Assembly (NCBI RefSeq): GCF_019443445.1
Contig: NZ_CP080378.1
Location: 2,976,001 to 3,040,000 of the forward strand
DNA length: 64,000 bases
Source: Massilia sp. PAMC28688
GTDB taxonomy: Bacteria; Pseudomonadota; Gammaproteobacteria; Burkholderiales; Burkholderiaceae_D
Reading direction: 5' to 3'
Both the position numbers and the translations under genes were made by a program. Below are positions 1-64,000 of this stretch, in pieces. How positions within the stretch are numbered: position 1 is the stretch's first letter; each line of letters begins with the position of its first letter. The notes under the pieces are model-generated. The model was given only the letters and a program-made list of their open reading frames with translations. It searched no databases and was not told where the DNA came from.

Positions 1-917
1 ACCAGATCACTCTTGAGACGCGCCATGATCGGCTGCGTTTCCGGGTCGCCCATGCGGCAGTTGAATTCCAGCGTACGCGGGTTGCCCTTGTCGTCGATCA
101 TCAGGCCGGCGTACAAAAAGCCGGTGAACACGATCCCATCCTTGGCCATGCCGTTGACGGTCGGGTTGATGATCTCGCGCATCACGCGCGCATGCATGGC
201 CGGGGTGACGATGGGGGCAGGGGAGTAGGCACCCATGCCGCCCGTGTTGGGGCCTTGGTCCTGGTCGCGCAGGCGCTTGTGATCCTGGCTGGTGGCCAGC
301 GGCAGCACGTTCTTGCCGTCGCACATGACGATGAAGCTGGCTTCTTCGCCGGCCAAAAATTCCTCGATCACAATGCGGGCACCAGCATCGCCATAGCGGT
401 TGTCTGCCAGCATGTGGTCCACCGCGCTGTGCGCCTCGTCCAGCGACATGGCCACCACCACGCCCTTGCCGGCAGCCAGGCCGTCAGCCTTGATGACAAT
501 CGGCGCGCCTTCCTGGTCGATGTAGGCATGGGCCAGTTCGGCATCGGTAAAGCTCTGGTACTTTGCCGTCGGAATATTGTGGCGCTGCATGAACGCCTTG
601 GCGAAATCCTTGGAGCTCTCCAGCTGGGCGGCGTCACGCGTCGGGCCAAAGATCTTCAGGTTACGGCTGCGGAAAATATCGACGATGCCGGCTGCCAGCG
701 GCACTTCCGGCCCCACTACCGTCAGACTGATGTTTTCAGCCTGCGCGAAGTCGGCCAGGGCGACCGGGTCGCTCATGTCCACATTGACCAGGCGAATGTC
801 GCGCGCCGTGCCGCCATTGCCGGGGGCAACGTAGACCATTTGAATACGTTCCGATTGGGCCAGTTTCCAGGCCAGGGCATGTTCACGGCCACCAGAGCCG
901 ACTACCAGGATTTTCAT
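1..917 (-). CDS. purD: Phosphoribosylamine-glycine ligase (GARS), 3' end beyond window
   Basis: This is the second step of de novo purine synthesis: ATP-dependent joining of glycine to 5-phosphoribosylamine in the cytoplasm. Reading the minus strand from the ATG at 915-917 gives MKILVVGSGGREHALAWKL, the signature start of PurD. About 305 codons stay open to the window edge with ATP-grasp features, such as GPEVPLAAGI, a KADGLAAGKGVVVA loop and FNCRMGDPETQ. The usual length is about 420 residues, so roughly the last quarter is missing. The gene lies 7 nt downstream of yebC on the same strand, so the two are probably cotranscribed. Identification is secure; only the C-terminus is unseen. Confidence 0.95.
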   Translation of the reverse strand, partial: MKILVVGSGGREHALAWKLAQSERIQMVYVAPGNGGTARDIRLVNVDMSDPVALADFAQAENISLTVVGPEVPLAAGIVDIFRSRNLKIFGPTRDAAQLESSKDFAKAFMQRHNIPTAKYQSFTDAELAHAYIDQEGAPIVIKADGLAAGKGVVVAMSLDEAHSAVDHMLADNRYGDAGARIVIEEFLAGEEASFIVMCDGKNVLPLATSQDHKRLRDQDQGPNTGGMGAYSPAPIVTPAMHARVMREIINPTVNGMAKDGIVFTGFLYAGLMIDDKGNPRTLEFNCRMGDPETQPIMARLKSDL

Positions 918-924
918 AAAGTGC

Positions 925-1650
925 TCAGTCTTCGATCAGGGCGTTGGTATAGACTTCCTGTACATCGTCGAGGTTCTCGAGTGCATCGAGAATTTTTTGC
1001 ATCTTGACGCCATCTTCGCCCGAGAACACAGTCTCGGTGGCCGGCTTCATGATAATTTCGGCCACTTCGGCCTTGAAGCCCGCCTTTTCCAGCGCATCCT
1101 TGACGGTGGCAAAGGCAAACGGGTCGCATACCACTTCAAAGCCGCCTTCTTCGTCGGCGATCACGTCGTCGGCGCCTGCTTCCAGCGCGCATTCCATCAG
1201 CTTGTCTTCGTCGGTGCCCGGTGCGAACAGGAACTGGCCGCAATGCTGGAACATGAAGGCGACCGAACCTTCGGTACCCATGTTGCCGCCATGCTTGTTG
1301 AAAGCGTGACGTACTTCCGCCACCGTGCGCACGCGGTTGTCGGTCATGCAGTCGACGATGATGGCGGCGCCGCCAATGCCGTAGCCTTCGTAACGCACCT
1401 CTTCATAGTTCACCCCTTCCAGGCCGCCCGAGCCGCGCTGGATGGCGCGGGTGACATTTTCTTTCGGCATGTTGGCATCGGCAGCCTTGTCTACCGCCAG
1501 GCGCAGGCGTGGGTTCGCGGCAATGTCAGCCCCGCCCATGCGCGCCGCGACGGTGATCTCCTTGATCAGGCGGGTCCAGATTTTGCCGCGTTTAGCGTCC
1601 GTTGCGGCCTTTTTGTGCTTGATATTGGCCCATTTGCTGTGTCCAGCCAT
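925..1650 (-). CDS. yebC: YebC/PmpR family regulatory or translation-associated protein
   Basis: The 241-residue product has the family's diagnostic N-terminus ([20 protein letters not shown]) and the full usual length. YebC/PmpR proteins were first described as DNA-binding regulators, and some members are now linked to relieving ribosome stalling on proline-rich sequences. The domain alone does not say which role this one has. An AAGGAA ribosome site sits 9-14 nt before the ATG at 1648-1650. The gene heads a yebC-purD pair on the minus strand. No oddities are seen. Confidence 0.94.
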
Positions 1651-1759
1651 GTCGAAAATTCCTTAGACGGTATGCAAGAGTGGCCGACATTTTACCATGG
1701 GGCCGGCCAAAAAATTGCGGCCCCAAGCTCGCCTTGCCGATTCGCTTTACAATCATGGC

Positions 1760-2680
1760 ATGAGCAAAATGATCAGTGCCGGTTCCGTTCCCGCCCTCCC
1801 ACGCCCGGCATTGATGACTGGCCTGACACTGGCCATCGGCGGCGCGGTGCTGTTTTCCGCCAAGGCCATCGTGGCCAAGCTGCTTTACCGCTACCAGGTC
1901 GATGCCGTCACCGTGGTCGCCTTCCGCATGCTGTTTTCGCTGCCCCTGTTTGCGGCCGTGGCCATCTGGAATATGCGCACCAAGGAGCCGCTCTCGACTG
2001 GCGACCGGTGGCGCCTGCTGTTTCTTGGACTGGTGGGATATTACCTGTCCAGCACCCTGGACTTCCTGGGCCTGCAATACATCAGCGTGGGACTGGAGCG
2101 GCTGCTGCTGTTCCTGACGCCGACCTTTGTCCTGCTGTTCAGCTCCATATTCCTCAAGCAGCGCATCAGTGGCCTGCAGTGGCTTGCGCTTGCCACCTCC
2201 TATTGCGGCATCGTGCTGGTGGTGGCGCATGACCTGCACAGCGGCATGCGCAACGTGGCGCTGGGGTCCATGCTGGTACTGGGTTCGGCGCTTGCCTACG
2301 CCGTCTATCTGATCCAGTCGGGCGAACTGGTGCGCCGCATCGGCGCAGTACGGCTGGTGTCGTATGCCATGTGCGTGGCCAGCGCGGCCTGCATTGCCCA
2401 GTTTCTCGTGCTGCGTCCCGTGTCGCTGCTGGTCCAGCCGGCGCCCGTGTACTGGCTGTCGCTGGCCAATGGGATCTTTTGTACCATTTTCCCGGTCTTT
2501 ATGACCATGGTGGCCGTGCAGCGCATTGGCGCGGGCACCGCCTCCCAGGCCGGCATGATCGGCCCCGTCTCCACGCTGTTCCTGGGCGCGCTGGTGCTCG
2601 GCGAAGCGATTACCGTGATCCAGCTGGCCGGCACCGTGCTGGTCCTGGCTGGCATCTATTTGTTGTCGAGGAAGAAGTGA
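1760..2680 (+). CDS. DMT-superfamily (EamA) transporter
   Basis: This hydrophobic protein of about 306 residues has roughly ten predicted membrane helices arranged as two EamA repeats, typical of drug/metabolite exporters of the inner membrane. The substrate cannot be told from sequence. Motifs such as [17 protein letters not shown] in the first repeat and [19 protein letters not shown] in the second fit the family. The open frame extends upstream to 1697, but that part is not membrane-like. The ATG at 1760 (MSKMISAG) puts the first helix at the normal distance. The stop is followed at once by mgsA, so the two are likely one transcript. Confidence 0.85.
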
Positions 2681-2681
2681 C

Positions 2682-3077
2682 ATGAAACCACGCATTGCCC
2701 TGATCGCGCACGACAAGAAAAAGGACGACATGATTACGCTGGCGGCCGAGTACCTGGATTTCCTCCAGGGCTGCACGCTGATTGCCACCGGCACCACGGG
2801 CGGGCGCCTGGCCAACGAGCTGGGCCTGACCGTGGACCGCAAGCAGTCCGGTCCCTTTGGCGGCGACCTGCAAATTGGTACCATGCTGGTGGAAGGCCAC
2901 ATCGATGCCGTCATTTTCCTGCGCGACCCCATGACGCCCCAGCCGCACGAGCCGGACATCAATGCACTGGTGCGCGCCTGCGACGTGCACGACGTGGCCT
3001 GTGCCACCAATATTTCAACGGCCCACATGCTGCTGTGCCACCTGAAGATGGCAGCGAAGAAAAAGGAACTGACATGA
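2682..3077 (+). CDS. mgsA: Methylglyoxal synthase
   Basis: The enzyme converts dihydroxyacetone phosphate to methylglyoxal, a bypass of lower glycolysis that relieves sugar-phosphate stress. The product has 131 residues, a normal length. It carries the phosphate-binding GTTGG stretch near residues 37-41, the [10 protein letters not shown] loop, and [15 protein letters not shown], which includes the conserved catalytic-region Asp and His residues of the family. It starts one base after the upstream transporter gene stops, and its stop codon overlaps the start of the next oxidoreductase gene (ATGA). This indicates translational coupling in a transporter-mgsA-oxidoreductase operon. Confidence 0.95.
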
Positions 3078-4051
3078 TGGCAAAGGCAATACGGGTGCAC
3101 CGCACCGGCGGCCCGGAAGTAATGGAACTGGTCGATGTCGACGTGGGCGCGCCGGGCCCGGGCGAGGCGCTGGTGCGCCACGCAGCCATCGGCGTGAACT
3201 TTATCGACTGCTATTTCCGCTCCGGCCTGTATCCCCAGCCCCTGCCGGGCGCCCTGGGCATGGAAGGCGCCGGTGTGGTGGAAGCGGTGGGCGCGGGCGT
3301 GACCCATGTGAAAGCGGGCGACCGCGTGGCCTATGCGGGCCGTCCCAACGGGGCGTATGCGGAGGCCCGCGTGATGCCGGCCGATATCCTGCTCAAGCTG
3401 CCGGACAGCATGTCGTTCGAGACGGGCGCGGCCATGATGCTGCAGGGACTGACCGTCCAGTACCTGTTTCGCCGCACTGCCCAGCTCAAGCGGGGCGACA
3501 CCATCCTGTTTCATGCCGCCGCCGGCGGGGTGGGCCTGATTGCCTGCCAGTGGGCCAAGGCACTGGGCGTCAACATGATTGGCACTGTGGGTTCCGAAGA
3601 AAAGGCTGAACTGGCGCGCGCACACGGCTGCACCCATGTAATCAACTACAACACGGACAATTTCGTGGAGCGGGTCAGGGACATCACGGATGGCAAGATG
3701 GTCTCCGTCGTGTATGACTCCATTGGCAAGGATACCTTCACCGGTTCGCTCGATTGCCTGCAGCCACTGGGACTGATGGTCAGCTTCGGCAATGCGTCCG
3801 GGCCCGTGCCGGATTTTTCACTGGGCGAACTGTCCGCGCGCGGGTCGCTGTTCATTACCCGGCCCACGCTGTTTGCCTACGCCGCCAAACGGGCCGACCT
3901 GGAAGCCATGGCGGCCGACCTGTTCGAGGTCGTCTCCAGCGGCGCGGTCAAGATTGAGGTGCACCAGCGTTATCCGCTGGCCGATGTGGCGCGCGCGCAT
4001 GCCGATCTGGAAGCGCGCCGGACCACCGGTTCGTCGGTGCTGCTGCCATGA
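3074..4051 (+). CDS. NADPH:quinone reductase-like zinc-free MDR oxidoreductase
   Basis: This is a 325-residue member of the medium-chain dehydrogenase/reductase family, quinone oxidoreductase (Qor) branch. It has the N-terminal GroES-like fold ([20 protein letters not shown]) and a Rossmann NADPH site with [18 protein letters not shown] around residue 150. No structural-zinc cysteine cluster is seen, as expected for Qor. Substrates are probably quinones or reactive enones. Being coupled to mgsA suggests, but does not prove, a role in carbonyl detoxification. Two adjacent ATGs (3074, 3077) are possible starts; the first overlaps the mgsA stop. Confidence 0.88.
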
Positions 4052-4179
4052 GCGCGCCGGAAAAGAAAAACGGCGAACACGATGGTTCGCCGAAATTCGG
4101 ACGCTTGCTGATCGTCCTGATCCTGTCGGTCCTGCTGGTGGTGGGGATCACCTTTGCCTCGCTGGCAATGGTGACCTGA
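4048..4179 (+). CDS. Small single-pass membrane protein (43 aa), hypothetical
   Basis: A 43-codon frame begins at an ATG whose last bases overlap the TGA of the oxidoreductase gene (ATGA), the same coupling seen one gene upstream. The product starts with a charged stretch ([19 protein letters not shown]) followed by one hydrophobic helix (LLIVLILSVLLVVGITFASL) and a short tail. That arrangement fits a real N-in membrane microprotein rather than noise. I do not recognise a family. It ends 8 nt before the convergent DUF4136 gene. The function is unknown; position suggests co-expression with mgsA. Confidence 0.6.
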   Translation: MSAPEKKNGEHDGSPKFGRLLIVLILSVLLVVGITFASLAMVT

Positions 4180-4187
4180 CCGGGTAC

Positions 4188-4841
4188 TCAGTCTTCGCGC
4201 TTCAGTTCCACGGTGCGCGCCACCCCGCTCACGCCAGGGAAACCGGTAAAGGCGCTTTGCACCAGGGCCGGCATCACGACCGGCGTGGAGCGCTCGCGGC
4301 TGGTGTTATGGACCGTCACGTCAAACAGGCGGCGGCCGTCGTTGGCCGATTTGATGGCAAGCTGCAGCTCGCGCTTGTAATGGTGCTGGACACTGACCGT
4401 GTAGGCAGGGATGCCGGTCCAGAACGGATCATAAAACGGGCTGTACCAGCCGCCCCAGTAGCGCCGCCCGCCCCAGTAAGGACGGTAGAAAGGATGGCCG
4501 AAGCCAATGCGCGGATGATATTGCATCGGATACATCGGTTCAATCACGCGCACCGGGATATCGGTGGTCATGAAGCGCATGGCCACCTTCAGGTTGGGCG
4601 TGCTGCCGGACGCGGCTTCGCGAAAGCCCAGGCGTGCCAGTTCCTTGCGCACCAGCCCCTGATAGCTGCGCAATTCCAGCGTGTCTTCCTGGGCCTGGGG
4701 CGCGTCAAAGGCATAACTCTTGTCAGCCATGGCGGCGGGCCACTCGTGAAAGGTCGTGACATCGCTGCGGATGGTGGTGGCACAGCCACCGAGCAGGAGC
4801 GACAGCGACGCGGCTGCCGCCATAAACAGGCGTTTCATCAT
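4188..4841 (-). CDS. DUF4136 family lipoprotein
   Basis: The predicted product has 217 residues and starts MMKRLFMAAAASLSLLLGGC. It is a classic lipoprotein signal with lipobox LGGC, so it should be lipidated and anchored in the envelope. The body (TTFHEWPAAMADKSYAFD, then LRSYQGLVRKELARLGFREA) matches the DUF4136 pattern. A Tyr/Trp/Gly-rich middle segment (residues about 110-140) is typical of the group. The start is set by a GGAGAAT ribosome site directly before the ATG at 4841; the longer upstream frame lacks a signal. It is transcribed divergently from pepN. The function is unknown. Confidence 0.85.
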   Translation of the reverse strand: MMKRLFMAAAASLSLLLGGCATTIRSDVTTFHEWPAAMADKSYAFDAPQAQEDTLELRSYQGLVRKELARLGFREAASGSTPNLKVAMRFMTTDIPVRVIEPMYPMQYHPRIGFGHPFYRPYWGGRRYWGGWYSPFYDPFWTGIPAYTVSVQHHYKRELQLAIKSANDGRRLFDVTVHNTSRERSTPVVMPALVQSAFTGFPGVSGVARTVELKRED

Positions 4842-5018
4842 ATTCTCCGTCTTCACTTCCACTAACCCAAGAGCCACTGTACGGCTCGTTGCCGCTGGTT
4901 CTCGAGCAATTTTACAGACTGTTACCCTCCGCACATGGACGAAACACGCAGAGCGGGCGCTGCACTGTTGCGGTATTGGTAAAATAGACGCCCATCCAAC
5001 GTCACAGCAGAGTTTCCC

Positions 5019-7664
5019 ATGCGCACAGACATCCCCCAGACCATCTACCGGAAAGATTACACGGCACCGGCCTATTGGGTTGACACTGTCGAGCTTGGTT
5101 TTGATCTCGATCCGGAGCGCACCATCGTGGCCAGCCGCCTGGTCATGACGCGCAATGCCGACAGCCCGGCGCGCGACATCGAACTGTACGGCGACAACCT
5201 GGAACTGGTGGCCCTGCGCATGAATGGCAAGGCGCTGGGCGAGCGCGACTATCGCATCGAGGCGGGCGTGCTATCCATTGCCAATGCGCCGGACAATGTG
5301 ACGCTGGAAATTGAAACCATTACCTCGCCTGTCAAGAACACGACGCTCAACGGGCTGTACGTTTCCAACGGCAATTTCTTTACCCAGTGCGAAGCGGAAG
5401 GCTTCCGCGCCATCACCTATTTCCCTGACCGCCCCGACATCATGGCCCGCTACACCGTCATGCTGCGCGCCGACAAGGAGAAGTACCCGGTGCTGCTGTC
5501 GAACGGCAACCTGATTGAGGAAGGCGACCTGGGCGACGGGCGTCATTACGCCAAGTGGGAAGACCCGTTCAAGAAGCCTTCCTACCTGTTTGCGCTGGTG
5601 GCCGCGCGCCTGGTCTGCCAGGAAGAAACCTTCCGCCTGGCCGACGGCCGCGACGCCCTGCTGCAGGTGTGGGTGGAGGAGGGCAACCTCGACAAGACCG
5701 ATTACGCCATGCAGTCGCTCAAGAACAGTATTCGCTGGGACGAAGAGCGCTTTGGGCTGGAACTGGACCTGGACCGCTTCATGATTGTTGCCGTGAGCGA
5801 CTTCAACATGGGCGCGATGGAAAACAAGGGCTTGAACATTTTCAACACCAAGTTCGTGCTGGCCAATGCCCGCACGGCAACCGATGTCGACTATGCCGGC
5901 ATCGAGGCGGTGGTGGGCCATGAATATTTTCACAACTGGACCGGCAACCGCGTCACCTGCCGCGACTGGTTCCAGCTGTCGCTCAAGGAAGGCTTGACCG
6001 TCTTTCGCGACCAGGAATTTTCGGCCGACATGATCGGTACCGAGAGCGGGCGCGCCGTGGGCCGCATCGAACAGGTACGCACCCTGCGCCAGGCCCAGTT
6101 TCCGGAAGATGCGGGTCCCATGGCCCATCCCGTGCGCCCCGACTCCTTTGTCGAGATCAACAATTTCTACACCGTGACGGTGTATGAAAAGGGCGCGGAA
6201 GTGGTGCGGATGTACCAGACCCTGCTGGGGCGCGACGGTTTCCGCAAGGGCATGGACCTGTACTTCGAGCGCCATGACGAGCAGGCCGTGGAGTGCGATG
6301 ATTTCCGCGCCGCCATGGCCGACGCCAGCGGGCGCGACCTGACCCAGTTCGAGCGCTGGTACAGCCAGGCCGGCACGCCCGTGGTCCGCGCCAGGACGCG
6401 CTACGACCAGGATGCGCAGGCGTATGAACTGACCTTGTCGCAATCGTGCCCGCCCACGCCGGGCCAGGACCACAAGCTGCCCTTCCATATCCCGGTTGCC
6501 TTCGGCTTGCTGGGCGCGGACGGCCGCGACCTGCCCCTCACCATGGATGGCCAGGCGCTGGGCAAGACCACCGTGCTGGAACTGACCGAGGCGCAGCAGA
6601 CGTTCCGCTTTACCGGCGTGCAGGACGCGCCCACGCCCTCGATCCTGCGCGATTTTTCCGCGCCCGTGGTGCTGGAATACGACTACAGCGACGAGCAGCT
6701 GTTGCACCTGTTTAGCCACGACAGCGATCCCGTCAACCGCTGGGAAGCGGGCCAGCGCCTGGCCATGAGCCGCCTGCTGAACCTGACGGCTGCCGTGGCC
6801 GACGGCGGCAAGCTGGCGCTGGACGACACCTTCATCGGCGCCATGCGCACCATTCTGGAAGACCAGTCCCTCGACGCCGGCTTTCGCGAGCAAGCCATCT
6901 TGCTGCCGTCGGAGAGCATGGTGGCCGACCAGATGGACATGGTCCATCCGCAGGCGATCCACCTGGCGCGCCAGTACATGCGCCGCACCATTGGCGAAGT
7001 GCTGCGCGAAAGCCTGCATGCCCAGTATCAGGCCAACCAGACCCCCGGCCCATACAGTCCGGATGCCATTTCGGCCGGCCGGCGCGGCCTGAAAAACCTG
7101 TGCCTGTCCTACCTTGCCACGGTGCAGGACGATGAAAGCCTGGCCCTGGCGCGCTTCCAGTACGATAATGCCGGCAACATGACGGACCGGATTGCGGCGC
7201 TGATCGCCCTGATCCACGCGCAAGCGGCAGGTGCCGATGAAGCACTGGAACATTTCTACCGCGAATTCGAGAGCGAAGCGCTGGTGATCGACAAGTGGTT
7301 CATGGTGCAGGGTGCGGCGCCCAACAATGGCGTGGAAGAAGTGCGGGCGCTGATGGGCCACAAGGCGTTCAACATGAAGAACCCGAACCGGGCGCGCAGC
7401 CTGATTTTTGCCTTCTGTAATAGCAACCCGGCCCGCTTCCATGCACCGGACGGCAGCGGCTACGCCTTCTGGGCCGAGCAAGTGATTGCGCTTGACGCCA
7501 TCAACCCGCAGGTCGCCAGCCGCCTGGCGCGCTCCATGGACCGCTGGCGCCGCTACGCCCCGGCCTTGCAGGCGCACATGAAGCGTGCCCTGCAGCAGGT
7601 TGCCGGCATGAAAAAGCTGTCCAACGACGTGCGCGAAATCGTCACCAAGGCGCTGGCCAACTGA
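5019..7664 (+). CDS. pepN: Aminopeptidase N (M1 family)
   Basis: This 881-residue cytoplasmic zinc aminopeptidase removes N-terminal residues from peptides during protein turnover. Its length is that of the E. coli-type PepN. The exopeptidase motif GAMEN is at residues 265-269. The zinc motif HEYFH is at 301-305 with the third ligand Glu in SLKEGLTVF at 324. The C-terminal helical domain ([17 protein letters not shown] onward) is complete. It differs in type from the two secreted M1 enzymes further along. It stands between a divergent lipoprotein gene and fbp. Confidence 0.97.
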
Positions 7665-7707
7665 ATGGCCGAGCCGGCAAAAGAATTTAAAACCAAGAAG
7701 GAAGTCC

Positions 7708-8709
7708 ATGAAACGCGTCAGTCTTACGCAGCACCTGGTTGAAGAGCAACGCAACCACAATTCCATTCCCGCCGAACTGCGCCTGTTGATTGAAGTGGTC
7801 GCGCGCGCCTGCAAGACCATCAGCCATTCGGTGGGCAAGGGCGCCCTGGGCGACATTCTCGGCAGCGCCGATACCGAGAATATCCAGGGCGAAGTCCAGA
7901 AAAAACTGGACGTGATCTCCAACGAAATCCTGCTCGAAGCCAACGAGTGGGGCGGCCACCTGGCGGCCATGGCGTCGGAAGAAATGGAATCGATCCATCC
8001 CATTCCCAACCGCTATCCGATGGGCGAATACATGCTGCTGTTCGACCCGCTCGATGGCTCGTCCAATATTGACGTGAACGTCTCGATTGGCACCATCTTT
8101 TCCGTGCTCCGCGCGCCGGAAGGCATGGGCACGCCGACCGAACAGGATTTCATGCAGGCAGGCAGCATGCAGGTGGCGGCAGGTTACGCCGTGTACGGCC
8201 CGCAAACCATGCTGGTGCTCACCACCGGCAATGGCGTCAACTGCTTCACGCTGGACCGGGAAATGGGTTCGTGGGTGCTTACCCAGCGCAACATGCGCAT
8301 TCCGGCCGAGACGCGCGAGTTCGCCATCAACATGTCCAATGCGCGCCACTGGCATGCGCCCGTGACCCGGTATGTCGATGAGATGCTGGCCGGCGACACT
8401 GGCCCGCGCGGCAAGAATTTCAATATGCGCTGGGTGGCGTCCATGGTGGCCGACGTGCACCGCATCCTCAACCGGGGCGGTATTTTCATGTATCCGGCCG
8501 ACACGCGCGACACCTCCATGCCGGGCAAGCTGCGACTGATGTACGAAGCCAATCCCATGGCCATGATCGTCGAGCAGGCGGGCGGCGCCGCAACGGATGG
8601 GGTCCAACGCATCATGGATATTCCGCCGCAAAAACTGCATCAGCGTGTTCCCGTTTTCCTCGGCTCCAAGGCGGAAGTGGAGCGCGTGACGAGCTATCAC
8701 ACCGCCTGA
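7708..8709 (+). CDS. fbp: Fructose-1,6-bisphosphatase class I
   Basis: The enzyme hydrolyses fructose 1,6-bisphosphate to fructose 6-phosphate, the committed step of gluconeogenesis. The 333-residue product has the metal-binding motif [13 protein letters not shown] near residues 112-124 and the sugar-phosphate-binding region [12 protein letters not shown]. The end of the core contains [10 protein letters not shown], as in class I enzymes. An AAGGAAG ribosome site precedes the ATG at 7708. It follows pepN by 43 nt and precedes tRNA-Thr. No unusual features. Confidence 0.96.
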
Positions 8710-8804
8710 AGCGCGCCTGAAGCGCCGTTTTTGGCGGAAAAAGCCAAAGTTTGCAGATTCGGACTAGCAACTGTACGCAATTTTTTGCTAGAATACGCGT
8801 CTTC

Positions 8805-8880
8805 GCCGATTTAGCTCAGTTGGTAGAGCAGTTCATTCGTAATGAAAAGGTCGCCAGTTCGATTCCGGCAATCGGCACCA
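8805..8880 (+). tRNA. tRNA-Thr(CGT)
   Basis: A 76-nt cloverleaf with encoded CCA end. The acceptor stem GCCGATT/AATCGGC, D arm GCTC...GAGC, anticodon CGT at 8838-8840 and TTCGATT T-loop are all visible. Two stem positions are non-canonical: G27 opposite A43 at the foot of the anticodon stem and A52 opposite C62 in the T stem. A TAGAAT box at 8789-8794 is a likely -10 element. Confidence 0.95.
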
Positions 8881-8913
8881 GTACTTCGCATCAGGCACTT
8901 GCCTGATGCCTGG

Positions 8914-8949
8914 AAAACCCGCACCGCCACCAGCGCTGCGGGTTTTTTT
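8914..8949 (+). terminator. Intrinsic terminator after tRNA-Thr; target of the group II intron
   Basis: A ten-base-pair stem (8914-8923 with 8937-8946, AAAACCCGCA/TGCGGGTTTT) with a 13-nt loop, running into seven T residues. A second perfect hairpin, GCATCAGGC/GCCTGATGC, lies just upstream at 8888-8909. The group II intron begins three bases after the T run. Confidence 0.85.
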
Positions 8950-9352
8950 GTGGTGCGCCCAGCATGGGCGCACTCCTGTGGGTGAAAGTCCCGCCGCGAG
9001 CTGACCACAGCGAGCGAAGTGAAGCGCAACTGCGGAAGAGTAATCGACCGTGGGGAGGAAGCGTGAATCGTAAATCATGAGCCGATGGACAAGAATCGCA
9101 TAGAAGGCGCTGCCGAGCAGGGCGAGCGGGCCACAAACCGCGAAGCTCTTGTGGTCAAGGCGAGGCGGCGTAGATGCGGCGGCTGTGTGGTGAAGGAGTG
9201 CGGCCCTTACCTGGGGACGCCCTGCCTCACGTCTGAAAGGACGGCGGCATTGCCGTAGCAGGGTCTCAGCAGAGGTCATAGTAGTTGGTGGTAGCGCCGG
9301 GAAGGCTCGACCCCGCTAACGAAGGACCGAACGAGTAGGAGTGTTATCCGAC

Positions 9353-10720
9353 ATGTCGATGCGACAGGCAATGCGTCAGATGTCCGCGAAGGCGGGGCGG
9401 GAGGCCGTACGTCAGGGTGAAGCTCTGGCCGCAACTTCCAGCGACGAAGCTTGTTGCCCGCGACATGTGTCAGGAGACGCAGGATCAATGCTGCTGCGCG
9501 CAGCGTTGAGAAGAGAAAACCTGCTGCAGGCGTTCAAACGTGTGCGCGCCAACAAGGGCGCGGCCGGGGTGGATGGTCGGGATATCGACGAAACCTCTCG
9601 CTATCTGGCCGTGGCTTGGCCGGAGATACGTGAACAATTGCTGGCAGGGACGTACCGGCCTAGCCCGGTACGCAGGGTGACGATCCCCAAACCCGACGGT
9701 GGCGAGCGTGAGCTTGGCATCCCGACGGTGACGGATCGGCTGATCCAGCAGGCACTGCTCCAAGTGCTACAACCGATTCTTGATCCCACATTTAGCGAGC
9801 ACAGCTACGGCTTCCGTCCGGGCCGGCGTGCGCAGGATGCGGTACTTGCCGCCAAAGCATATGTCCAATCGGGACGCAGGACCGTGGTGGATGTGGACCT
9901 GTCGAAGTTCTTTGACCGGGTCAACCATGACATCCTGATCGACCGCCTAAGGAAACGCATCGACGACACCGGAGTGATCCGTCTGGTTCGTGCCTATCTG
10001 AACAGCGGCATCATGGACCATGGCGTGGTGCAGGCGCGGCATGAGGGCACGCCACAAGGCGGCCCCCTGTCTCCACTGCTTGCCAACGTTCTGCTCGATG
10101 AAGTGGATAAAGAACTGGAACGACGCGGTCACTGCTTCGCACGCTACGCCGATGATGCGAACGTCTATGTTTGCAGTAAACGTGCTGGCGAGCGGGTGAT
10201 GGCGCTGCTGCGCCGCCTCTATGACAAGTTGCACCTCGTGGTCAACGAAAGCAAGAGCGCGGTCGGCAGTGCTTTCGGTCGCAAGTTCCTCGGTTACAGC
10301 CTGTGGGTGGCACGTGGGAAAGTGGTCAAACTGAAGGTCGCTGAAAAGCCGCTGGCAACGTTCAAGCAGCGCATCCGTGAATTGACTGGACGCTCAGCGG
10401 GCCGCAGTATGGGCCAGATCGTCGAGAAGCTGCGTACCTACATGCTTGGCTGGAAGGGATACTTCAAGTTGGCGGAGACGCCCAAGATCTGGCGAGAACT
10501 CGATGAATGGCTGCGTCACAGGCTGCGAGCGATCCAGCTCAAGCACTGGAAACGCGGCAAGACCATGTATCGGGAGCTGATCCAGCTTGGAGCCGCGTCC
10601 CAAGTGGCGCGGACGGTGGCGGCAAATAGCCGTTGCTGGTGGCGCAATGCGGACCGGTTGTTGAAGACGGTCCTTACGATTGCCTACTTCGACCGGCTTG
10701 GCGTACCCCGCCTGTCCTGA
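9353..10720 (+). CDS. ltrA: Group II intron reverse transcriptase/maturase
   Basis: The intron-encoded protein binds its RNA for splicing and copies it into new sites. Visible are RT blocks GAAGVDG, TYRPSPVRRVTIPKPDGG, HSYGFRPGR, DVDLSKFFDRVNHD, EGTPQGGPLSPLLAN and the catalytic ARYADDANVYV. A maturase (GIIM) region follows with LRTYMLGWKGYF and EWLRHRLRAIQLKHWKRG. No HNH endonuclease domain follows, as usual in class C. The frame is open from a GTG at 9341, but that codon overlaps the AGGAG ribosome site, so the ATG at 9353 is the better start (455 residues). All key motifs are intact, so it may be active. Confidence 0.95.
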   Translation: MSMRQAMRQMSAKAGREAVRQGEALAATSSDEACCPRHVSGDAGSMLLRAALRRENLLQAFKRVRANKGAAGVDGRDIDETSRYLAVAWPEIREQLLAGTYRPSPVRRVTIPKPDGGERELGIPTVTDRLIQQALLQVLQPILDPTFSEHSYGFRPGRRAQDAVLAAKAYVQSGRRTVVDVDLSKFFDRVNHDILIDRLRKRIDDTGVIRLVRAYLNSGIMDHGVVQARHEGTPQGGPLSPLLANVLLDEVDKELERRGHCFARYADDANVYVCSKRAGERVMALLRRLYDKLHLVVNESKSAVGSAFGRKFLGYSLWVARGKVVKLKVAEKPLATFKQRIRELTGRSAGRSMGQIVEKLRTYMLGWKGYFKLAETPKIWRELDEWLRHRLRAIQLKHWKRGKTMYRELIQLGAASQVARTVAANSRCWWRNADRLLKTVLTIAYFDRLGVPRLS

Positions 10721-10732
10721 CCTCAACTATTC

Positions 10733-10770
10733 GAACCGCCCGGTGCGGACCCGCATGCCGGGTGGTGTGG
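10733..10770 (+). ncRNA. Group II intron domain V (catalytic hairpin)
   Basis: Thirteen bases after the maturase stop, GAACCGCCCGGTGCGGAC pairs with the following CCGCATGCCGGGTGGTGTGG to form the 34-38 nt domain V hairpin. It carries the CGC-type triad seen in class C introns. A GC-rich hairpin at 10774-10800 is the probable domain VI. Confidence 0.82.
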
Positions 10771-11083
10771 CAGGGGAGCAGCCCTTCAGGGCTGCCCCCT
10801 ATGCCGATCCCTCCATGACCCCATCGCGCCTCCCTTGGGGCCGCCATCGACTGAGTCGATCGACTTATTTCGCGGCAATTGCGATGCATTTATCGTCCAG
10901 CAGCAATCTATTCCCGCCTAAAAATTCGGCCTGGAAATGTTCCAAACGGTTCTCTGTCGAGCCTCCATTGCTCTGTTAGTCAGCGCACAGTGATCACTCT
11001 GCAATCGTTATATTTTTTGTATTCGCTGCATCGTTTCAGATGCATCACCCGCGCTGGTATATAAAAACTTTAGAGGATAGATC

Positions 11084-11743
11084 ATGGATAACCAAAAATC
11101 GCAAACCGGTAATGGCAGCAACATCAACAAAGACGGCTCGGGCAGCAGCATGGGCAAGGACCTGAACAAGGATTCGGGCAATCACATGGGCGGCACCGGC
11201 GGCATGGGCGGCATGGGCGGCAACAAGAACGCCTCCGGTCTGGATTCCTCGAAGCAGTTCGATTCGAGCAAATCATCAGACTTCAACAAGTCCAGCGACC
11301 TGAACAAGGGCAACGACCAGCTTGGCGCTGCCAAGACCAATAATGCCTTCGACAGCAAGTCGATGGACTCCAACAAGTCGATGGACACGAACAAGTCGGC
11401 CGAGTTCCCGAAGGCTGGCATGCCAACGGCCCCGGCATCGGATTCGACCAAAGGTGCCGGCATGACCGCTGCCGACGCTCACAAATCGATCGACAAGGCC
11501 CTGGATGCCGCCCAGCCAATGGCAGACCGCCTGGCGTCGACCGCTCACAGCAGCGTGGACAAGGTATCGAGCGCCCTCACCGACGGCCGTGCCCGCATGG
11601 AAGACAAGACCAAGCAGCTGACGGAAGCCTATGAGCACTTCGCCGCTACCGGCCGCGAGTATGTGCGCAGCAGCCCGGCTACCTCGGTCCTGGTGGCCCT
11701 GGCCGCCGGCTACACGCTGTCCAAACTGCTCGGCCGCCGTTAA
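11084..11743 (+). CDS. DUF883/ElaB-YqjD-type protein with long disordered N-terminus
   Basis: The protein has 219 residues in two parts. Residues 1 to about 125 are low-complexity, rich in Asn, Ser, Lys, Asp, Gly and Met, with near-repeats of FDSSK/FNKSS/MDSNKS/MDTNKS type. Residues about 130-219 form an amphipathic helical segment (AHKSIDKALDAAQPMADRLA) ending in a hydrophobic patch and basic tail (SPATSVLVALAAGYTLSKLLGRR). This matches DUF883 (ElaB/YqjD) proteins, which are membrane-tethered, ribosome- or stress-associated in enterobacteria. An AGAGGA ribosome site precedes the ATG. It sits directly upstream of the catalase gene, consistent with a stress role. The disordered extension is unusual for the family. 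Confidence 0.75.
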   Translation: MDNQKSQTGNGSNINKDGSGSSMGKDLNKDSGNHMGGTGGMGGMGGNKNASGLDSSKQFDSSKSSDFNKSSDLNKGNDQLGAAKTNNAFDSKSMDSNKSMDTNKSAEFPKAGMPTAPASDSTKGAGMTAADAHKSIDKALDAAQPMADRLASTAHSSVDKVSSALTDGRARMEDKTKQLTEAYEHFAATGREYVRSSPATSVLVALAAGYTLSKLLGRR

Positions 11744-11757
11744 TCGCCTGAGCTGCT

Positions 11758-11781
11758 CCGGCCGGCACCTGTGCCGGCCGG
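11758..11781 (+). other. Perfect GC hairpin after the DUF883 gene
   Basis: A ten-base-pair perfect stem (CCGGCCGGCA with TGCCGGCCGG) and a four-base loop lie 15 nt past the stop. There is no T run, so it is either a transcript-end stabiliser or a weak terminator. Confidence 0.55.
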
Positions 11782-11806
11782 ACGTTCCAAGAAATTTGCG
11801 TTAATG

Positions 11807-11838
11807 ATCGCCTGCCCCGCTTTAGCGGCGCAGGCGAT
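11807..11838 (+). promoter_or_regulatory. Long hairpin in the region upstream of katE
   Basis: ATCGCCTGC (11807-11815) pairs with GCAGGCGAT (11830-11838), enclosing a second stem CCGC-TTTA-GCGG. The only mismatch is a C opposite C. It ends 46 nt before the katE start and lacks a T run. If the DUF883 transcript reads through, this would be a leader structure for katE. Confidence 0.45.
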
Positions 11839-11884
11839 TGCGTACGCTGCATTCTCCTTTTCCCTACTAAGCTCGAGGTGTTAA

Positions 11885-14299
<2,415 letters not shown>

Positions 14300-14330
14300 G
14301 CACGTTGGCCAGGCAGTGCCTGGCACAACA

Positions 14331-14370
14331 AAAAAGGCCGGACCCCTGTGGGGAGTCCGGCCTTTTTTTT
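14331..14370. terminator. Bidirectional terminator between katE and the PEP-CTERM gene
   Basis: The stem GGCCGGAC/GTCCGGCC is flanked by an A run on the left and eight T residues on the right, so it can stop transcription in both directions. It separates two convergent genes. Confidence 0.9.
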
Positions 14371-14383
14371 ATATGGCGAAAGC

Positions 14384-15031
14384 TTACTTCTGCTTGCGGC
14401 GGCGCATCAGGCCCAGCAGGCCAAGACCCAGGCCGAGAGTCGCGATGGACGCCGGCTCAGGCACTTCCTCGATGACATCGGGAACCTTGGGCGTGGACAG
14501 CAGATTGCGCGAGAAGAAGGTCAGGTTGGAAAACTGACCCGTTTTGCCGCCATTATTGCGCATGTTCTGTGCCCAGATGCCATTCAAGGTTTGGCCCGCA
14601 AGGATGGTCTGGTCGTTGAACAGCCAGGCGCCGCTGCCGCCGCCCGTGTGCATGGCAAACACCAGGTCGAGTTTCAGGTCGTTGGCCGTGTCCTTGTTCG
14701 TGACCGTCCAGGTTCCCTTCAATCCCGTCGTATTGGTGAAGGTGAATATCAGATTATTGCTGAAGACTGAGGCGATGTCGGTACCAGTATTGCCGACCCT
14801 GGTCTCGAAGTCGGCAATATGGGACCATGCGCCGTCGCCGTATTCCTTGAAGGCGTGGGCGAAACCGGAGGAACCGGCACTGCCATGCGGATTGACGCCC
14901 GACGCGTACTTGAAGAAGTCGGCAGCTTCGGTATTGAGCGTGACATCCTTGACCGAGGCAGTGCCGACCGTGCCGGCGATGGCGGGAGCTGCAATCATGG
15001 CCGCTGCCACGATGACTGACTGAACAAACAT
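14384..15031 (-). CDS. PEP-CTERM sorted surface protein
   Basis: A secreted protein of about 215 residues. It has an N-terminal signal peptide (MFVQSVIVAAAMIAAPAIAG), a beta-rich body with many Asn, Thr and Gly, and the C-terminal sorting tag VPEPASIATLGLGLG followed by LLGLMRRRKQK. PEP-CTERM tags are cut by exosortase, and tagged proteins are usually linked to exopolysaccharide or the cell surface. No exosortase gene is in the window. A GTG at 15040 three codons upstream is an alternative start that would add a basic Arg-Lys pair to the signal. The body resembles no family I can name. Confidence 0.85.
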   Translation of the reverse strand: MFVQSVIVAAAMIAAPAIAGTVGTASVKDVTLNTEAADFFKYASGVNPHGSAGSSGFAHAFKEYGDGAWSHIADFETRVGNTGTDIASVFSNNLIFTFTNTTGLKGTWTVTNKDTANDLKLDLVFAMHTGGGSGAWLFNDQTILAGQTLNGIWAQNMRNNGGKTGQFSNLTFFSRNLLSTPKVPDVIEEVPEPASIATLGLGLGLLGLMRRRKQK

Positions 15032-15232
15032 TTTTCTCACAAAAGTTCCATTGTTGGTTTTAGGGGGGTGAGAAAAGATGCAAGGTCGGGGCAGAGCTTT
15101 TCGATAACACATTTTATCGAATTTGTCTGTGCGGTACAATTATTACAACGATAAATTTTAAAAATACAACAAAAATAGATCGGAGGCATGCCGTCACGCC
15201 AACGGCAGTGCCTCGTGTTTAACCCAGCAGGA

Positions 15233-18200
15233 TTATTTAGTAAGGGATACCGGCGCCTGAGGGTGTGTTGTCTCGTTCCTGCCCCGGCCAAAGCGCGTGC
15301 GCAAGCCCTTGATCTTGTGCTCCAGATCATCGATGTAAGTGAAGACCGCCGGGACCACCAGCAGGCTGAGCAAGGTTGAAGTAATCAGACCGCCAATCAC
15401 GGTGATGGCCATCGGCGAACGGAAACTGGGGTCCGCACCCCAGCCAAGGGCCAGCGGCATCATGCCGGCGCCCATGGCGATGGTGGTCATGACGATCGGG
15501 CGGCTGCGCTTATGACAGGCATCGACCAGCGCATCGAAGCGGTTCATGCCGGCGTTGCGAGCCAGGATGGCATAGTCGACCAAGAGAATCGAATTTTTGG
15601 TCACGATCCCCATCAGCATGATCAGGCCAATCATGGACGGCATCGACAAGGCCTTGCCGGTCAACAGCAGTGCCACGAAGGCGCCGCCAATGGACAGCGG
15701 CAGGGCGGCCAGGATGGTGATCGGCTGCATGAAGTCCTTGAACAGCAGCACCAGCACGCCATAGATGCACAGCACCCCGATCAGCATTGCCACGCCAAAG
15801 CTGGCAAACAGGGCCTGCATTTCCTGGGCATCTCCCAGTTCCGCGATCTGGACCGAGGCGGGCAGCGCTTGCATCGAGGGCAGGGCGCGCGCTTCGGCAT
15901 TGACTTCACCGAGCGAGCGGCCCGACAGTTCCACGTCCAGGTACACATTTCGGCTGCGGTCAAGGCGGTCGATCTGGGCCGGACCGCTTTCCATGGTCAC
16001 GCTGGCCACGTTGGCCAGCATGACCGGCCCGTTCTTGCCCGGCACCGTCAGGCGCTCGATGGCCGCCAGGTCGGCGCGCACGGCGTCGGGCAGCTTGACC
16101 CGGATCGGCACCTGGCGCTCCGACAGATTCAGCTTGGTCAGCGCCACGTCATAGTCGCCCGCCGTGGCCACCCGTACCGTCTCGCCGATCGAGGCAGCCG
16201 TCACGCCCAGATCGGCCGCTCTCGCAAAGTCGGGACGCACGATGATTTCAGGGCGCACCAGCGAGGCACTGGAGCTCACCCCGCCCACGCCTTCCAGAGT
16301 GCGCAGCTCGCGCTCGACCTTTTGCGCCGTCTGGCTCAGCGCCACCGGGTCTTCGCTGCGCAGCACCAGGCGCATCTTCACGCCGGTGTCCTGCGGACCG
16401 ACGGCAAAGCGGGCGCCTGGAATTTGCTCAAGACTGGTACGGATGCGGCTTTCCACTTCATTGAGTGCCAGTTCACGGTCATTGCGGTGCTGGGTGGTCA
16501 GGGTCAACACGGCCCGCCGCGCCTCGGCTGCCGCGCCGGGCGCAAAGGCGTCGCCACTGGAGCCGCCACCGATCGAACTGAAGATGCTGGTCACGCCCGG
16601 GACCTTCATGGCCGCCACGCGCGCCATTTCAGCTGCCGCCCGCGTTTCCGCCAGGGTGGAGCCAGGTGGCAGTTCCAGCGTGATCATGGTCTGGGCCCGG
16701 TCGGCCGGCGGCACGAAGCCGGTCGGCAGCAGGCCCACCAGGGCAATGGAGCCGGCAAAGAAAGCTGCCGAGGCGATGGCGGTGATGCCGCGATGGCGCA
16801 GGCACCATTTCATGGCCGCGATATAGCGCTGCATGATCCAGCCATCCTTTTCTTCCACATGCGGCAGCGGCTTGAGGATATAGGCTGCCATCATGGGCGT
16901 GAGCAGGCGCGCCACCACCAGCGAGGCCAGGATTGCGATTACCGCAGTCCAGCCGAACTGCTTGAAGAACAGGCCCGGAATGCCACCCATGAAGGCGGTC
17001 GGCAGGAACACGGCCACCAGCGCAAAGGTAGTGGCAATGACGGCCATGCCGATTTCGTCGGCCGCCTCCATGGCCGCCTGCATCGGGGTTTTCCCCATGC
17101 GCAGGTGGCGCGAGATATTTTCGATTTCCACAATGGCGTCGTCCACCAGCACCCCCACCACCAGCGCCAGCGACAAAAGCGTCACGGTATTGAGGGTGTA
17201 GCCGAACCAGTACTGGCCCAGGAAGGCGGGAATCACCGACAGCGGCAGGGCGGCCGCGGCCACCAGGGTGGCGCGCCAGTCGCGCAGGAAGAAGAACACC
17301 ACCAGCACCGCCAGCAGGGCGCCTTCATACAGCAGCTCCATGGAGCCGTTAAAGTTCTCGAGAACCGGCGCGGCATTGTCGATCACCTCCTTGAGCGCCA
17401 CGTTCGGGTGGGCCGCCTGCAGCTCGGCGACGGCCGCGCGGGCGCCATCGGCCACCGCGATCTCGCTGGCACCCTTGGTGCGAAAGACCTCGAAGCCCAC
17501 CACGCGCTTGCCATCATGCTCGGCGATCGAGCGCGGCTCGGCCACGGTATCGGTGACCGTGGCAATCTGGTCCAGCCGCACCCGGCGCCCGCCGGGCAGG
17601 GGAATGTCGAGCGCGGCCAGTTCGGCGGCCGTCTTGACGGTGGCGATGGTGCGCACCGACTGTTCGGCGCCGCTGATGTCGCCGCGCCCACCGGGCGCTT
17701 CGCGCTGGACATTGCGCAGCTGGCGCGACACATCGACTGCGGCCACCTGCAGCGCGGCCATGCGCTCGTCATCGAGTTCCACCCGGATTTCCCGCGTCAC
17801 CCCGCCCACCCGCTTGACCGCGCCCACGCCCGGTACGCTCAGCAGGCGCTTGGCCACGTCATTGTCGACAAACCAGGACAGCTCCTGGTCGTCCATGGGC
17901 CGGCCTTGCGCGCTCGGCGCGGCCGATGCCGTAAACGTCATCACCACGCGCCCGGCGGTGGACGCCTTGGTGACCGTGGGGTCGCGCATTTCCGCCGGCA
18001 GGTCGGCCTTGATGCGGGCCACGGCGTCGCGCACATCATTGACCGCATCGGAGATGTTGCGCTCGAGGATAAACTCGACGGTGACGGTCGCCACGCCATC
18101 GAGAATCACCGTGTAGATGTGCTTGACGCCCTGGAGCGAGGCAACCGAATCTTCAATCTTGCGTGCCACTTCCGTTTCCAGCTGGGCCGGGGCGGCGCCT

Positions 18201-18355
18201 TCCAGCGCGGCCGTCACGGTCACGATGGGCAGTTCGATATCGGGAAAATCCTGCACGGCATTGGCGCGGTAGGCCAGCAGGCCTGCCAGCGTCAGCAGCG
18301 TAAACAGCATGATCGCCGGGATCGGATTCTTGATGGAGAGGGCGGAAAAATTCAT
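15233..18355 (-). CDS. RND efflux permease (HAE-1/AcrB type)
   Basis: This is the inner-membrane proton-driven pump of a tripartite exporter, 1040 residues. It has the usual two halves of six membrane helices each, with large periplasmic loops. The paired proton-relay aspartates are visible in VVGVLVDDAIVEIENISRHL around residue 400. The N-terminal helix is MNFSALSIKNPIPAIMLFTL. The fourth gene of a tetR-OMF-MFP-RND operon, it starts 5 nt after the MFP stop. The substrate is unknown; the TetR neighbour suggests induction by a small toxic molecule. Confidence 0.93.
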   Translation of the reverse strand: MNFSALSIKNPIPAIMLFTLLTLAGLLAYRANAVQDFPDIELPIVTVTAALEGAAPAQLETEVARKIEDSVASLQGVKHIYTVILDGVATVTVEFILERNISDAVNDVRDAVARIKADLPAEMRDPTVTKASTAGRVVMTFTASAAPSAQGRPMDDQELSWFVDNDVAKRLLSVPGVGAVKRVGGVTREIRVELDDERMAALQVAAVDVSRQLRNVQREAPGGRGDISGAEQSVRTIATVKTAAELAALDIPLPGGRRVRLDQIATVTDTVAEPRSIAEHDGKRVVGFEVFRTKGASEIAVADGARAAVAELQAAHPNVALKEVIDNAAPVLENFNGSMELLYEGALLAVLVVFFFLRDWRATLVAAAALPLSVIPAFLGQYWFGYTLNTVTLLSLALVVGVLVDDAIVEIENISRHLRMGKTPMQAAMEAADEIGMAVIATTFALVAVFLPTAFMGGIPGLFFKQFGWTAVIAILASLVVARLLTPMMAAYILKPLPHVEEKDGWIMQRYIAAMKWCLRHRGITAIASAAFFAGSIALVGLLPTGFVPPADRAQTMITLELPPGSTLAETRAAAEMARVAAMKVPGVTSIFSSIGGGSSGDAFAPGAAAEARRAVLTLTTQHRNDRELALNEVESRIRTSLEQIPGARFAVGPQDTGVKMRLVLRSEDPVALSQTAQKVERELRTLEGVGGVSSSASLVRPEIIVRPDFARAADLGVTAASIGETVRVATAGDYDVALTKLNLSERQVPIRVKLPDAVRADLAAIERLTVPGKNGPVMLANVASVTMESGPAQIDRLDRSRNVYLDVELSGRSLGEVNAEARALPSMQALPASVQIAELGDAQEMQALFASFGVAMLIGVLCIYGVLVLLFKDFMQPITILAALPLSIGGAFVALLLTGKALSMPSMIGLIMLMGIVTKNSILLVDYAILARNAGMNRFDALVDACHKRSRPIVMTTIAMGAGMMPLALGWGADPSFRSPMAITVIGGLITSTLLSLLVVPAVFTYIDDLEHKIKGLRTRFGRGRNETTHPQAPVSLTK

Positions 18356-18360
18356 GATGC

Positions 18361-19521
18361 TTACCTCGGCGCGGCGCCTGCGGGCGCCAGTTTTTCCGAC
18401 CGTGCGGCGGCGCTGGCCGCCACATTGCGCACCAGGTCGCCCTCGTTGAGAAAGCCGGCCCCGCTCACCACCACCGTGGTGTTGGGCGCCAGGCCAGAGA
18501 CAATCTCGATGCGCTCGCCCAGGCGGCGCCCGGTCTGCACCTTCAGCTGGCTCACCCGCTGGTCGGGATTGAGGCGGAACACATACGAGAAACCATCGCG
18601 CACCACCACCGACTGCTGCGGTACCGTCATGGCGTCGGACGTACCGAGCTCGAACTGGCCGCTGGCGAACATGCCGGCCTTGAACGGCGCATTCGCGCCA
18701 GCGCTGGCCGGCAGATCCACGTACACCAGCGCCGACCGGGTCTGGGGATCAATGGTCGGGGCGATCATGCGGACCTTGCCCGTCAGTTCGCTGCCATTGG
18801 CAGCCTTGACCACGGCAGTGGTGCCGGTGCGAATGCGCGCCAGTTCGGCCGCCGTGACCTCGGCGCGCCACTCCAGGCGGCCCTGGCGGATCATGCGAAA
18901 CAGTTCCGTGCCCACGCCCACCACCGAGCCGACCGTGGCCTGGCGCGCAGAGATCACGCCGCTGTCCGGGGCCAGCACGCGCGTGTAAGACAGGCGCAGT
19001 TCCTGCGCCGCCAGCGCCGCCTTGGCCGACGCGATGCGTGCCCGCGCCGTCGTTTCGGCCGTCATGAACTGGCTGATCTGCTGGGCCGACAGTGCGCCCG
19101 AATTTTGCAGCGTGCGCGCACGCGCCGCATTCGCCGCCGCCTCGCTGGCATTGGCCTGGGCCTCCATCAGGGCTGCCTTGGCCTGAGCCACGTCGGCCTT
19201 GACGCTGTCGGACGCAAACACGGCCAGCACCTGGCCTTTGGTGACGGCGTCGCCCACATTCACACGTACCTCGGTCAGGCGCAGGCCGCCCGACTCGCTG
19301 CCGATGATGGCCTCCTGCCAGGCCACCACGTTGCCGTTGGCGGCCAGCTTGATGGGCAGCTGGGCCGGCGCGGCGCGGGTGCTGGTGACGGTCAGTGCCG
19401 CGCGCGGCGGGGCAGCCTTCTTGTCGTCGTCGGCGCGCGAGTTTGCCACCAGCAGCACGGCCGCGAGGATGGCCAGGGCCAGGGCTGCCAGTACCGCCAT
19501 TTTGCTGAATCGATTTTTCAT
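18361..19521 (-). CDS. RND efflux periplasmic adaptor (membrane fusion protein)
   Basis: A 386-residue protein with an N-terminal membrane anchor (about residues 8-26), a lipoyl-like segment (LTEVRVNVGDAVTKGQVLAVF), an Ala-rich alpha-hairpin of about 80 residues and beta-barrel/membrane-proximal domains. This is the HlyD/AcrA adaptor order. It links the inner-membrane pump to the outer-membrane channel encoded by its neighbours. The N-terminus has no lipobox, so it is probably held by the membrane helix. Confidence 0.92.
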   Translation of the reverse strand: MKNRFSKMAVLAALALAILAAVLLVANSRADDDKKAAPPRAALTVTSTRAAPAQLPIKLAANGNVVAWQEAIIGSESGGLRLTEVRVNVGDAVTKGQVLAVFASDSVKADVAQAKAALMEAQANASEAAANAARARTLQNSGALSAQQISQFMTAETTARARIASAKAALAAQELRLSYTRVLAPDSGVISARQATVGSVVGVGTELFRMIRQGRLEWRAEVTAAELARIRTGTTAVVKAANGSELTGKVRMIAPTIDPQTRSALVYVDLPASAGANAPFKAGMFASGQFELGTSDAMTVPQQSVVVRDGFSYVFRLNPDQRVSQLKVQTGRRLGERIEIVSGLAPNTTVVVSGAGFLNEGDLVRNVAASAAARSEKLAPAGAAPR

Positions 19522-19562
19522 GTTGGTTTCCGATGCGGGAGGTTCGATATGGATGGCATGGC

Positions 19563-20945
19563 TTAGCGGGCAGGGGGCGGCCAGCCGCCGCCGGCGGCGC
19601 GGTACAGCGCCACCCAGGCGGCGTTGCGTTCGCGCTCCAGCGTGACGACCGTGTTTTCGGCCAGCAGGCGGGTGCGACGTGCGTCTTCCAGTTCCAGCAG
19701 GCTGCCAAGGCCATTCTTGTAGCGGTCTTCGGCGGCCACAAAGGCGGCGCGGTAGCCTTCCAGCGACACCTGGGCATCCTTGCTGCGCGCCGTACTGCTG
19801 TTCAGGTTGACGAGGGCGGTTTCGACCTCGGCCACCGCGCGCCGCGCCGTGGCGCGGTAGGCAATCACGGCCGCGTCGTAGCGCGCGCTGGCAGCTTGCG
19901 CGTTGGCGCGGCGCACACCGGCGTCAAAGATCGGCACCGACAGCGCCACCGGTCCGATGGTCCAGGTATCGGTCTGGATGTTTTCGCCACCGGTGCGGAA
20001 ATTCCCCACGCCGATGGCGCCCGCCAGCGACAGGCGAGGATAGCGCTGCGCCAGCGCGCTGCCGACATCGGCGCTGGCGGCGGCCACTTCCTGCTCGGCT
20101 GCAAACACGTCCGGGCGCTGCGCCAGCAGTTGTGCCGGCACGGTGGTGATGGCAACCGGGCGCGCCGGCACCACGGCGGTGGCGGCGAGCCGCGTGCGCA
20201 GGGCCGGTTCTGCCATGCCGGACAGCGCCACCAGCGACTTGATGTCGATGTCGCACAGGGCGCGCTGCAAGGTGGCGCGGCTGCTGCCTTCAGCGGCACT
20301 GGCACGGGCCAGGGCCGCCGTGGCCGGGGCCTGGAAGCCGGCTTCGGCGGTCAGCTGGGTCAGGCGCGCGGTGTCGGCGCGCGAGGCGGCGTCCTGCAGC
20401 GCCACCGCCAGCAGCTGTTCGCAGCTGCGCAGGCTGTAGTAGAGTGAGGCCACTTCGGCCGCCACCGCCACCCGTGCTTCATGCCACTGGGCGCCGGCGC
20501 CTGCCAGGCGGGCCTGGGCGGCGCTGCGCTGCGCCCGGCGCGCGCCGAACAGGTCGATTTCCCAGCCCGATTGCAGCGCCACCTGGCTGGTGGTGCCGCC
20601 CGGGAGCTGGCTTTGCTGGTTGGCGCGGGTTACCCCGAGGCTGGCGTCGAGCGTGGGCAGGAGGGCCGCCGTGGCCGCGGTGCGCTGCGAGCGCGCCTGG
20701 GCAATCCGGCCGGCGGCGGCGGCGATGTCGGGGCTGGCTGCCTGGGCCTGGTCGATCAGCTGCACCAGCACCGGGTCGCCCCGTTCCCGCCACCAGCCGG
20801 CAAGTGCCGTCAGGCTGCCGCCATGCGGCAATGGGGCGTGCCACTGCTCCGGTGCCGGCAGCGCCACGCGCGCCGGCGGTGCCCCGGCGCAGGCGGCCAG
20901 GGTCAGCGCCAGGGCGGCGGCCAGTAAGGTAGACGCTCGCTTCAT
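19563..20945 (-). CDS. Outer-membrane efflux lipoprotein (NodT/OprM type)
   Basis: The 460-residue product starts MKRASTLLAAALALTLAAC, a lipoprotein signal with the lipid-carrying Cys at residue 19. It continues with two TolC-like outer-membrane efflux repeats (for example GRIAQARSQRTAATAALLP and ARYDAAVIAYRATARRAVAEVE). It is the outer channel of the tripartite pump. Its ATG overlaps the stop of the tetR gene (ATGA), so the repressor and pump are translationally coupled. The adaptor gene follows after 41 nt. Confidence 0.93.
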   Translation of the reverse strand: MKRASTLLAAALALTLAACAGAPPARVALPAPEQWHAPLPHGGSLTALAGWWRERGDPVLVQLIDQAQAASPDIAAAAGRIAQARSQRTAATAALLPTLDASLGVTRANQQSQLPGGTTSQVALQSGWEIDLFGARRAQRSAAQARLAGAGAQWHEARVAVAAEVASLYYSLRSCEQLLAVALQDAASRADTARLTQLTAEAGFQAPATAALARASAAEGSSRATLQRALCDIDIKSLVALSGMAEPALRTRLAATAVVPARPVAITTVPAQLLAQRPDVFAAEQEVAAASADVGSALAQRYPRLSLAGAIGVGNFRTGGENIQTDTWTIGPVALSVPIFDAGVRRANAQAASARYDAAVIAYRATARRAVAEVETALVNLNSSTARSKDAQVSLEGYRAAFVAAEDRYKNGLGSLLELEDARRTRLLAENTVVTLERERNAAWVALYRAAGGGWPPPAR

Positions 20946-21640
20946 GCGGTTTTCTTTCGTGATGGGATGGGGCTGGCGGGCGGGCTGCGGCGGCGCTGCT
21001 CGGCCGCAACCAGCGCTTCGGCGTCGTCGACCAGGCGTGCCAGCCAGCTGTCAATGGCGGCCTCGCTGCCCAGCAGCTGGGGGCGGATCTGGTCAATGAC
21101 GTCGCGCGCCACCATCAGATGGGTGGCCATGCCGACGATGGCAAAAGCCAGGCGCGACAGGTCGTCGTCATGCTCGGCCTGCAGGTGGCGTTCCAGCACC
21201 TGTACCAGGTCGGCGTAGGCTGGCTTGATGCCATTGTCGATTTCTTCTTCCCACAGGCCGGTCGGCTCGAGCATCTCCCGGTACCACATGCGCATGGCCA
21301 GCCGCGCCAGGTCGCCCTGCTTGAGCGGGGCGAGCAACTGCGCGTAGAACGCCGTGAGCGCTTCGCGCAGGGGCAGGGGCGCGGCCGGCGCCGTGTCGCG
21401 CCGGGGGCAGGGCGCCGGTTCCGTGAATGCGGCCCGGTACAGGCCGGCCTTGTCGCCAAAGTAGTAGCTGATGGAGGCGACATTGGTGCCGGCTGCCAGC
21501 GCGATTTCGCGGGTCGAGGTGCGGGCAAAGCCTTGTTCGGCAAACAGGCGCATGGCAGTCAGCAGCAGGCGTTCGCGTGACTGCACACCATCGGACCGGC
21601 TCTTGCGCGCCTCGTCGGCAGGGGAGGGTGGTTTTTCCAT
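20942..21640 (-). CDS. TetR/AcrR family regulator (CerR-like C-terminus)
   Basis: A 232-residue repressor with an N-terminal helix-turn-helix (RERLLLTAMRLFAEQGFART then STREIALAAGTNVASISYYF, residues about 22-65). The C-terminal ligand domain (FYAQLLAPLKQGDLARL, MWYREMLEPTGLWEEEID) resembles the CerR/DUF1956 type. It is the first gene of the pump operon, so it probably autoregulates. A perfect TCAAACGTTTGA palindrome 22 bp upstream of the start is a good operator candidate. Confidence 0.9.
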   Translation of the reverse strand: MEKPPSPADEARKSRSDGVQSRERLLLTAMRLFAEQGFARTSTREIALAAGTNVASISYYFGDKAGLYRAAFTEPAPCPRRDTAPAAPLPLREALTAFYAQLLAPLKQGDLARLAMRMWYREMLEPTGLWEEEIDNGIKPAYADLVQVLERHLQAEHDDDLSRLAFAIVGMATHLMVARDVIDQIRPQLLGSEAAIDSWLARLVDDAEALVAAEQRRRSPPASPIPSRKKTA

Positions 21641-21661
21641 CCCGAGATTACAACATAAAAG

Positions 21662-21697
21662 TCAAACGTTTGATATAACTAAATCGCTTGTTTAGTT
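21662..21697 (-). promoter_or_regulatory. Probable TetR operator region
   Basis: Two inverted repeats lie just upstream of the tetR-pump operon. One is the perfect 12-bp palindrome TCAAACGTTTGA at 21662-21673. The other is AACTAAA/TTTAGTT with a 7-bp spacer at 21677-21697. Their position and AT-rich setting fit repressor sites over the promoter; binding is inferred only. Confidence 0.55.
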
Positions 21698-21881
21698 TAA
21701 ATTCCTGAACGCAAGTCTGGTCATTTTTGTCGCGCTACCGCATGGGTGGGCGAAGGGGCATTTATCAATGTGACAAGCTGGAATGGCGCAGTGATCAACG
21801 GGGTAGCGGGAAGAGGGCCGAATAAAAGCAGCCGTTTGTTGTCGGCTGGCAACGCTACATTAGTGTAGTAGTTCTACTGTA

Positions 21882-21910
21882 TTGCGGCGCAACATAAAAA
21901 GGCCTATATT
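21882..21910 (+). promoter_or_regulatory. Sigma-70-like promoter for a small RNA
   Basis: TTGCGG (21882-21887), a 17-bp spacer and TATATT (21905-21910) form a good sigma-70 match. No coding gene lies downstream on this strand; the next gene is convergent. Confidence 0.55.
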
Positions 21911-21913
21911 GGC

Positions 21914-21985
21914 ACTGTCTCCTCCAATACTTCTCTGAAGTTTGGATTACCGCCCGCCACCGCAAGGTTCGCGGGCGTTTTTTTT
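21914..21985 (+). ncRNA. Candidate small regulatory RNA, about 70 nt
   Basis: Between the predicted promoter and a strong terminator the + strand encodes a short structured RNA. The 5' end contains CTCCTCC (21919-21925), complementary to a Shine-Dalgarno sequence. A first hairpin pairs CCAA(T)ACTTC with GAAGTTTGG around a three-base loop. An unpaired linker follows, then the terminator hairpin and eight T residues, a usual Hfq-binding tail. There is no ORF of note in it. The region is otherwise a gene-free gap between the pump operon and the kinase gene. I do not recognise an Rfam family. Confidence 0.5.
21951..21985 (+). terminator. Intrinsic terminator of the candidate small RNA
   Basis: CGCCCGC (21951-21957) pairs with GCGGGCG (21971-21977). 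The inner ACC/GGT pairs close a GCAA (GNRA) loop, and eight T residues follow at 21978-21985. The T run is on the + strand, so it does not serve the kinase gene that ends nearby on the minus strand. Confidence 0.8.
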
Positions 21986-22015
21986 CGCCCCGGGGGCAGG
22001 TCCGACGTGGTCTGA

Positions 22016-23368
22016 TTACTGGCGCGGGCCGCGCAGGGTGAGGGTGAACGTGCTGCCCTGGCCATACGCGCTCTCGAACGACAGCGTACCCCCGAGCAGG
22101 TTGGCCAGGTTCTGGCACAGGTACAGGCCCAGGCCCGCCCCTTCGGCATGGCGGGTGGAGGTGGAATCGAGTTGCGAAAAGGCCTGGAACAGCTTGTGCT
22201 GGTCTTCCACCTTGATGCCGGCCCCCGTGTCCTGCACGTGGAACTGGGTCAGCACCGACTGGCCTTCCAGCTTTTGTGCCAGCGACACCTTGATGGAACC
22301 ACTGTCGGTGAACTTGATGGCATTGTTGATCAGGTTGATGATGATCTGGGTCAGCGCCCGCTTGTCAGAATCGACCACGATCGGTTCGGGCGGCATGTCC
22401 ACCGTCAGCACCAGTGACTTTTGCGCAGCCAGCTGGCGCAGCGTGTCGGCCGTCTGGGCCACCAGGTCCTGGCACAGGATGCGCTCGACCGCCAGCGTTA
22501 CCTTGCCCGCTTCTATCTTGGCCACATCGAGGATATCGTTGATCAGCGAGAGCAGGTGGCGCGCGCTGGTGCGGATGGTGGTGAGCTGCTTGTCCTGGTC
22601 GGGCGTGAGCGGGCCGGGCAGCTTCATGAGCAGCGCGCCGGTAAAGCCGATGATGGCGTTGAGCGGTGTGCGCAGCTCGTGCGACATGTTGGCGATAAAA
22701 GCCGACTTCATGCGGCTCGCCTCGGCCAGTTCCAGGTTCTTGTGCGCGATTTCGCGGTTGGTGTTTTCCAGCTCCGCGGCGTGGTGCGCCAGGCGCATGT
22801 TCAGTTCAATCACCTGGCGTTCGCGCGCCTGCAGTTCGCCATTGACCTGCACCGCCTGCTCGTAGGTGGAAATGAGCAGGTCCAGGATCTGCTGGCGTCC
22901 CGCATTGATGAAATGCTTTTGCTCGCCCAGGTACAGGGCAATGCCTTCGTCGGCCGGCGCTTCGCGCAGCTTGGTGTTGACCAGCATGTGCTGGATGCGG
23001 CTGAGCAGATACTCTTCCGAATACGGCTTGCGCACAAAATTGTCGGCCCCGCATTCTATGCCGCGGATGATGTCCTTGGGGTCGTTGAGGGCCGTGACGA
23101 GGATCACGGGAATGTCGCGCAGGGCGGGATCGGTCTTGATGGCGCTGCACAGTTCATAGCCATTCATTTCCGGCATGATAATGTCGGACAGGACCAGCTG
23201 CGGACGGTGTTCCCTGAGCAGTGCCAGCGCCAGGCGGCCATTGGTGGCCACCCGCACGCGGTAGGATTTCGACTGAATCAGGCGGCGCAGGCGCTCTGCC
23301 TGGGTGGGACTGTCTTCGACAATGAGGATTTCAAACTGCTCTGGCTGGAATTCGAAAGACGGATCCAC
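22016..23368 (-). CDS. Response-regulator/histidine-kinase hybrid (REC-HisKA-HATPase)
   Basis: A soluble two-component protein of about 450 residues with the receiver domain first. ILIVEDSPTQAERL and the phospho-acceptor Asp in LVLSDIIMPEMNG (Asp62) are visible. A coiled linker follows, then HisKA with FIANMSHELRTPLNAIIGF (phospho-His230) and an ATPase domain with N box NLINNAIKFTD and G boxes DTGAGI and GAGLGLYL. No membrane segment is seen, so it takes its signal from another kinase or partner. The frame opens at an ATG at 23389, but AGGAG sits 5 nt before the GTG at 23368, so GTG is the better start. Target unknown. Confidence 0.9.
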   Translation of the reverse strand: MDPSFEFQPEQFEILIVEDSPTQAERLRRLIQSKSYRVRVATNGRLALALLREHRPQLVLSDIIMPEMNGYELCSAIKTDPALRDIPVILVTALNDPKDIIRGIECGADNFVRKPYSEEYLLSRIQHMLVNTKLREAPADEGIALYLGEQKHFINAGRQQILDLLISTYEQAVQVNGELQARERQVIELNMRLAHHAAELENTNREIAHKNLELAEASRMKSAFIANMSHELRTPLNAIIGFTGALLMKLPGPLTPDQDKQLTTIRTSARHLLSLINDILDVAKIEAGKVTLAVERILCQDLVAQTADTLRQLAAQKSLVLTVDMPPEPIVVDSDKRALTQIIINLINNAIKFTDSGSIKVSLAQKLEGQSVLTQFHVQDTGAGIKVEDQHKLFQAFSQLDSTSTRHAEGAGLGLYLCQNLANLLGGTLSFESAYGQGSTFTLTLRGPRQ

Positions 23369-23407
23369 GGCTTCTCCTGACGCCTTCATAGGTTAGATCT
23401 GACTATA

Positions 23408-24145
23408 TCACGCATCCTCGCCCTGGAAAGCGTGCGCACGCCACGTGAGCACCAGGGTGTCGCGGTGGCCGTCGGGGCCAATCGGCTGGATCGGCGTGGA
23501 CTCGTGGATCACGCGCGCATCATCGAGCAGCAGCAAGGTCCACGGTTCGGTCATCGTGAAGCGCTGGCCGCCCGGGCCATCGGCTTCGAACACACGCGTC
23601 TCGCCGCCCTTGATGTTGGTGCGGCCGACCAGCAGTACGGCCACGAAATCGACGCCGTCGCGGTGCGCGCCTTCCGGCGTGGGCCGGCCAATGCCTTCCA
23701 GGGTATCGATGCGGAACTGGTGCGCCTCCACATACCACGGCTGCGCGGCGCGCACCGAGGAACACACCTGGCCGAGGGCGCGCAGCAGCCTGGCCCACGC
23801 AGGATTGGCCACGGTGGCGGGGGCAATCGGCTCGAACAGGCGGTGCATGCCGCCGTGCAGGGCGTTGTACTCGATCGGCTGCCAGTGTGCACGGTGCGCT
23901 GTCTGCACCAGCTGCGCGCCATCGTCGATGAAGCACGCGTGGCGCCGGCGCCGGTAATTGCCGCCATCCTTGAGGTAGTTATCCTGGGCCAGCGCATCCC
24001 AGCTGGGAATCAGGGTATCGAGCTGGTCCAGGCTGCAGCCGGCCAGCGCCGCCACATCGCGGGCGGCGAGCAGGGCGTAGCCATGGATTTTGAGGGCGGC
24101 GGCCAGAGTGGGCAGGGGTGTGAAAGGTGGCGCGTAAGATGTCAT
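23408..24145 (-). CDS. 2OG-Fe(II) dioxygenase (PF10014-like)
   Basis: The product of about 245 residues contains PTPEGAHRDGVDFVAVLLVGR, which carries the iron-binding His-x-Asp (HRD). Downstream come GGETRVFEADG and an Arg-containing tail (HRDTLVLTWRAH). This is the pattern of the small 2OG-Fe dioxygenase family that includes amino-acid hydroxylases. The natural substrate cannot be read from sequence, though free amino acids are a fair guess. The frame extends upstream, but similarity to the family begins near the ATG at 24145 (MTSYAPPFTPLPTLAAALKI). No clear ribosome site is seen. Confidence 0.8.
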   Translation of the reverse strand: MTSYAPPFTPLPTLAAALKIHGYALLAARDVAALAGCSLDQLDTLIPSWDALAQDNYLKDGGNYRRRRHACFIDDGAQLVQTAHRAHWQPIEYNALHGGMHRLFEPIAPATVANPAWARLLRALGQVCSSVRAAQPWYVEAHQFRIDTLEGIGRPTPEGAHRDGVDFVAVLLVGRTNIKGGETRVFEADGPGGQRFTMTEPWTLLLLDDARVIHESTPIQPIGPDGHRDTLVLTWRAHAFQGEDA

Positions 24146-24536
24146 TACGCAAGGGTAACATTTTTGCGGCGGTGCCGCGAGGTGGTCCATCGGCGCCCCT
24201 TCGGCGCTGCTTTCGGGTCCCCCGAATAACTCAGTCCAAATCGCAATAACCGCTCCCATTGCCATCGTCGAGCTGGGACAACATGCGATAGACCGAACCA
24301 TCTTCCAGCTGAAGATCAATGCTTATGAGCAGGAAGTAGGGAACACTTCAATGCCCGGGGGCTGTGGCTTGCTCCAGCGGTGCAGCAGGCACCGCAGTGG
24401 GAACGGCAGTCCATACGATTTTTCCTGGGTGAACAGGCATTTTAAGCAAAGTGCCGTGTCTACATGCCGTTTTGCAAAACTGGGATAAGATGTTGCTTTT
24501 CGCCACGCGCGCCCGTGCCTGCTGGCCCTACAGACG
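24146..24536. other. Gap of 391 bp between divergent genes
   Basis: It separates the dioxygenase (minus) from the cyclase (plus), so it should hold both promoters. A TAAGAT box at 24486-24491 could be a -10 element but has a poor -35. On the minus strand 24238-24340 reads without stops as an acidic peptide (IDLQLEDGSVYRMLSQLDDG) but lacks a start codon; it may be debris. Nothing else is seen. Confidence 0.5.
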
Positions 24537-25781
24537 ATGTCCAGATTCCCGATTGCCACGCCGCTGCGCCTGCGCTTTACCGACCCGGTGGCCGAACAGG
24601 AATTCCTGCTCGACCATCGTCGCGACGCGGCCCGCGAGTTTCGCTGGGGCGTGCTGCTGGCCGCGCTGATGGCGCTGTTGTTCATGTGGCAGGACAACCA
24701 GATTTCCGTCTACGGCTACCGCGCCACCAATATCCGCACCTACCTGATCCTGCCCCTGTGTGGGGCGGTGTGGCTCGCGCTTGGCACGGCTGAGGCGTAC
24801 CGTTTCGTCGAGTCGGTGGCGGGCGCCTTCCTGATCGTCTACAGCGTGCTGGTGGCCGCCATCTTGATAGTGTTCGAGCCGGGTTTTTACGGCTTGTCTG
24901 GCGCTGTCGCCGAGGGCAATTTCCTGATCATCTTGCTGGCCACCTTCACCATGGCCCACCTGCGCGTGGCCACGGCCGCCTGGACGGGGGCGGGCGTGCT
25001 GGCGGTCTACCTGGGCGCGAACTACTGGTATTCCAAGGCCGATTTCACGCTGTTCTTGTATGGGAATTTCTCGAACCTGGTGATGGCCTACCTGCTCGGC
25101 GCCACCGCCTGCACCATGCTCGAGCGCTTGCGCCGGCGCCAGTTCCTCAGCCGGCGCGACCTGGCCAGTGAAAAGGAGCGCTACAAAAATTTGCTGTTTG
25201 CCCTGGTGCCATCGCAGATCGCCGAGCGGATCGAACAGGGCGAACTGCCGGTGGCCGACACGCAGGCCGAGACGGCGATCCTGTATTCCAACTTTGCCGG
25301 CTTTTCCCAGCTGAGCGGGCTGGCGCCGCGTCCTCACCTGCAGCTGCTCAACGAGCTGTTTCATGAATTCGATGTCGCTGCCGAGCGCTACGGCGTGACC
25401 AAGGTCAAGACCATCGGCGACGGTTACCTGGCCGTGTGCGGTGCGCCGGTGCCGGAACTGCGCCGTACTGTGGCCATGGCCCGTTTCGGGCTGGAGATGG
25501 TGGCCATCACGCGCCGCACGGCAGCGCGCTTTAATCTGCCGATCAGCATCCGGGTGGGCATTCATACCGGCACCCTGATCGCCGGGGTGATCGGCAAGGA
25601 CCGCTATAGCTTCGACATGGCGGGCGCGTCGGTCGACATGGCCAGCCGCATGGAAGCGAGCGCACCGGCGGACCGGGTGCAAGTGTCCGCAGCTGCCTGC
25701 GAGCGCTTGCAGGGGCAATTTGATGTCGAGCCGTGCGGGTCGGGCGCCTGTTTGCTGCGCGCCCCCCATGCCGGCCCTTAG
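24537..25781 (+). CDS. Membrane class III nucleotide cyclase with altered active-site residues
   Basis: The 414-residue protein has six hydrophobic helices (residues about 37-195), a short helical linker (RRRQFLSRRDLASEKERYKN) and a C-terminal class III cyclase domain (about 245-395). Conserved parts include the second metal Asp in KTIGDGYLAVCG (Asp295), IRVGIHTG and the transition-state Arg in ASRM (Arg371). Two usual residues differ: the first metal Asp is Asn252 (ILYSNFAGF), and the ribose-orienting Asn is Asp367 (GASVDMASRM). The WG of that motif is also lost. It may be weak, use another nucleotide or be a sensor only. The last codons abut a gene fragment on the other strand. Confidence 0.82.
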   Translation: MSRFPIATPLRLRFTDPVAEQEFLLDHRRDAAREFRWGVLLAALMALLFMWQDNQISVYGYRATNIRTYLILPLCGAVWLALGTAEAYRFVESVAGAFLIVYSVLVAAILIVFEPGFYGLSGAVAEGNFLIILLATFTMAHLRVATAAWTGAGVLAVYLGANYWYSKADFTLFLYGNFSNLVMAYLLGATACTMLERLRRRQFLSRRDLASEKERYKNLLFALVPSQIAERIEQGELPVADTQAETAILYSNFAGFSQLSGLAPRPHLQLLNELFHEFDVAAERYGVTKVKTIGDGYLAVCGAPVPELRRTVAMARFGLEMVAITRRTAARFNLPISIRVGIHTGTLIAGVIGKDRYSFDMAGASVDMASRMEASAPADRVQVSAAACERLQGQFDVEPCGSGACLLRAPHAGP

Positions 25782-25912
25782 CCTTTGTCGAGCAGAATGG
25801 TGTCACCTCTTGCCACCAGAACCGCGCCCAGAAATTGCTGGTTGCGTAGGTAGGACTGGACAAGCGCATCCATCCGATCAACCTCGACCGCAGCTGAAAA
25901 CGCGAGCGGACA
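25778..25912 (-). pseudogene. N-terminal remnant of a serine beta-lactamase-like hydrolase
   Basis: On the minus strand CPLAFSAAVEVDRMDALVQ then YLRNQQFLGAVLVARGDTILLDKG reads exactly like the mature N-terminus of class C/AmpH-type serine hydrolases, where GYG would follow. Here a TAA replaces the Tyr codon, and the frame runs straight into the 3' end of the cyclase gene. The catalytic SxxK region is absent. The start of the signal peptide appears out of frame (MRYAFVRSR in the next frame). I take it as a deletion remnant. Confidence 0.6.
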
Positions 25913-26295
25913 AAAGCATATCTCATCCTCAAGTAGCTGATTTCTGGATTCACTATGATGACCAGTACGGCCACGATCAGCGGGATCGACAGAAAACTGC
26001 CCCGAGGTTATCGCCATACCGAAATGGGGGCTTCTTAATGCAGGACCCTGAAGTACTCGGTAAAGAAGCGGGGGCAACCGTACAACGGAGCATACGGGCC
26101 GCCGACAGCAAATCACGGCCGCTCCTTGCGCGTTACAGGGGGAATATGGAAACCGGAAAAACAGCACGCAAGGCGTGGAGGCTACTTCAAAGATCACTTT
26201 GATATCAGGCAGCTTCCGCCCCCATAGCGGACTTTGCAACCTAAGTTAGCAGTAGACTTGAATCGTCAAGATTAAGCGCACCATACAGTCATGGT
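25913..26295. other. Gene-free stretch, probably decayed DNA
   Basis: Frames on both strands cover this region but none looks like a protein, and base composition is lower in G+C than its neighbours. A short plus-strand frame at 25960-26037 (ISGIDRKLPRGYRHTEMGAS) may be another fragment but is too short to name. Confidence 0.5.
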
Positions 26296-26655
26296 TCAGG
26301 TTTTTAGCGCGCATCCGTAGAGCGGTGTATTCCATCCGTACGTCATTCCCATGGCCAGACCCAGCGCGACCCAAACGAAACCGGGCATGCTTATGCGCTT
26401 GTTGATTAGTTTGATCACGTTCTGGCGCACGCAAAGCGCCACACAAAGCACAATTGCAGGTACGCCTAGCAGAATTTGAGGAACTGCCGGCATGAACAGG
26501 CCGAACAAAAGGATGGTGAAGCCAACGGCGTCGACTACCCCACACTTTGCCAGATACATACCGAAAACGGCGGCGGTTACCGTAAGTGCGCCCGTTACAA
26601 ATGAATAGGTCCAGCTTGGCCGAATAGACGTGTAGGGATTAGGTTGGTTTAGCAT
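26296..26655 (-). CDS. Hypothetical small membrane protein
   Basis: A 119-residue product beginning MLNQPNPYTSIRPSWTYSF with three or four hydrophobic helices: TGALTVTAAVFGMYLAKC, VGFTILLFGLFMPAVPQILL, GVPAIVLCVALCV and PGFVWVALGLAMGMTYG. The layout is convincing for a membrane protein, but I recognise no family. The frame opens further upstream (26763) without membrane character. Base composition is lower in G+C than the flanking genes, suggesting acquired DNA. No good ribosome site is visible, so the start is uncertain. Confidence 0.5.
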   Translation of the reverse strand: MLNQPNPYTSIRPSWTYSFVTGALTVTAAVFGMYLAKCGVVDAVGFTILLFGLFMPAVPQILLGVPAIVLCVALCVRQNVIKLINKRISMPGFVWVALGLAMGMTYGWNTPLYGCALKT

Positions 26656-26972
26656 TATCGTGATAGAACTTACACTTCTCCATCTAAAGGGCTGCTGTTG
26701 GCTGATCTCGCCATTGGCGAAAGGATAGCAGATTGCCGAAGTGGAAAAATCACGGACTATCACGACAGGCCGCTACCGCCCCAGGCCGTGTAAAAACAGA
26801 CGCACTAACTCCAGTACCCACATTTTACCTTTAAGGGTTCACCTGGAGGCCGCCGCAGGCCCTTAAGGCCAGCGGAGTTTTTCCCGGACCTAGCGGGATC
26901 ATCAGCATCGCAAAGGCCCATACGACGCGTAGCGCCAATCACGCTGCGCGGACAGGCTCCCGAACTTTGCGC

Positions 26973-28685
26973 TTAACCTCGTTCTTCAGATCCATCATAT
27001 CCATCAAGTGCTTTGCTTCGCTTATCGGGACTGCCCCCCGTCGGTGCGCGCCATGCGGCAATCCAGTCGATCAACTGGTTTCCTGGAATGGGACGACCCA
27101 TAAAATGTCCTTGGCCCTGGTCGCATCCAAGCGCCGCCAGCAAATGCCAAACCGCAGCGCTTTCGATTCCCTCGGCGACCACGCGCAAGCCGAGGTTGTG
27201 ACCCAGGTCGATGGTGGAACGGACGATCTTGGTGTCATCGATATCATGCTCCATGTTCAGTACAAACGATTTGTCGATCTTCAGTTCATCCACCGGGAGG
27301 CGCTTCAGGTACGCCAGTGAGGAATAGCCCGTGCCGAAGTCATCAATCGACAGGGAAAAACCCATCGCATGCAGGCGTTCCAGGGTTTGCTGGGCGCGGA
27401 CCGGGTCGTCCATGATGGCGCTTTCGGTGATCTCCAGGCAGAACGAGGACGGCGCGAGCTGGTGGCGCGCCAGAATTTCTCCAAACTTGAGCGGCAAGTC
27501 CTGGTCGAGCAAGTCACGCGGGGACAGGTTGACGGACACTTTCAGATCGATACCCACAGCGGCCAGTTGCTGGCACAAGGTAGCCGATTGTTCGAGCACC
27601 CAACGTGTCAGGATTCGAATGAAGCCAGTCTGCTCGGCAAAAGCAATGAATTCATCCGGGAACAGGAAGCCCCGTTCCGGGTGCTCCCAACGCACCAGCG
27701 ACTCGAAACCGACCACCTGACCCGTATTGAGGCTGATCTTTGGCTGCACTCGCAGCCGGAATTCATCACGTTCCATGGCGGCGCGCATTTCGCTCAGCAG
27801 TGAAAGGTTTATTTCACTCGAACCATCGATCCTGGCATCGTAGACGACTGCGCCATCCTTGCGCTGTTTGGCGGCATACATGGCCACCTCGGCAACGCTG
27901 AGCAAGGTGTGGCTGCCGGCGGCATGCTCCGGATAGCCGGCAATGCCGAGGCTTGCGCCGATGTCGACCGTCTGGTCTTCCAGCGACAGCGGTGTTTCCA
28001 GGGATGCCAGAATGCGCGATGCCATGCGTTGCGCCTGCTCGATGCCGGTACCGGGCAGCAGCACGGCAAACTCATCGCCGCCCAGACGGGCGAGTGTGGC
28101 CGGCGCATGCGTGCCATCAGCCAATGCCAGCTGCAGGCGTTGTGCAACCACGCGCAGCAACGAATCGCCATAACTGTGGCCCATGACGTCGTTGACGTAT
28201 TTGAATCGGTCCAGATCCATCATCAGTACAAACACCGAATGCCCGCGCTTTTCTGCGTCCGCAATCGATGCGTCCAACTGCAGGACAAACTGGGCACGGT
28301 TAGGTAGCTCGGTCAGCCGGTCCCAATAGGCGAGGCGGTGGATTTCCTGCTCGCGCGCGGCCACTTTGTCGCGTATGTTGGAAAACGCATCGGCCAATTC
28401 ACTGATCTCATGTTCGTGTATGAACTCTATCTGGCTGTTGCCCGCGCGCCGTCCGGTGCTGGCGGGATACCGGCGCCGACGCGCCATCTGTATGACGGAA
28501 ACAACGCCGGCGGCGCCCGTGACCATGGTGGCTATGGCCAGGCCGATCAGCAGGCTTGCGGCGTGGCCGTCGTCGGCTTCATTGCGCTGATGGATGACCA
28601 GTAAGCCCAGGATTTGCAGGACGATGATCAGCGCCAAGAAGAACACTACAATCACCATGTCCGAATGAGATACACGCGCCTTCAT
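26973..28685 (-). CDS. Membrane GGDEF-EAL c-di-GMP protein
   Basis: A 570-residue protein with two membrane helices (VIVVFFLALIIVLQILGLLV and LLIGLAIATMVTGAAGVVSV) separated by only about 20 residues, a HAMP-like linker (EHEISELADAFSNIRDKVAA), then GGDEF and EAL domains. The cyclase domain has DLDRFKYVNDVMGHSYGD and an intact LGGDEF, so synthesis is possible. The phosphodiesterase domain reads ESLVRW in place of EALVRW and keeps EITES, DDFGTGYSSLAYLKRLP and DELKIDKSF. Both activities may be present. The ATG at 28685 is chosen because the membrane helix follows at once. Confidence 0.88.
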   Translation of the reverse strand: MKARVSHSDMVIVVFFLALIIVLQILGLLVIHQRNEADDGHAASLLIGLAIATMVTGAAGVVSVIQMARRRRYPASTGRRAGNSQIEFIHEHEISELADAFSNIRDKVAAREQEIHRLAYWDRLTELPNRAQFVLQLDASIADAEKRGHSVFVLMMDLDRFKYVNDVMGHSYGDSLLRVVAQRLQLALADGTHAPATLARLGGDEFAVLLPGTGIEQAQRMASRILASLETPLSLEDQTVDIGASLGIAGYPEHAAGSHTLLSVAEVAMYAAKQRKDGAVVYDARIDGSSEINLSLLSEMRAAMERDEFRLRVQPKISLNTGQVVGFESLVRWEHPERGFLFPDEFIAFAEQTGFIRILTRWVLEQSATLCQQLAAVGIDLKVSVNLSPRDLLDQDLPLKFGEILARHQLAPSSFCLEITESAIMDDPVRAQQTLERLHAMGFSLSIDDFGTGYSSLAYLKRLPVDELKIDKSFVLNMEHDIDDTKIVRSTIDLGHNLGLRVVAEGIESAAVWHLLAALGCDQGQGHFMGRPIPGNQLIDWIAAWRAPTGGSPDKRSKALDGYDGSEERG

Positions 28686-29076
28686 GGGCTCGGATGGCTT
28701 GACCACGTGTGAGCGGCAATGCCAGGCAACACAGCGGGGCGCTTGAACAATGTTAGCATTTCGGACATGCTGGTATCCACGATGGTGATTGGCATTTGAG
28801 AATTCGGACTGCACAGGTAATTCGTTGCCTATTGTAACTGCCATGAGGACGGACCGGTATCGGCGAGAAAGCTTTCCCGAGTATCAAGGCGCGCCAAAGA
28901 TATGCGTTCGCCGATTGGCGATTGGAGCGGTTTTCGTTGGCATCACGGAAAAGTACTGCATGAATTAAATCCTGTGTTTTCGGTTTTCTGTCAGACTTGA
29001 TGTGAGTTATCAATGTAGAATTCGCGGAATTAGCCGACGAAACGGTGCCAGCGAAATCAGGGAACTTAGGAAAAGC
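28686..29076. other. Gap of 391 bp between divergent genes
   Basis: It should hold the promoters of the GGDEF-EAL gene (minus) and the DUF1631 gene (plus). AT content is higher than nearby. No clear sigma-70 pair, hairpin or protein-like frame is seen. Confidence 0.45.
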
Positions 29077-31629
29077 ATGGATCGCAATGATTTATTGTCT
29101 GCAACGCTGGCAGAATATCGGCGCGGTTTTTTGAAATCGGTTGATCGTGCGCTGACGCTCAGCGCCGGCGCATTGTTTGAGAAGACTAACGGCAGCTACA
29201 GGTCGGTCGATCAAATGCGTTATCTCGATGCCCGCGGCATCCTGTTGGGGCGCGATGCCGATCTGCGCCTGCAACTGCAACGGAGCATGGACCAACTGCT
29301 GAGCCGCAGTATGGAGACCTCCTACAGTACATTTCGGCCTTCATTTTTTTCCAGTCTGCGTGCAGGCAAGCTTACGCTGGTCGATTCGAGTGCGTTTGAA
29401 GATGAATTGCGTATCGGTGACATGACCAACCGTTTTCGCAACGCCGCCGAGGAGCCGCTACGCGATTTGAATGTCCGCATCGCACACTTGTTCGAGCAAG
29501 ACGCGATCAAAGAACGCGAAAACCCATTTCGCCCTTACCTATTGTCACGCAGCATTGCAATGGCTGTCGAAAGCCTGGGTGTTCCGGTCGAGTTAGCCGG
29601 CGTCCTGCTTGCTCAGCTGGGCGAGAGCATGGAGCCGCTGGTCGCCGAGATTTACGATGATGTCAATACGCTGCTGGCCCACCATGGAATCGAGGCGCAG
29701 GTTCAGATGGCAAGGCGCAGGCCGACAGTCAAACCTGAGCCAGCGCCGCCGGTCGAGGCCGATGTGAAAGCGGCTGCGCCGGCAGCCCCCGGCACGGCGG
29801 CAAGATGCCACGATGGCGGGGCCGACAGGACGCCAGCCGCTGCAAGCACGCGCACGGTCGAACAATTGCTCCACATGGTCAGGGAAATGGCTGCGACAAC
29901 GTCGGCAGACACCATCGCGCCTGTGCAGGCAGACCAGAGATCAGGCCGACATGGTGGTGCACACCAGCCCCCATTCCGGCGTCAGGAACAAGACCAGGAC
30001 GAGGGATTGGCGCCTAGTTCGGGCTATTCCGGCCGGGGCAGCAACGATGGGGACGGTGCCAGTTCGCGTGAGGCGCGCGATGACGCGCCCTTGGCCGGCA
30101 CCGGCACCGGCATCGCAACGGGCAGCTGGTTAGGCGGCAGACAGATGGTCGGCGAGGCGTTGCGCAAATTTTTTCGCGGTGACAGTGGCGGGGGCCTGGC
30201 TGGCAAGATCCAACGCACTGCGACGATGCGACTGGCCGCCTCGGTCGATCAACTGATACTGGAAGGTGCAGCGGCTGGTCCGCAGATATGCGAGGTGAGA
30301 AATCTGCTGCTGGAACAGCGCGTCAGTCTCAACACCATGACCGACGATGTCGCTGAAAAGATGACAATCGATATCGTCGCGATGTTGTTCGAGTTTATTC
30401 TGCGCGATCCCCTGGTGCCCGCAGAGGTGCGGGCACAATTAGGTCGACTGCAATTTTTGGTATTGAAGATTGCACTGTTCGACACCAGCTTGCTGACCCA
30501 AAAACAGCATCCTGTGCGCTTGTTGCTGAACCGCATAGGCTCGATTTCGCTCGGCGTGATCCAGGTCGAGCCGAGGGGTGAAAAGATCACCGCTGAAGTT
30601 TGCCGCATCGTGGAAGTATTGTTGCGTGATGGACGGGGCGGCGTCGATCAGTTTTCCAGCATGCTCGATGAATTCGACGCCTTCATTGAAAATGAGCTGG
30701 GCGCCGGTGATGTCAATGTCGAGCGTGCCGTGCACTTGGCAGCGCAAGCCCAAAGCCGTACCTTGCGCTTCATGGATGCCACTGCCAAAATGAATGTCGC
30801 TTTGACTGGTCTGTCGGTCGATCCGTTTTTGCATGACTTTTTCGTCAATGATTGGGTGCAGGTGTTAGAGATCAGCGGGCGAAGGGATCCGGGTGCGGCC
30901 CATTCTTTCAAGTTGCTTGTGCCCGATCTTCTATGGAGTACTACCCCTAAGGTCAGCAAACAAGACCGTCTTGATTTGTTTGCTTTGCTTCCAGGTATGT
31001 TGGACACGCTGCGGGAGGGTTTGGCCATGACGGACCAGGCCGAAGAGCGTCAGCAGCGCCTGTTGAATTGGCTGGTCGACGCCCATACCAAGGCCCTGCG
31101 CCCGCGCAAAAAAGATTCGCCTGCTGCGAGTCGGTCATCATTTCACCGGCACTTCGATCAATTTATCAATGCGCAGGCTACTGATCTGGCCGGGGGCGAT
31201 TGCGCCAACTCGGACAAGTACCGGCAGTTCCTGGATGAATCGATCAAGCAACGCGATTTCCAGATTCAACTTCTCGATAGCGTGTTCGATCATGCCGAAG
31301 GCGTGCCGGTTGACGACAACGCGCGCGGTCCGGCGCCAATGCCGGTCTTGCCACTTGAGTCGAGCGCGAGCGTGATGGAGCGCTTACGAAGCGGCATCGC
31401 CATCGCCATCACTGTGGGTGAGGAACGCAGTCTGGGCCGACTCAACTGGATCGATGCGAACGCCGCCCATATCGTGCTGACGCTCGACGGACAGGTGACG
31501 CCGTCGATGATCAGTGTCCGCTTGTTTCTGCGCCTGTATCAGAGTGGCCGCGTCAGTTTTTTGGAGGCCACGCCGCTGTTCGAACGCGCATTGGCATCCT
31601 TGCTGGAGTCAGCGGACAGGATGGACTGA
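29077..31629 (+). CDS. DUF1631 family protein
   Basis: The 850-residue product matches DUF1631, a large protein family common in beta- and gammaproteobacteria that is sometimes mis-annotated as thymidine phosphorylase. N-terminal and C-terminal helical parts (LLSATLAEYRRGFLKSVDRA; SVMERLRSGIAIAITVGEERS then WIDANAAHIVLTLDGQ) flank a low-complexity Ala/Gly/Asp/Arg-rich insert around residues 220-370. The ATG at 29077 has AGGA 6 nt upstream; the longer frame has no ribosome site. The C-terminal 100 residues resemble PilZ-like beta elements, but I cannot see the c-di-GMP RxxxR motif. It faces a divergent c-di-GMP gene. The function is unknown. Confidence 0.82.
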   Translation: MDRNDLLSATLAEYRRGFLKSVDRALTLSAGALFEKTNGSYRSVDQMRYLDARGILLGRDADLRLQLQRSMDQLLSRSMETSYSTFRPSFFSSLRAGKLTLVDSSAFEDELRIGDMTNRFRNAAEEPLRDLNVRIAHLFEQDAIKERENPFRPYLLSRSIAMAVESLGVPVELAGVLLAQLGESMEPLVAEIYDDVNTLLAHHGIEAQVQMARRRPTVKPEPAPPVEADVKAAAPAAPGTAARCHDGGADRTPAAASTRTVEQLLHMVREMAATTSADTIAPVQADQRSGRHGGAHQPPFRRQEQDQDEGLAPSSGYSGRGSNDGDGASSREARDDAPLAGTGTGIATGSWLGGRQMVGEALRKFFRGDSGGGLAGKIQRTATMRLAASVDQLILEGAAAGPQICEVRNLLLEQRVSLNTMTDDVAEKMTIDIVAMLFEFILRDPLVPAEVRAQLGRLQFLVLKIALFDTSLLTQKQHPVRLLLNRIGSISLGVIQVEPRGEKITAEVCRIVEVLLRDGRGGVDQFSSMLDEFDAFIENELGAGDVNVERAVHLAAQAQSRTLRFMDATAKMNVALTGLSVDPFLHDFFVNDWVQVLEISGRRDPGAAHSFKLLVPDLLWSTTPKVSKQDRLDLFALLPGMLDTLREGLAMTDQAEERQQRLLNWLVDAHTKALRPRKKDSPAASRSSFHRHFDQFINAQATDLAGGDCANSDKYRQFLDESIKQRDFQIQLLDSVFDHAEGVPVDDNARGPAPMPVLPLESSASVMERLRSGIAIAITVGEERSLGRLNWIDANAAHIVLTLDGQVTPSMISVRLFLRLYQSGRVSFLEATPLFERALASLLESADRMD

Positions 31630-31894
31630 GCAGTCGGCTTGGCGACGCACGAATGCGCTTAAATATCCCGCCGAGTTGAAGTTGACTCCGGCAAGTGCCA
31701 TGTCGGGATGTAAGCCCTGAAAATATCGGCATCATTCTGATTGGACGCGCAGCTGCTCTGTCACGGCCTAACGTAAAAAAAATTCGCGCCTCCACGCCCG
31801 ATGCTGCAGCCAGTTCGACCATATGGATACTTAAGTGGCGGCTATCGCCCCCCCATTGCGGACGCCCATGCCGGATCAAGTGAATGCTTCGGCG

Positions 31895-32248
31895 CTATAT
31901 TCGGTCCAGCAATTCACTGGCCACCTGGTCAAGGCCCTCATCGCGCTCGCCTTGCGATGGCACCTTCACCATACGTTCCAGTTCTGGCCGAAGTAACATG
32001 ACTAACTCCGGCGAGCGCGCGATGATCCCAGTAACTACGCTCCATTTCCACGTGTCGTCATCTGACGCAAGAACTTCACGAATGCCCGGCGCTACGATTC
32101 GACCTGCACTTGCAAGGAACGGGACCAACGTCTGAGCAACTGGCCAGTTCAGGTCTGCAACCCAATCGAGTAAGCGAGGGTCGCCAGCATCCCCTGCGGT
32201 AACGATTGCTTTAGCCGTTCCTACATCATGTTTATCGACAGGTGTCAT
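31895..32248 (-). CDS. DUF5071 family protein
   Basis: A 117-residue soluble protein. LDWVADLNWPVAQTLVPFLA followed by IREVLASDDDTWKWSVVTGI is the DUF5071 pattern of paired helices seen in HEAT-like small proteins. Such genes often stand alone near toxin/immunity loci, but nothing of that kind is next to it. The 265 bp between it and the DUF1631 stop contains nothing I can support. Confidence 0.7.
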   Translation of the reverse strand: MTPVDKHDVGTAKAIVTAGDAGDPRLLDWVADLNWPVAQTLVPFLASAGRIVAPGIREVLASDDDTWKWSVVTGIIARSPELVMLLRPELERMVKVPSQGERDEGLDQVASELLDRI

Positions 32249-32383
32249 CCTTAAGCCTTGTAGCGTTCTGGAAGCAACGCGTCGTTGCGAGCTGCTATTG
32301 TTGGCTGCAGATTAGGCCGGTCGAGTCGCCAGGGAAGGTAAAAACGCGAAAGCGCCGAGGTACCCGAAGCGCTCGACCCTGCA

Positions 32384-32405
32384 AAAACGCGCGCCACGGC
32401 GTTTT
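32384..32405 (-). terminator. Possible terminator of the M1-M1-DUF6702 operon
   Basis: AAAACGC and GCGTTTT form a 7-bp stem around an 8-nt loop, with five T residues on the minus strand. It lies 156 nt past the DUF6702 stop. The rest of 32249-32560 holds further weak hairpins (for example CCGC/GCGG at 32441-32455) and no gene. Confidence 0.4.
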
Positions 32406-32560
32406 ATCGGTGTCGGAAATGGTAAAGAGACCCTGAAGCCCCGCAAATCTCGCGGTTTTACACAGCCTCGTCCCCAGGCAGACCTCATCCCCGCCAATGT
32501 ACCTGAACAGGAACAGGATTTCTCAGCTGACTCAGTCGCGCTATTCCTTGGCACCGGCAT

Positions 32561-33055
32561 TTACTTCATTTTGCGTTCAGGATTCTTGCGGTCAAAGGCC
32601 AGCGACACCACATTGGCCCCGCGCCGCACGTTGACGGTATTCACCTGGCGCGGCAGGAAGTCGACCAGCAGTTCGTCATGCACGCGCGCGATGTCGGTCA
32701 GCGTTGCGCCGTCCAGTTCCTGATAGATCACCACGTTCTCCACGCTCGCCGTCATGCCCACCCACTTGAGCGGCAGGCGCTTGCCATCCTTGCCCAGCAC
32801 GTAGAATTTCTCGTCGGTGTAGGCGCGCAGCAGCGCTTCATCTTCCGGCGTCGACAGGTCGACCTGGCGCTTGTGGCGGCGCGCCAGCAGCGCGTCGACA
32901 TCATGCGCCATCAGGGTATGGATGATTTCCACGCTGCCGCTGCGCGGGTTCTCGCTCATTTCCGCGATCCCGAAATGGAAGCGGTGCGCCAGCGCGCCGC
33001 CGGCCGCGCCAAGCAGCAGGGCGGCCGCCAGCACGCGCATGAATTGGCGCTTCAT
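32561..33055 (-). CDS. DUF6702 family exported protein
   Basis: A 164-residue protein with a signal peptide (MKRQFMRVLAAALLLGAAGG up to ALA) and a mature part starting HRFHFGIAEMSENPRSGSVE, followed by an immunoglobulin-like beta pattern. It matches DUF6702, small periplasmic proteins of unknown role. Its ATG overlaps the stop of the upstream M1 peptidase gene (ATGA), so it is translationally coupled to it. This pairing of peptidase and DUF6702 is the best clue: it may assist or anchor the peptidases. Confidence 0.8.
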   Translation of the reverse strand: MKRQFMRVLAAALLLGAAGGALAHRFHFGIAEMSENPRSGSVEIIHTLMAHDVDALLARRHKRQVDLSTPEDEALLRAYTDEKFYVLGKDGKRLPLKWVGMTASVENVVIYQELDGATLTDIARVHDELLVDFLPRQVNTVNVRRGANVVSLAFDRKNPERKMK

Positions 33056-35412
33056 TTGGCCGCCTTGGGCGCTGCCAGCGGCGTCTTGAAGTCGCGCATC
33101 AGGTCATCCTTGCCTTTTTCAGTCTTGAACAGCTCCAGGCGCGACTGCGTCGTCTTGCGCGGCCAGGCATTGTTGGAGGTGTCGATGTCGGCCGTTTCCC
33201 AGTAAGGGTCCTGCACCAGGCCCACCATCGGCTCGTCGGTGACGATCAGCTTGGTGATCTTCTTGGGCGAGTAGCGCCACACTTCGGCCGGAATGCGCTC
33301 GATGTATTTTTTGCCGGACTTGAGTTCAATCTCCAGTACCAGCGGCGTCACCAAACCGCCGCTATTGGAAAAGTCGACCAGATACAGGTGCTTGCCCTGC
33401 TTGAGCAGTGCCTTTTCCCACGGCTCCAGCGTGGCCATGGTCTCGTGGTACTGGTTGCGGTCCTTGTTGGTGACCGTGAATTCATCATGCTCGTTGTAGA
33501 AGTCCTTGAGCTGCGGCTGGGCGTCGACGCGGCGCGGCATGGACAGGTCCAGCGTTTCGCCCACGGCGCGCGGCTCGGCACGCTTGCGCGCACGCTGCCA
33601 GGCCTTTTCCACTTCCGGGTTCTTGGTGCTGACCGTGTACTCGGTAATGCCGTCCACGCTCACTTCGACCGCATCGTTGGTGTAGAACCAGCCGCGCCAG
33701 AACCAGTCAAGGTCGGTGCCCGACGCGTCTTCCATGGTGCGGAAAAAATCGGCCGGTGTGGGGCGCTTGAACTTCCAGCGCTGGGCATACTCGCGAAAGG
33801 CAAAGTCGAACAGCTCGCGTCCCAGGACCGTCTCGCGCAAGATGTTGAGTGCCGTTGCCGGCTTGTTGTAGGCGTTATTGCCGCGCTGGAGCACCGAGTC
33901 AGAATTGGTCATGATCGGCACCTGGTTCTTGCTGCGCATGTAGGCGGTAATGTCGCGCGGATCGCCCGCCTGGCCGGGGAAGCCCTTTTCCCAGGCGCGC
34001 GAGGCAAGCAGTTCGAGGAAGGTGTTGAGGCCTTCGTCCATCCAGGTCCACTGGCGCTCGTCGCTGTTGACGATCATGGGGAAGTAGTTGTGGCCCACTT
34101 CGTGGATGATCACGCCGATCAGGCCATACTTGGTGCGGCTCGAATACGTCAGCTCGCCCGTCTTCTTGTCCTTGGTCGGCCGCGGGCCGTTGAAGGAGAT
34201 CATCGGGTATTCCATGCCGCCCACCGGACCGTTGACCGAGATGGCGATCGGGTACGGGTAGTCGAACGAGTACTTGTTGTACTGCTCAATGGTGTGGATG
34301 ATGGCGGCCGTGGAGTAGCGCTCCCACAGCGGATTGCCTTCCTTCGGGTAGTAGGACATGGCCATGACGTCGGTGCCATCCTTCTTGAAGCCCTGCGCGT
34401 CCCAGATGAACTTGCGGCTCGAGGCAAAGGCAAAATCGCGCACATTGACAGCTTTGAAGTGCCAGGTCTTGGTGGCGCTGACACGCTGCTTTTCGGCCGC
34501 TTCGGCTTCCTGCTGGGTGACGATAATGACCGGCTTGGTGGCCGTTTTCGCCCGCTCCAGCCGCTCGCGCTGGGTGGCGGTCAGCACGGCTTGCGGATTT
34601 TGCAGCACGCCGGTGCTGGCCACGATATGGTCTGCGGGGACCGTCAGCTGCACGTCGTAGTCGCCAAACTCCAGCGTGAATTCACCGTCGCCGATGTACT
34701 GCTTGTTCTGCCAGCCCGTCACGTCATAGTAGGCTGCCATGCGCGGGAACCACTGGCCGATTTCGTAGATGTCGTTCTTGTCTTCGTCAAACTTCTCGTA
34801 GCCCGAACGGCGCGCCAGCACCTGCATTTCCGGGATGTTGAAGTTCCACTCCACCTGGAACACGAAGCGCGACTTGGGCGCCATCGGCTGCGGCAGGTCG
34901 ATCCGCATCATGGTGCCGTTGATGATGTACTTCAGTGGCCGGCCGTCCGCCGTCTTCAGGCCCGTGATATTGAAGCCGCCTTCGAACTGGCGCGCTTCGA
35001 GCACGTGGCGCAGACCTTCAAAGCGTAGACCCTCGGTGGCGCCGCCGCGCGCCCACGCATCACGCGAAGGGTAGCTGGCGATCTTGCGGTTGTCCGAATC
35101 GGCCCGGAACATGTTCTGGTCCAGCTGTACCCACAGGTAGTTGAGGGTGTCGGGCGAATTGTTATGGTAGGTGACGGTGCCGGCGCCGCTGATGCGGCGC
35201 CTGGTTTCGTCGAGCGTGGCGCGCATGACGTAGTCGGCGCGCTGCTGCCAGTAGGCGTGGCCCGGTGCGCCGGAGGCGGTGCGCGTCTCGCCCGGGGTCG
35301 GGAGCAGCTCTTCCAGCTGGCGGAACTTGTCGTCGAACGGGTCGGCTGCCTGCACCGGCAGGGCCAGGCAGGCAATGGCGGTAATGAACGCCGCGGCGTG
35401 GTACTTGAACAT
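33052..35412 (-). CDS. Secreted M1 family metallopeptidase, copy A
   Basis: The 786-residue product has a signal peptide (MFKYHAAAFITAIACLALPV), so it acts outside the cytoplasm. The gluzincin site HEVGH is at residues 437-441, with the third zinc ligand Glu460 in WTWMDEGLNTF, the correct spacing. The exopeptidase motif is GGMEYPM instead of GAMEN. This belongs to the secreted M1 branch with a long C-terminal part. A GAAGAGG ribosome site fixes the ATG at 35412. It is 45 nt downstream of a close paralogue (copy B), and DUF6702 overlaps its end. The substrate is probably extracellular peptides. Confidence 0.9.
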   Translation of the reverse strand: MFKYHAAAFITAIACLALPVQAADPFDDKFRQLEELLPTPGETRTASGAPGHAYWQQRADYVMRATLDETRRRISGAGTVTYHNNSPDTLNYLWVQLDQNMFRADSDNRKIASYPSRDAWARGGATEGLRFEGLRHVLEARQFEGGFNITGLKTADGRPLKYIINGTMMRIDLPQPMAPKSRFVFQVEWNFNIPEMQVLARRSGYEKFDEDKNDIYEIGQWFPRMAAYYDVTGWQNKQYIGDGEFTLEFGDYDVQLTVPADHIVASTGVLQNPQAVLTATQRERLERAKTATKPVIIVTQQEAEAAEKQRVSATKTWHFKAVNVRDFAFASSRKFIWDAQGFKKDGTDVMAMSYYPKEGNPLWERYSTAAIIHTIEQYNKYSFDYPYPIAISVNGPVGGMEYPMISFNGPRPTKDKKTGELTYSSRTKYGLIGVIIHEVGHNYFPMIVNSDERQWTWMDEGLNTFLELLASRAWEKGFPGQAGDPRDITAYMRSKNQVPIMTNSDSVLQRGNNAYNKPATALNILRETVLGRELFDFAFREYAQRWKFKRPTPADFFRTMEDASGTDLDWFWRGWFYTNDAVEVSVDGITEYTVSTKNPEVEKAWQRARKRAEPRAVGETLDLSMPRRVDAQPQLKDFYNEHDEFTVTNKDRNQYHETMATLEPWEKALLKQGKHLYLVDFSNSGGLVTPLVLEIELKSGKKYIERIPAEVWRYSPKKITKLIVTDEPMVGLVQDPYWETADIDTSNNAWPRKTTQSRLELFKTEKGKDDLMRDFKTPLAAPKAAK

Positions 35413-35457
35413 AAAGCCTCTTCTCAATCGTCTGTCTTGCTGCGCGCTGCGCCTGCC

Positions 35458-37803
35458 TTATTTTTTGCCCTTGAGCGGGGTGCGGTAATCCTTCATCAGG
35501 TCATCCTTGCCCTTTTCGGTCTTGAACAGCTCCAGGCGCGATGGCGTGATCTTGCGCGGCCAGGCATTGTTGGAGGTGTCGGTGTCGGCCGTTTCCCAGT
35601 ATGGGTCCTGGGTCAGGCCGACCATCGGCTCGTCGGTGACGATCAGCTTGGTGATTTTCTTGGCCGAGTAGCGCCATACTTCGGCCGGGATGCGCTCGAT
35701 GTATTTTTTGCCGGATTTGAGTTCAATCTCCAGCACCAGCGGCGTCACCAGCCCGCCCACATTGGTGAAGTCGACCAGGTACAGGTGCTTGCCCTGCTTG
35801 AGCAGTGCCTTTTCCCACTCTTCCAGTTCGGCCACGCTCTCGTTGTACTTGTTGCGGTCCTTGTTGGTGACCGTGAACTCGTCATGCTCGTTGTAGAAGT
35901 CCTTCAGCTCCGGCTGGGAATCGACCCGGCGCGGCATGTCGCGGTCGCGCTGGTCCGATACCGACACCGGCTCGGCGGCCTTCTGGGCCCTGCGCCATGC
36001 CTTTTCCACATCCGGATTCTTGCTGCTCACGCCATATTCGGTAATGCCGTCCACGCTTACATCCACCGCATCGGTGGTGTAGAACCAGCCGCGCCAGAAC
36101 CAGTCAAGGTCGGTGCCCGAAGCGTCTTCCATGGTGCGGAAAAAATCGGCCGGCGTCGGGCGCTTGAATTTCCAGCGCTGGGCATACTCGCGGAAGGCAA
36201 AGTCGAACAGTTCGCGCCCCAGCACCGTTTCGCGCAGCACGTTGAGGGCGGCGGCCGGCTTGGCGTAGGCGTTGGCGCCGAACTGCACCAGCGATTCCGA
36301 GTTGGTCATGATCGGAACCTGGTTACGGCTGCGCATATAGTCGACAATGCCGCGCGGCTCGCCGCGCGAGTTGGGATAATCCTTTTCCCATGCATCCTGC
36401 GCCAGGCCCTGCACAAAGGAGTTGATGCCTTCATCCATCCAGGTCCACTGGCGCTCGTCGCTGTTGACGATCATGGGGAAGTAGTTGTGGCCCACTTCAT
36501 GGATGATGACGCTGATCAGGCCATACTTGGTGCGGCGCGACCAGGTCAGCTCACCAGTCTTCTTGTCCCTGGTCGGACGCGGGCCGTTGAACGAGATCAT
36601 CGGGTATTCCATGCCGCCGATCGGGCCATTGACCGAGATCGCCACCGGGTACGGGTAGTCGAACGAGTACTTGTTGTACTGCTCCACCGTGTGCACGATG
36701 GCCTGGGTCGAGTAGCGCTCCCACAGCGGGTTGCCTTCCTTGGGGTAGTAGGACATGGCCATCATGTCGGTGCCGCCCTTCTTGTAGCCCTGCGCATCCC
36801 AGATGAACTTGCGACTTGAGGCAAAGGCGAAGTCGCGCACATTGGCCGCTTTGTAGTGCCAGGTCTTGGTGCCCGGCGCGCGCACCTTTTCGGCGGCCGT
36901 CGCTTCGGCCTGGGTCACGATGATGACCGGCTTGGAAGCCGTCCTGGCCGCCTTCAGGCGCTCGCGCTGCACGGCTGTCAGGACCGCTTCCGGGTTTTGC
37001 AGTTCGCCCGTGCTGGCCACGATATGGTCGCTTGGTACCGTGATCTGCACGTCATAGTCGCCAAACTCCAGCGTGAATTCGCCGCTGCCCAGGAATTGCT
37101 TGTGCTGCCAGCCGTAGACATCGTAGTAGGCTGCCATGCGGGGGAACCAGTGCGAAATTTCAAACAGGTCGTTCTTGTCGTCCTCGAAACTCTCGTAGCC
37201 GGTGCGCCCGCCCTGGACCTTGGCGTTGCTGATCTTGTAGTTGAAGTCGATCGAAAAGGCCACGCGCGCGCCAGGCTTAAGCGGCTGCGGCAGATCGATG
37301 CGCATCATGGTCTTGTTGATGACGTGCCGCAGCGGCGCGCCATCTGCGCCCTTGACGGCGGTGATGTTGAAGCCGCCGTCGAAATTGCGGTTCTCCAGAA
37401 TCGAGCGCATGGTCTCGAAGCGCACGCCGTCGTCTGCGCCGCGGGCGCGCGCCCACGCTTCGCGCGAGGCGACGGTGGAGGAGGCCAGGGCGTCGGAATC
37501 CTTGCGGAAGATGTTCTGGTCCAGCTGCAGCCACAGGTAGGTCAGCGTGTCGGGCGAATTGTTGTGGTAGGTGATGGTTTCGGTCGCGGTGATGGTGCGC
37601 CTGGCTTCATCGAGAGTGGCGCGGATGGTGTAGTCGGCGCGCTGCTGCCAGTAGGCGTGGCCCGGGGCGCCGGCGGCGTTGCGCACTGCGTTACCGGTGG
37701 GGAGGACTTCTTCGAGCTGGCGGAACTTGTCGTCGAAGGGTTCGGCAGCCGACACCGAGATCGTGAAGCAGAGGGCCGCAAGGCCGAACGGCAGACGCAT
37801 CAT
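35458..37803 (-). CDS. Secreted M1 family metallopeptidase, copy B
   Basis: A 781-residue paralogue of the next gene with the same signal-peptide layout (MMRLPFGLAALCFTISVSAA), the same GGMEYPM motif and the same HEVGHNYFPMIVNSDERQWT zinc block ending in WMDEGINSF. Long stretches are identical between the copies, for example around ASSRKFIWDAQG and SGTDLDWFWRGWFYT. Differences cluster in the N-terminal 200 residues and in the region just after the zinc site. It is the first gene of the M1-M1-DUF6702 operon. Either of two adjacent ATGs (37803, 37800) may be used. Confidence 0.9.
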   Translation of the reverse strand: MMRLPFGLAALCFTISVSAAEPFDDKFRQLEEVLPTGNAVRNAAGAPGHAYWQQRADYTIRATLDEARRTITATETITYHNNSPDTLTYLWLQLDQNIFRKDSDALASSTVASREAWARARGADDGVRFETMRSILENRNFDGGFNITAVKGADGAPLRHVINKTMMRIDLPQPLKPGARVAFSIDFNYKISNAKVQGGRTGYESFEDDKNDLFEISHWFPRMAAYYDVYGWQHKQFLGSGEFTLEFGDYDVQITVPSDHIVASTGELQNPEAVLTAVQRERLKAARTASKPVIIVTQAEATAAEKVRAPGTKTWHYKAANVRDFAFASSRKFIWDAQGYKKGGTDMMAMSYYPKEGNPLWERYSTQAIVHTVEQYNKYSFDYPYPVAISVNGPIGGMEYPMISFNGPRPTRDKKTGELTWSRRTKYGLISVIIHEVGHNYFPMIVNSDERQWTWMDEGINSFVQGLAQDAWEKDYPNSRGEPRGIVDYMRSRNQVPIMTNSESLVQFGANAYAKPAAALNVLRETVLGRELFDFAFREYAQRWKFKRPTPADFFRTMEDASGTDLDWFWRGWFYTTDAVDVSVDGITEYGVSSKNPDVEKAWRRAQKAAEPVSVSDQRDRDMPRRVDSQPELKDFYNEHDEFTVTNKDRNKYNESVAELEEWEKALLKQGKHLYLVDFTNVGGLVTPLVLEIELKSGKKYIERIPAEVWRYSAKKITKLIVTDEPMVGLTQDPYWETADTDTSNNAWPRKITPSRLELFKTEKGKDDLMKDYRTPLKGKK

Positions 37804-38038
37804 ACGTAACCTGAGGGTAAGGATTGGGATCAGGCATTCTAGCCTTACCGAATAGTCAATTGTCCGCTGGAATTGTAAAAAACCTGAAACATGCCACGCC
37901 GGGCCGCGCCGCATGCATATACATATGCCGGGCGCGGAACCGCGTCGCATGCAGATGATCTATTTTCCAAGGGTCAATATGTTATAGTCCCTCGACCTTG
38001 CCGGCGATGGCCGGCGGACCAGTTTTGGAGCGCAGCGT

Positions 38039-40336
38039 ATGCGAACCCAAGGGTACCTGGCGTTTGTGATTGGCATGTGCCTGACGGCGTGGACCTGCAT
38101 GAAGGTCAGCGATGCCCAGCAGGCCCGGATCAGCAATACCTTCCAGCGCGACACCGACAAGATCGCTGCCGATACCAGCACACGCCTGAAGATTTATTTC
38201 GACACGCTGCTGTCGATCAAGGGTGCCTTTACTATCAACGACAAGATCAACCGCGCCCAGTTTGTGCGCTATGTGGACGAACTCGACATCCGCAAGCGCT
38301 ACCCTGGTTTCCAGGCAATCCAGTTCGTGCGCGACGTGCCCGATGGCGATGTGCCGCGCTTCGAGGCCAGCGTGCGCGGCGACACGTCGCTCCTGACGAC
38401 GGGTTATCCCGACTTTGCGGTCCATCCGGTCGTCAAGAGCGAGCGCCATTACATCATTGAATACAGCGAGCCGCTGGCCGGCAACGAGATCGCCTTCGGG
38501 CTGGACCTGGCGGCGCTGCCGCCGCACCGGGCCGCGCTGGAACTGGGCCGCGACAGCGGGCAGCTGGTGGCCACCGAACGCATCACCCTGGTCCAGGACA
38601 AAACGGGTGAACCGGGCTTCGTGGCGCGCGCCCCGGTCTACCGCCAGGACCTGCCGGCCACCACGGTGGCGCAGCGGCGCGCGGCCCTGGTGGGCTGGGT
38701 GGCGATTGTGTTTCGCGTCAATAACCTGATGCAGGAAGTGCTCGACCCGGTACTGGCGCCGAACCTTGCCATCCGCATCGACGATGCGGGCGACGGCCAG
38801 GCCGCGGCGCCACCGGCGCCGGACAAGCTGATGTTTTCCAGCCCGGGCAGCGGTGCCCGTCCGATTCCCGGCATGGTTGTGTACAAGCACCTGGACGTGG
38901 CGCAGCGGCGCTGGGTGATGCGCCTGGCGGCACTGGAGGGTCCCCGCTACAGCCAGAACCTGACGCCGGTGGTATTGGTGGCCCTCGGGGGCACCCTGGT
39001 GAGCATGCTCATCGCGGCGCTTCTGATCGCGTGGGCCCGCAGCCGCGCGCTGGCGGCGCAGGTGCGCGGCGCGCTGGAAGAGCAGCGCGCCTTCCAGGAC
39101 AGCGCCAGCGTCGGCATCGCCCTGTTTGCGCACGGCCAGGTGGTGCGCTGCAATCGGGGCATGGAAGACATCATGGGCTATGGGCCGGGCGAACTGGCGG
39201 GGCAGCCCAGTGCCATCCTGACCCAGGGCCACGAGCAGGCGTTTCGTATTGATCCGCTCACCCGGCGCGCGCAAAGCGAACTGGAACTGGTGCGCCGGGA
39301 TGGCAGCGTGATGTGGTGCCTCATCAATGGCAAGGCGGTGGGCGAGTCGCCCCTGGCCGGCGAAGAGGTGTGGGTGATCCAGGATATCAGCGACCGCAAG
39401 CATGCCGAGGCGGCCCTGCTCGATGCCCGCGACGGCCTGCAGACCAGCCTGTCGGAACTGGCGCGCCAGAAGGCCTCGGTGGAGGCGGCCCAGCGCGACC
39501 TGTCGAACGTGCTGAACACGCTCAACCAGGCCCAGACCAATCTGATCACGTCGGAAAAGATGGCTTCGCTCGGCTCGCTCGTGGCCGGGATTGCCCATGA
39601 ACTCAATACGCCGATCGGCAACAGCCTGCTCACGGCCACCGCGCTTGACGACATGGTACGCGGCTTTGAAAAGCAGTATGCCGACGGCGGCATCAAGCGC
39701 TCGGCGCTCGAGACCATGGTGGCCGACACCAAGACCGCGTGCAGCATCATGACCAGTTCCCTGCACCGCGCGGCCGACCTGATCACTTCGTTCAAGCAGG
39801 TGGCCGTGGACCAGACCAGCGACCAGCGGCGCCGGTTCAACCTGAGCGAGGTCATTGGCGACACCTGTGCCACCTTTGCCGCCCAGTTCAAGCGGGCCAA
39901 TTGCGACACCCGCATCGACTGCCCGCCAGGGCTGGTCATCGACTCCTATCCGGGTGGCGTGGGCCAGGTGCTGTCAAACCTGATCAACAACGCCTTGCTG
40001 CATGCCTTTGAGGGCCGCGCGCACGCCAGCATGACCATCTCGGTGCGCGAGACCGGCGACGGCCATCTGATGCTGGTGTTTGCCGACGATGGCGTGGGCA
40101 TGCCGCCCCGGATCCTGCACCAGGTATTCGATCCCTTTTTCACCACCAAGATGGGGCAGGGCGGCTCCGGGCTGGGCATGAACATTGTCTATAACATCGT
40201 CACCGGCATGCTTGGCGGCAGCATCGCAATTGAATCCTCGCCGGGGCAAGGCACGACCGTCACCATCCGCATGCCATGCGTGGCGCCGCGCCGCGACGGG
40301 GAGGGCGTGGAATTGAAGCTGCTGTCGATTCCCTGA
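38039..40336 (+). CDS. CHASE-PAS sensor histidine kinase
   Basis: A 765-residue membrane sensor. A first helix (residues about 6-22) and a second (310-332) bracket a periplasmic CHASE domain of about 280 residues (RYPGFQAIQFVRDVP, then SERHYIIEYSEPLAG). A PAS domain (350-455) and a coiled coil (455-510) follow. The kinase core has phospho-His520 in LVAGIAHELNTPIGNSL, an N box NLINNALLHAF and G boxes DDGVGMP and GGSGLGMNIVYNIV. CHASE domains sense small extracellular ligands. No response regulator is next to it, so the partner is elsewhere. GGAG precedes the ATG. Confidence 0.92.
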   Translation: MRTQGYLAFVIGMCLTAWTCMKVSDAQQARISNTFQRDTDKIAADTSTRLKIYFDTLLSIKGAFTINDKINRAQFVRYVDELDIRKRYPGFQAIQFVRDVPDGDVPRFEASVRGDTSLLTTGYPDFAVHPVVKSERHYIIEYSEPLAGNEIAFGLDLAALPPHRAALELGRDSGQLVATERITLVQDKTGEPGFVARAPVYRQDLPATTVAQRRAALVGWVAIVFRVNNLMQEVLDPVLAPNLAIRIDDAGDGQAAAPPAPDKLMFSSPGSGARPIPGMVVYKHLDVAQRRWVMRLAALEGPRYSQNLTPVVLVALGGTLVSMLIAALLIAWARSRALAAQVRGALEEQRAFQDSASVGIALFAHGQVVRCNRGMEDIMGYGPGELAGQPSAILTQGHEQAFRIDPLTRRAQSELELVRRDGSVMWCLINGKAVGESPLAGEEVWVIQDISDRKHAEAALLDARDGLQTSLSELARQKASVEAAQRDLSNVLNTLNQAQTNLITSEKMASLGSLVAGIAHELNTPIGNSLLTATALDDMVRGFEKQYADGGIKRSALETMVADTKTACSIMTSSLHRAADLITSFKQVAVDQTSDQRRRFNLSEVIGDTCATFAAQFKRANCDTRIDCPPGLVIDSYPGGVGQVLSNLINNALLHAFEGRAHASMTISVRETGDGHLMLVFADDGVGMPPRILHQVFDPFFTTKMGQGGSGLGMNIVYNIVTGMLGGSIAIESSPGQGTTVTIRMPCVAPRRDGEGVELKLLSIP

Positions 40337-40402
40337 CCCGCGGTGCGCCGTGGACCTGGCAGCGCGCATATACTGCGGGGACATTTACCCGAGGCTCGCA
40401 CC

Positions 40403-41233
40403 ATGGCACACAAGCCCCCCAGTGATCCGACTGCGTCCGGCGCGACAAGCTTTGCCCTGAACCGCAATCGGCTCCAGCTTTTGCATCGCATTCACAACGC
40501 GCTCGAAACCCCCATGGCCCTGCTGGGGCTGGCCTGGTTTTGCCTGATGGTGGTCGATCTTACCCGGGGGCTGGGCGATACCGGCAACACTGCCACCACG
40601 GTCATCTGGGTCATCTTCATTGCCGACTTTGCCCTGCGCCTGATCCTGGCGCCGCGCAAGCTGGCCTACATGCGCAAGAACTGGCTGACGGTGATCGCGC
40701 TGGTGCTGCCGGCGCTGCGGGTACTGCGCTTCGCCCGCGTGCTGCGCGGCCTGTCGCGCCTGCGCGGCCTGCCGCTGGTGCGCATCCTGGCGTCGATCAA
40801 CCGCGGCATGCGCGCACTGGGCGAGACCATGCAGCGGCGCGGTTTCGGCTATGTACTGGCGATTACTTTGATCGTCACGCTGGCCGGTGCGGCCGGCATG
40901 CTGCATTTTGAAGGCAAGGTCGCCAGTGCCGCGGGTGCGTCAGGGATCGACGACTTCTGGTCGGCCCTGTGGTGGACCGGCATGATGATGACCACCATGG
41001 GCAGCGAGTACTGGCCGCGCACGGGGGAGGGCCGGGTGCTGTGCATGTTCCTGGCCATTTATGCGTTTGCGGTGTTTGGCTATTTTACAGGCACCATCGC
41101 CACCTACTTCATCGGGCGCGACCATGTCGAAGCTGCCGACGGCGCCACCTTGCAGGCGCTGCGCGAGCTGCAGGAACAGGTGGCGCAGCTGCGCGACGAG
41201 CTGGCGCGGGCGCAGGAGGCGCGCGGCCAATAA
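40403..41233 (+). CDS. Voltage-gated-like ion channel with non-canonical filter
   Basis: A 276-residue protein with six membrane helices of the VIC type. Segment S4 carries regularly spaced arginines (LRVLRFARVLRGLSRLRGLP). The pore loop reads WWTGMMMTTMGSEYWPRTGE where potassium channels have TVGYGD. Then comes a last helix (FLAIYAFAVFGYFTGTIATY) and a cytoplasmic coiled tail (LQALRELQEQVAQLRDELAR). The start is placed at the ATG at 40403, not the earlier open frame, because it fits the helix layout. The filter makes ion selectivity uncertain. It lies 66 nt after the kinase gene and may be cotranscribed. Confidence 0.85.
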   Translation: MAHKPPSDPTASGATSFALNRNRLQLLHRIHNALETPMALLGLAWFCLMVVDLTRGLGDTGNTATTVIWVIFIADFALRLILAPRKLAYMRKNWLTVIALVLPALRVLRFARVLRGLSRLRGLPLVRILASINRGMRALGETMQRRGFGYVLAITLIVTLAGAAGMLHFEGKVASAAGASGIDDFWSALWWTGMMMTTMGSEYWPRTGEGRVLCMFLAIYAFAVFGYFTGTIATYFIGRDHVEAADGATLQALRELQEQVAQLRDELARAQEARGQ

Positions 41234-41342
41234 GCCCATCCTGGTCAGCCCCTGTTTCGTTTACGTTTCCATCAGTCTAGGTTGCGCCGCGAGACGGGCT
41301 TTGCTGGGATCATGGACGTCCTCACGAGAAAAGGAGAACATC

Positions 41343-41717
41343 ATGCACCAGTCTCAATTTTCTGCCTGTATCGAAGCCTGCTATGCCTGCGCCCAGGCCT
41401 GTGACCACTGCGCCGCGGCCTGCCTGCAGGAGGATGACGTCAAGATGATGGCCGGCTGTATCGCGCTTGATATCGACTGCGCCCAGATGTGCCGCATGGC
41501 CGCCGGGGCCATGGCGCGCGGCAGCCAGATGGTCAGCGAACTGTGCCAGGTCTGCGCCACCGTCTGTGACGCTTGTGCCGACGAATGCGGCAAGCACGAG
41601 GCAGAGCATTGCCAGGAATGCGCCAGGGCCTGCCGCGCCTGCGCCGATGAATGCAGGCGCATGGTGAGCGGCGCGGCTTCCAAGGCCAGCGTCGGACGCG
41701 GGGCTGCCGCCCACTAA
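41343..41717 (+). CDS. Cys-rich four-helix-bundle copper-binding protein (DUF326/Csp type)
   Basis: A 124-residue protein with 19 cysteines arranged mostly as CxxxC and CxxC pairs along helices (CIEACYACAQACDHCAAAC at the start; CQECARACRACADEC near the end). This is the DUF326 pattern of copper-storage proteins, whose bundle core binds many Cu(I) ions. It has no signal peptide, so a cytosolic form is expected. A strong ribosome site (AAAAGGAGAA) stands before the ATG at 41343. It converges on the halogenase genes. Confidence 0.88.
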   Translation: MHQSQFSACIEACYACAQACDHCAAACLQEDDVKMMAGCIALDIDCAQMCRMAAGAMARGSQMVSELCQVCATVCDACADECGKHEAEHCQECARACRACADECRRMVSGAASKASVGRGAAAH

Positions 41718-41849
41718 GCATGCGCCGCCGTGCCGCGCGTCCGGCCTGACGGTGTGATTCCACCGCTTGCCGGACGCCGGTGTTGGCACGTGCTGCATAC
41801 TGGATCGTCTTGCCTGGATTGCTCGTATAGACTGGGCCGTTTAGACTGG

Positions 41850-41955
41850 GCCGTTGCTTCCAGCAACCGGCCCTGTTGCCGCATCTGGCAGGAGATGCTG
41901 GTTCAATGCTGCGCGCGGCGTTGAAAGGAAAAACCCTCCCGCCAGCGTTCAGGCG
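41850..41955 (+). pseudogene. Relic of a group II intron reverse transcriptase gene
   Basis: This 106-bp stretch aligns base for base, with a few gaps, to the start of the maturase gene at 9428-9538. Shared blocks include TTCCAGC, CAGGAGA, TCAATGCTG and the CGCGCxGCGTTGA run. In translation it reads LAGDAGSML-RAAL then AFRR against VSGDAGSMLLRAAL then AFKR. No other maturase motif follows. It lies in the gap between DUF326 and the halogenase and overlaps the last codons and stop of the halogenase gene on the opposite strand, so that stop may have been supplied by the insertion. Confidence 0.72.
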
Positions 41956-43457
41956 CCCACCAGGCATTCATCATGCCTTCGGAAGTTGAGGGCGCAACCA
42001 TGCAAGAACCGGTCGATGCCACTTTCCATATGCAGATCACCTGTGCCAGGCTGGGTCGCCGCGATGGGAGGGAAGACCCCATATCCAGCGAACAGGCAAT
42101 GCCACGAGATCGCGCTGAAGTGCGAGTTCCCTTGTGTGCGGGCGATTTCCTGAACGATGTCGGCCCGATCGAACCAAGCCTGTAACAGCGCGCCCAGCGC
42201 ATCTGACAGGTGCATATTTTCCTGATTGGCGCGCCAGTAGCCGCTGTCCGGGCGAGTATTGAGCTTGTAGTGGGCGACGATATAGTCACGCGCCCTCTCG
42301 AACCGTTCGACAATTTCATTGTTAAAGCGGGACTGGTGCAGCGTCGTAAATTGACCCTCTTCGAAGCATGTCATGAAGGACTGGATCGAAGCCTGTACGA
42401 GATGCAGGGCGGTCGCCTCGAGCGGCTCGATGAATCCTTGCGCCAGGCCCAGTGCGAGGCAATTCCGGTTCCAGTGGCGCTCGACCTGACCCACCTTCAT
42501 GGTCAAGTGCCGAGCCTCGACGTCGGCCGCGGTGGGCCCGAGCGTGCGCCTCAATTCGGCTTCCGCCTTGTCGGCCGAGAGAAATGCAGAGCTGTAGACG
42601 TAGCCATTGCCTACCCGATGTGTCAGTGGAATGTGCCAGGACCATCCCGCGGACAAGGCGCGCGAGACGGTCTGGACCGGAATCATGGCGCGCGCCGGGG
42701 CCGCCGTCGGGATCACGACGGCCGCATCGTTGAACAGGTTGTTGCGGAAGCTGTTGAAGGGCACACCTTGTGCCTGCTGCAACAGCAGCGACTTGAAGCC
42801 GGTGCAGTCGACGAAGAGATCACCGTCGATGCGCAAGCCGTCGGCGCCCAGCACGGCGACGATGTCGCCCTGGTCGTTCAGCTCGGCCTTGCCGATGGTG
42901 GCCTCGATTCGCTTCACGCCGCGCGATGCCGCATGGTTGGCCAAAAAGCGGCCGAGAAGCGCCGAATCGAAGTGATAGCCGTACTCGATGTCGAAGGGGA
43001 AGTGCGCGGGGGGCAGCGGGCCCTTGCCTTGCGCGGCAAGCACGCCACCGAGCAGGAAGCGCTCAGGCAAGGTGGTCACGTCCAGCCCCAGCCTGCGCGT
43101 CATGCAGTTGACGAACAAGGCCTGCTCGTTGAGCGAGTCGATTTTCGAGAAAAACGGATGGCTGTAGGCGGCAATGCCGGATGCCGGGCTCCAGTCCTCG
43201 AAGCGGATGCTGAGCTTATAGGTGGCATGGCAGGCCGGCATCCACTCGGCTTCCGCCACACCGATCTGGCGGAAGAAGTGCTTCAAGGAAGGCGTGGAGC
43301 CTTCGCCTACCCCGATGATGCCGATCTCGGGCGACTCGATGACCGTGATGCGCGCGCGTCCGTCACCCCAGCGGCTGGCCATGAGGTTGGCGGCCATCCA
43401 GCCTGCGGTGCCGCCGCCGACGATGACGATGTCGATCGGTTTCGCGGTGCCCATCAT
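41949..43457 (-). CDS. Tryptophan halogenase family flavoenzyme, copy 1
   Basis: A 502-residue FAD-dependent halogenase-family protein. The FAD-binding motif is VIVGGGTAGWMAA near the N-terminus, and the family motif WxWxIP appears as GWSWHIPLTHRVGNGYVYSS. EGSTPSLKHFFRQIG and LALGLAQGFIEPLEATALH are also typical. True halogenases need a flavin reductase; none is nearby. Its start overlaps the stop of copy 2 (ATGA), giving a two-gene operon. The last few codons lie in a sequence shared with an intron relic, so the C-terminus may be altered. Substrate unknown. Confidence 0.85.
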   Translation of the reverse strand: MMGTAKPIDIVIVGGGTAGWMAANLMASRWGDGRARITVIESPEIGIIGVGEGSTPSLKHFFRQIGVAEAEWMPACHATYKLSIRFEDWSPASGIAAYSHPFFSKIDSLNEQALFVNCMTRRLGLDVTTLPERFLLGGVLAAQGKGPLPPAHFPFDIEYGYHFDSALLGRFLANHAASRGVKRIEATIGKAELNDQGDIVAVLGADGLRIDGDLFVDCTGFKSLLLQQAQGVPFNSFRNNLFNDAAVVIPTAAPARAMIPVQTVSRALSAGWSWHIPLTHRVGNGYVYSSAFLSADKAEAELRRTLGPTAADVEARHLTMKVGQVERHWNRNCLALGLAQGFIEPLEATALHLVQASIQSFMTCFEEGQFTTLHQSRFNNEIVERFERARDYIVAHYKLNTRPDSGYWRANQENMHLSDALGALLQAWFDRADIVQEIARTQGNSHFSAISWHCLFAGYGVFPPIAATQPGTGDLHMESGIDRFLHGCALNFRRHDECLVGA

Positions 43458-44950
43458 GATCGTGCCCTGACGGCAGCGGCCAGGTAGTCGTCATGGGTCA
43501 TGAATCCTTCCAGGCCCTGGCGCTTTGCCGCCGCCATGTCCGCCAGCGCTCCGGCCAGCTCGTCGGGCGCAAATCCCGCCGCCACCGGATGGTAGTCCGC
43601 GGGCATCACACCCTGTCCGACCAGGACCTGCAGCCAGGAGGCGTCCTTGAAAATATCGTAGGGATCCTGGAACAGCCTGCCCGTGGCGCGGAACAGCGCG
43701 ATCTTGTCGCGCAGCCGCGGCGGCACGGCCATGTGGCGCACGTCCTGCCAGAAGCCGCTATCTGGCCGTTCGTTCACGTGGTAGTGGAGGATGATGAAGT
43801 CGCGGATCGTTTCGTACTCCAGGGCCGACTGGGCGTTGTACTCGTCCACGAGCGCCTGGCTGATGCCTTCATGGGGAAACAGCTTGAGCAAGCGCACGAT
43901 GGCTGACTGGATCAGGTAGATGCTGGTGGACTCGAGCGGCTCGAGGAAACCACCCGACAGTCCGATGGCACAGACATTCTTGGCCCAGGCGTCGCGCGTG
44001 CGCCCGGTGCGAAAGCGGATCAGTCTTGGTTCGGCCAGGGCCGGCGCCGGCAGGTTGGCCATCAGCGTGGCGCTTGCCTCGTCGTCGCTGATATGCCGGC
44101 TGCTGTACACCAGGCCATTGCCAATCCGGTGCTGCAGCGGAATCTGCCATTGCCATCCCGCCGCATGTGCTATCGAACGGGTATAGGGCAGGGTACTCGC
44201 CAGTCGCTCCGACGGCACGGCCAGAGCGCGGTCGCACGGCAGCCAGTGGGACCAGTCGTCATAGGGAACCTCGAGTGCTTGCTGGATGAGCAGGCCGCGC
44301 ATGCCGGAGCAGTCCACGAACAGGTCACCATGCACTTCGCGGCCGTCCTGCAGCTTGAGGGTGCGCACATGACCCGATTCGGGCGCAAGCACAACCTGCT
44401 CGATCAAGCCTTCGGTGCGCTTCACCCCATTGGCTTCGCAAATTTTCCGCAGATACTGACCGTACAGGCCGGCATCGAAGTGGTAGGCATACGGCACATC
44501 CAGGAATGGATCCTGGGTACGGGGGCGCCCGAACCGGCCCGCCTGGCACGCCAGATAATTGAGGTCATACTCCCACAGGCTACGGGTCTGGCCCAGGGCC
44601 ACGCCCCGAGCCCAGAAGTGCTGGAAATCGCAAAAGGCATGATTGCGCCCGGGCACCCCGAATGTATGAAAATACGATTCGCCAGGAACCCGCCACCCTT
44701 CGAAACGAATGGCCAGCTTGATCGATCCATTGGTTTCACGCAGGAAGTCGCTTTCAGAAATGCCCAGTACGGCATTGAGATGATGAATCGGCGGAATCGT
44801 CGCTTCGCCAACGCCCACGATGCCGATTGTCTCGGATTCGACCACTTCAACGGCCACCTGGTTGCCCAGGACACGCTTGATCAGTGCCGCCGACATCCAG
44901 CCGGCCGTTCCACCGCCGACCACGACAAGCTTTTCGATCCGCTTGTGCAT
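43454..44950 (-). CDS. Tryptophan halogenase family flavoenzyme, copy 2
   Basis: A 498-residue homologue of the next gene, with FAD motif LVVVGGGTAGWMSAA and halogenase motif GWQWQIPLQHRIGNGLVYSS. GEATIPPIHHLNAVLGI and SGGFLEPLESTSIYLIQSA match the family well. The start is the ATG at 44950, because GGAGG sits 7 nt upstream; the open frame beyond has no ribosome site. It is the first gene of the halogenase pair and follows the TonB receptor on the same strand, with a terminator-like hairpin between. This linkage with a TonB receptor recurs in carbohydrate-scavenging loci of proteobacteria. Confidence 0.87.
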   Translation of the reverse strand: MHKRIEKLVVVGGGTAGWMSAALIKRVLGNQVAVEVVESETIGIVGVGEATIPPIHHLNAVLGISESDFLRETNGSIKLAIRFEGWRVPGESYFHTFGVPGRNHAFCDFQHFWARGVALGQTRSLWEYDLNYLACQAGRFGRPRTQDPFLDVPYAYHFDAGLYGQYLRKICEANGVKRTEGLIEQVVLAPESGHVRTLKLQDGREVHGDLFVDCSGMRGLLIQQALEVPYDDWSHWLPCDRALAVPSERLASTLPYTRSIAHAAGWQWQIPLQHRIGNGLVYSSRHISDDEASATLMANLPAPALAEPRLIRFRTGRTRDAWAKNVCAIGLSGGFLEPLESTSIYLIQSAIVRLLKLFPHEGISQALVDEYNAQSALEYETIRDFIILHYHVNERPDSGFWQDVRHMAVPPRLRDKIALFRATGRLFQDPYDIFKDASWLQVLVGQGVMPADYHPVAAGFAPDELAGALADMAAAKRQGLEGFMTHDDYLAAAVRARS

Positions 44951-45010
44951 AGACAACCTCCAACAAGATAAATTCAGGGCCGAATGTTCGGCCTCGTGCA
45001 TGGTTTAACG

Positions 45011-45047
45011 AAAAAAGCCCAGGCAGCGGCAAGCTGTCCGGGCTTTC
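45011..45047 (-). terminator. Terminator-like hairpin between TonB receptor and halogenase genes
   Basis: AAAGCCCAGGCAGC and GCTGTCCGGGCTTT pair with two mismatches around a GGCAA loop. On the minus strand a TTTTTT run follows, so it may end or attenuate transcription from the receptor gene. Confidence 0.6.
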
Positions 45048-45063
45048 AGGGCTTACAGCTCAA

Positions 45064-47907
45064 TCAAAACGAGTACTTCAGCGACAGCTCGTAGCGCGCG
45101 CCATAGCGATCATACTGCGTGACTTGACCGGAAGCGGTATCGATGGTGGCATCGTCCTGCTTGGTCAGGTTCTGGGCATTGAACGAGAGTCGCATTCCCT
45201 TCAGTTGATTGATGCTCGATCCCGAGAAATCATAGCTCACCTGGGCGTCCACCAGCGTCAGCGCCTTCCGGTTGGCCGGCGTGAGCGAGTTACTTTGACC
45301 GCGCGCTTCAGACAGGAAGGACGAACGCTTGGTGGCGGCCACGCGGGCGCTGAACCCGGCTTTTTCATAATACGCCGTCAGCTGGTAGGAATCCCTGGAC
45401 AGGCCCGGGATGTCAGTGCCGTCGTTGAAGCTTCCCTCGGTCAGCGCAGCATTGGCCACCACGCCAAAGCCATCGAGATAGTTGCTGACCAACCGCAGAG
45501 GTAGCGTCGCGGCGAGTTCCACGCCCTTGACGCGGCCTTCGAGGCCGTCTTCGAAGAAGGTCCTGATGCCCTGGAAGGTAGCTGGCGCAAACACCGTGCC
45601 GTTGGTGTCCACTCCCTGGTGATAGCCAGGAATGTAGTACTGCGAGAAATCGACGACCTGGCGCCCGGTACGTGACCAGTTGACGATGTCTTTATAGAAT
45701 CCGCCAACGCTCACATAGCCATCCTTGGCGAAATACCATTCGTAGCTCAAATCGGCCTGGTTGACCTCGTTCGGGCGCAGCTTCGCATTACCCGTGGTGG
45801 ACGACCATGGGCCGCTGGCAGGATCGGGATTGGTGACGTTGAACAGGTTATTGATAAACCTCACACTTCCGCCCGGCCTCAGCTGGTCAATGCGCGCACG
45901 GCTGATTGCCTTGCTGGCCGCGAACCTGACCGTCTGGGTGTTGCTGAGATCAAAATTCACATTCAGGCTCGGCAGTACCTTGGTGTAGTTCGCGCCGTCG
46001 TCGACCGGCGTCGCCTTCACGAACAGGTCGGCACCGGTCACGCTCAGGAAGCCTGTGGCCGACTGCCTCGTGTTGATGAACTGCAGACCCATATTGCCGA
46101 ACGTGTTGAACGAACCCAGCTGGCCTTCGAAATCGGCCTTGGCAAACAAGGTGGTGACCTTTTCCTTGATCGTATAGGTGTCACCCAGACGATCCGTTTC
46201 CAGTTGCTGCGCATCCCAGCGGCGGTAGGCGCCGGAGTTGATCAGCCCCTGTGCGTCGTAGGCCACAACCTGCCCCAACCCGGCCCAGGAAAGGTCTGCC
46301 ACGCCCCTGCGGGCGGACTCGGGAATCGGGCCATCGTTCGGCCAGGTGTTCGCCGTCAGGTAGTAGCCCTGGTTGTCCTTGGACTTCGCGTGATCCGAAT
46401 ACAGCATGCCGACGTTGACCGCGTTGATCCAGCCGAGGTCGAGTTTGCCCACAGCTTCCAGGCGCACCGTGTCGAGCGATTCCTCGAAGACGGCATTGTT
46501 CACGAAGCCATCCTGGGCCTGGGCAAAGCCGATCGCCGGGTTGCCGGAGACCGAGGTCTGCAGTTGCGAGATCGGCGCCAGCGAACCGCCCCAGGCTTGG
46601 GGACCTGCCAGGCGCACCAGGTTGTAGTCGGCAAAATTGATGCTGTTGTTGCTGAACCTCAAGCCTTTGGACGTGGTTTCCCAGCTGCGGGTGGTACCGG
46701 GGCCCTGGGTCGCCAGACCGGCACGACCGTTGCCGGCATAGCTCTCGCCGATTTCATCGTGCTTGCTCGTGTCGCTGTGGGCCATGTCGAACTTGGCCTG
46801 CCATTGGTCGTTGACCGCCAGTTTCATGTTGACGCCGTAGGTACGCAAGGTACCCTTCTTGTCGGTCGGGTCGCTACGGAGAACCGCATTGAAAGGACCG
46901 CTGGTGCCCGACTGCGCCACGCCGTTGACGACCTGGCCGATCGTTCCATCGGGCAGGGCCTGGATGATGCCACGTCGGATGCCCTCGTCGCGGAAGTTGA
47001 TCATCAGGGCGTCCAGAGCGACGTTCACCTTGTTGTTTGGCTTAAATTGCAGGACGGCGGAGGCGGTGTCGCGGGTCAGCAACTGCGAACGCGAGTACAC
47101 CTCGATGCCGTTGGGCGTGTACGCATCGCCGAAATTAGCATTCCGACTCCAGCCCCACATGCCGTTCACTTCCGACTGGGAGGGCGAGTTCGTCTTCGCC
47201 AGCGCAATGGCCAGGCCCACGGTGTCGCCGGCAAAGCGGCGCGAATCGGCGAAGGCGAAGCGGTAGCCGGTATTCTTGAAGTCCGGGTTGTTCGACTCCA
47301 GGCTGCCTTTTTCGTAGGAAGCGTTCAGCGTCGTGGACGGCTTCGCGTCCAGCGGGCGGGTGGTGCGCAGGTCGACCGTGCCGCCAATGCCCATCGCACT
47401 GAGGCTGGCGTCAGGGGCCTTGTACACCACGGCGCCGCTCATGATTTCGGCCGGATACAGGTCGAATTCCACGCCGCGGTTGTTGCCGATGCCCAGCAGC
47501 TCGCGGCCGTTGAGGGTGGTACCGACGTAGTCTTCCTTGAAGCCGCGGACCGAGATGCCGCTGGTGCGGCCGGCAACGCGCTCGCCTGCAAGGCCGGGGA
47601 TGCGTGCGAGCGTCTCGGCAATACTCGTGTCCGGCAACTTGCCGATGTCTTCCGCGCTCACGGCTTCGACGATGCTCGAGCTGTTTTTCTTGATCGATTG
47701 GGCTTGCATCAGACTGGCGCGGAATCCCGTCACGACGATCACCTGCGCGTCCGCATTGGTCGCCGCGGTAGTGTCCTGTGCTTGCGTAGCGCCACTTGCC
47801 GCAAGCAGAGATACCGCGCACGCGATTGCAGTGGGCCTGAGCATCCGCGGTTTAGTGAATGAACGCGGCGAACGCTTGGTGCCAAGCGACTGCGTCAGGC
47901 GCGACAT
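45064..47907 (-). CDS. TonB-dependent outer-membrane receptor
   Basis: The product has about 947 residues with a signal peptide ending near ASGATQAQ and a TonB box-like stretch (AQVIVVTGFRASLMQAQ). The plug domain follows (AVSAEDIGKLPDTSIAETLA; SVRGFKEDYVGTTLNGREL), then a 22-strand barrel ending in YELSLKYSF with the terminal Phe. This subtype (VVTGFRASL...KLPDTSIAE) is the one usually tied to oligosaccharide or other nutrient uptake in proteobacteria, rather than siderophores. The ATG at 47907 (MSRLTQSLG) has a GAGAAAA ribosome site; the frame opens earlier. It heads the locus with the two halogenases. Confidence 0.9.
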   Translation of the reverse strand: MSRLTQSLGTKRSPRSFTKPRMLRPTAIACAVSLLAASGATQAQDTTAATNADAQVIVVTGFRASLMQAQSIKKNSSSIVEAVSAEDIGKLPDTSIAETLARIPGLAGERVAGRTSGISVRGFKEDYVGTTLNGRELLGIGNNRGVEFDLYPAEIMSGAVVYKAPDASLSAMGIGGTVDLRTTRPLDAKPSTTLNASYEKGSLESNNPDFKNTGYRFAFADSRRFAGDTVGLAIALAKTNSPSQSEVNGMWGWSRNANFGDAYTPNGIEVYSRSQLLTRDTASAVLQFKPNNKVNVALDALMINFRDEGIRRGIIQALPDGTIGQVVNGVAQSGTSGPFNAVLRSDPTDKKGTLRTYGVNMKLAVNDQWQAKFDMAHSDTSKHDEIGESYAGNGRAGLATQGPGTTRSWETTSKGLRFSNNSINFADYNLVRLAGPQAWGGSLAPISQLQTSVSGNPAIGFAQAQDGFVNNAVFEESLDTVRLEAVGKLDLGWINAVNVGMLYSDHAKSKDNQGYYLTANTWPNDGPIPESARRGVADLSWAGLGQVVAYDAQGLINSGAYRRWDAQQLETDRLGDTYTIKEKVTTLFAKADFEGQLGSFNTFGNMGLQFINTRQSATGFLSVTGADLFVKATPVDDGANYTKVLPSLNVNFDLSNTQTVRFAASKAISRARIDQLRPGGSVRFINNLFNVTNPDPASGPWSSTTGNAKLRPNEVNQADLSYEWYFAKDGYVSVGGFYKDIVNWSRTGRQVVDFSQYYIPGYHQGVDTNGTVFAPATFQGIRTFFEDGLEGRVKGVELAATLPLRLVSNYLDGFGVVANAALTEGSFNDGTDIPGLSRDSYQLTAYYEKAGFSARVAATKRSSFLSEARGQSNSLTPANRKALTLVDAQVSYDFSGSSINQLKGMRLSFNAQNLTKQDDATIDTASGQVTQYDRYGARYELSLKYSF

Positions 47908-48022
47908 CTTGATTTTCTCTTGATTCAATTTCGTCTCCAAATGAACGGGCCCAGGTACGTGCCTGCCCGTCGGGGCCAAAGGTTTTTCTCACGCACGTAG
48001 GAAAAGTACAATACAGTAGAAC

Positions 48023-48057
48023 ATTATTGTTGGTGTTGTTTTTTTAAACAATTTGTT
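48023..48057 (-). promoter_or_regulatory. Probable promoter and operator of the TonB receptor gene
   Basis: On the minus strand TTGTTT (48046-48051), a 17-bp spacer and AATAAT (48023-48028) form a sigma-70-like promoter 116 nt before the start. The -35 box overlaps an inverted repeat AACAA-T-TTGTT (48047-48057), a candidate repressor site. The rest of the gap 47908-48361 has no gene. Confidence 0.45.
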
Positions 48058-48361
48058 GTAACGCAACGACACCTTGGAGCGTGGAGGCCGTATTTGCCCC
48101 GGCGGAGCTGACATTCTTGGTATTGGAATGCGCATGTCAGATCAAAAAAGGTCGATTTTCGGCATCGATTCCAGCTGTATAGTCCGTTGATTTTGGCGGA
48201 TATGTAGTAAAACAACGTATCGGGTGAGTCTCGGTGGCCTTGCTGCGGCCAAGCTGTGCTAACGTCCCGCGGCACCTTAAGCGCTTGCAAACACAGCGTG
48301 CGCCTCGTTTGCCAGAGTCTGGATGACTTAGAATGCTGCTATGGGGTAGCGGAAGACAACA

Positions 48362-50170
48362 ATGATGAAACGCAGCAACGGGTCCGACCGGCCACTGGAA
48401 AAGCTCGCCCGGCGCCTGCAGCGCGCCGAGGCGGCAAGCGACATTGCTGCGCCCGATCTTGGGCTCAGCACAGCCTTGTCACTGCGCGAGCGGGTGATTG
48501 AATCGAGCGCCAATGCCATGGTGATCAGCCGCGCCCAGGGCAGCGGGTTTGTCATTGAGCACGTCAATCCCGCGTTTGAACGGATTACCGGATACAGCGC
48601 GGCCGAAATCGTGGGCAAGAATTGCCGCTTCCTGCAGGGCGGCGACCATGACCAGCCGGCACTCGACGAGATCCGGGCGGCGCTGCGCGAGCAGCGACCG
48701 GGAAACGCTATTTTGCGTAATTACCGCAAGGATGGCTCGCTGTTCTGGAACCACCTGTTTGTCGCTCCCGTATTCGACCAGGCCGGCACTGCCACGCACT
48801 TTGTCGCGTCCCAGTACGACATCACGCATTCCAAGGTGCTTGAATCGCAGCTGCTCTACCAGGCCACCCACGATGAACTGACCGGGCTGCCCAACCGCAG
48901 CCTGCTGCAGGACCGGCTCCAGCATGCGCTGGCACAGGCAGCGCGCAGCGGTGAGCGCATCTGGCTGGCCTTTCTCGGCCTGGAAGGCCTCAAGGGTATC
49001 AGCGACAACCTGGGCCACGCGGCTGCCGACGAAGTGCTCAAGATCGTTTCGGCCAGGATGGCCGGCGTGCTGCGCGCGTCCGACACCATTGCGCGCTGGT
49101 CCGGCGACGAATTCACCATCCTCATGCCCGGCCAGGGTGCCGACACGGGGCCGGTGGCCGCGCTCGAACGCCTGCTGGGGGCCGTCAGCAGTCCGGTAAG
49201 CCTTGGCGGGCAGGAGTATGTGGTGCGCTCCAGCATGGGCGTGGCCTCGTATCCCGAAGACGGCGCCGAACCGGCCCTGCTGCTCAAGTGCGCCGATATC
49301 GCGGCGCGCCACGCCAAGGCCGACGGGCGCCACCATTTCCGCTTCCATACGCCGGACATGAACGCGCGCGCCCTGGCGCGGCTGCGCACCGAGGCGGACC
49401 TGCGCCAGGCGATCAGGCGCGACGAATTCGTGCTGCACTACCAGCCCCAGATCGACCTGTCATCTGGCCAGGTGGTCGGTGCCGAAGCGCTGGTGCGCTG
49501 GATGGCGCCCGGCCGCGGCCTGGTGGGACCGGTGGAATTCATCGCCATTGCCGAAGAATGCGGATTGATCGAGGAAATCGGCAACTGGGTACTGCGCACC
49601 GCCTGCCGGCAGAGCGTTGCCTGGCGCCGCAGTGGCCTGCCGCCGGTGCGCATGGCGGTCAACCTCTCGGCCAGGCAGTTCGTGCACAAAGACCTGGCCG
49701 GCATGATCGGGGCGGTGCTGGCCGATTCCGGGCTGGCGGGGCCCGATCTGGAACTGGAATTGACCGAAGGGGTGGTCATGCGCGACGTGGAGCACGGCAT
49801 CAGTGTGCTGCGCGAGCTCAAGGCGCTGGGCGTGCAGATCGCCATTGACGATTTTGGCACCGGCTACTCCAGCCTGTCGTACCTCAAGCGTTTTCCCATC
49901 GACGTGCTCAAGATCGACCGCAGCTTCGTGATCGACATCGGCCAGGGCAATGGCGATGATGAAGCCATCGTGGCATCCATCATCGCGCTGTCGCACTCGC
50001 TCAAGCTGCGCGTGATTGCCGAAGGCGTGGAGACGGCAGCGCAGCTGGCTTACCTGGGCAGCCAGCATTGCGACGAAGTGCAGGGCTACTATTTTTCCAG
50101 GCCGCTGCCGGCGCAGGCCTTTGAGGCCTTCCTGCGCGAGCGCACACCCGCGCGGCAAGGCGCTGGCTGA
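48362..50170 (+). CDS. LOV-GGDEF-EAL photoreceptor, probable c-di-GMP phosphodiesterase
   Basis: A 602-residue soluble protein. The N-terminal PAS domain is a LOV domain: GKNCRFLQG (photoactive Cys88), NYRKDGSLFWNHLFVAPV, and the conserved Gln in FVASQYDIT. A GGDEF domain follows but is damaged: the metal-binding DLDxFK is LEGLK (207-211) and the signature is WSGDEF. The EAL domain is intact (AEALVRW, ELELTEG, DDFGTGYSSLSYLKRFPIDV, IAEGVETAAQ). The likely role is blue-light-controlled breakdown of c-di-GMP, with GGDEF as a regulatory module. GGAAG precedes the ATG. Confidence 0.88.
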   Translation: MMKRSNGSDRPLEKLARRLQRAEAASDIAAPDLGLSTALSLRERVIESSANAMVISRAQGSGFVIEHVNPAFERITGYSAAEIVGKNCRFLQGGDHDQPALDEIRAALREQRPGNAILRNYRKDGSLFWNHLFVAPVFDQAGTATHFVASQYDITHSKVLESQLLYQATHDELTGLPNRSLLQDRLQHALAQAARSGERIWLAFLGLEGLKGISDNLGHAAADEVLKIVSARMAGVLRASDTIARWSGDEFTILMPGQGADTGPVAALERLLGAVSSPVSLGGQEYVVRSSMGVASYPEDGAEPALLLKCADIAARHAKADGRHHFRFHTPDMNARALARLRTEADLRQAIRRDEFVLHYQPQIDLSSGQVVGAEALVRWMAPGRGLVGPVEFIAIAEECGLIEEIGNWVLRTACRQSVAWRRSGLPPVRMAVNLSARQFVHKDLAGMIGAVLADSGLAGPDLELELTEGVVMRDVEHGISVLRELKALGVQIAIDDFGTGYSSLSYLKRFPIDVLKIDRSFVIDIGQGNGDDEAIVASIIALSHSLKLRVIAEGVETAAQLAYLGSQHCDEVQGYYFSRPLPAQAFEAFLRERTPARQGAG

Positions 50171-50189
50171 TGGCGCGGTACTGGGCACT

Positions 50190-51014
50190 TCACTGGCTGC
50201 GGCCGTAGCGCCCGCGCAGCAGTTCGAGCATGGCCACGTTCAGCTCCCACGGCTGCGATACCAGTTCGCCGCCAAACGGCAGCGCCTGGGTATAGGGCGC
50301 CGGCCCGAATTCCGGCGTGAGCGTCATGCGCCTTGCACCCGCCGCCTTGCGCAGCGCCACAATGCGGTCCCACCACGACAGGTGGCGCTGCAATGCCTCT
50401 CCCCACTCCGGCGCGCGGAAGTCGTTCACCTGCGGCCCCTGGGGGTGGCCCACGCGGGCGTGGATGTGGCGCGCGTGCGGCAAGACCGCGTCGAGCATCT
50501 CCTGCTGGTCTTCCAACAGCGATTCGCAGGCGCAGCACCAGTGCGAAAGGTCAGCCGTGAGCGCCAGCTGGGGCAGTTGGCGCAGGTAGGGCAGGAGCAG
50601 CGTAGGGTGGCCGGAAAAGCGGCTGCGGTGAATTTCATGCAGGACCGGCACGCCATGCTGCGCCCCGATCGACTCGGCCAGCGCGAGCAGTTCCATGTTC
50701 TGTTCGACGCTGTAGTAATCCTTGCCCGTGTGCGAATTGACGAACAGGGGACGCGCGCGGCAGGCATTGGCCAGGTAGCGCGCGAGCGCGTCGCGGTGTT
50801 CGTCAAAGCGGGCATGGAACGCTGTCTCCCACTGCTGCGCCGCCAGCTGCAGGCCGGCCGCGCCAATGCGGCCGGTCCATTCGTCATGGGCGGCGGGATC
50901 GAGCGGCAGCGACATTTCGATGCCGTCGAATCCGGCGTCCACCACGCGCGCGATGAACTCCTGCGGCGCCAGTGCATTGCTGCCCCAGTGCGGGGCCAGG
51001 ATCAGGATCTCCAC
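50190..51014 (-). CDS. TIM-barrel sugar phosphate isomerase/epimerase family protein
   Basis: A 274-residue protein of the xylose-isomerase-like TIM barrel family. Successive beta-strand motifs are visible: AGFDGIEMSLPL, LFVNSHTGKDYY, VLHEIHRSRFSG, LTADLSHWCC, HIHARVGHPQGPQV and LTPEFGPAPY. His and Glu metal ligands lie at the usual strand ends. It starts with GTG 9 nt after the dioxygenase stop, so they form an operon. The substrate is unknown, likely a sugar or cyclitol derivative. Confidence 0.8.
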   Translation of the reverse strand: MEILILAPHWGSNALAPQEFIARVVDAGFDGIEMSLPLDPAAHDEWTGRIGAAGLQLAAQQWETAFHARFDEHRDALARYLANACRARPLFVNSHTGKDYYSVEQNMELLALAESIGAQHGVPVLHEIHRSRFSGHPTLLLPYLRQLPQLALTADLSHWCCACESLLEDQQEMLDAVLPHARHIHARVGHPQGPQVNDFRAPEWGEALQRHLSWWDRIVALRKAAGARRMTLTPEFGPAPYTQALPFGGELVSQPWELNVAMLELLRGRYGRSQ

Positions 51015-51023
51015 TGCCGTGCC

Positions 51024-51863
51024 TCAGTCGAAACCGCGCACAGGAAAGTCTGCGCCGCGCTGGATCCAGTTGTCGGGCGAGTAGCTGCTTGTACCATCGG
51101 TCGCGTGCAGGGTGTAGGCGTGGCGCGACACCGGCGAGCGATTGGGCGCGCTGTAGTGCGGCAGCAAACCATGGAAGCACACCAGGCTGCCCGCCGTGGC
51201 TTCCAGCGCAATGGCGCTGTCCTGCCCGGGCCAGGGCGTGGGGTCGAGCTTTTGCATGGTGATGTCGTTCCCGTGGCGTACGAAGCGCTCGCGCAGCGGG
51301 CCGCGGTGCCCGCCCGGCTGCACCCACAGGCAGCCATTGTCGCGCGTGGCGTCTTCCAGCGCGAACCAGAACGTGGTCACGGTGATGGGCGTGGTGTCGA
51401 AGAACGTCGCATCCTGGTGCCAGCCCACTTCGCCCCCGATGCCGGGCTGCTTGAATATGTACATGGACTGCCACACCTGCGGCTGCGACAGCCCCAGGTC
51501 GCGCGCCACTTCGGCCAGTTTTGGTTCGCGCGAAAAGCGCTCGAACACGGGGTCCAGGTCATGCAGGGCGTGGCCGATCTTGTTGATGGACAGGGCCTTG
51601 TCCTGCTTTAGCTGCCCGTGCTGGTCGAAAGCTTCTTCCTCGAAAAAACAGCGGATCGTATTGTCGGAGCCAAGGAAGTAGTCGTCCGTGGTTTTCACCT
51701 GGTCGCGGGTGGTGAAGATCGAGCGGCTGGCGCCCGGATCAAAACCGTTGACAATCTCTGCGGCCCGCTGGCGCAGCTGGGCAATGGCGGCGGCCGGCTT
51801 GAAGTCGGGAATGACGATGTAGCCATCGCGCTGGAATGCGTCGCGCTGTTCCTGGCTCAACAT
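51024..51863 (-). CDS. Phytanoyl-CoA dioxygenase (PhyH) family protein
   Basis: A 279-residue 2OG-Fe(II) oxygenase. Iron ligands are visible as His-x-Asp in EVGWHQDATFFDT and a distal His in SLVCFHGLLPHYSAPNRS, with the 2OG-binding Arg nearby. The N-terminus (FQRDGYIVIPDFKP) is typical of PhyH. In bacteria this family oxidises many small molecules. GGAG precedes the ATG at 51863. It is the first gene of a pair with a TIM-barrel enzyme and is divergent from a LysR gene that probably controls it. Confidence 0.85.
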   Translation of the reverse strand: MLSQEQRDAFQRDGYIVIPDFKPAAAIAQLRQRAAEIVNGFDPGASRSIFTTRDQVKTTDDYFLGSDNTIRCFFEEEAFDQHGQLKQDKALSINKIGHALHDLDPVFERFSREPKLAEVARDLGLSQPQVWQSMYIFKQPGIGGEVGWHQDATFFDTTPITVTTFWFALEDATRDNGCLWVQPGGHRGPLRERFVRHGNDITMQKLDPTPWPGQDSAIALEATAGSLVCFHGLLPHYSAPNRSPVSRHAYTLHATDGTSSYSPDNWIQRGADFPVRGFD

Positions 51864-51971
51864 GGGTAGACTCCGGTAAGTTTGTGCAAGCAAGCATTGT
51901 AGAAGGCGGCTTACCGATCCGCAATCGAACCTTTGTTGACAGATTGTCGCCAGAACGCAGACAATCAGCCC

Positions 51972-52889
51972 ATGGATCAGCTGCGTTCAATGGAAATTTT
52001 TGCCGAAGTGGCGCGCCTGCGCAGCTTTTCGGCGGCCGGGCGCGCGCTGGGCCTCACCCGCGCGCTGGTCAGCAAGGCCATTTTGCAGCTGGAAGAAAAG
52101 CTGGGCGCGCGCCTGCTGTACCGCTCCACGCGTGAAGTCAGCCTGACCGAAGCCGGCCAGGCCTACCTGCCCGGCTGCGTGGCGACGGTGGAACAGGCTC
52201 GCCAGGCAGCACGGGCGATCGCACCGGCGGGCGCCGAGCTGGCAGGCCCCTTGCGCATCCAGGCGCCGTCCAGTTTTGGGAGCCTGTGGCTGGCCGACGC
52301 GCTGGCGCGTTTCGCGCTGCGCCATCGGCTGCTGCAGCCATCGCTGTTTGTCGACGATGCGATCCTGGACCCGATCCGCCACGGCTTCGACCTGTCCATC
52401 AGGGTGGGCGGGATTCCCGATACTACCGGCCTGGCACTGCGCCGCCTGGCACCGTGCCGCGCCGTGCTGTGTGCCAGTCCCGATTACCTGGCGCGGCGCG
52501 GCGTGCCGGCGGCGCCGGACGCGCTGGCCGCGCATCAGTGCCTGCACTTCAGCCATCTGACCGACGGCACCAGCTGGCATTTCACGCGCGGCCACGATCG
52601 GCAAACCGTGCGCGTGCAGGCAGGCTTCACGTCCAACAACGGACTGGTGCTGCATCAGGCTGCGCTGCGCGGGCTGGGCATCGTCTACAGCACCACCTTC
52701 CTGGCCTGGCAAAGCCTGGCCGACGGGACGCTGGTGCAGGTGCTGCCGGAATGGGAACTGCCGCTCAATGACCTGACGGCGCTGTACCCGGCCGGACACC
52801 AGCCCTCGCCCAAGGTCAGGGCACTGATTGATTTCCTGGTCGAGCAATACCAGCCGGTGCCGCCGTGGGATGCAGCGCTGGCCCGCTAG
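51972..52889 (+). CDS. LysR-type transcriptional regulator
   Basis: The 305-residue regulator has an N-terminal winged helix (MDQLRSMEIFAEVARLRSFS then LTRALVSKAILQLEEKLGAR) and a substrate-binding domain (about 90-295) of the LysR/CrgA subgroup. The ATG at 51972 fits the family; the frame upstream does not. It is divergent from the PhyH gene, and the 108 bp between contain AGATTGTC/GACAATC-type half-sites (51944-51965) suited to LysR binding. It probably activates the PhyH-TIM operon. Confidence 0.9.
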   Translation: MDQLRSMEIFAEVARLRSFSAAGRALGLTRALVSKAILQLEEKLGARLLYRSTREVSLTEAGQAYLPGCVATVEQARQAARAIAPAGAELAGPLRIQAPSSFGSLWLADALARFALRHRLLQPSLFVDDAILDPIRHGFDLSIRVGGIPDTTGLALRRLAPCRAVLCASPDYLARRGVPAAPDALAAHQCLHFSHLTDGTSWHFTRGHDRQTVRVQAGFTSNNGLVLHQAALRGLGIVYSTTFLAWQSLADGTLVQVLPEWELPLNDLTALYPAGHQPSPKVRALIDFLVEQYQPVPPWDAALAR

Positions 52890-52892
52890 ACG

Positions 52893-53954
52893 TCAGCTGG
52901 CAGCCGCCACGCACCACTGGCCATCGCGGTAGACCTGTTCATCGTCCAGGTACACCGCGTCGGTGACGGCAAACACGTCCACGTGGTAGCGCGCATCCTT
53001 GCGCTTGAATCCCGGCTTGGGATAGACGCCATGCTTGGCGCCCAGCGACAGGTGGATGCCGCACATGCGTTCGTAGGTGCCGATATCGTTCACCCGGCGC
53101 TCGCGGGTAAAAGCGCGGTTCATGCCGAAGCCCAGTTCGCGCAGCCACACTTCGCCTTCGTCGGCGCGGATGATCGCCATCAGCTTGTCGAATTCCGGGG
53201 TGGCGCCGATGGCCTCAACCACGCGGCCGCGTTCGATCACGAGGGTGATCGGCTGGGCGGGGCGGTTGACGAGGTAGGAGGTGTCACCGAAGACATGCAC
53301 CTGCACGCGGCCGCTGACGGCCTCCAGGTCCTGCGCTTCGGTAAAGACTTCGCCGATTGGAAACTGGCCACCGACATTGTTCATGCCGCTGTAGTCGCCC
53401 ACATTGAGCTTGGCCGGCTCCAGGGGCGAATCGAACACCAGCTGTTCGCCGCCGCCTTGCACCACCGCGCGCGAGGCGGCATCGATGCGCGCCTTGAGGG
53501 CCTTGCCCACGCCGCGGTAGTAGGCCGGGTCGTAGGCGAGGGCATCGATGTAGCTCACGCCCTGCAGTCCCGGCATGCGCGACAGGTGCACGTGTTCGAT
53601 CACTTTCAGCCCCAGCTTGAACAGCTCCACCCGGATGCGGAAAGCTTCGAGCCGGAAGTTGGTGGACTGGACCAGTACCACCAGGTCGGAAGCGGACAGC
53701 TGGCGAAAGGCGGCCAGCACGGTGTCCGGCGTCACGCCGTCAAAATCGATGAACTGCGCATGCGGCAGGTTGCGCCGGTAGCCCTCGGCCAGCGCGCGCG
53801 CAAGGTCGCAGCGGGTGTCGAACACCACCAGTGCGCGCTGCCGTGCATCATGTTCAACCACCATGGCGAGGACATCGCGCAAGTGGGCGGCGGCGGCATC
53901 GACCGCGTGGGCGGGGATCTCACCCCATTGGCTGGCGGAATCAAAGGCATTCAT
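52893..53954 (-). CDS. M29/NicX-like metalloenzyme (aminopeptidase-like or dihydroxypyridine dioxygenase-like)
   Basis: A 353-residue protein with the NVGGQFPIGEVFTEAQDLEA motif and a C-terminal metal-site region (RELGFGMNRAF, then CGIHLSLGAKHGVYPK). These features are shared by M29 leucyl aminopeptidases and the related 2,5-dihydroxypyridine dioxygenase NicX. The N-terminal Rossmann-like part (LVVFDTRCDLARALAEGYRR) fits the same fold. Sequence alone does not separate peptidase from ring-cleaving activity. The start at 53954 is chosen because the upstream frame is unlike protein. It is divergent from the tubulin-like operon. Confidence 0.65.
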   Translation of the reverse strand: MNAFDSASQWGEIPAHAVDAAAAHLRDVLAMVVEHDARQRALVVFDTRCDLARALAEGYRRNLPHAQFIDFDGVTPDTVLAAFRQLSASDLVVLVQSTNFRLEAFRIRVELFKLGLKVIEHVHLSRMPGLQGVSYIDALAYDPAYYRGVGKALKARIDAASRAVVQGGGEQLVFDSPLEPAKLNVGDYSGMNNVGGQFPIGEVFTEAQDLEAVSGRVQVHVFGDTSYLVNRPAQPITLVIERGRVVEAIGATPEFDKLMAIIRADEGEVWLRELGFGMNRAFTRERRVNDIGTYERMCGIHLSLGAKHGVYPKPGFKRKDARYHVDVFAVTDAVYLDDEQVYRDGQWCVAAAS

Positions 53955-54154
53955 GCCGCCATTATACGTGGCCGCTCTTGCCGTTTCAGGCGTCGAAAAT
54001 GCTGCTGGGCATCTTCGTCCGGGCCTGAACGTCCCGCCGCGCGGTACCTGGTGTGCCGGCGGCCAATTAAGCTGCCCGTACAGGCCAGTTGCGCTATGAT
54101 TTGAATGGCAACAGCGCAGCGCGACCAGATGCAATCATACATATGGAAGGTTCA

Positions 54155-55636
54155 ATGGCATACAGATGGGAAACGCCAGCAAGCGTCTGGCTGGAAGACG
54201 ACAAGACGGGGCAGTTCGAGCTGGTCTCGAGCCAGGGCCTCGGCCGGATCGACTGGCAGGCGCACGCGCGCGGTCGCCTGCCCGACGTCGCCCATCTGCT
54301 TGGCGCTTCGCTGCCGGACCAGTGTTCCTGCGCCCCCATCTACCCGGAAGGCTTTGCGTTCTGCCCCACCTGCGGGCGCGCACTCAACAAGCTGGCCGGG
54401 AAAATGAAGTACCAGCCCGACTGGTGGGGCGCGTGGAGCGACCAGTTCCTGCCGCGCCATGTCCCGCACGGCTTGCCCGTCACTTCGCTGGCGCTCGGCG
54501 ACAGCCTGGAGGAGCGGCCGCCGGCGCCGGAAGTGGGTCGCTTCGATGTGAGCATGCCGGTGCCGCCCAACGCCCAGTGCGTGTTTGCCGCGGGTGCCTT
54601 TGGCTTTCCCGTGCAGCGCCTGCTGGCGCTGGCGTACACGCGCAACGTGCTTCAGTACTGGGACCCGCTGGCGCAGCTGTGGCACGTGATGGCTGCCGAA
54701 GATGCAGCGTCGGACCTGGCCTTTACGCGCGCCGACTACGCCTGGCTGCCGGCCCATAATCCCGCGCGCGGCGAAGTGGCCATTGTGCCGACCGACCGCG
54801 GGCTGCGCCGTCTGTGGATCAACCCGGTCAGCGAAACCTATCGCTCCGAAGCGGTGTTCGACTCGCCCCTGGCCAGTGCCCCGGGCGCCATGCGCCGCCA
54901 CATTGCCTGCCTGTTTGCCGGCGAGGGCGGCGCGCGCCTGTGGACGGCGGCCAGCGACCTGTCCACCGCCACCGAATTCGATTGCGGCGGCGCGCCCGTT
55001 CACGGCTGGTCGCGCCCGATTGGCTACGACGGCCGCCTGTTCTGGCTCCACGCCGAGGGTCAGCTGATCTGGCAGCCGGGGACCGAACCGCAATGGCTGC
55101 CGTGGCCTGCCGGATGGACCCCGCGGCTGGAGTTTGGCGGCCCCACCCAGAGCCGGGACGGCCGCCTGTGGCTGATCGGTCATGGCGACCAGTCCTATTC
55201 ATTCCTTGAACTGGGCAAGGCGCGCGGCCAGCAGGAACAGATCAGCGGCGCGCGCCTCGGTTTTGCCAGCCTGCTGTTCCGGCGCGGCCATGCGGTGGTG
55301 GCCGAACCGTGGGACATGGAGCATGTGGAAGACCCGCACGATGATGACTCGCTGGTGCTGCCGCTGCTGCGCGGCTTCAATAACAACCGCAGCCAGCCCA
55401 GCGGCCTGGTACTGCGCTTTCACAAGTACACGGGGCGGGCCGAAGACGCGCTGGAAAACCGCGTGATCGCGCGCACCACGGTGGAATGGATCGGCAAGCG
55501 CAACGTGATCCTGGACGAGATTGCGCGCCTGACGCGGCCGCACGACTGCGTGCCGTTCGTGTATGACCGCTGCCTGTGGCTGCACCATCCGGACTGGAAC
55601 CAGGTGCGCGGCTGGCATCTGGACGAGCTGCCGTGA
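54155..55636 (+). CDS. Tubulin-operon protein 1: zinc ribbon plus beta-rich region, unknown
   Basis: A 493-residue soluble protein I do not recognise. Residues 57-73 form a zinc ribbon, C-x-C-x10-C-x2-C (CSCAPIYPEGFAFCPTCG). The remaining 400 residues have repeated Trp/Gly beta motifs (GYDGRLFWLHAEGQLIWQPG; RDGRLWLIGHGDQSYSFLEL) that look like propeller or WD-type blades. GGAAGG lies 6 nt before the ATG at 54155; a TATGAT box at 54095-54100 may be the -10. It is the first gene of a five-gene operon with a tubulin-like GTPase, and its stop overlaps the next start (TGATG). Confidence 0.72.
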   Translation: MAYRWETPASVWLEDDKTGQFELVSSQGLGRIDWQAHARGRLPDVAHLLGASLPDQCSCAPIYPEGFAFCPTCGRALNKLAGKMKYQPDWWGAWSDQFLPRHVPHGLPVTSLALGDSLEERPPAPEVGRFDVSMPVPPNAQCVFAAGAFGFPVQRLLALAYTRNVLQYWDPLAQLWHVMAAEDAASDLAFTRADYAWLPAHNPARGEVAIVPTDRGLRRLWINPVSETYRSEAVFDSPLASAPGAMRRHIACLFAGEGGARLWTAASDLSTATEFDCGGAPVHGWSRPIGYDGRLFWLHAEGQLIWQPGTEPQWLPWPAGWTPRLEFGGPTQSRDGRLWLIGHGDQSYSFLELGKARGQQEQISGARLGFASLLFRRGHAVVAEPWDMEHVEDPHDDDSLVLPLLRGFNNNRSQPSGLVLRFHKYTGRAEDALENRVIARTTVEWIGKRNVILDEIARLTRPHDCVPFVYDRCLWLHHPDWNQVRGWHLDELP

Positions 55637-57120
55637 TGCGGGCCCTCCGCTTCGCCGCCTGCGCCGCGCTGGCTTGCGCCGCGCTGCCGGCGCTGGCCGT
55701 GCCGCAGGTGTTTTTGGTCCAGAACTCGGGCTGGATGGAGCCGTTCTACACCGACCCCGGTTCGCGCTACAAGGCGCTGGTGACGGAACTGGTGCTGGCG
55801 GTGGCGCAGCCGGGCGACCCCATGGTGCTCGCCGCGTTCAACCAGAGCCGGCCCGGCGCGCCTTCGCCCAGGGCCCTGCTGTCGTTCAAGTTCGATGCAA
55901 AGACCGCGCGCCAGAGCGTGAGCGGTGCGCTGGCCGGGCTGGAACTGGCGCGCAAGCCTGGCAGCAGTGCGTATGCCGACACCGACCTCAATGAAGCGGT
56001 CAGTTCGGCCGTGGGCAGCGCGCTGGGCGGCAAGCCCGGGCTGGTGTGGCTGATCACGAACAACCGCAACAGCCCCAATAATGACCAGGAAACCGCGCGC
56101 CGCAACCGCGAGTTCTACGAGCTGATTCACCGTGGCGGCGCGATCACACGCGCGCTTGCCTTTCCCCTGCAAATGCCGGTGGCCGGTACCCACTACAAGG
56201 CCAATGGCCTGATGGTGTACGTGTTTGCCGTGGGCGACGAAGGCGCGCGCGACCTCAAGGCGCTGGTGGCCTCAGGCGCCATCGCCAGGGTAATCACCGA
56301 GCCGCCCGCGCGCCTCAAGCCCCTGGACCAGGACACGGTGCGGCTGGTGCCGCGCAAGGTCAGCGACGCGCCCGGCGTGTCGTTTGCGATGGGGCAGGGC
56401 GGCATGCTGCTGGCGAATGTGGACGCGGCGGCGAAAACGCCGGCCGCCAAAATCGAATGGCAGCTCGAAAACACCATGTACCCGTACACCATCGCCAGCG
56501 CCACCATCAGCGCGCGCTCGAAGCTGGGCGGCGAAGATCGCAAGATTGAACTGGGCGAGCGCACCGTGCGCGCGCTGGCACCGGGCAAGAGCGCGCCGCT
56601 GTCGTCGCAGATGACACTACCCGTCAAGCAGCTGCCGGGCGCCTGGTCGATGGCGGCGATTGGCAGTGCCGGTTCGGCCTACGTCATGCCCGGCCAGATC
56701 GAGCTGCGGCTGGACGGCCAGCGGCTGGAACTGTCGCAGGCCTTCCGCGCACGCATGGCGGCCCTGTTCCCGGGCGACCCGCTGCCCGACATCTTCACGC
56801 CCCCGGCGCAGATCAAGACCTCGGTGGCGCGCTTGCCGCTGCAGGTGCGCGTGCATTACGGCGTGGGCCCGCTGGTGGCGCTGATCGGCGGCGGCCTGCT
56901 GCTGCTTGGTGCGCTTGCTGCGGCGGCGCTGGCATTTGGGCGGCCGCGCAAGGTGCAGCTGACGGTCGAGGACGAGTTGCGCACCATGCAGGCCCGCGCC
57001 GGTACCACCCAGCCCATCTTCGACAAGGCCGGCAACAAGGTCGCGCAGTTGAAGACGACGATATTCGGAAGCGAGCTGATTGACCTGCGCGAAGGTGCGC
57101 AGGTGCGGCTGGGCCGCTGA
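55636..57120 (+). CDS. Tubulin-operon protein 2: membrane-anchored vWA-like protein
   Basis: A 494-residue protein with a signal peptide (residues 1-22), a vWA-like Rossmann domain at the N-terminus, a beta-rich middle (about 260-400), one membrane helix near 418-442 (VGPLVALIGGGLLLLGALAA) and a 60-residue cytoplasmic tail. In true vWA domains the first strand ends with DxSxS; here it is VFLVQNSGWMEPF, so the metal site is missing. GKPGLVWLITNNRNSPNN matches a later strand and loop. The topology puts the vWA-like part in the periplasm and the tail facing the GTPase. Confidence 0.72.
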   Translation: MRALRFAACAALACAALPALAVPQVFLVQNSGWMEPFYTDPGSRYKALVTELVLAVAQPGDPMVLAAFNQSRPGAPSPRALLSFKFDAKTARQSVSGALAGLELARKPGSSAYADTDLNEAVSSAVGSALGGKPGLVWLITNNRNSPNNDQETARRNREFYELIHRGGAITRALAFPLQMPVAGTHYKANGLMVYVFAVGDEGARDLKALVASGAIARVITEPPARLKPLDQDTVRLVPRKVSDAPGVSFAMGQGGMLLANVDAAAKTPAAKIEWQLENTMYPYTIASATISARSKLGGEDRKIELGERTVRALAPGKSAPLSSQMTLPVKQLPGAWSMAAIGSAGSAYVMPGQIELRLDGQRLELSQAFRARMAALFPGDPLPDIFTPPAQIKTSVARLPLQVRVHYGVGPLVALIGGGLLLLGALAAAALAFGRPRKVQLTVEDELRTMQARAGTTQPIFDKAGNKVAQLKTTIFGSELIDLREGAQVRLGR

Positions 57121-57163
57121 CCACATTAACGCATCAACCTATTTTTATAAACGGGACTTATCA

Positions 57164-57598
57164 ATGCAAATCAATACCCCACCGCCACCCGACCCAGGCT
57201 TCAAGCTGCCAGGCGACGAAAAGGCCTCGCCCGATCCGCTGCCAAAGAATCCTGAAACGGCCGGCATGCCGGTGGAAATCGCACCGGTCGAAGGCGCCCC
57301 CGTCACCGACACATCGACCCGTGACCTGGCCATTGGCGGGGCGGTTTTCCTGGTGCTGCTGATCGTATTCTTTTTTGTTCGTAACGCCTACGTCCACCAC
57401 CTCGTGGTCAAGCGGGTGGCGCCGTCGTCGGCCGGCAGCGCCGGCTGGCTGCTGTTTGTGGGCCTGGGCTTCATCAGCGCCGCCGCGGTGCTGGCGATCA
57501 TCAACGCCAGCAAGTTCCTCACTTTTGCCGTCACCGCTCCCCTGGTGCTGGTGGGGCTGGTAGCGCTGGCCGCCGCGCTGTTTGTCGGCCGCCGCTGA
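57164..57598 (+). CDS. Tubulin-operon protein 3: small multi-pass membrane protein
   Basis: A 144-residue protein with a Pro-rich, acidic N-terminal 45 residues (INTPPPPDPGFKLPGDE) and three membrane helices: LAIGGAVFLVLLIVFFFV, AGWLLFVGLGFISAAAVLAI and FLTFAVTAPLVLVGLVALA. I recognise no family. The ATG at 57164 is chosen because the longer frame overlaps the stop of the previous gene and has no ribosome site. It lies 43 nt after protein 2 and 30 nt before the GTPase. It is a good candidate for a membrane receptor or channel partner of the GTPase. Confidence 0.7.
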   Translation: MQINTPPPPDPGFKLPGDEKASPDPLPKNPETAGMPVEIAPVEGAPVTDTSTRDLAIGGAVFLVLLIVFFFVRNAYVHHLVVKRVAPSSAGSAGWLLFVGLGFISAAAVLAIINASKFLTFAVTAPLVLVGLVALAAALFVGRR

Positions 57599-57628
57599 GT
57601 CGCCCTTGATATTTACTGAAAGCTGAAC

Positions 57629-60600
57629 ATGGCAGAGTTTCCCAATCCAGGCACCGGCAAGAAGGCCGAACTCAAAGTCGACCTGCGTCCCACGCTGTTC
57701 ATCGGCGCGGGCGGCACCGGCATGGAAGTCATGCTGCGCATCCGCCGCCGCATCTTGTCGGAAGTATGGAACCGGCATAATCCGACGCGGGTCGAGTCCA
57801 TCGGCCAGTTCCCGGTGGCGCGCTTTTTGCACTTTGACCTCGATAACAATGCCATCATCGACGAAGGCAAGTCGCAGCGCACCGATCCCTGGTATGAGCT
57901 GGTCAAGCTGACCGACGACGAGCGCCTCGTCGAGCCGATCGACCTGCCGCAGTATCATGAGTCCGACGACAGCCTGTCGCGCTTTCCCCTGATTGAAAAC
58001 TGGATGCCGCTGCGGCCAAAAAAACTGCGCTCGCTCGGCATCGACCCATCCAAGGGCGCGGGCCAGATCCGCGCCGTCGCGCGCCTGTACCTGTTCGACA
58101 AATACCCCAAGCTGCGCAGCCGGATCAAGGGCGCCCTCAATTTTTTGAGCAGCAACGCCGGCAACGAACGCAAGGAAAACTACCAGCGCCTTGGCTTGCA
58201 GGTTGATACCTCCAAGTTCCGCATCGTCGTCATCGCTTCCTGCGCCGGCGGCACCGGCGCCGGCACTGCCATTGACCTGGGCTGGATCTCCAAGGCCATC
58301 GCGCGCCAGGAAGTGTCGGACAACCAGGTCGACCTGGTCATGCTGCTGCCGGCCGGTTACGCCAAGGCCAACAAGGAGCGCACCGAAGCGAATGCCTACG
58401 CCACGCTCATGGAGCTGGAAACGACCATGCGCGACATGAATGCGCAGGTGCGCTGGGCCGATCCGGACAGCCTGGTCGGCAAGGGCGCGCCGTTCGACGA
58501 CGTGTATTTTGTCGACACCGCCAACCTGGCCAACAAGGCCACGCAGGACATCAAGGATGTCTACCAGATGGTGGCCGACACGCTGTTCGAAGACTTCGCC
58601 TCGGCCGATTTTGCCAACCGCAAGCGCTCGATCGCGGTCAACCAGCAGCAGCACAAGCTGGGACCATTCAATCCGCGCGTCCCGGAGCAGCGCTTCGGCG
58701 ACATGCGCCTGTCGTACTCCAAGGTGTATTCGGCCTTTGGCCAGGCCATTCTGGATACCCAGCAAAGTCTGCGCGACGATATCCGCGCCTATGAGCTGGC
58801 GGCGCTCATGGTCAAGGCTTTCTTTGGCCTGGTGGGCAGCGACGGCACCGCAGCGCGCCGCGCCGGCGATCAGGAACGCGACATCTTCATGCGCGAACAA
58901 ATGGCCATGAGCGAGCATCCGTTTGACGAATTCCCGGACTTTCGCAAGGGGACGGTGGACGTGACGCCGTTCCAGGAGTACTCGCTGACTGACCAGCTCC
59001 TGATGGACAAGGACGGACGCTCTCTGCTGGAACGGGTCGAGAGCAAGGTGCAGCTGGAGATGGACCGCATCATGGGCTCCTACGACATTGGCGTGTGGCG
59101 CGAAAAAGTGGCCGAGCTGCTGCCGCACCTGGAGCGCGACGCCATCCGCGAAGCCGGCGCCACGGCGGAAACGAGCGAAGACCGCATCAAGCGTCACACG
59201 GCCGAACTGCTGGCCCGCCTGAAGGGCAGGGCGCGCGAGCAGCTGTACGCGCTGCTCGACGACCGCAAGCAGGGCGGCCTCGAGTTCGTGCTGTCGCTGC
59301 TGGAACAGATCAAGGCGAGATTGCTGCAGCGCGACCTGGGCAACGCCGAACGCAACGGCAAGCGCTATCGCGATATCCGCGACGCGCTGCGCACGCGCCA
59401 GGTGGAAGAGTCGCTCGGCAACCTGTCGCAGGCAGCCGGCCGCCTGTTCGGAAAAGATGCGCAGGCGCGCGAAATCATGACCCACTTGAAGCGCGATATT
59501 GCCGACTATCTGCGCTTTCACCTGCTGGCAGTGGCCGCAGGCCAGTCGATTGAAGTCATGCGCGGCATGTCGGCCTGGCTGGGCGATCCGCAGTCCCTGG
59601 ACGACGCCGGCCAGGCCGAGTGGAGCGGCATCGCCGGTGAATTCCAGGAGGGCCGGCGCTGCGTGCAGGCCATGCTGGGCGCGGTGGACCAGCGCATTGC
59701 GCAGCTGCGCGCCGATGCGCGCCATGAACACGCCACCTACATCAAGCTGGCCGGCGACGAGCTGCCGGCGCCGGTGCGCCTGACCGGCGACATCAGCGCC
59801 TGGAGCGAAGAAGTGCTGCTCGAGTTTGGCGGCTCCTCGCGCCTGTTCCCGCAGCTGGGTGACGACCGCCTGCGCGCCACGCTGCTGCTCAAACTGTTCC
59901 GGCGCGCCCAGACCCAGCTCTCGGCACTGCAGCTGGACGAGGAGCCGGCCGACCCGCTGCTGGTACGACTGGGCGCCATGTCGCCGCAGGAGCGCCAGCG
60001 CATCTTCAATGAGTGGATCAAGAGCGCCATGCCGTGGGTGAACGCCCGTTTTTCGGCCGAGTTCACCCCCAAGGCCGACCAGTTCAAGTGCTTTATCGGC
60101 GTGGGCGACGTCAACGCCTGGCGCAAGCTGGAAGACGAGATCAAGGCGGCAGTGCCCACCGGCTCCTTCCATGGCGATCTGGTTTCCATCGTCAACACCG
60201 GCATCAGCGGCAAGGCCGTTTGCTACATCGAGCTGTCGGGCTTTCCCATGACGGTGCTGCGCGGCCTGCCGACCTGGCGTACCTCGTACCAGATCGAGAA
60301 CCCCAAGATCCCGACCCACCTGCATTTTGATGCGACGCGCTTCCGTCATCCGATCTCACCGTCGATGGATGAACTGAACCGTCTGGCCGACGACTACGAA
60401 TGGTTCCTGCAGGCGGTGGCACTGGGTGTCATCAAGCGCAAGGCCGATCTGGCCGACCGCGAAGCGTCGTTCCAGCCACGCGGCCAGTACCTGTTTGAAG
60501 TGGAGCCGGGATCGGGCGAGTGGCTGCAGATTGGTAACGAGTTTGCGATCCGCTCCAATGGCCTGCCGCCGTACTACCGCGAACAGGTGATCGGCGCGGT

Positions 60601-61276
60601 CCAGCAGCGCCTGGCGAACATGGGTCCGCACCAGCTCACGCTGCTGGCCGCGCTGATGCGTCACTACCAGCAGCGTGTGTACGAACCCAAACTGGAAATG
60701 GACGAAACCGGCGCCCAGCTGCCATCGCCATCGCTGCCCAACATCACGGCCAGGCGATTGTATGATGCCTGGCTGCGCCGCGCACAGTCGATGCAGCCCG
60801 AGCTCACCACGCGCGCCGTCGACCTGGCCACGGCAAGTCTGGCGCAGTGGTCCGACCTGGTCCCCAATTCGGCCAGCGATGCCTATGCATGGGAAGTCGA
60901 ACGCGCCATCGACAAGCGCGTGATCCGCGCCGACTACCTGGCCAGCGACGAGGAGGCGGCCCAGGTGCTGCAGCAGCGTGTGCAGTCGCAGGCGGCCGCC
61001 GCGTCCTCCGTTGCCTACATGGCGCCGGTAGCGGGCGTAGCGCCATCAACGCGCTTCAAGGTATTCCTCCATGGAGCCCAGCAAGGACCCTACATGGTCG
61101 AGGAACTGGCCGTGCGCGTGGCGCGCGGCGAAGTGGGGCCGGAGACCAAGGTGTGGAACATGCAATGGAACCCGAAGGCAGATAAATGGAAGCTGGCTGG
61201 TGACCAGCCGGAACTGGCGGGGCTGTTCGACAATGCCATCCCCGACCCCGATGACGACATACCCGATCCGGACTAA
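57629..61276 (+). CDS. Tubulin-operon protein 4: tubulin/FtsZ-like GTPase with C-terminal GYF domain
   Basis: A 1215-residue protein. LRPTLFIGAGGTGMEVMLRI (residues 20-39) is the nucleotide-binding start of tubulin-like folds, and VVIASCAGGTGAGTAIDLGW (200-219) is the tubulin signature GGTGxG loop. Together they indicate GTP binding of the prokaryotic tubulin-like (Tubulin_2/FtsZ-like) type. About 800 further residues are helical, and residues about 1140-1195 form a GYF/DUF4339 domain (FKVFLHGAQQGPYMVEELA; WNPKADKWKLAG) followed by an acidic tail (DPDDDIPDPD). It probably assembles at or near the membrane, with GYF binding proline-rich partners such as protein 5. Confidence 0.85.
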   Translation: MAEFPNPGTGKKAELKVDLRPTLFIGAGGTGMEVMLRIRRRILSEVWNRHNPTRVESIGQFPVARFLHFDLDNNAIIDEGKSQRTDPWYELVKLTDDERLVEPIDLPQYHESDDSLSRFPLIENWMPLRPKKLRSLGIDPSKGAGQIRAVARLYLFDKYPKLRSRIKGALNFLSSNAGNERKENYQRLGLQVDTSKFRIVVIASCAGGTGAGTAIDLGWISKAIARQEVSDNQVDLVMLLPAGYAKANKERTEANAYATLMELETTMRDMNAQVRWADPDSLVGKGAPFDDVYFVDTANLANKATQDIKDVYQMVADTLFEDFASADFANRKRSIAVNQQQHKLGPFNPRVPEQRFGDMRLSYSKVYSAFGQAILDTQQSLRDDIRAYELAALMVKAFFGLVGSDGTAARRAGDQERDIFMREQMAMSEHPFDEFPDFRKGTVDVTPFQEYSLTDQLLMDKDGRSLLERVESKVQLEMDRIMGSYDIGVWREKVAELLPHLERDAIREAGATAETSEDRIKRHTAELLARLKGRAREQLYALLDDRKQGGLEFVLSLLEQIKARLLQRDLGNAERNGKRYRDIRDALRTRQVEESLGNLSQAAGRLFGKDAQAREIMTHLKRDIADYLRFHLLAVAAGQSIEVMRGMSAWLGDPQSLDDAGQAEWSGIAGEFQEGRRCVQAMLGAVDQRIAQLRADARHEHATYIKLAGDELPAPVRLTGDISAWSEEVLLEFGGSSRLFPQLGDDRLRATLLLKLFRRAQTQLSALQLDEEPADPLLVRLGAMSPQERQRIFNEWIKSAMPWVNARFSAEFTPKADQFKCFIGVGDVNAWRKLEDEIKAAVPTGSFHGDLVSIVNTGISGKAVCYIELSGFPMTVLRGLPTWRTSYQIENPKIPTHLHFDATRFRHPISPSMDELNRLADDYEWFLQAVALGVIKRKADLADREASFQPRGQYLFEVEPGSGEWLQIGNEFAIRSNGLPPYYREQVIGAVQQRLANMGPHQLTLLAALMRHYQQRVYEPKLEMDETGAQLPSPSLPNITARRLYDAWLRRAQSMQPELTTRAVDLATASLAQWSDLVPNSASDAYAWEVERAIDKRVIRADYLASDEEAAQVLQQRVQSQAAAASSVAYMAPVAGVAPSTRFKVFLHGAQQGPYMVEELAVRVARGEVGPETKVWNMQWNPKADKWKLAGDQPELAGLFDNAIPDPDDDIPDPD

Positions 61277-61279
61277 GGC

Positions 61280-62380
61280 ATGAACCTGCAAGACCAAGTT
61301 GTTTTCCGTTGTATCCACGCGGCCTGTGCGCGGCAAATGCCGCGCAGGGTCAATTTCTGCCCATGGTGCGGCACGGGCCAGCATGATGGCGTGGTCAATC
61401 CCGCCCATGTGGCGCGGCCGGCGCAGGCCGAGTACCAGGCGGCGATGCCATACGTCCCGCCGGCGCCACCTGCGCCACCTGCGCCACCTCCCGCACCATC
61501 TGCCGGCGAACCTGCTGCGCCCGTGACGCCGGCATGGGTTCCGCCCGCTCCGGCGCCGGCTGCGAAGGCCGCTCCGGAGCCCGTGGTGCGGGCTGCGCCC
61601 CCGCCACCGCCCCCGCCGCCGCCCGTGCCGCCGGGCGCGCGCGGGCCGGTGCCGGCGACGCCGCCGCGGCGCGAACCGGTGCGCCTGCGCTACTGGCTCA
61701 TGGCCCTGGCTGCGCTGCTGCTGATCTGGCTGTACGCCAAGCCGGACGGCAAGAAGATCGAGAACCGCATTGAAAGCGCCATCGCGGCCAGCAAGGAATG
61801 CCGTTTCAATGACGCCCAGTCCGAACTGATCGCCCTGCGCATGACCAAGGCCACACCGGAACAGCTGGAGCGACTGCAGTCGGCCATCAACGCGGCAGTC
61901 CCCGGTTGCAACAAGAAAAAGGCGCGTGAAAAAGCGTGGGGCGAGGCGCGCGAGGCGGTTGAAAACCTGCTCGGCTCCGGGGAGTTTGCCAAGGCACAGG
62001 CGCGCCTGAGCAAATTCATCGAGAAATACCGCGAAGATGAAGACACCCGCAAGCTCAAGGCACGCATCAGCCAGCAGAGGGCAGATGCGGCGCCGATCGC
62101 GCTGCCGGTGCCGGTGGGGGAAGAGCTGCCGCCGCCGCGCCCGGCGCGCAATGCGGCGGCGATCGCGCAATCGGTGCGCAACCTGATCGATGAAGCCGAC
62201 CGTGCCCTGCGCGCCGGCGACTACATCAGCGCTTCGGAAAAGCTGGAGATCTGCATCACCATGGTCGATGAAGGCAACCGCGAATGTGCAGCCTTCAAGG
62301 TCCATGCCGACCGCATGCAGCGCGACAAGGAGCGCTGCCTGTCAGCGGGCCGCCAGTGGCTGGAAGACCGCTGCCGCTGA
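61280..62380 (+). CDS. Tubulin-operon protein 5: zinc ribbon, proline-rich linker, TM, coiled region
   Basis: A 366-residue protein. Residues 11-30 form a zinc ribbon (C-x4-C-x10-C-x2-C, ending NFCPWCG). Residues 45-130 are a linker of Pro and Ala with a run of nine prolines. One membrane helix lies near 135-152 (YWLMALAALLLIWLYAK), then a charged helical region with repeated motifs (AKAQARLSKFIEKYREDEDT; VRNLIDEADRALRAGDYISA) that resemble TPR-like helices. It starts 3 nt after the GTPase stop with AAGG as ribosome site. The proline-rich linker is a plausible ligand for the GYF domain of protein 4. Confidence 0.75.
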   Translation: MNLQDQVVFRCIHAACARQMPRRVNFCPWCGTGQHDGVVNPAHVARPAQAEYQAAMPYVPPAPPAPPAPPPAPSAGEPAAPVTPAWVPPAPAPAAKAAPEPVVRAAPPPPPPPPPVPPGARGPVPATPPRREPVRLRYWLMALAALLLIWLYAKPDGKKIENRIESAIAASKECRFNDAQSELIALRMTKATPEQLERLQSAINAAVPGCNKKKAREKAWGEAREAVENLLGSGEFAKAQARLSKFIEKYREDEDTRKLKARISQQRADAAPIALPVPVGEELPPPRPARNAAAIAQSVRNLIDEADRALRAGDYISASEKLEICITMVDEGNRECAAFKVHADRMQRDKERCLSAGRQWLEDRCR

Positions 62381-62384
62381 GCGG

Positions 62385-64000
62385 CTAGAGCGCGCACATC
62401 GTCACGGGCACGCCGGACAGCACGGCGTTGCCCGACAGCGGGTCGCGCAGGTTTTCGTCGAGCAGGGCGTTGAGGTTGACGCCCGGCCGCTGCGCCGCCA
62501 CGTGCATCTGCGTACCAGGCAGGTTGTGGCCCCAGCCGTGCGGCAGGCTGACCACGCCCTGCATCATGTCGCCGCTCACCTCTACCTGGACTTCGATGCT
62601 GCGCTCACCCTTGCTGATGCGGGCCGCGCCGCCATCGGCCAGCTGCAGGCGCGCAGCGTCAGCCGGGTGCACCAGGGCCGTGCAGCGGTAGGCGCCCTTG
62701 GCCAGCACCGGCAGGTTGTGCATCCAGCTGTTGTTGGAGCGCAGCTGGCGCCGCCCAATGATGACCAGATCGGGCGCCGGCGCCTGCAGGTCGGCGCGCA
62801 CCCGCGCCAGGTCGTCGATGAGCATGGCCGGAGCCAGCTCGATTTTGCCCGACGTCGTGCGCAGCGCTTCAGGAATGCGCTGGCCCATGGGCCCAAGGTC
62901 AATGCCCGATGGCGCCGCCTTCAGTGCCGCCAGCGTGAGTCCGCCGGGGCGAGCGCCGAACTGGTCGCCATAGGGGCCGCTGCGCAAGCCCAGCTCCAGC
63001 AGGCGTTCAGCCCCGGACAGCCCAGCCAGCTGCTCGACGATGGCGGGTGCACTGTCGCCCGCGGCGCGCCGCAGTTCCTGTTCCAGCGCCTGGCCGTCCA
63101 GTGCCGCGACATCGGCTTGCGCCCCCAGTCCCTTGGCGATGGCGACGATGCGCATCATGCTTTCCCATTCCTCCGGATGGCCGGGAGGGCGCGGCAGCAC
63201 CGGCGCGCTGTAACGGGCGTGATTGTGATGCGAAAACTGGGTGAAGCTGATGTCGTAATGCCCTTCCTGCAGCGGTGACAGGCCGGGCAGGATCACATCG
63301 GCGTGGCGTGACGTTTCGTTGAGGTAGATATCCATGCTGACCATGAAGTCCAGCTGGTCGAGCGCGGCGGCCAGGCGCTCTCCGTTGGGCGCGGACAGCA
63401 CCGGGTTGCAGGCAATGGCAATCAGGGCGCGGATCTGGCCGGGGCCTGGCGTGTCGATTTCCTCGGCCAGGCAGGTGAGGGGAATTTCGCCCGATATCTC
63501 GGGCACGTTCGACACGCGTGAGCGGTAGCGGCCACTGGTCACGCCACGTCCGGCCCCGGGCGCGCCGCGCGTATTGGCCTGGAAGGCGGGCGCTTTCGGG
63601 AACATGGCGCCACCTTCCGCGTCCAGTTTCCCGGTCAGCACGTTGAGCATGTCGATCAGCCAGGAACACAGGGTTCCATACTCCTGGGTACAGGTGCCGA
63701 TGCGGCCATACACGCATCCGCGCGCGCTTGCCGCCAGCTCGCGTGCCAGCTCCCGGATGACGCCAGCGTCGATGCCGCAGCGCTGTGCGACCAGTTCCGG
63801 CGCAAAGCCCGCCACAGCGGCGCGCGCCTGGTCCAGGCCAGCGAGGTGCTCTGCCAGCCGGCCGGGCCGCACCAGGCCTTCGTCGAACAGCGTGTGCGCC
63901 ATGCCAAGCAAGAAGAACACGTCGGCTCCGGGCCGGATGAAATGGTGGGCGTCGGCCGCCTGCGCCGTTTCGGTATGGCGCGGATCGACAGTGACGATGC
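62385..64000 (-). CDS. Molybdopterin oxidoreductase, 5' end beyond window
   Basis: The C-terminal 538 or so residues of a molybdopterin-guanine-dinucleotide enzyme (formate dehydrogenase/nitrate reductase superfamily). From the window edge the frame reads VTVDPRHTETAQAADAHHF then IRPGADVFFLLGMAHTL, the MGD-binding region. Later come MDIYLNETSRHADVILPGLS and a C-terminal molydopterin-binding domain with SLPHGWGHNLPGTQMH and NALLDENLRDPLSGN. The N-terminal Fe-S motif is outside the window, so the exact subfamily cannot be set. It converges on the tubulin-like operon with 4 bp between stops. Confidence 0.9.
   Translation of the reverse strand, partial: IVTVDPRHTETAQAADAHHFIRPGADVFFLLGMAHTLFDEGLVRPGRLAEHLAGLDQARAAVAGFAPELVAQRCGIDAGVIRELARELAASARGCVYGRIGTCTQEYGTLCSWLIDMLNVLTGKLDAEGGAMFPKAPAFQANTRGAPGAGRGVTSGRYRSRVSNVPEISGEIPLTCLAEEIDTPGPGQIRALIAIACNPVLSAPNGERLAAALDQLDFMVSMDIYLNETSRHADVILPGLSPLQEGHYDISFTQFSHHNHARYSAPVLPRPPGHPEEWESMMRIVAIAKGLGAQADVAALDGQALEQELRRAAGDSAPAIVEQLAGLSGAERLLELGLRSGPYGDQFGARPGGLTLAALKAAPSGIDLGPMGQRIPEALRTTSGKIELAPAMLIDDLARVRADLQAPAPDLVIIGRRQLRSNNSWMHNLPVLAKGAYRCTALVHPADAARLQLADGGAARISKGERSIEVQVEVSGDMMQGVVSLPHGWGHNLPGTQMHVAAQRPGVNLNALLDENLRDPLSGNAVLSGVPVTMCAL

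Follow-up and report, generated by a model that had tools for sequence, protein, structure and literature searches.

A conserved five-gene block of the FtsZl1/vWA kind around a tubulin-like GTPase in Massilia

Introduction

What does a 1215-residue tubulin-like protein do in the company of four zinc-ribbon and membrane proteins, and has such a set been described before? The question is raised by a stretch of 64,000 nucleotides (hereafter, the window) from Massilia sp. PAMC28688, whose genome is a single contig of 5.46 Mb. The original prediction saw there a five-gene operon that matched no described system. We find that the observation itself is sound and that the first reading is partly right.

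Proteins of the FtsZl1 family (Tubulin_2, PF13809) have been known since 2010, when vWA partners were reported for them from genome context, with the MIDAS intact in most (PMC2875224). Makarova and Koonin could confidently identify neither T6-H7 nor a familiar C-terminal domain in FtsZl1, and they left filament formation undecided (PMC2875224).

Results

Gene organisation

Five ORFs span positions 54155-62380, separated by -1, 43, 30 and 3 nt; the ATG of orf2 overlaps the stop of orf1 by 1 nt. Their predicted place and strand are both borne out, as is the tight operon (Table 1). The upstream neighbour is a - strand gene with no Pfam match above the cut-off, with a LysR gene further out; downstream lies a molybdopterin oxidoreductase gene, also on the - strand (Pfam). 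A 1062-aa minus-strand ORF opposite orf4 is most simply explained as an antisense artefact, owed to the high GC content.

Table 1. Features of the five-gene block, in window coordinates.
Feature	Position	Strand	Remark
orf1, 493 aa, Trp/Pro-rich, N-terminal zinc ribbon, no predicted TM	54155..55636	+	
orf1 zinc ribbon C57-x-C59...C70-x2-C73	54323..54373	+	cysteines absent in 6/14 aligned homologues
orf2, 494 aa: signal peptide, then vWA (periplasmic) and beta-sandwich, a single TM and a short beta domain in the cytosol	55636..57120	+	
orf2 vWA domain, about residues 20-226	55693..56313	+	
orf2 QNSGWMEPF, residues 29-37, replacing MIDAS DxSxS	55720..55746	+	
orf2 beta-sandwich, about residues 234-408	56335..56859	+	predicted structure
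orf2 TM helix, residues 411-435; small cytosolic beta domain 438-492 next	56866..56940	+	
orf3, 144 aa, three TM segments; charge bias predicts a periplasmic N-terminal tail	57164..57598	+	
orf3 tail motif GFKLP	57197..57211	+	GFx[LIV]P in 78/79; DFNLP in L056; absent in L185
orf4, tubulin-like GTPase of 1215 aa, GYF_2 near the C-terminus	57629..61276	+	
orf4 T1 loop IGAGGTG, residues 25-31	57701..57721	+	
orf4 T4 signature SCAGGTGAG, residues 204-212	58238..58264	+	
orf4 proposed T7 region, residues 351-361, acid D358	58679..58711	+	basis: non-significant profile alignment and model strand order
orf4 helical insert, long coiled-coil-like helices, about residues 400-815	58826..60073	+	model
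orf4 proposed tubulin second-domain S8-H10-S9-S10, residues 819-873	60083..60247	+	model and fold alignment
orf4 GYF_2, residues 1148-1196	61070..61216	+	Pfam; nearest solved sequence relative GltJ/AgmX GYF (7z3c)
orf5, 366 aa: zinc ribbon at the N-terminus, Pro-rich linker, a single TM and a helical part in the periplasm	61280..62380	+	
orf5 zinc ribbon C11-x4-C16-x10-C27-x2-C30	61310..61369	+	
orf5 Pro-rich linker, predicted cytosolic	61370..61687	+	
orf5 TM, about residues 138-153	61691..61738	+	homologue TM scan and sequence; window protein failed stricter scan

Predicted fold of the GTPase

Pfam assigns residues 23-373 of orf4 to Tubulin_2 (E=1.7e-48; 166 bits against a cut-off of 27), a profile also matched by 17/17 homologues, and finds GYF_2 near the C-terminus (E=5.6e-7). 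By sequence search, the nearest solved domain to the latter is the GYF of GltJ/AgmX (7z3c, E=1.9e-7). The two tubulin/FtsZ nucleotide motifs noticed in the original prediction hold up well: G26, G28, G29, G31, G207, G208, G210 and G212 are invariant in 58/58 aligned homologues. The column of D358, the proposed T7 acid, contains D in 56 of them, E in 1 and R in 1.

The predicted structure of orf4 has a mean pLDDT of 78.3 and a pTM of 0.60, with pLDDT <50 at residues 1-13, 74-81, 244-247, 888-902 and 1119-1139. Foldseek alone gives no match at E<=0.001. Aligned to known folds, the model superposes 323 residues on CetZ and, in all but one of the tubulin-type matches listed, about 295-340; among these, the tubulins align from residue 1 to about 383-396. 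Pfam and the structural alignment both uphold the tubulin fold expected for this protein.

Past the central helix, tubulins follow the order S7, H9, S8, H10, S9, S10. In the orf4 model, a strand (366-376) and a helix (379-399) are followed by mainly helices and a few short strands up to residue 799, with long helices between 516 and 698. Then come a strand (819-825), a helix (828-841) and two strands (852-856 and 862-873), with many helices between 913 and 1125. Because the alignment reaches tubulin residue 383-396 and the elements occur in this order, the simplest reading of the model is that the second tubulin domain is complete and that a helical insert of ~400 residues separates H9 from S8. 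The full two-domain fold is thus a feature of the predicted model; the structural alignment gives ranges, from which we infer the residue-level correspondence. A T7 placed by eye at residues 322-338 was abandoned, since the orf4-to-FtsZ profile alignment, itself non-significant, and the strand order of the model favour a position near 344-361.

Membrane and zinc-ribbon partners

For orf2, the expected vWA-like membrane protein, the predicted fold agrees. The assignment rests on VIA re-alignment of that fold: Pfam matches no vWA in the window protein, its VWA profile touches 2/22 homologues (best E 0.0032), and the orf2 profile gives no signal against the vWA proteins of its own genome and of L178, a small and crudely cut set. 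Foldseek alone returns integrin chains and potassium channels at low TM-scores. The predicted signal peptide, periplasmic domain and TM helix are in line with the membrane placement proposed earlier.

The MIDAS acids of orf2 are missing in loops 1 and 3. In their place, Q29, S31, G32, W33 and M34 are kept in 22/22 homologues (alignment A5), and QNSGWM occurs in 77 of the 78 orf2 genes found in the 80 loci described below, the exception (L073) being cut by a contig end. This vWA domain, without its metal-site acids, is likely to bind a fixed protein partner. The predicted order of orf2 (vWA, beta-sandwich, TM, short cytosolic tail) is that of integrin beta and alpha2-delta proteins, from which the missing acids of loops 1 and 3 set it apart; we note a likeness of build and make no claim of descent.

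The three TM segments predicted in orf3 agree with the multi-TM protein first proposed. Charge bias puts its N-terminus outside in 75/79 homologues, the four exceptions including L063, where the anchor is mis-set. The tail is variable apart from one motif, written GFxLP in 57/79 and GFx[IV]P in 21/79 of the tails in the 80 loci; the last one (L108) is cut by a contig end. Among farther relatives, it becomes GFSLP in L052 and DFNLP in L056, and is absent from an Azospirillum orf3-like protein.

Two zinc-ribbon proteins had been claimed. The claim stands for orf5, whose four cysteines are kept in 74/75 homologues, with weak Pfam matches in the window protein (DUF7575, E=0.026; DZR, 0.61). It is weaker for orf1: the window protein has the cysteines and no Pfam match to a ribbon, and part of the homologues lack them (Table 1). 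A beta-propeller in orf1 is speculative: Reg_prop appears in 1/14 homologues (E=0.045), with no convincing solved relative.

The TM of orf5, called in homologues, supports its membrane placement. Beyond it the protein varies, being helical in Massilia and a PEGA domain in L056. The linker ahead of it has a median of 106 residues and a median of 24% Pro (range 5-47%, n=71 homologues). PPG motifs are ligands of GYF domains. Docking of the orf4 GYF on a conserved PPG of orf5 fails as a strict rule, the motif being missing from most homologues listed; the Pro-rich linker in general is a possible dock, but the Azospirillum protein described below has a GYF_2 with no orf5-like gene found next to it. 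Docking on the orf3 tail is less likely, as charge bias places this tail on the other side of the membrane.

Conservation and spread

Among 60 relative genomes, orf4 proper is found in 21: its own, 16/16 of the same genus, 4/19 of the same family (one of the four a contig-end fragment) and 0/24 others. The raw matches numbered 23/60, of which two (G055 and G056) cover the GYF only and were excluded. At the level of the class, 29/369 genomes matched: 25 by the GYF end only, which were left out of the count, 3 by the tubulin part, and the own genome. The named relatives nearest to orf4 are mostly Massilia.

The recurrence of the block, proposed as a check on the first reading, is clear. In 20/20 relative loci fetched, orf1-orf4 are present; tblastn finds orf5 in 16/20, a profile recovers it in one more, and the remaining three loci are cut short by the edge of a contig. 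For the best 80 of 250 relatives in genome contigs, all five genes occur in order in 72 loci; seven are cut by contig ends, and Thiodictyon has orf1-orf4 with zinc-ribbon genes of other kinds. Resting on the best 80 of 250, the five-gene count holds for close relatives.

Two more distant loci, L052 from a different family within the order (orf5 E=0.0005) and L056 from a different class (orf1 E=6e-14; orf5 E=0.0045, ~660 nt past orf4), show the same gene order. The GTPase of L056 is the same protein as one listed under the name Acetobacteraceae bacterium KSS8, which we take to be an alphaproteobacterium. Tubulin_2 occurs in 7/300 genomes of the order and orf2 in 5/300, all among those seven; in the other two, profiles find no orf1, orf2, orf3 or orf5 within 18-19 kb.

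GTPase homologues without the other genes, which would speak against a five-gene system, appear only at a large distance. A homologue on an Azospirillum plasmid (29% identity) has both Tubulin_2 and GYF_2. Genes like orf1 (E=1e-14) and orf3 (E=2e-10) lie beside it, and none of the 14 neighbouring proteins tested resembles orf2 or orf5. Plasmid records hold five Tubulin_2 relatives, one covering at least 80% of orf4.

A diverged type of the block, with ~45% orf4 identity, is present in Massilia aquatica, a Duganella and an unclassified Oxalobacteraceae genome; a profile of its proteins matches proteins named Janthinobacterium, Rubrivivax, Paraburkholderia, Burkholderia and others. By group-mean distances over the three five-gene diverged loci, every gene is closer within this type than to the common one, least clearly for orf5 (0.59 vs 0.77). 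In three diverged loci a glycine-zipper lipoprotein-like gene follows orf5 (Pfam matches weak, 1/3 above a cut-off). Of the genes that usually flank the block (LysR, upstream and molybdopterin), none turned up in the 18.5 kb of M. aquatica. A Massilia by name thus carries the diverged block outside its usual flanks, which points to exchange of the block as a unit.

Discussion

Contrary to the original prediction, the block can be placed in a described kind: orf4 belongs to the Tubulin_2/FtsZl1 proteins, a family for which vWA partners were reported in 2010 (PMC2875224). The block shares with the published family the Tubulin_2 domain, glycine-rich GTP motifs, a putative coiled-coil region, vWA and membrane neighbours and the presence of a canonical FtsZ as well (PMC2875224). 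In its model, orf4 also appears to have the long-helix region after the GTPase domain and the mostly helical C-terminal part; the vWA gene that a majority of members have in the same operon corresponds to orf2, by predicted fold. There are differences too. Whereas most reported partners have an intact MIDAS, orf2 has QxSGWM throughout; the block adds a C-terminal GYF_2 and fixed orf1, orf3 and orf5 partners; Pfam finds no OmpA or kinase among its five proteins; and the coiled coil of orf4 would be an insert inside a complete tubulin fold. The block belongs to the FtsZl1/vWA kind as a well-defined variant, set apart by its altered vWA site and by a predicted tubulin fold that is unusual. Among the matches listed in the open literature (titles and abstract openings), none describes the five-gene set.

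With CetZ, FtsZ and tubulin, orf4 has in common the predicted fold, the T1 and T4 motifs and an acid at the proposed T7; it differs by the insert, the further helical part and the GYF, and as a former of filaments it is a candidate. GltJ combines a zinc ribbon and a GYF in one membrane protein, and AgmX works with a Ras-like GTPase. In the Myxococcus gliding protein GltJ/AgmX, which also has a zinc finger (PMC5182065), these domains are differently distributed: here the GYF is on orf4, the zinc ribbons are on orf1 and orf5, and the GTPase is tubulin-like.

We favour, with slightly less than even confidence, a complex encoded by one unit that spans the inner membrane and links a vWA sensor outside to the tubulin-like GTPase inside. 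The gene block, predicted folds, topology and conservation are supported by calculation; every protein contact, the GTPase activity, the assembly and the sensed signal we infer. The orf2 vWA, the helical part of orf5 and the orf3 tail that bears the motif would face outwards; the cytosolic side would comprise orf4, soluble orf1, the tail of orf2 and, from orf5, both the zinc ribbon and the linker. The vWA domain would probably bind its fixed partner, the orf3 tail being the obvious candidate. Recruited to the membrane, orf4 may dock through its single GYF on the orf5 linker, and GTP binding, perhaps with head-to-tail assembly, would decide whether it forms a scaffold or filament beneath. The state of the envelope would thereby be coupled to GTP-controlled assembly inside. 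Against this model stand the unconserved PPG of orf5, the weak and distant orf5 of the alphaproteobacterial locus together with its altered orf3 motif, the stretches of low pLDDT in the orf4 model and its lack of a match by Foldseek alone at the threshold given above, and the non-significant orf4-FtsZ and orf2-vWA profile alignments. Our confidence is slightly lowered by the Azospirillum homologue, which keeps the GYF_2 with no orf2- or orf5-like gene found beside it and an orf3-like protein that lacks the motif.

Could the block instead be a conflict or programmed-death module, in which the GTPase detects invasion or damage to the envelope and sets off an effector, as proposed for the systems of Kaur and colleagues (PMC7159879)? 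We regard this as credible but unlikely. Like the block, those GTPase-centred systems bring tubulin together with vWA and membrane proteins in their neighbourhoods, and also have zinc ribbons (PMC7159879); the block differs in having, by Pfam, neither an effector domain nor a P-loop GTPase in its five proteins, the latter (DO-GTPase) being absent also from the three flanking proteins scanned. Typical effectors do adjoin some distant Tubulin_2 genes, as seen in a few loci and without controls. In G864 (L176) the Tubulin_2 protein includes a STAND/AAA region, a fusion that makes this reading slightly more likely, and the end of its gene runs 4 nt into an AAA-TIR gene; in G296 (L053) caspase-DUF4384, CHAT, DUF4384 and OmpA genes are close by; the Azospirillum homologue sits among OmpA-family genes and three genes annotated as caspase family, one confirmed by Pfam; and in Thiodictyon a zinc-ribbon/TerD gene adjoins orf4. 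None of those effectors was seen in L057 and L059, both only partly annotated, or on a cyanobacterial plasmid. Pfam confirms Tubulin_2 in L053, L176, L178 and L219. Other neighbours are a vWA gene with intact DRSGS in L178, an annotated vWA gene beside the Thermus plasmid copy, and, by eye, zinc-ribbon/TM genes in L053 and L219, with TPR by Pfam in L219 only. The ribbons of the L219, L053 and L136 proteins were read by eye, their Pfam matches being weak at best. No block protein matches a PADLOC-DB model (0/5 at E<=1), and the presence of the GTPase in all sampled congeners contrasts with the patchy distribution that defence genes usually have. The phage collection gives no match to a relative, and 0/36 pattern matches in viral contigs encode one. 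As Kaur and colleagues describe it, the tubulin-centred theme is moreover limited to firmicutes and actinobacteria (PMC7159879).

The trans-membrane complex could also be read more boldly, as the bacterial answer to the coupling of integrins with the cytoskeleton. Small membrane adaptors would link a vWA/beta-sandwich/TM protein on the outer side of the inner membrane to a tubulin-fold filament inside, its complete core interrupted by a coiled-coil arm, with the zinc ribbons as constant plugs for lineage-specific outputs (TPR-like, PEGA, TerD, FGE-sulfatase). This bolder reading is improbable.

A surface-motility or polarity machine, with the GTPase docking on a trans-envelope scaffold as in GltJ or in cyanobacterial phototaxis, seems quite improbable. 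The GYF match is suggestive, yet the likeness to GltJ is limited to that domain. Phototaxis is impaired in Synechocystis mutants of sll0445 (Tubulin_2), sll0446 and sll0447, genes whose products appear in the same fractions as pilus assembly proteins; the partners there differ, however, with FtsA and DivIC domains, and the mutants are also altered in photosystem II electron transport (PMC9880817). Membrane remodelling or vesicle formation, as proposed for the same GTPase family with its vWA and membrane partners, appears highly improbable here, being a genome-context proposal questioned by the paper's own reviewer (PMC2875224).

Among the literature matches listed (titles and abstract openings), we recognise one experimental study of an FtsZl1 family member, that of the Synechocystis mutants. 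The block makes two questions testable. Are the second tubulin domain and the T7 acid, needed for head-to-tail assembly, kept in FtsZl1? The orf4 model would place, around a helical insert, the parts that the 2010 paper failed to recognise (PMC2875224). The second question is the one put by the reviewer: in what way would a relative of tubulin in the cytosol work together with partners in the periplasm (PMC2875224)? With its predicted fixed topology, in a genus with named collection strains, the Massilia block is a concrete system in which to address both; its best-supported mechanism is a complex that would join sensor and GTPase through the inner membrane by presumed contacts.

A conserved loop in orf4 and related Tubulin_2 neighbourhoods

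Within residues 895-911 of orf4, the tubulin-like GTPase, P895, H897, H899, P908 and P911 are invariant. This loop, modelled in part with low confidence, comes after the proposed tubulin fold and is a candidate site. Opposite orf4 lies a 1062-aa ORF, which high GC has most likely produced as an antisense artefact. In locus L039 (G006), orf4 and its neighbours are fragmented and contain stops; the genome is listed as 48% complete, and the breaks are probably due to assembly or sequencing error.

On the Azospirillum plasmid, orf1-like and orf3-like genes accompany the GTPase copy, and the annotation of the flanking genes places them in the caspase and OmpA families. The Tubulin_2 neighbours in L053 encode OmpA, DUF4384, caspase-DUF4384 and CHAT proteins, together with two zinc-ribbon/TM proteins recognized by eye. 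In Thiodictyon, the two ends of the block carry zinc-ribbon fusions, the ribbons again read by eye: one is joined to an FGE-sulfatase domain and the other to a TerD domain. On a Paraburkholderia megaplasmid, immediately 3' of a Tubulin_2 gene of another type, a zinc-ribbon/TM/TPR protein shares the build of orf5.

In L176, the 1381-aa Tubulin_2 protein carries a STAND/AAA region at its C-terminus; the AAA-TIR gene follows directly, with an overlap of 4 nt. The two genes possibly constitute an immune-like pair.

Coordinates of the features discussed
Feature	Locus	Position	Strand
orf4 residues 895-911	window	60311-60361	
1062-aa ORF opposite orf4	window	57161-60349	minus
GTPase copy and neighbours, Azospirillum plasmid	L185	6990-21057	
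Tubulin_2 gene and neighbours	L053 (G296)	617-11263	minus
Zinc-ribbon fusion genes, Thiodictyon	L136	93-1172 and 9707-10396	
Zinc-ribbon/TM/TPR protein	L219	12940-13725	
Tubulin_2 and AAA-TIR genes	L176 (G864)	8171-13851
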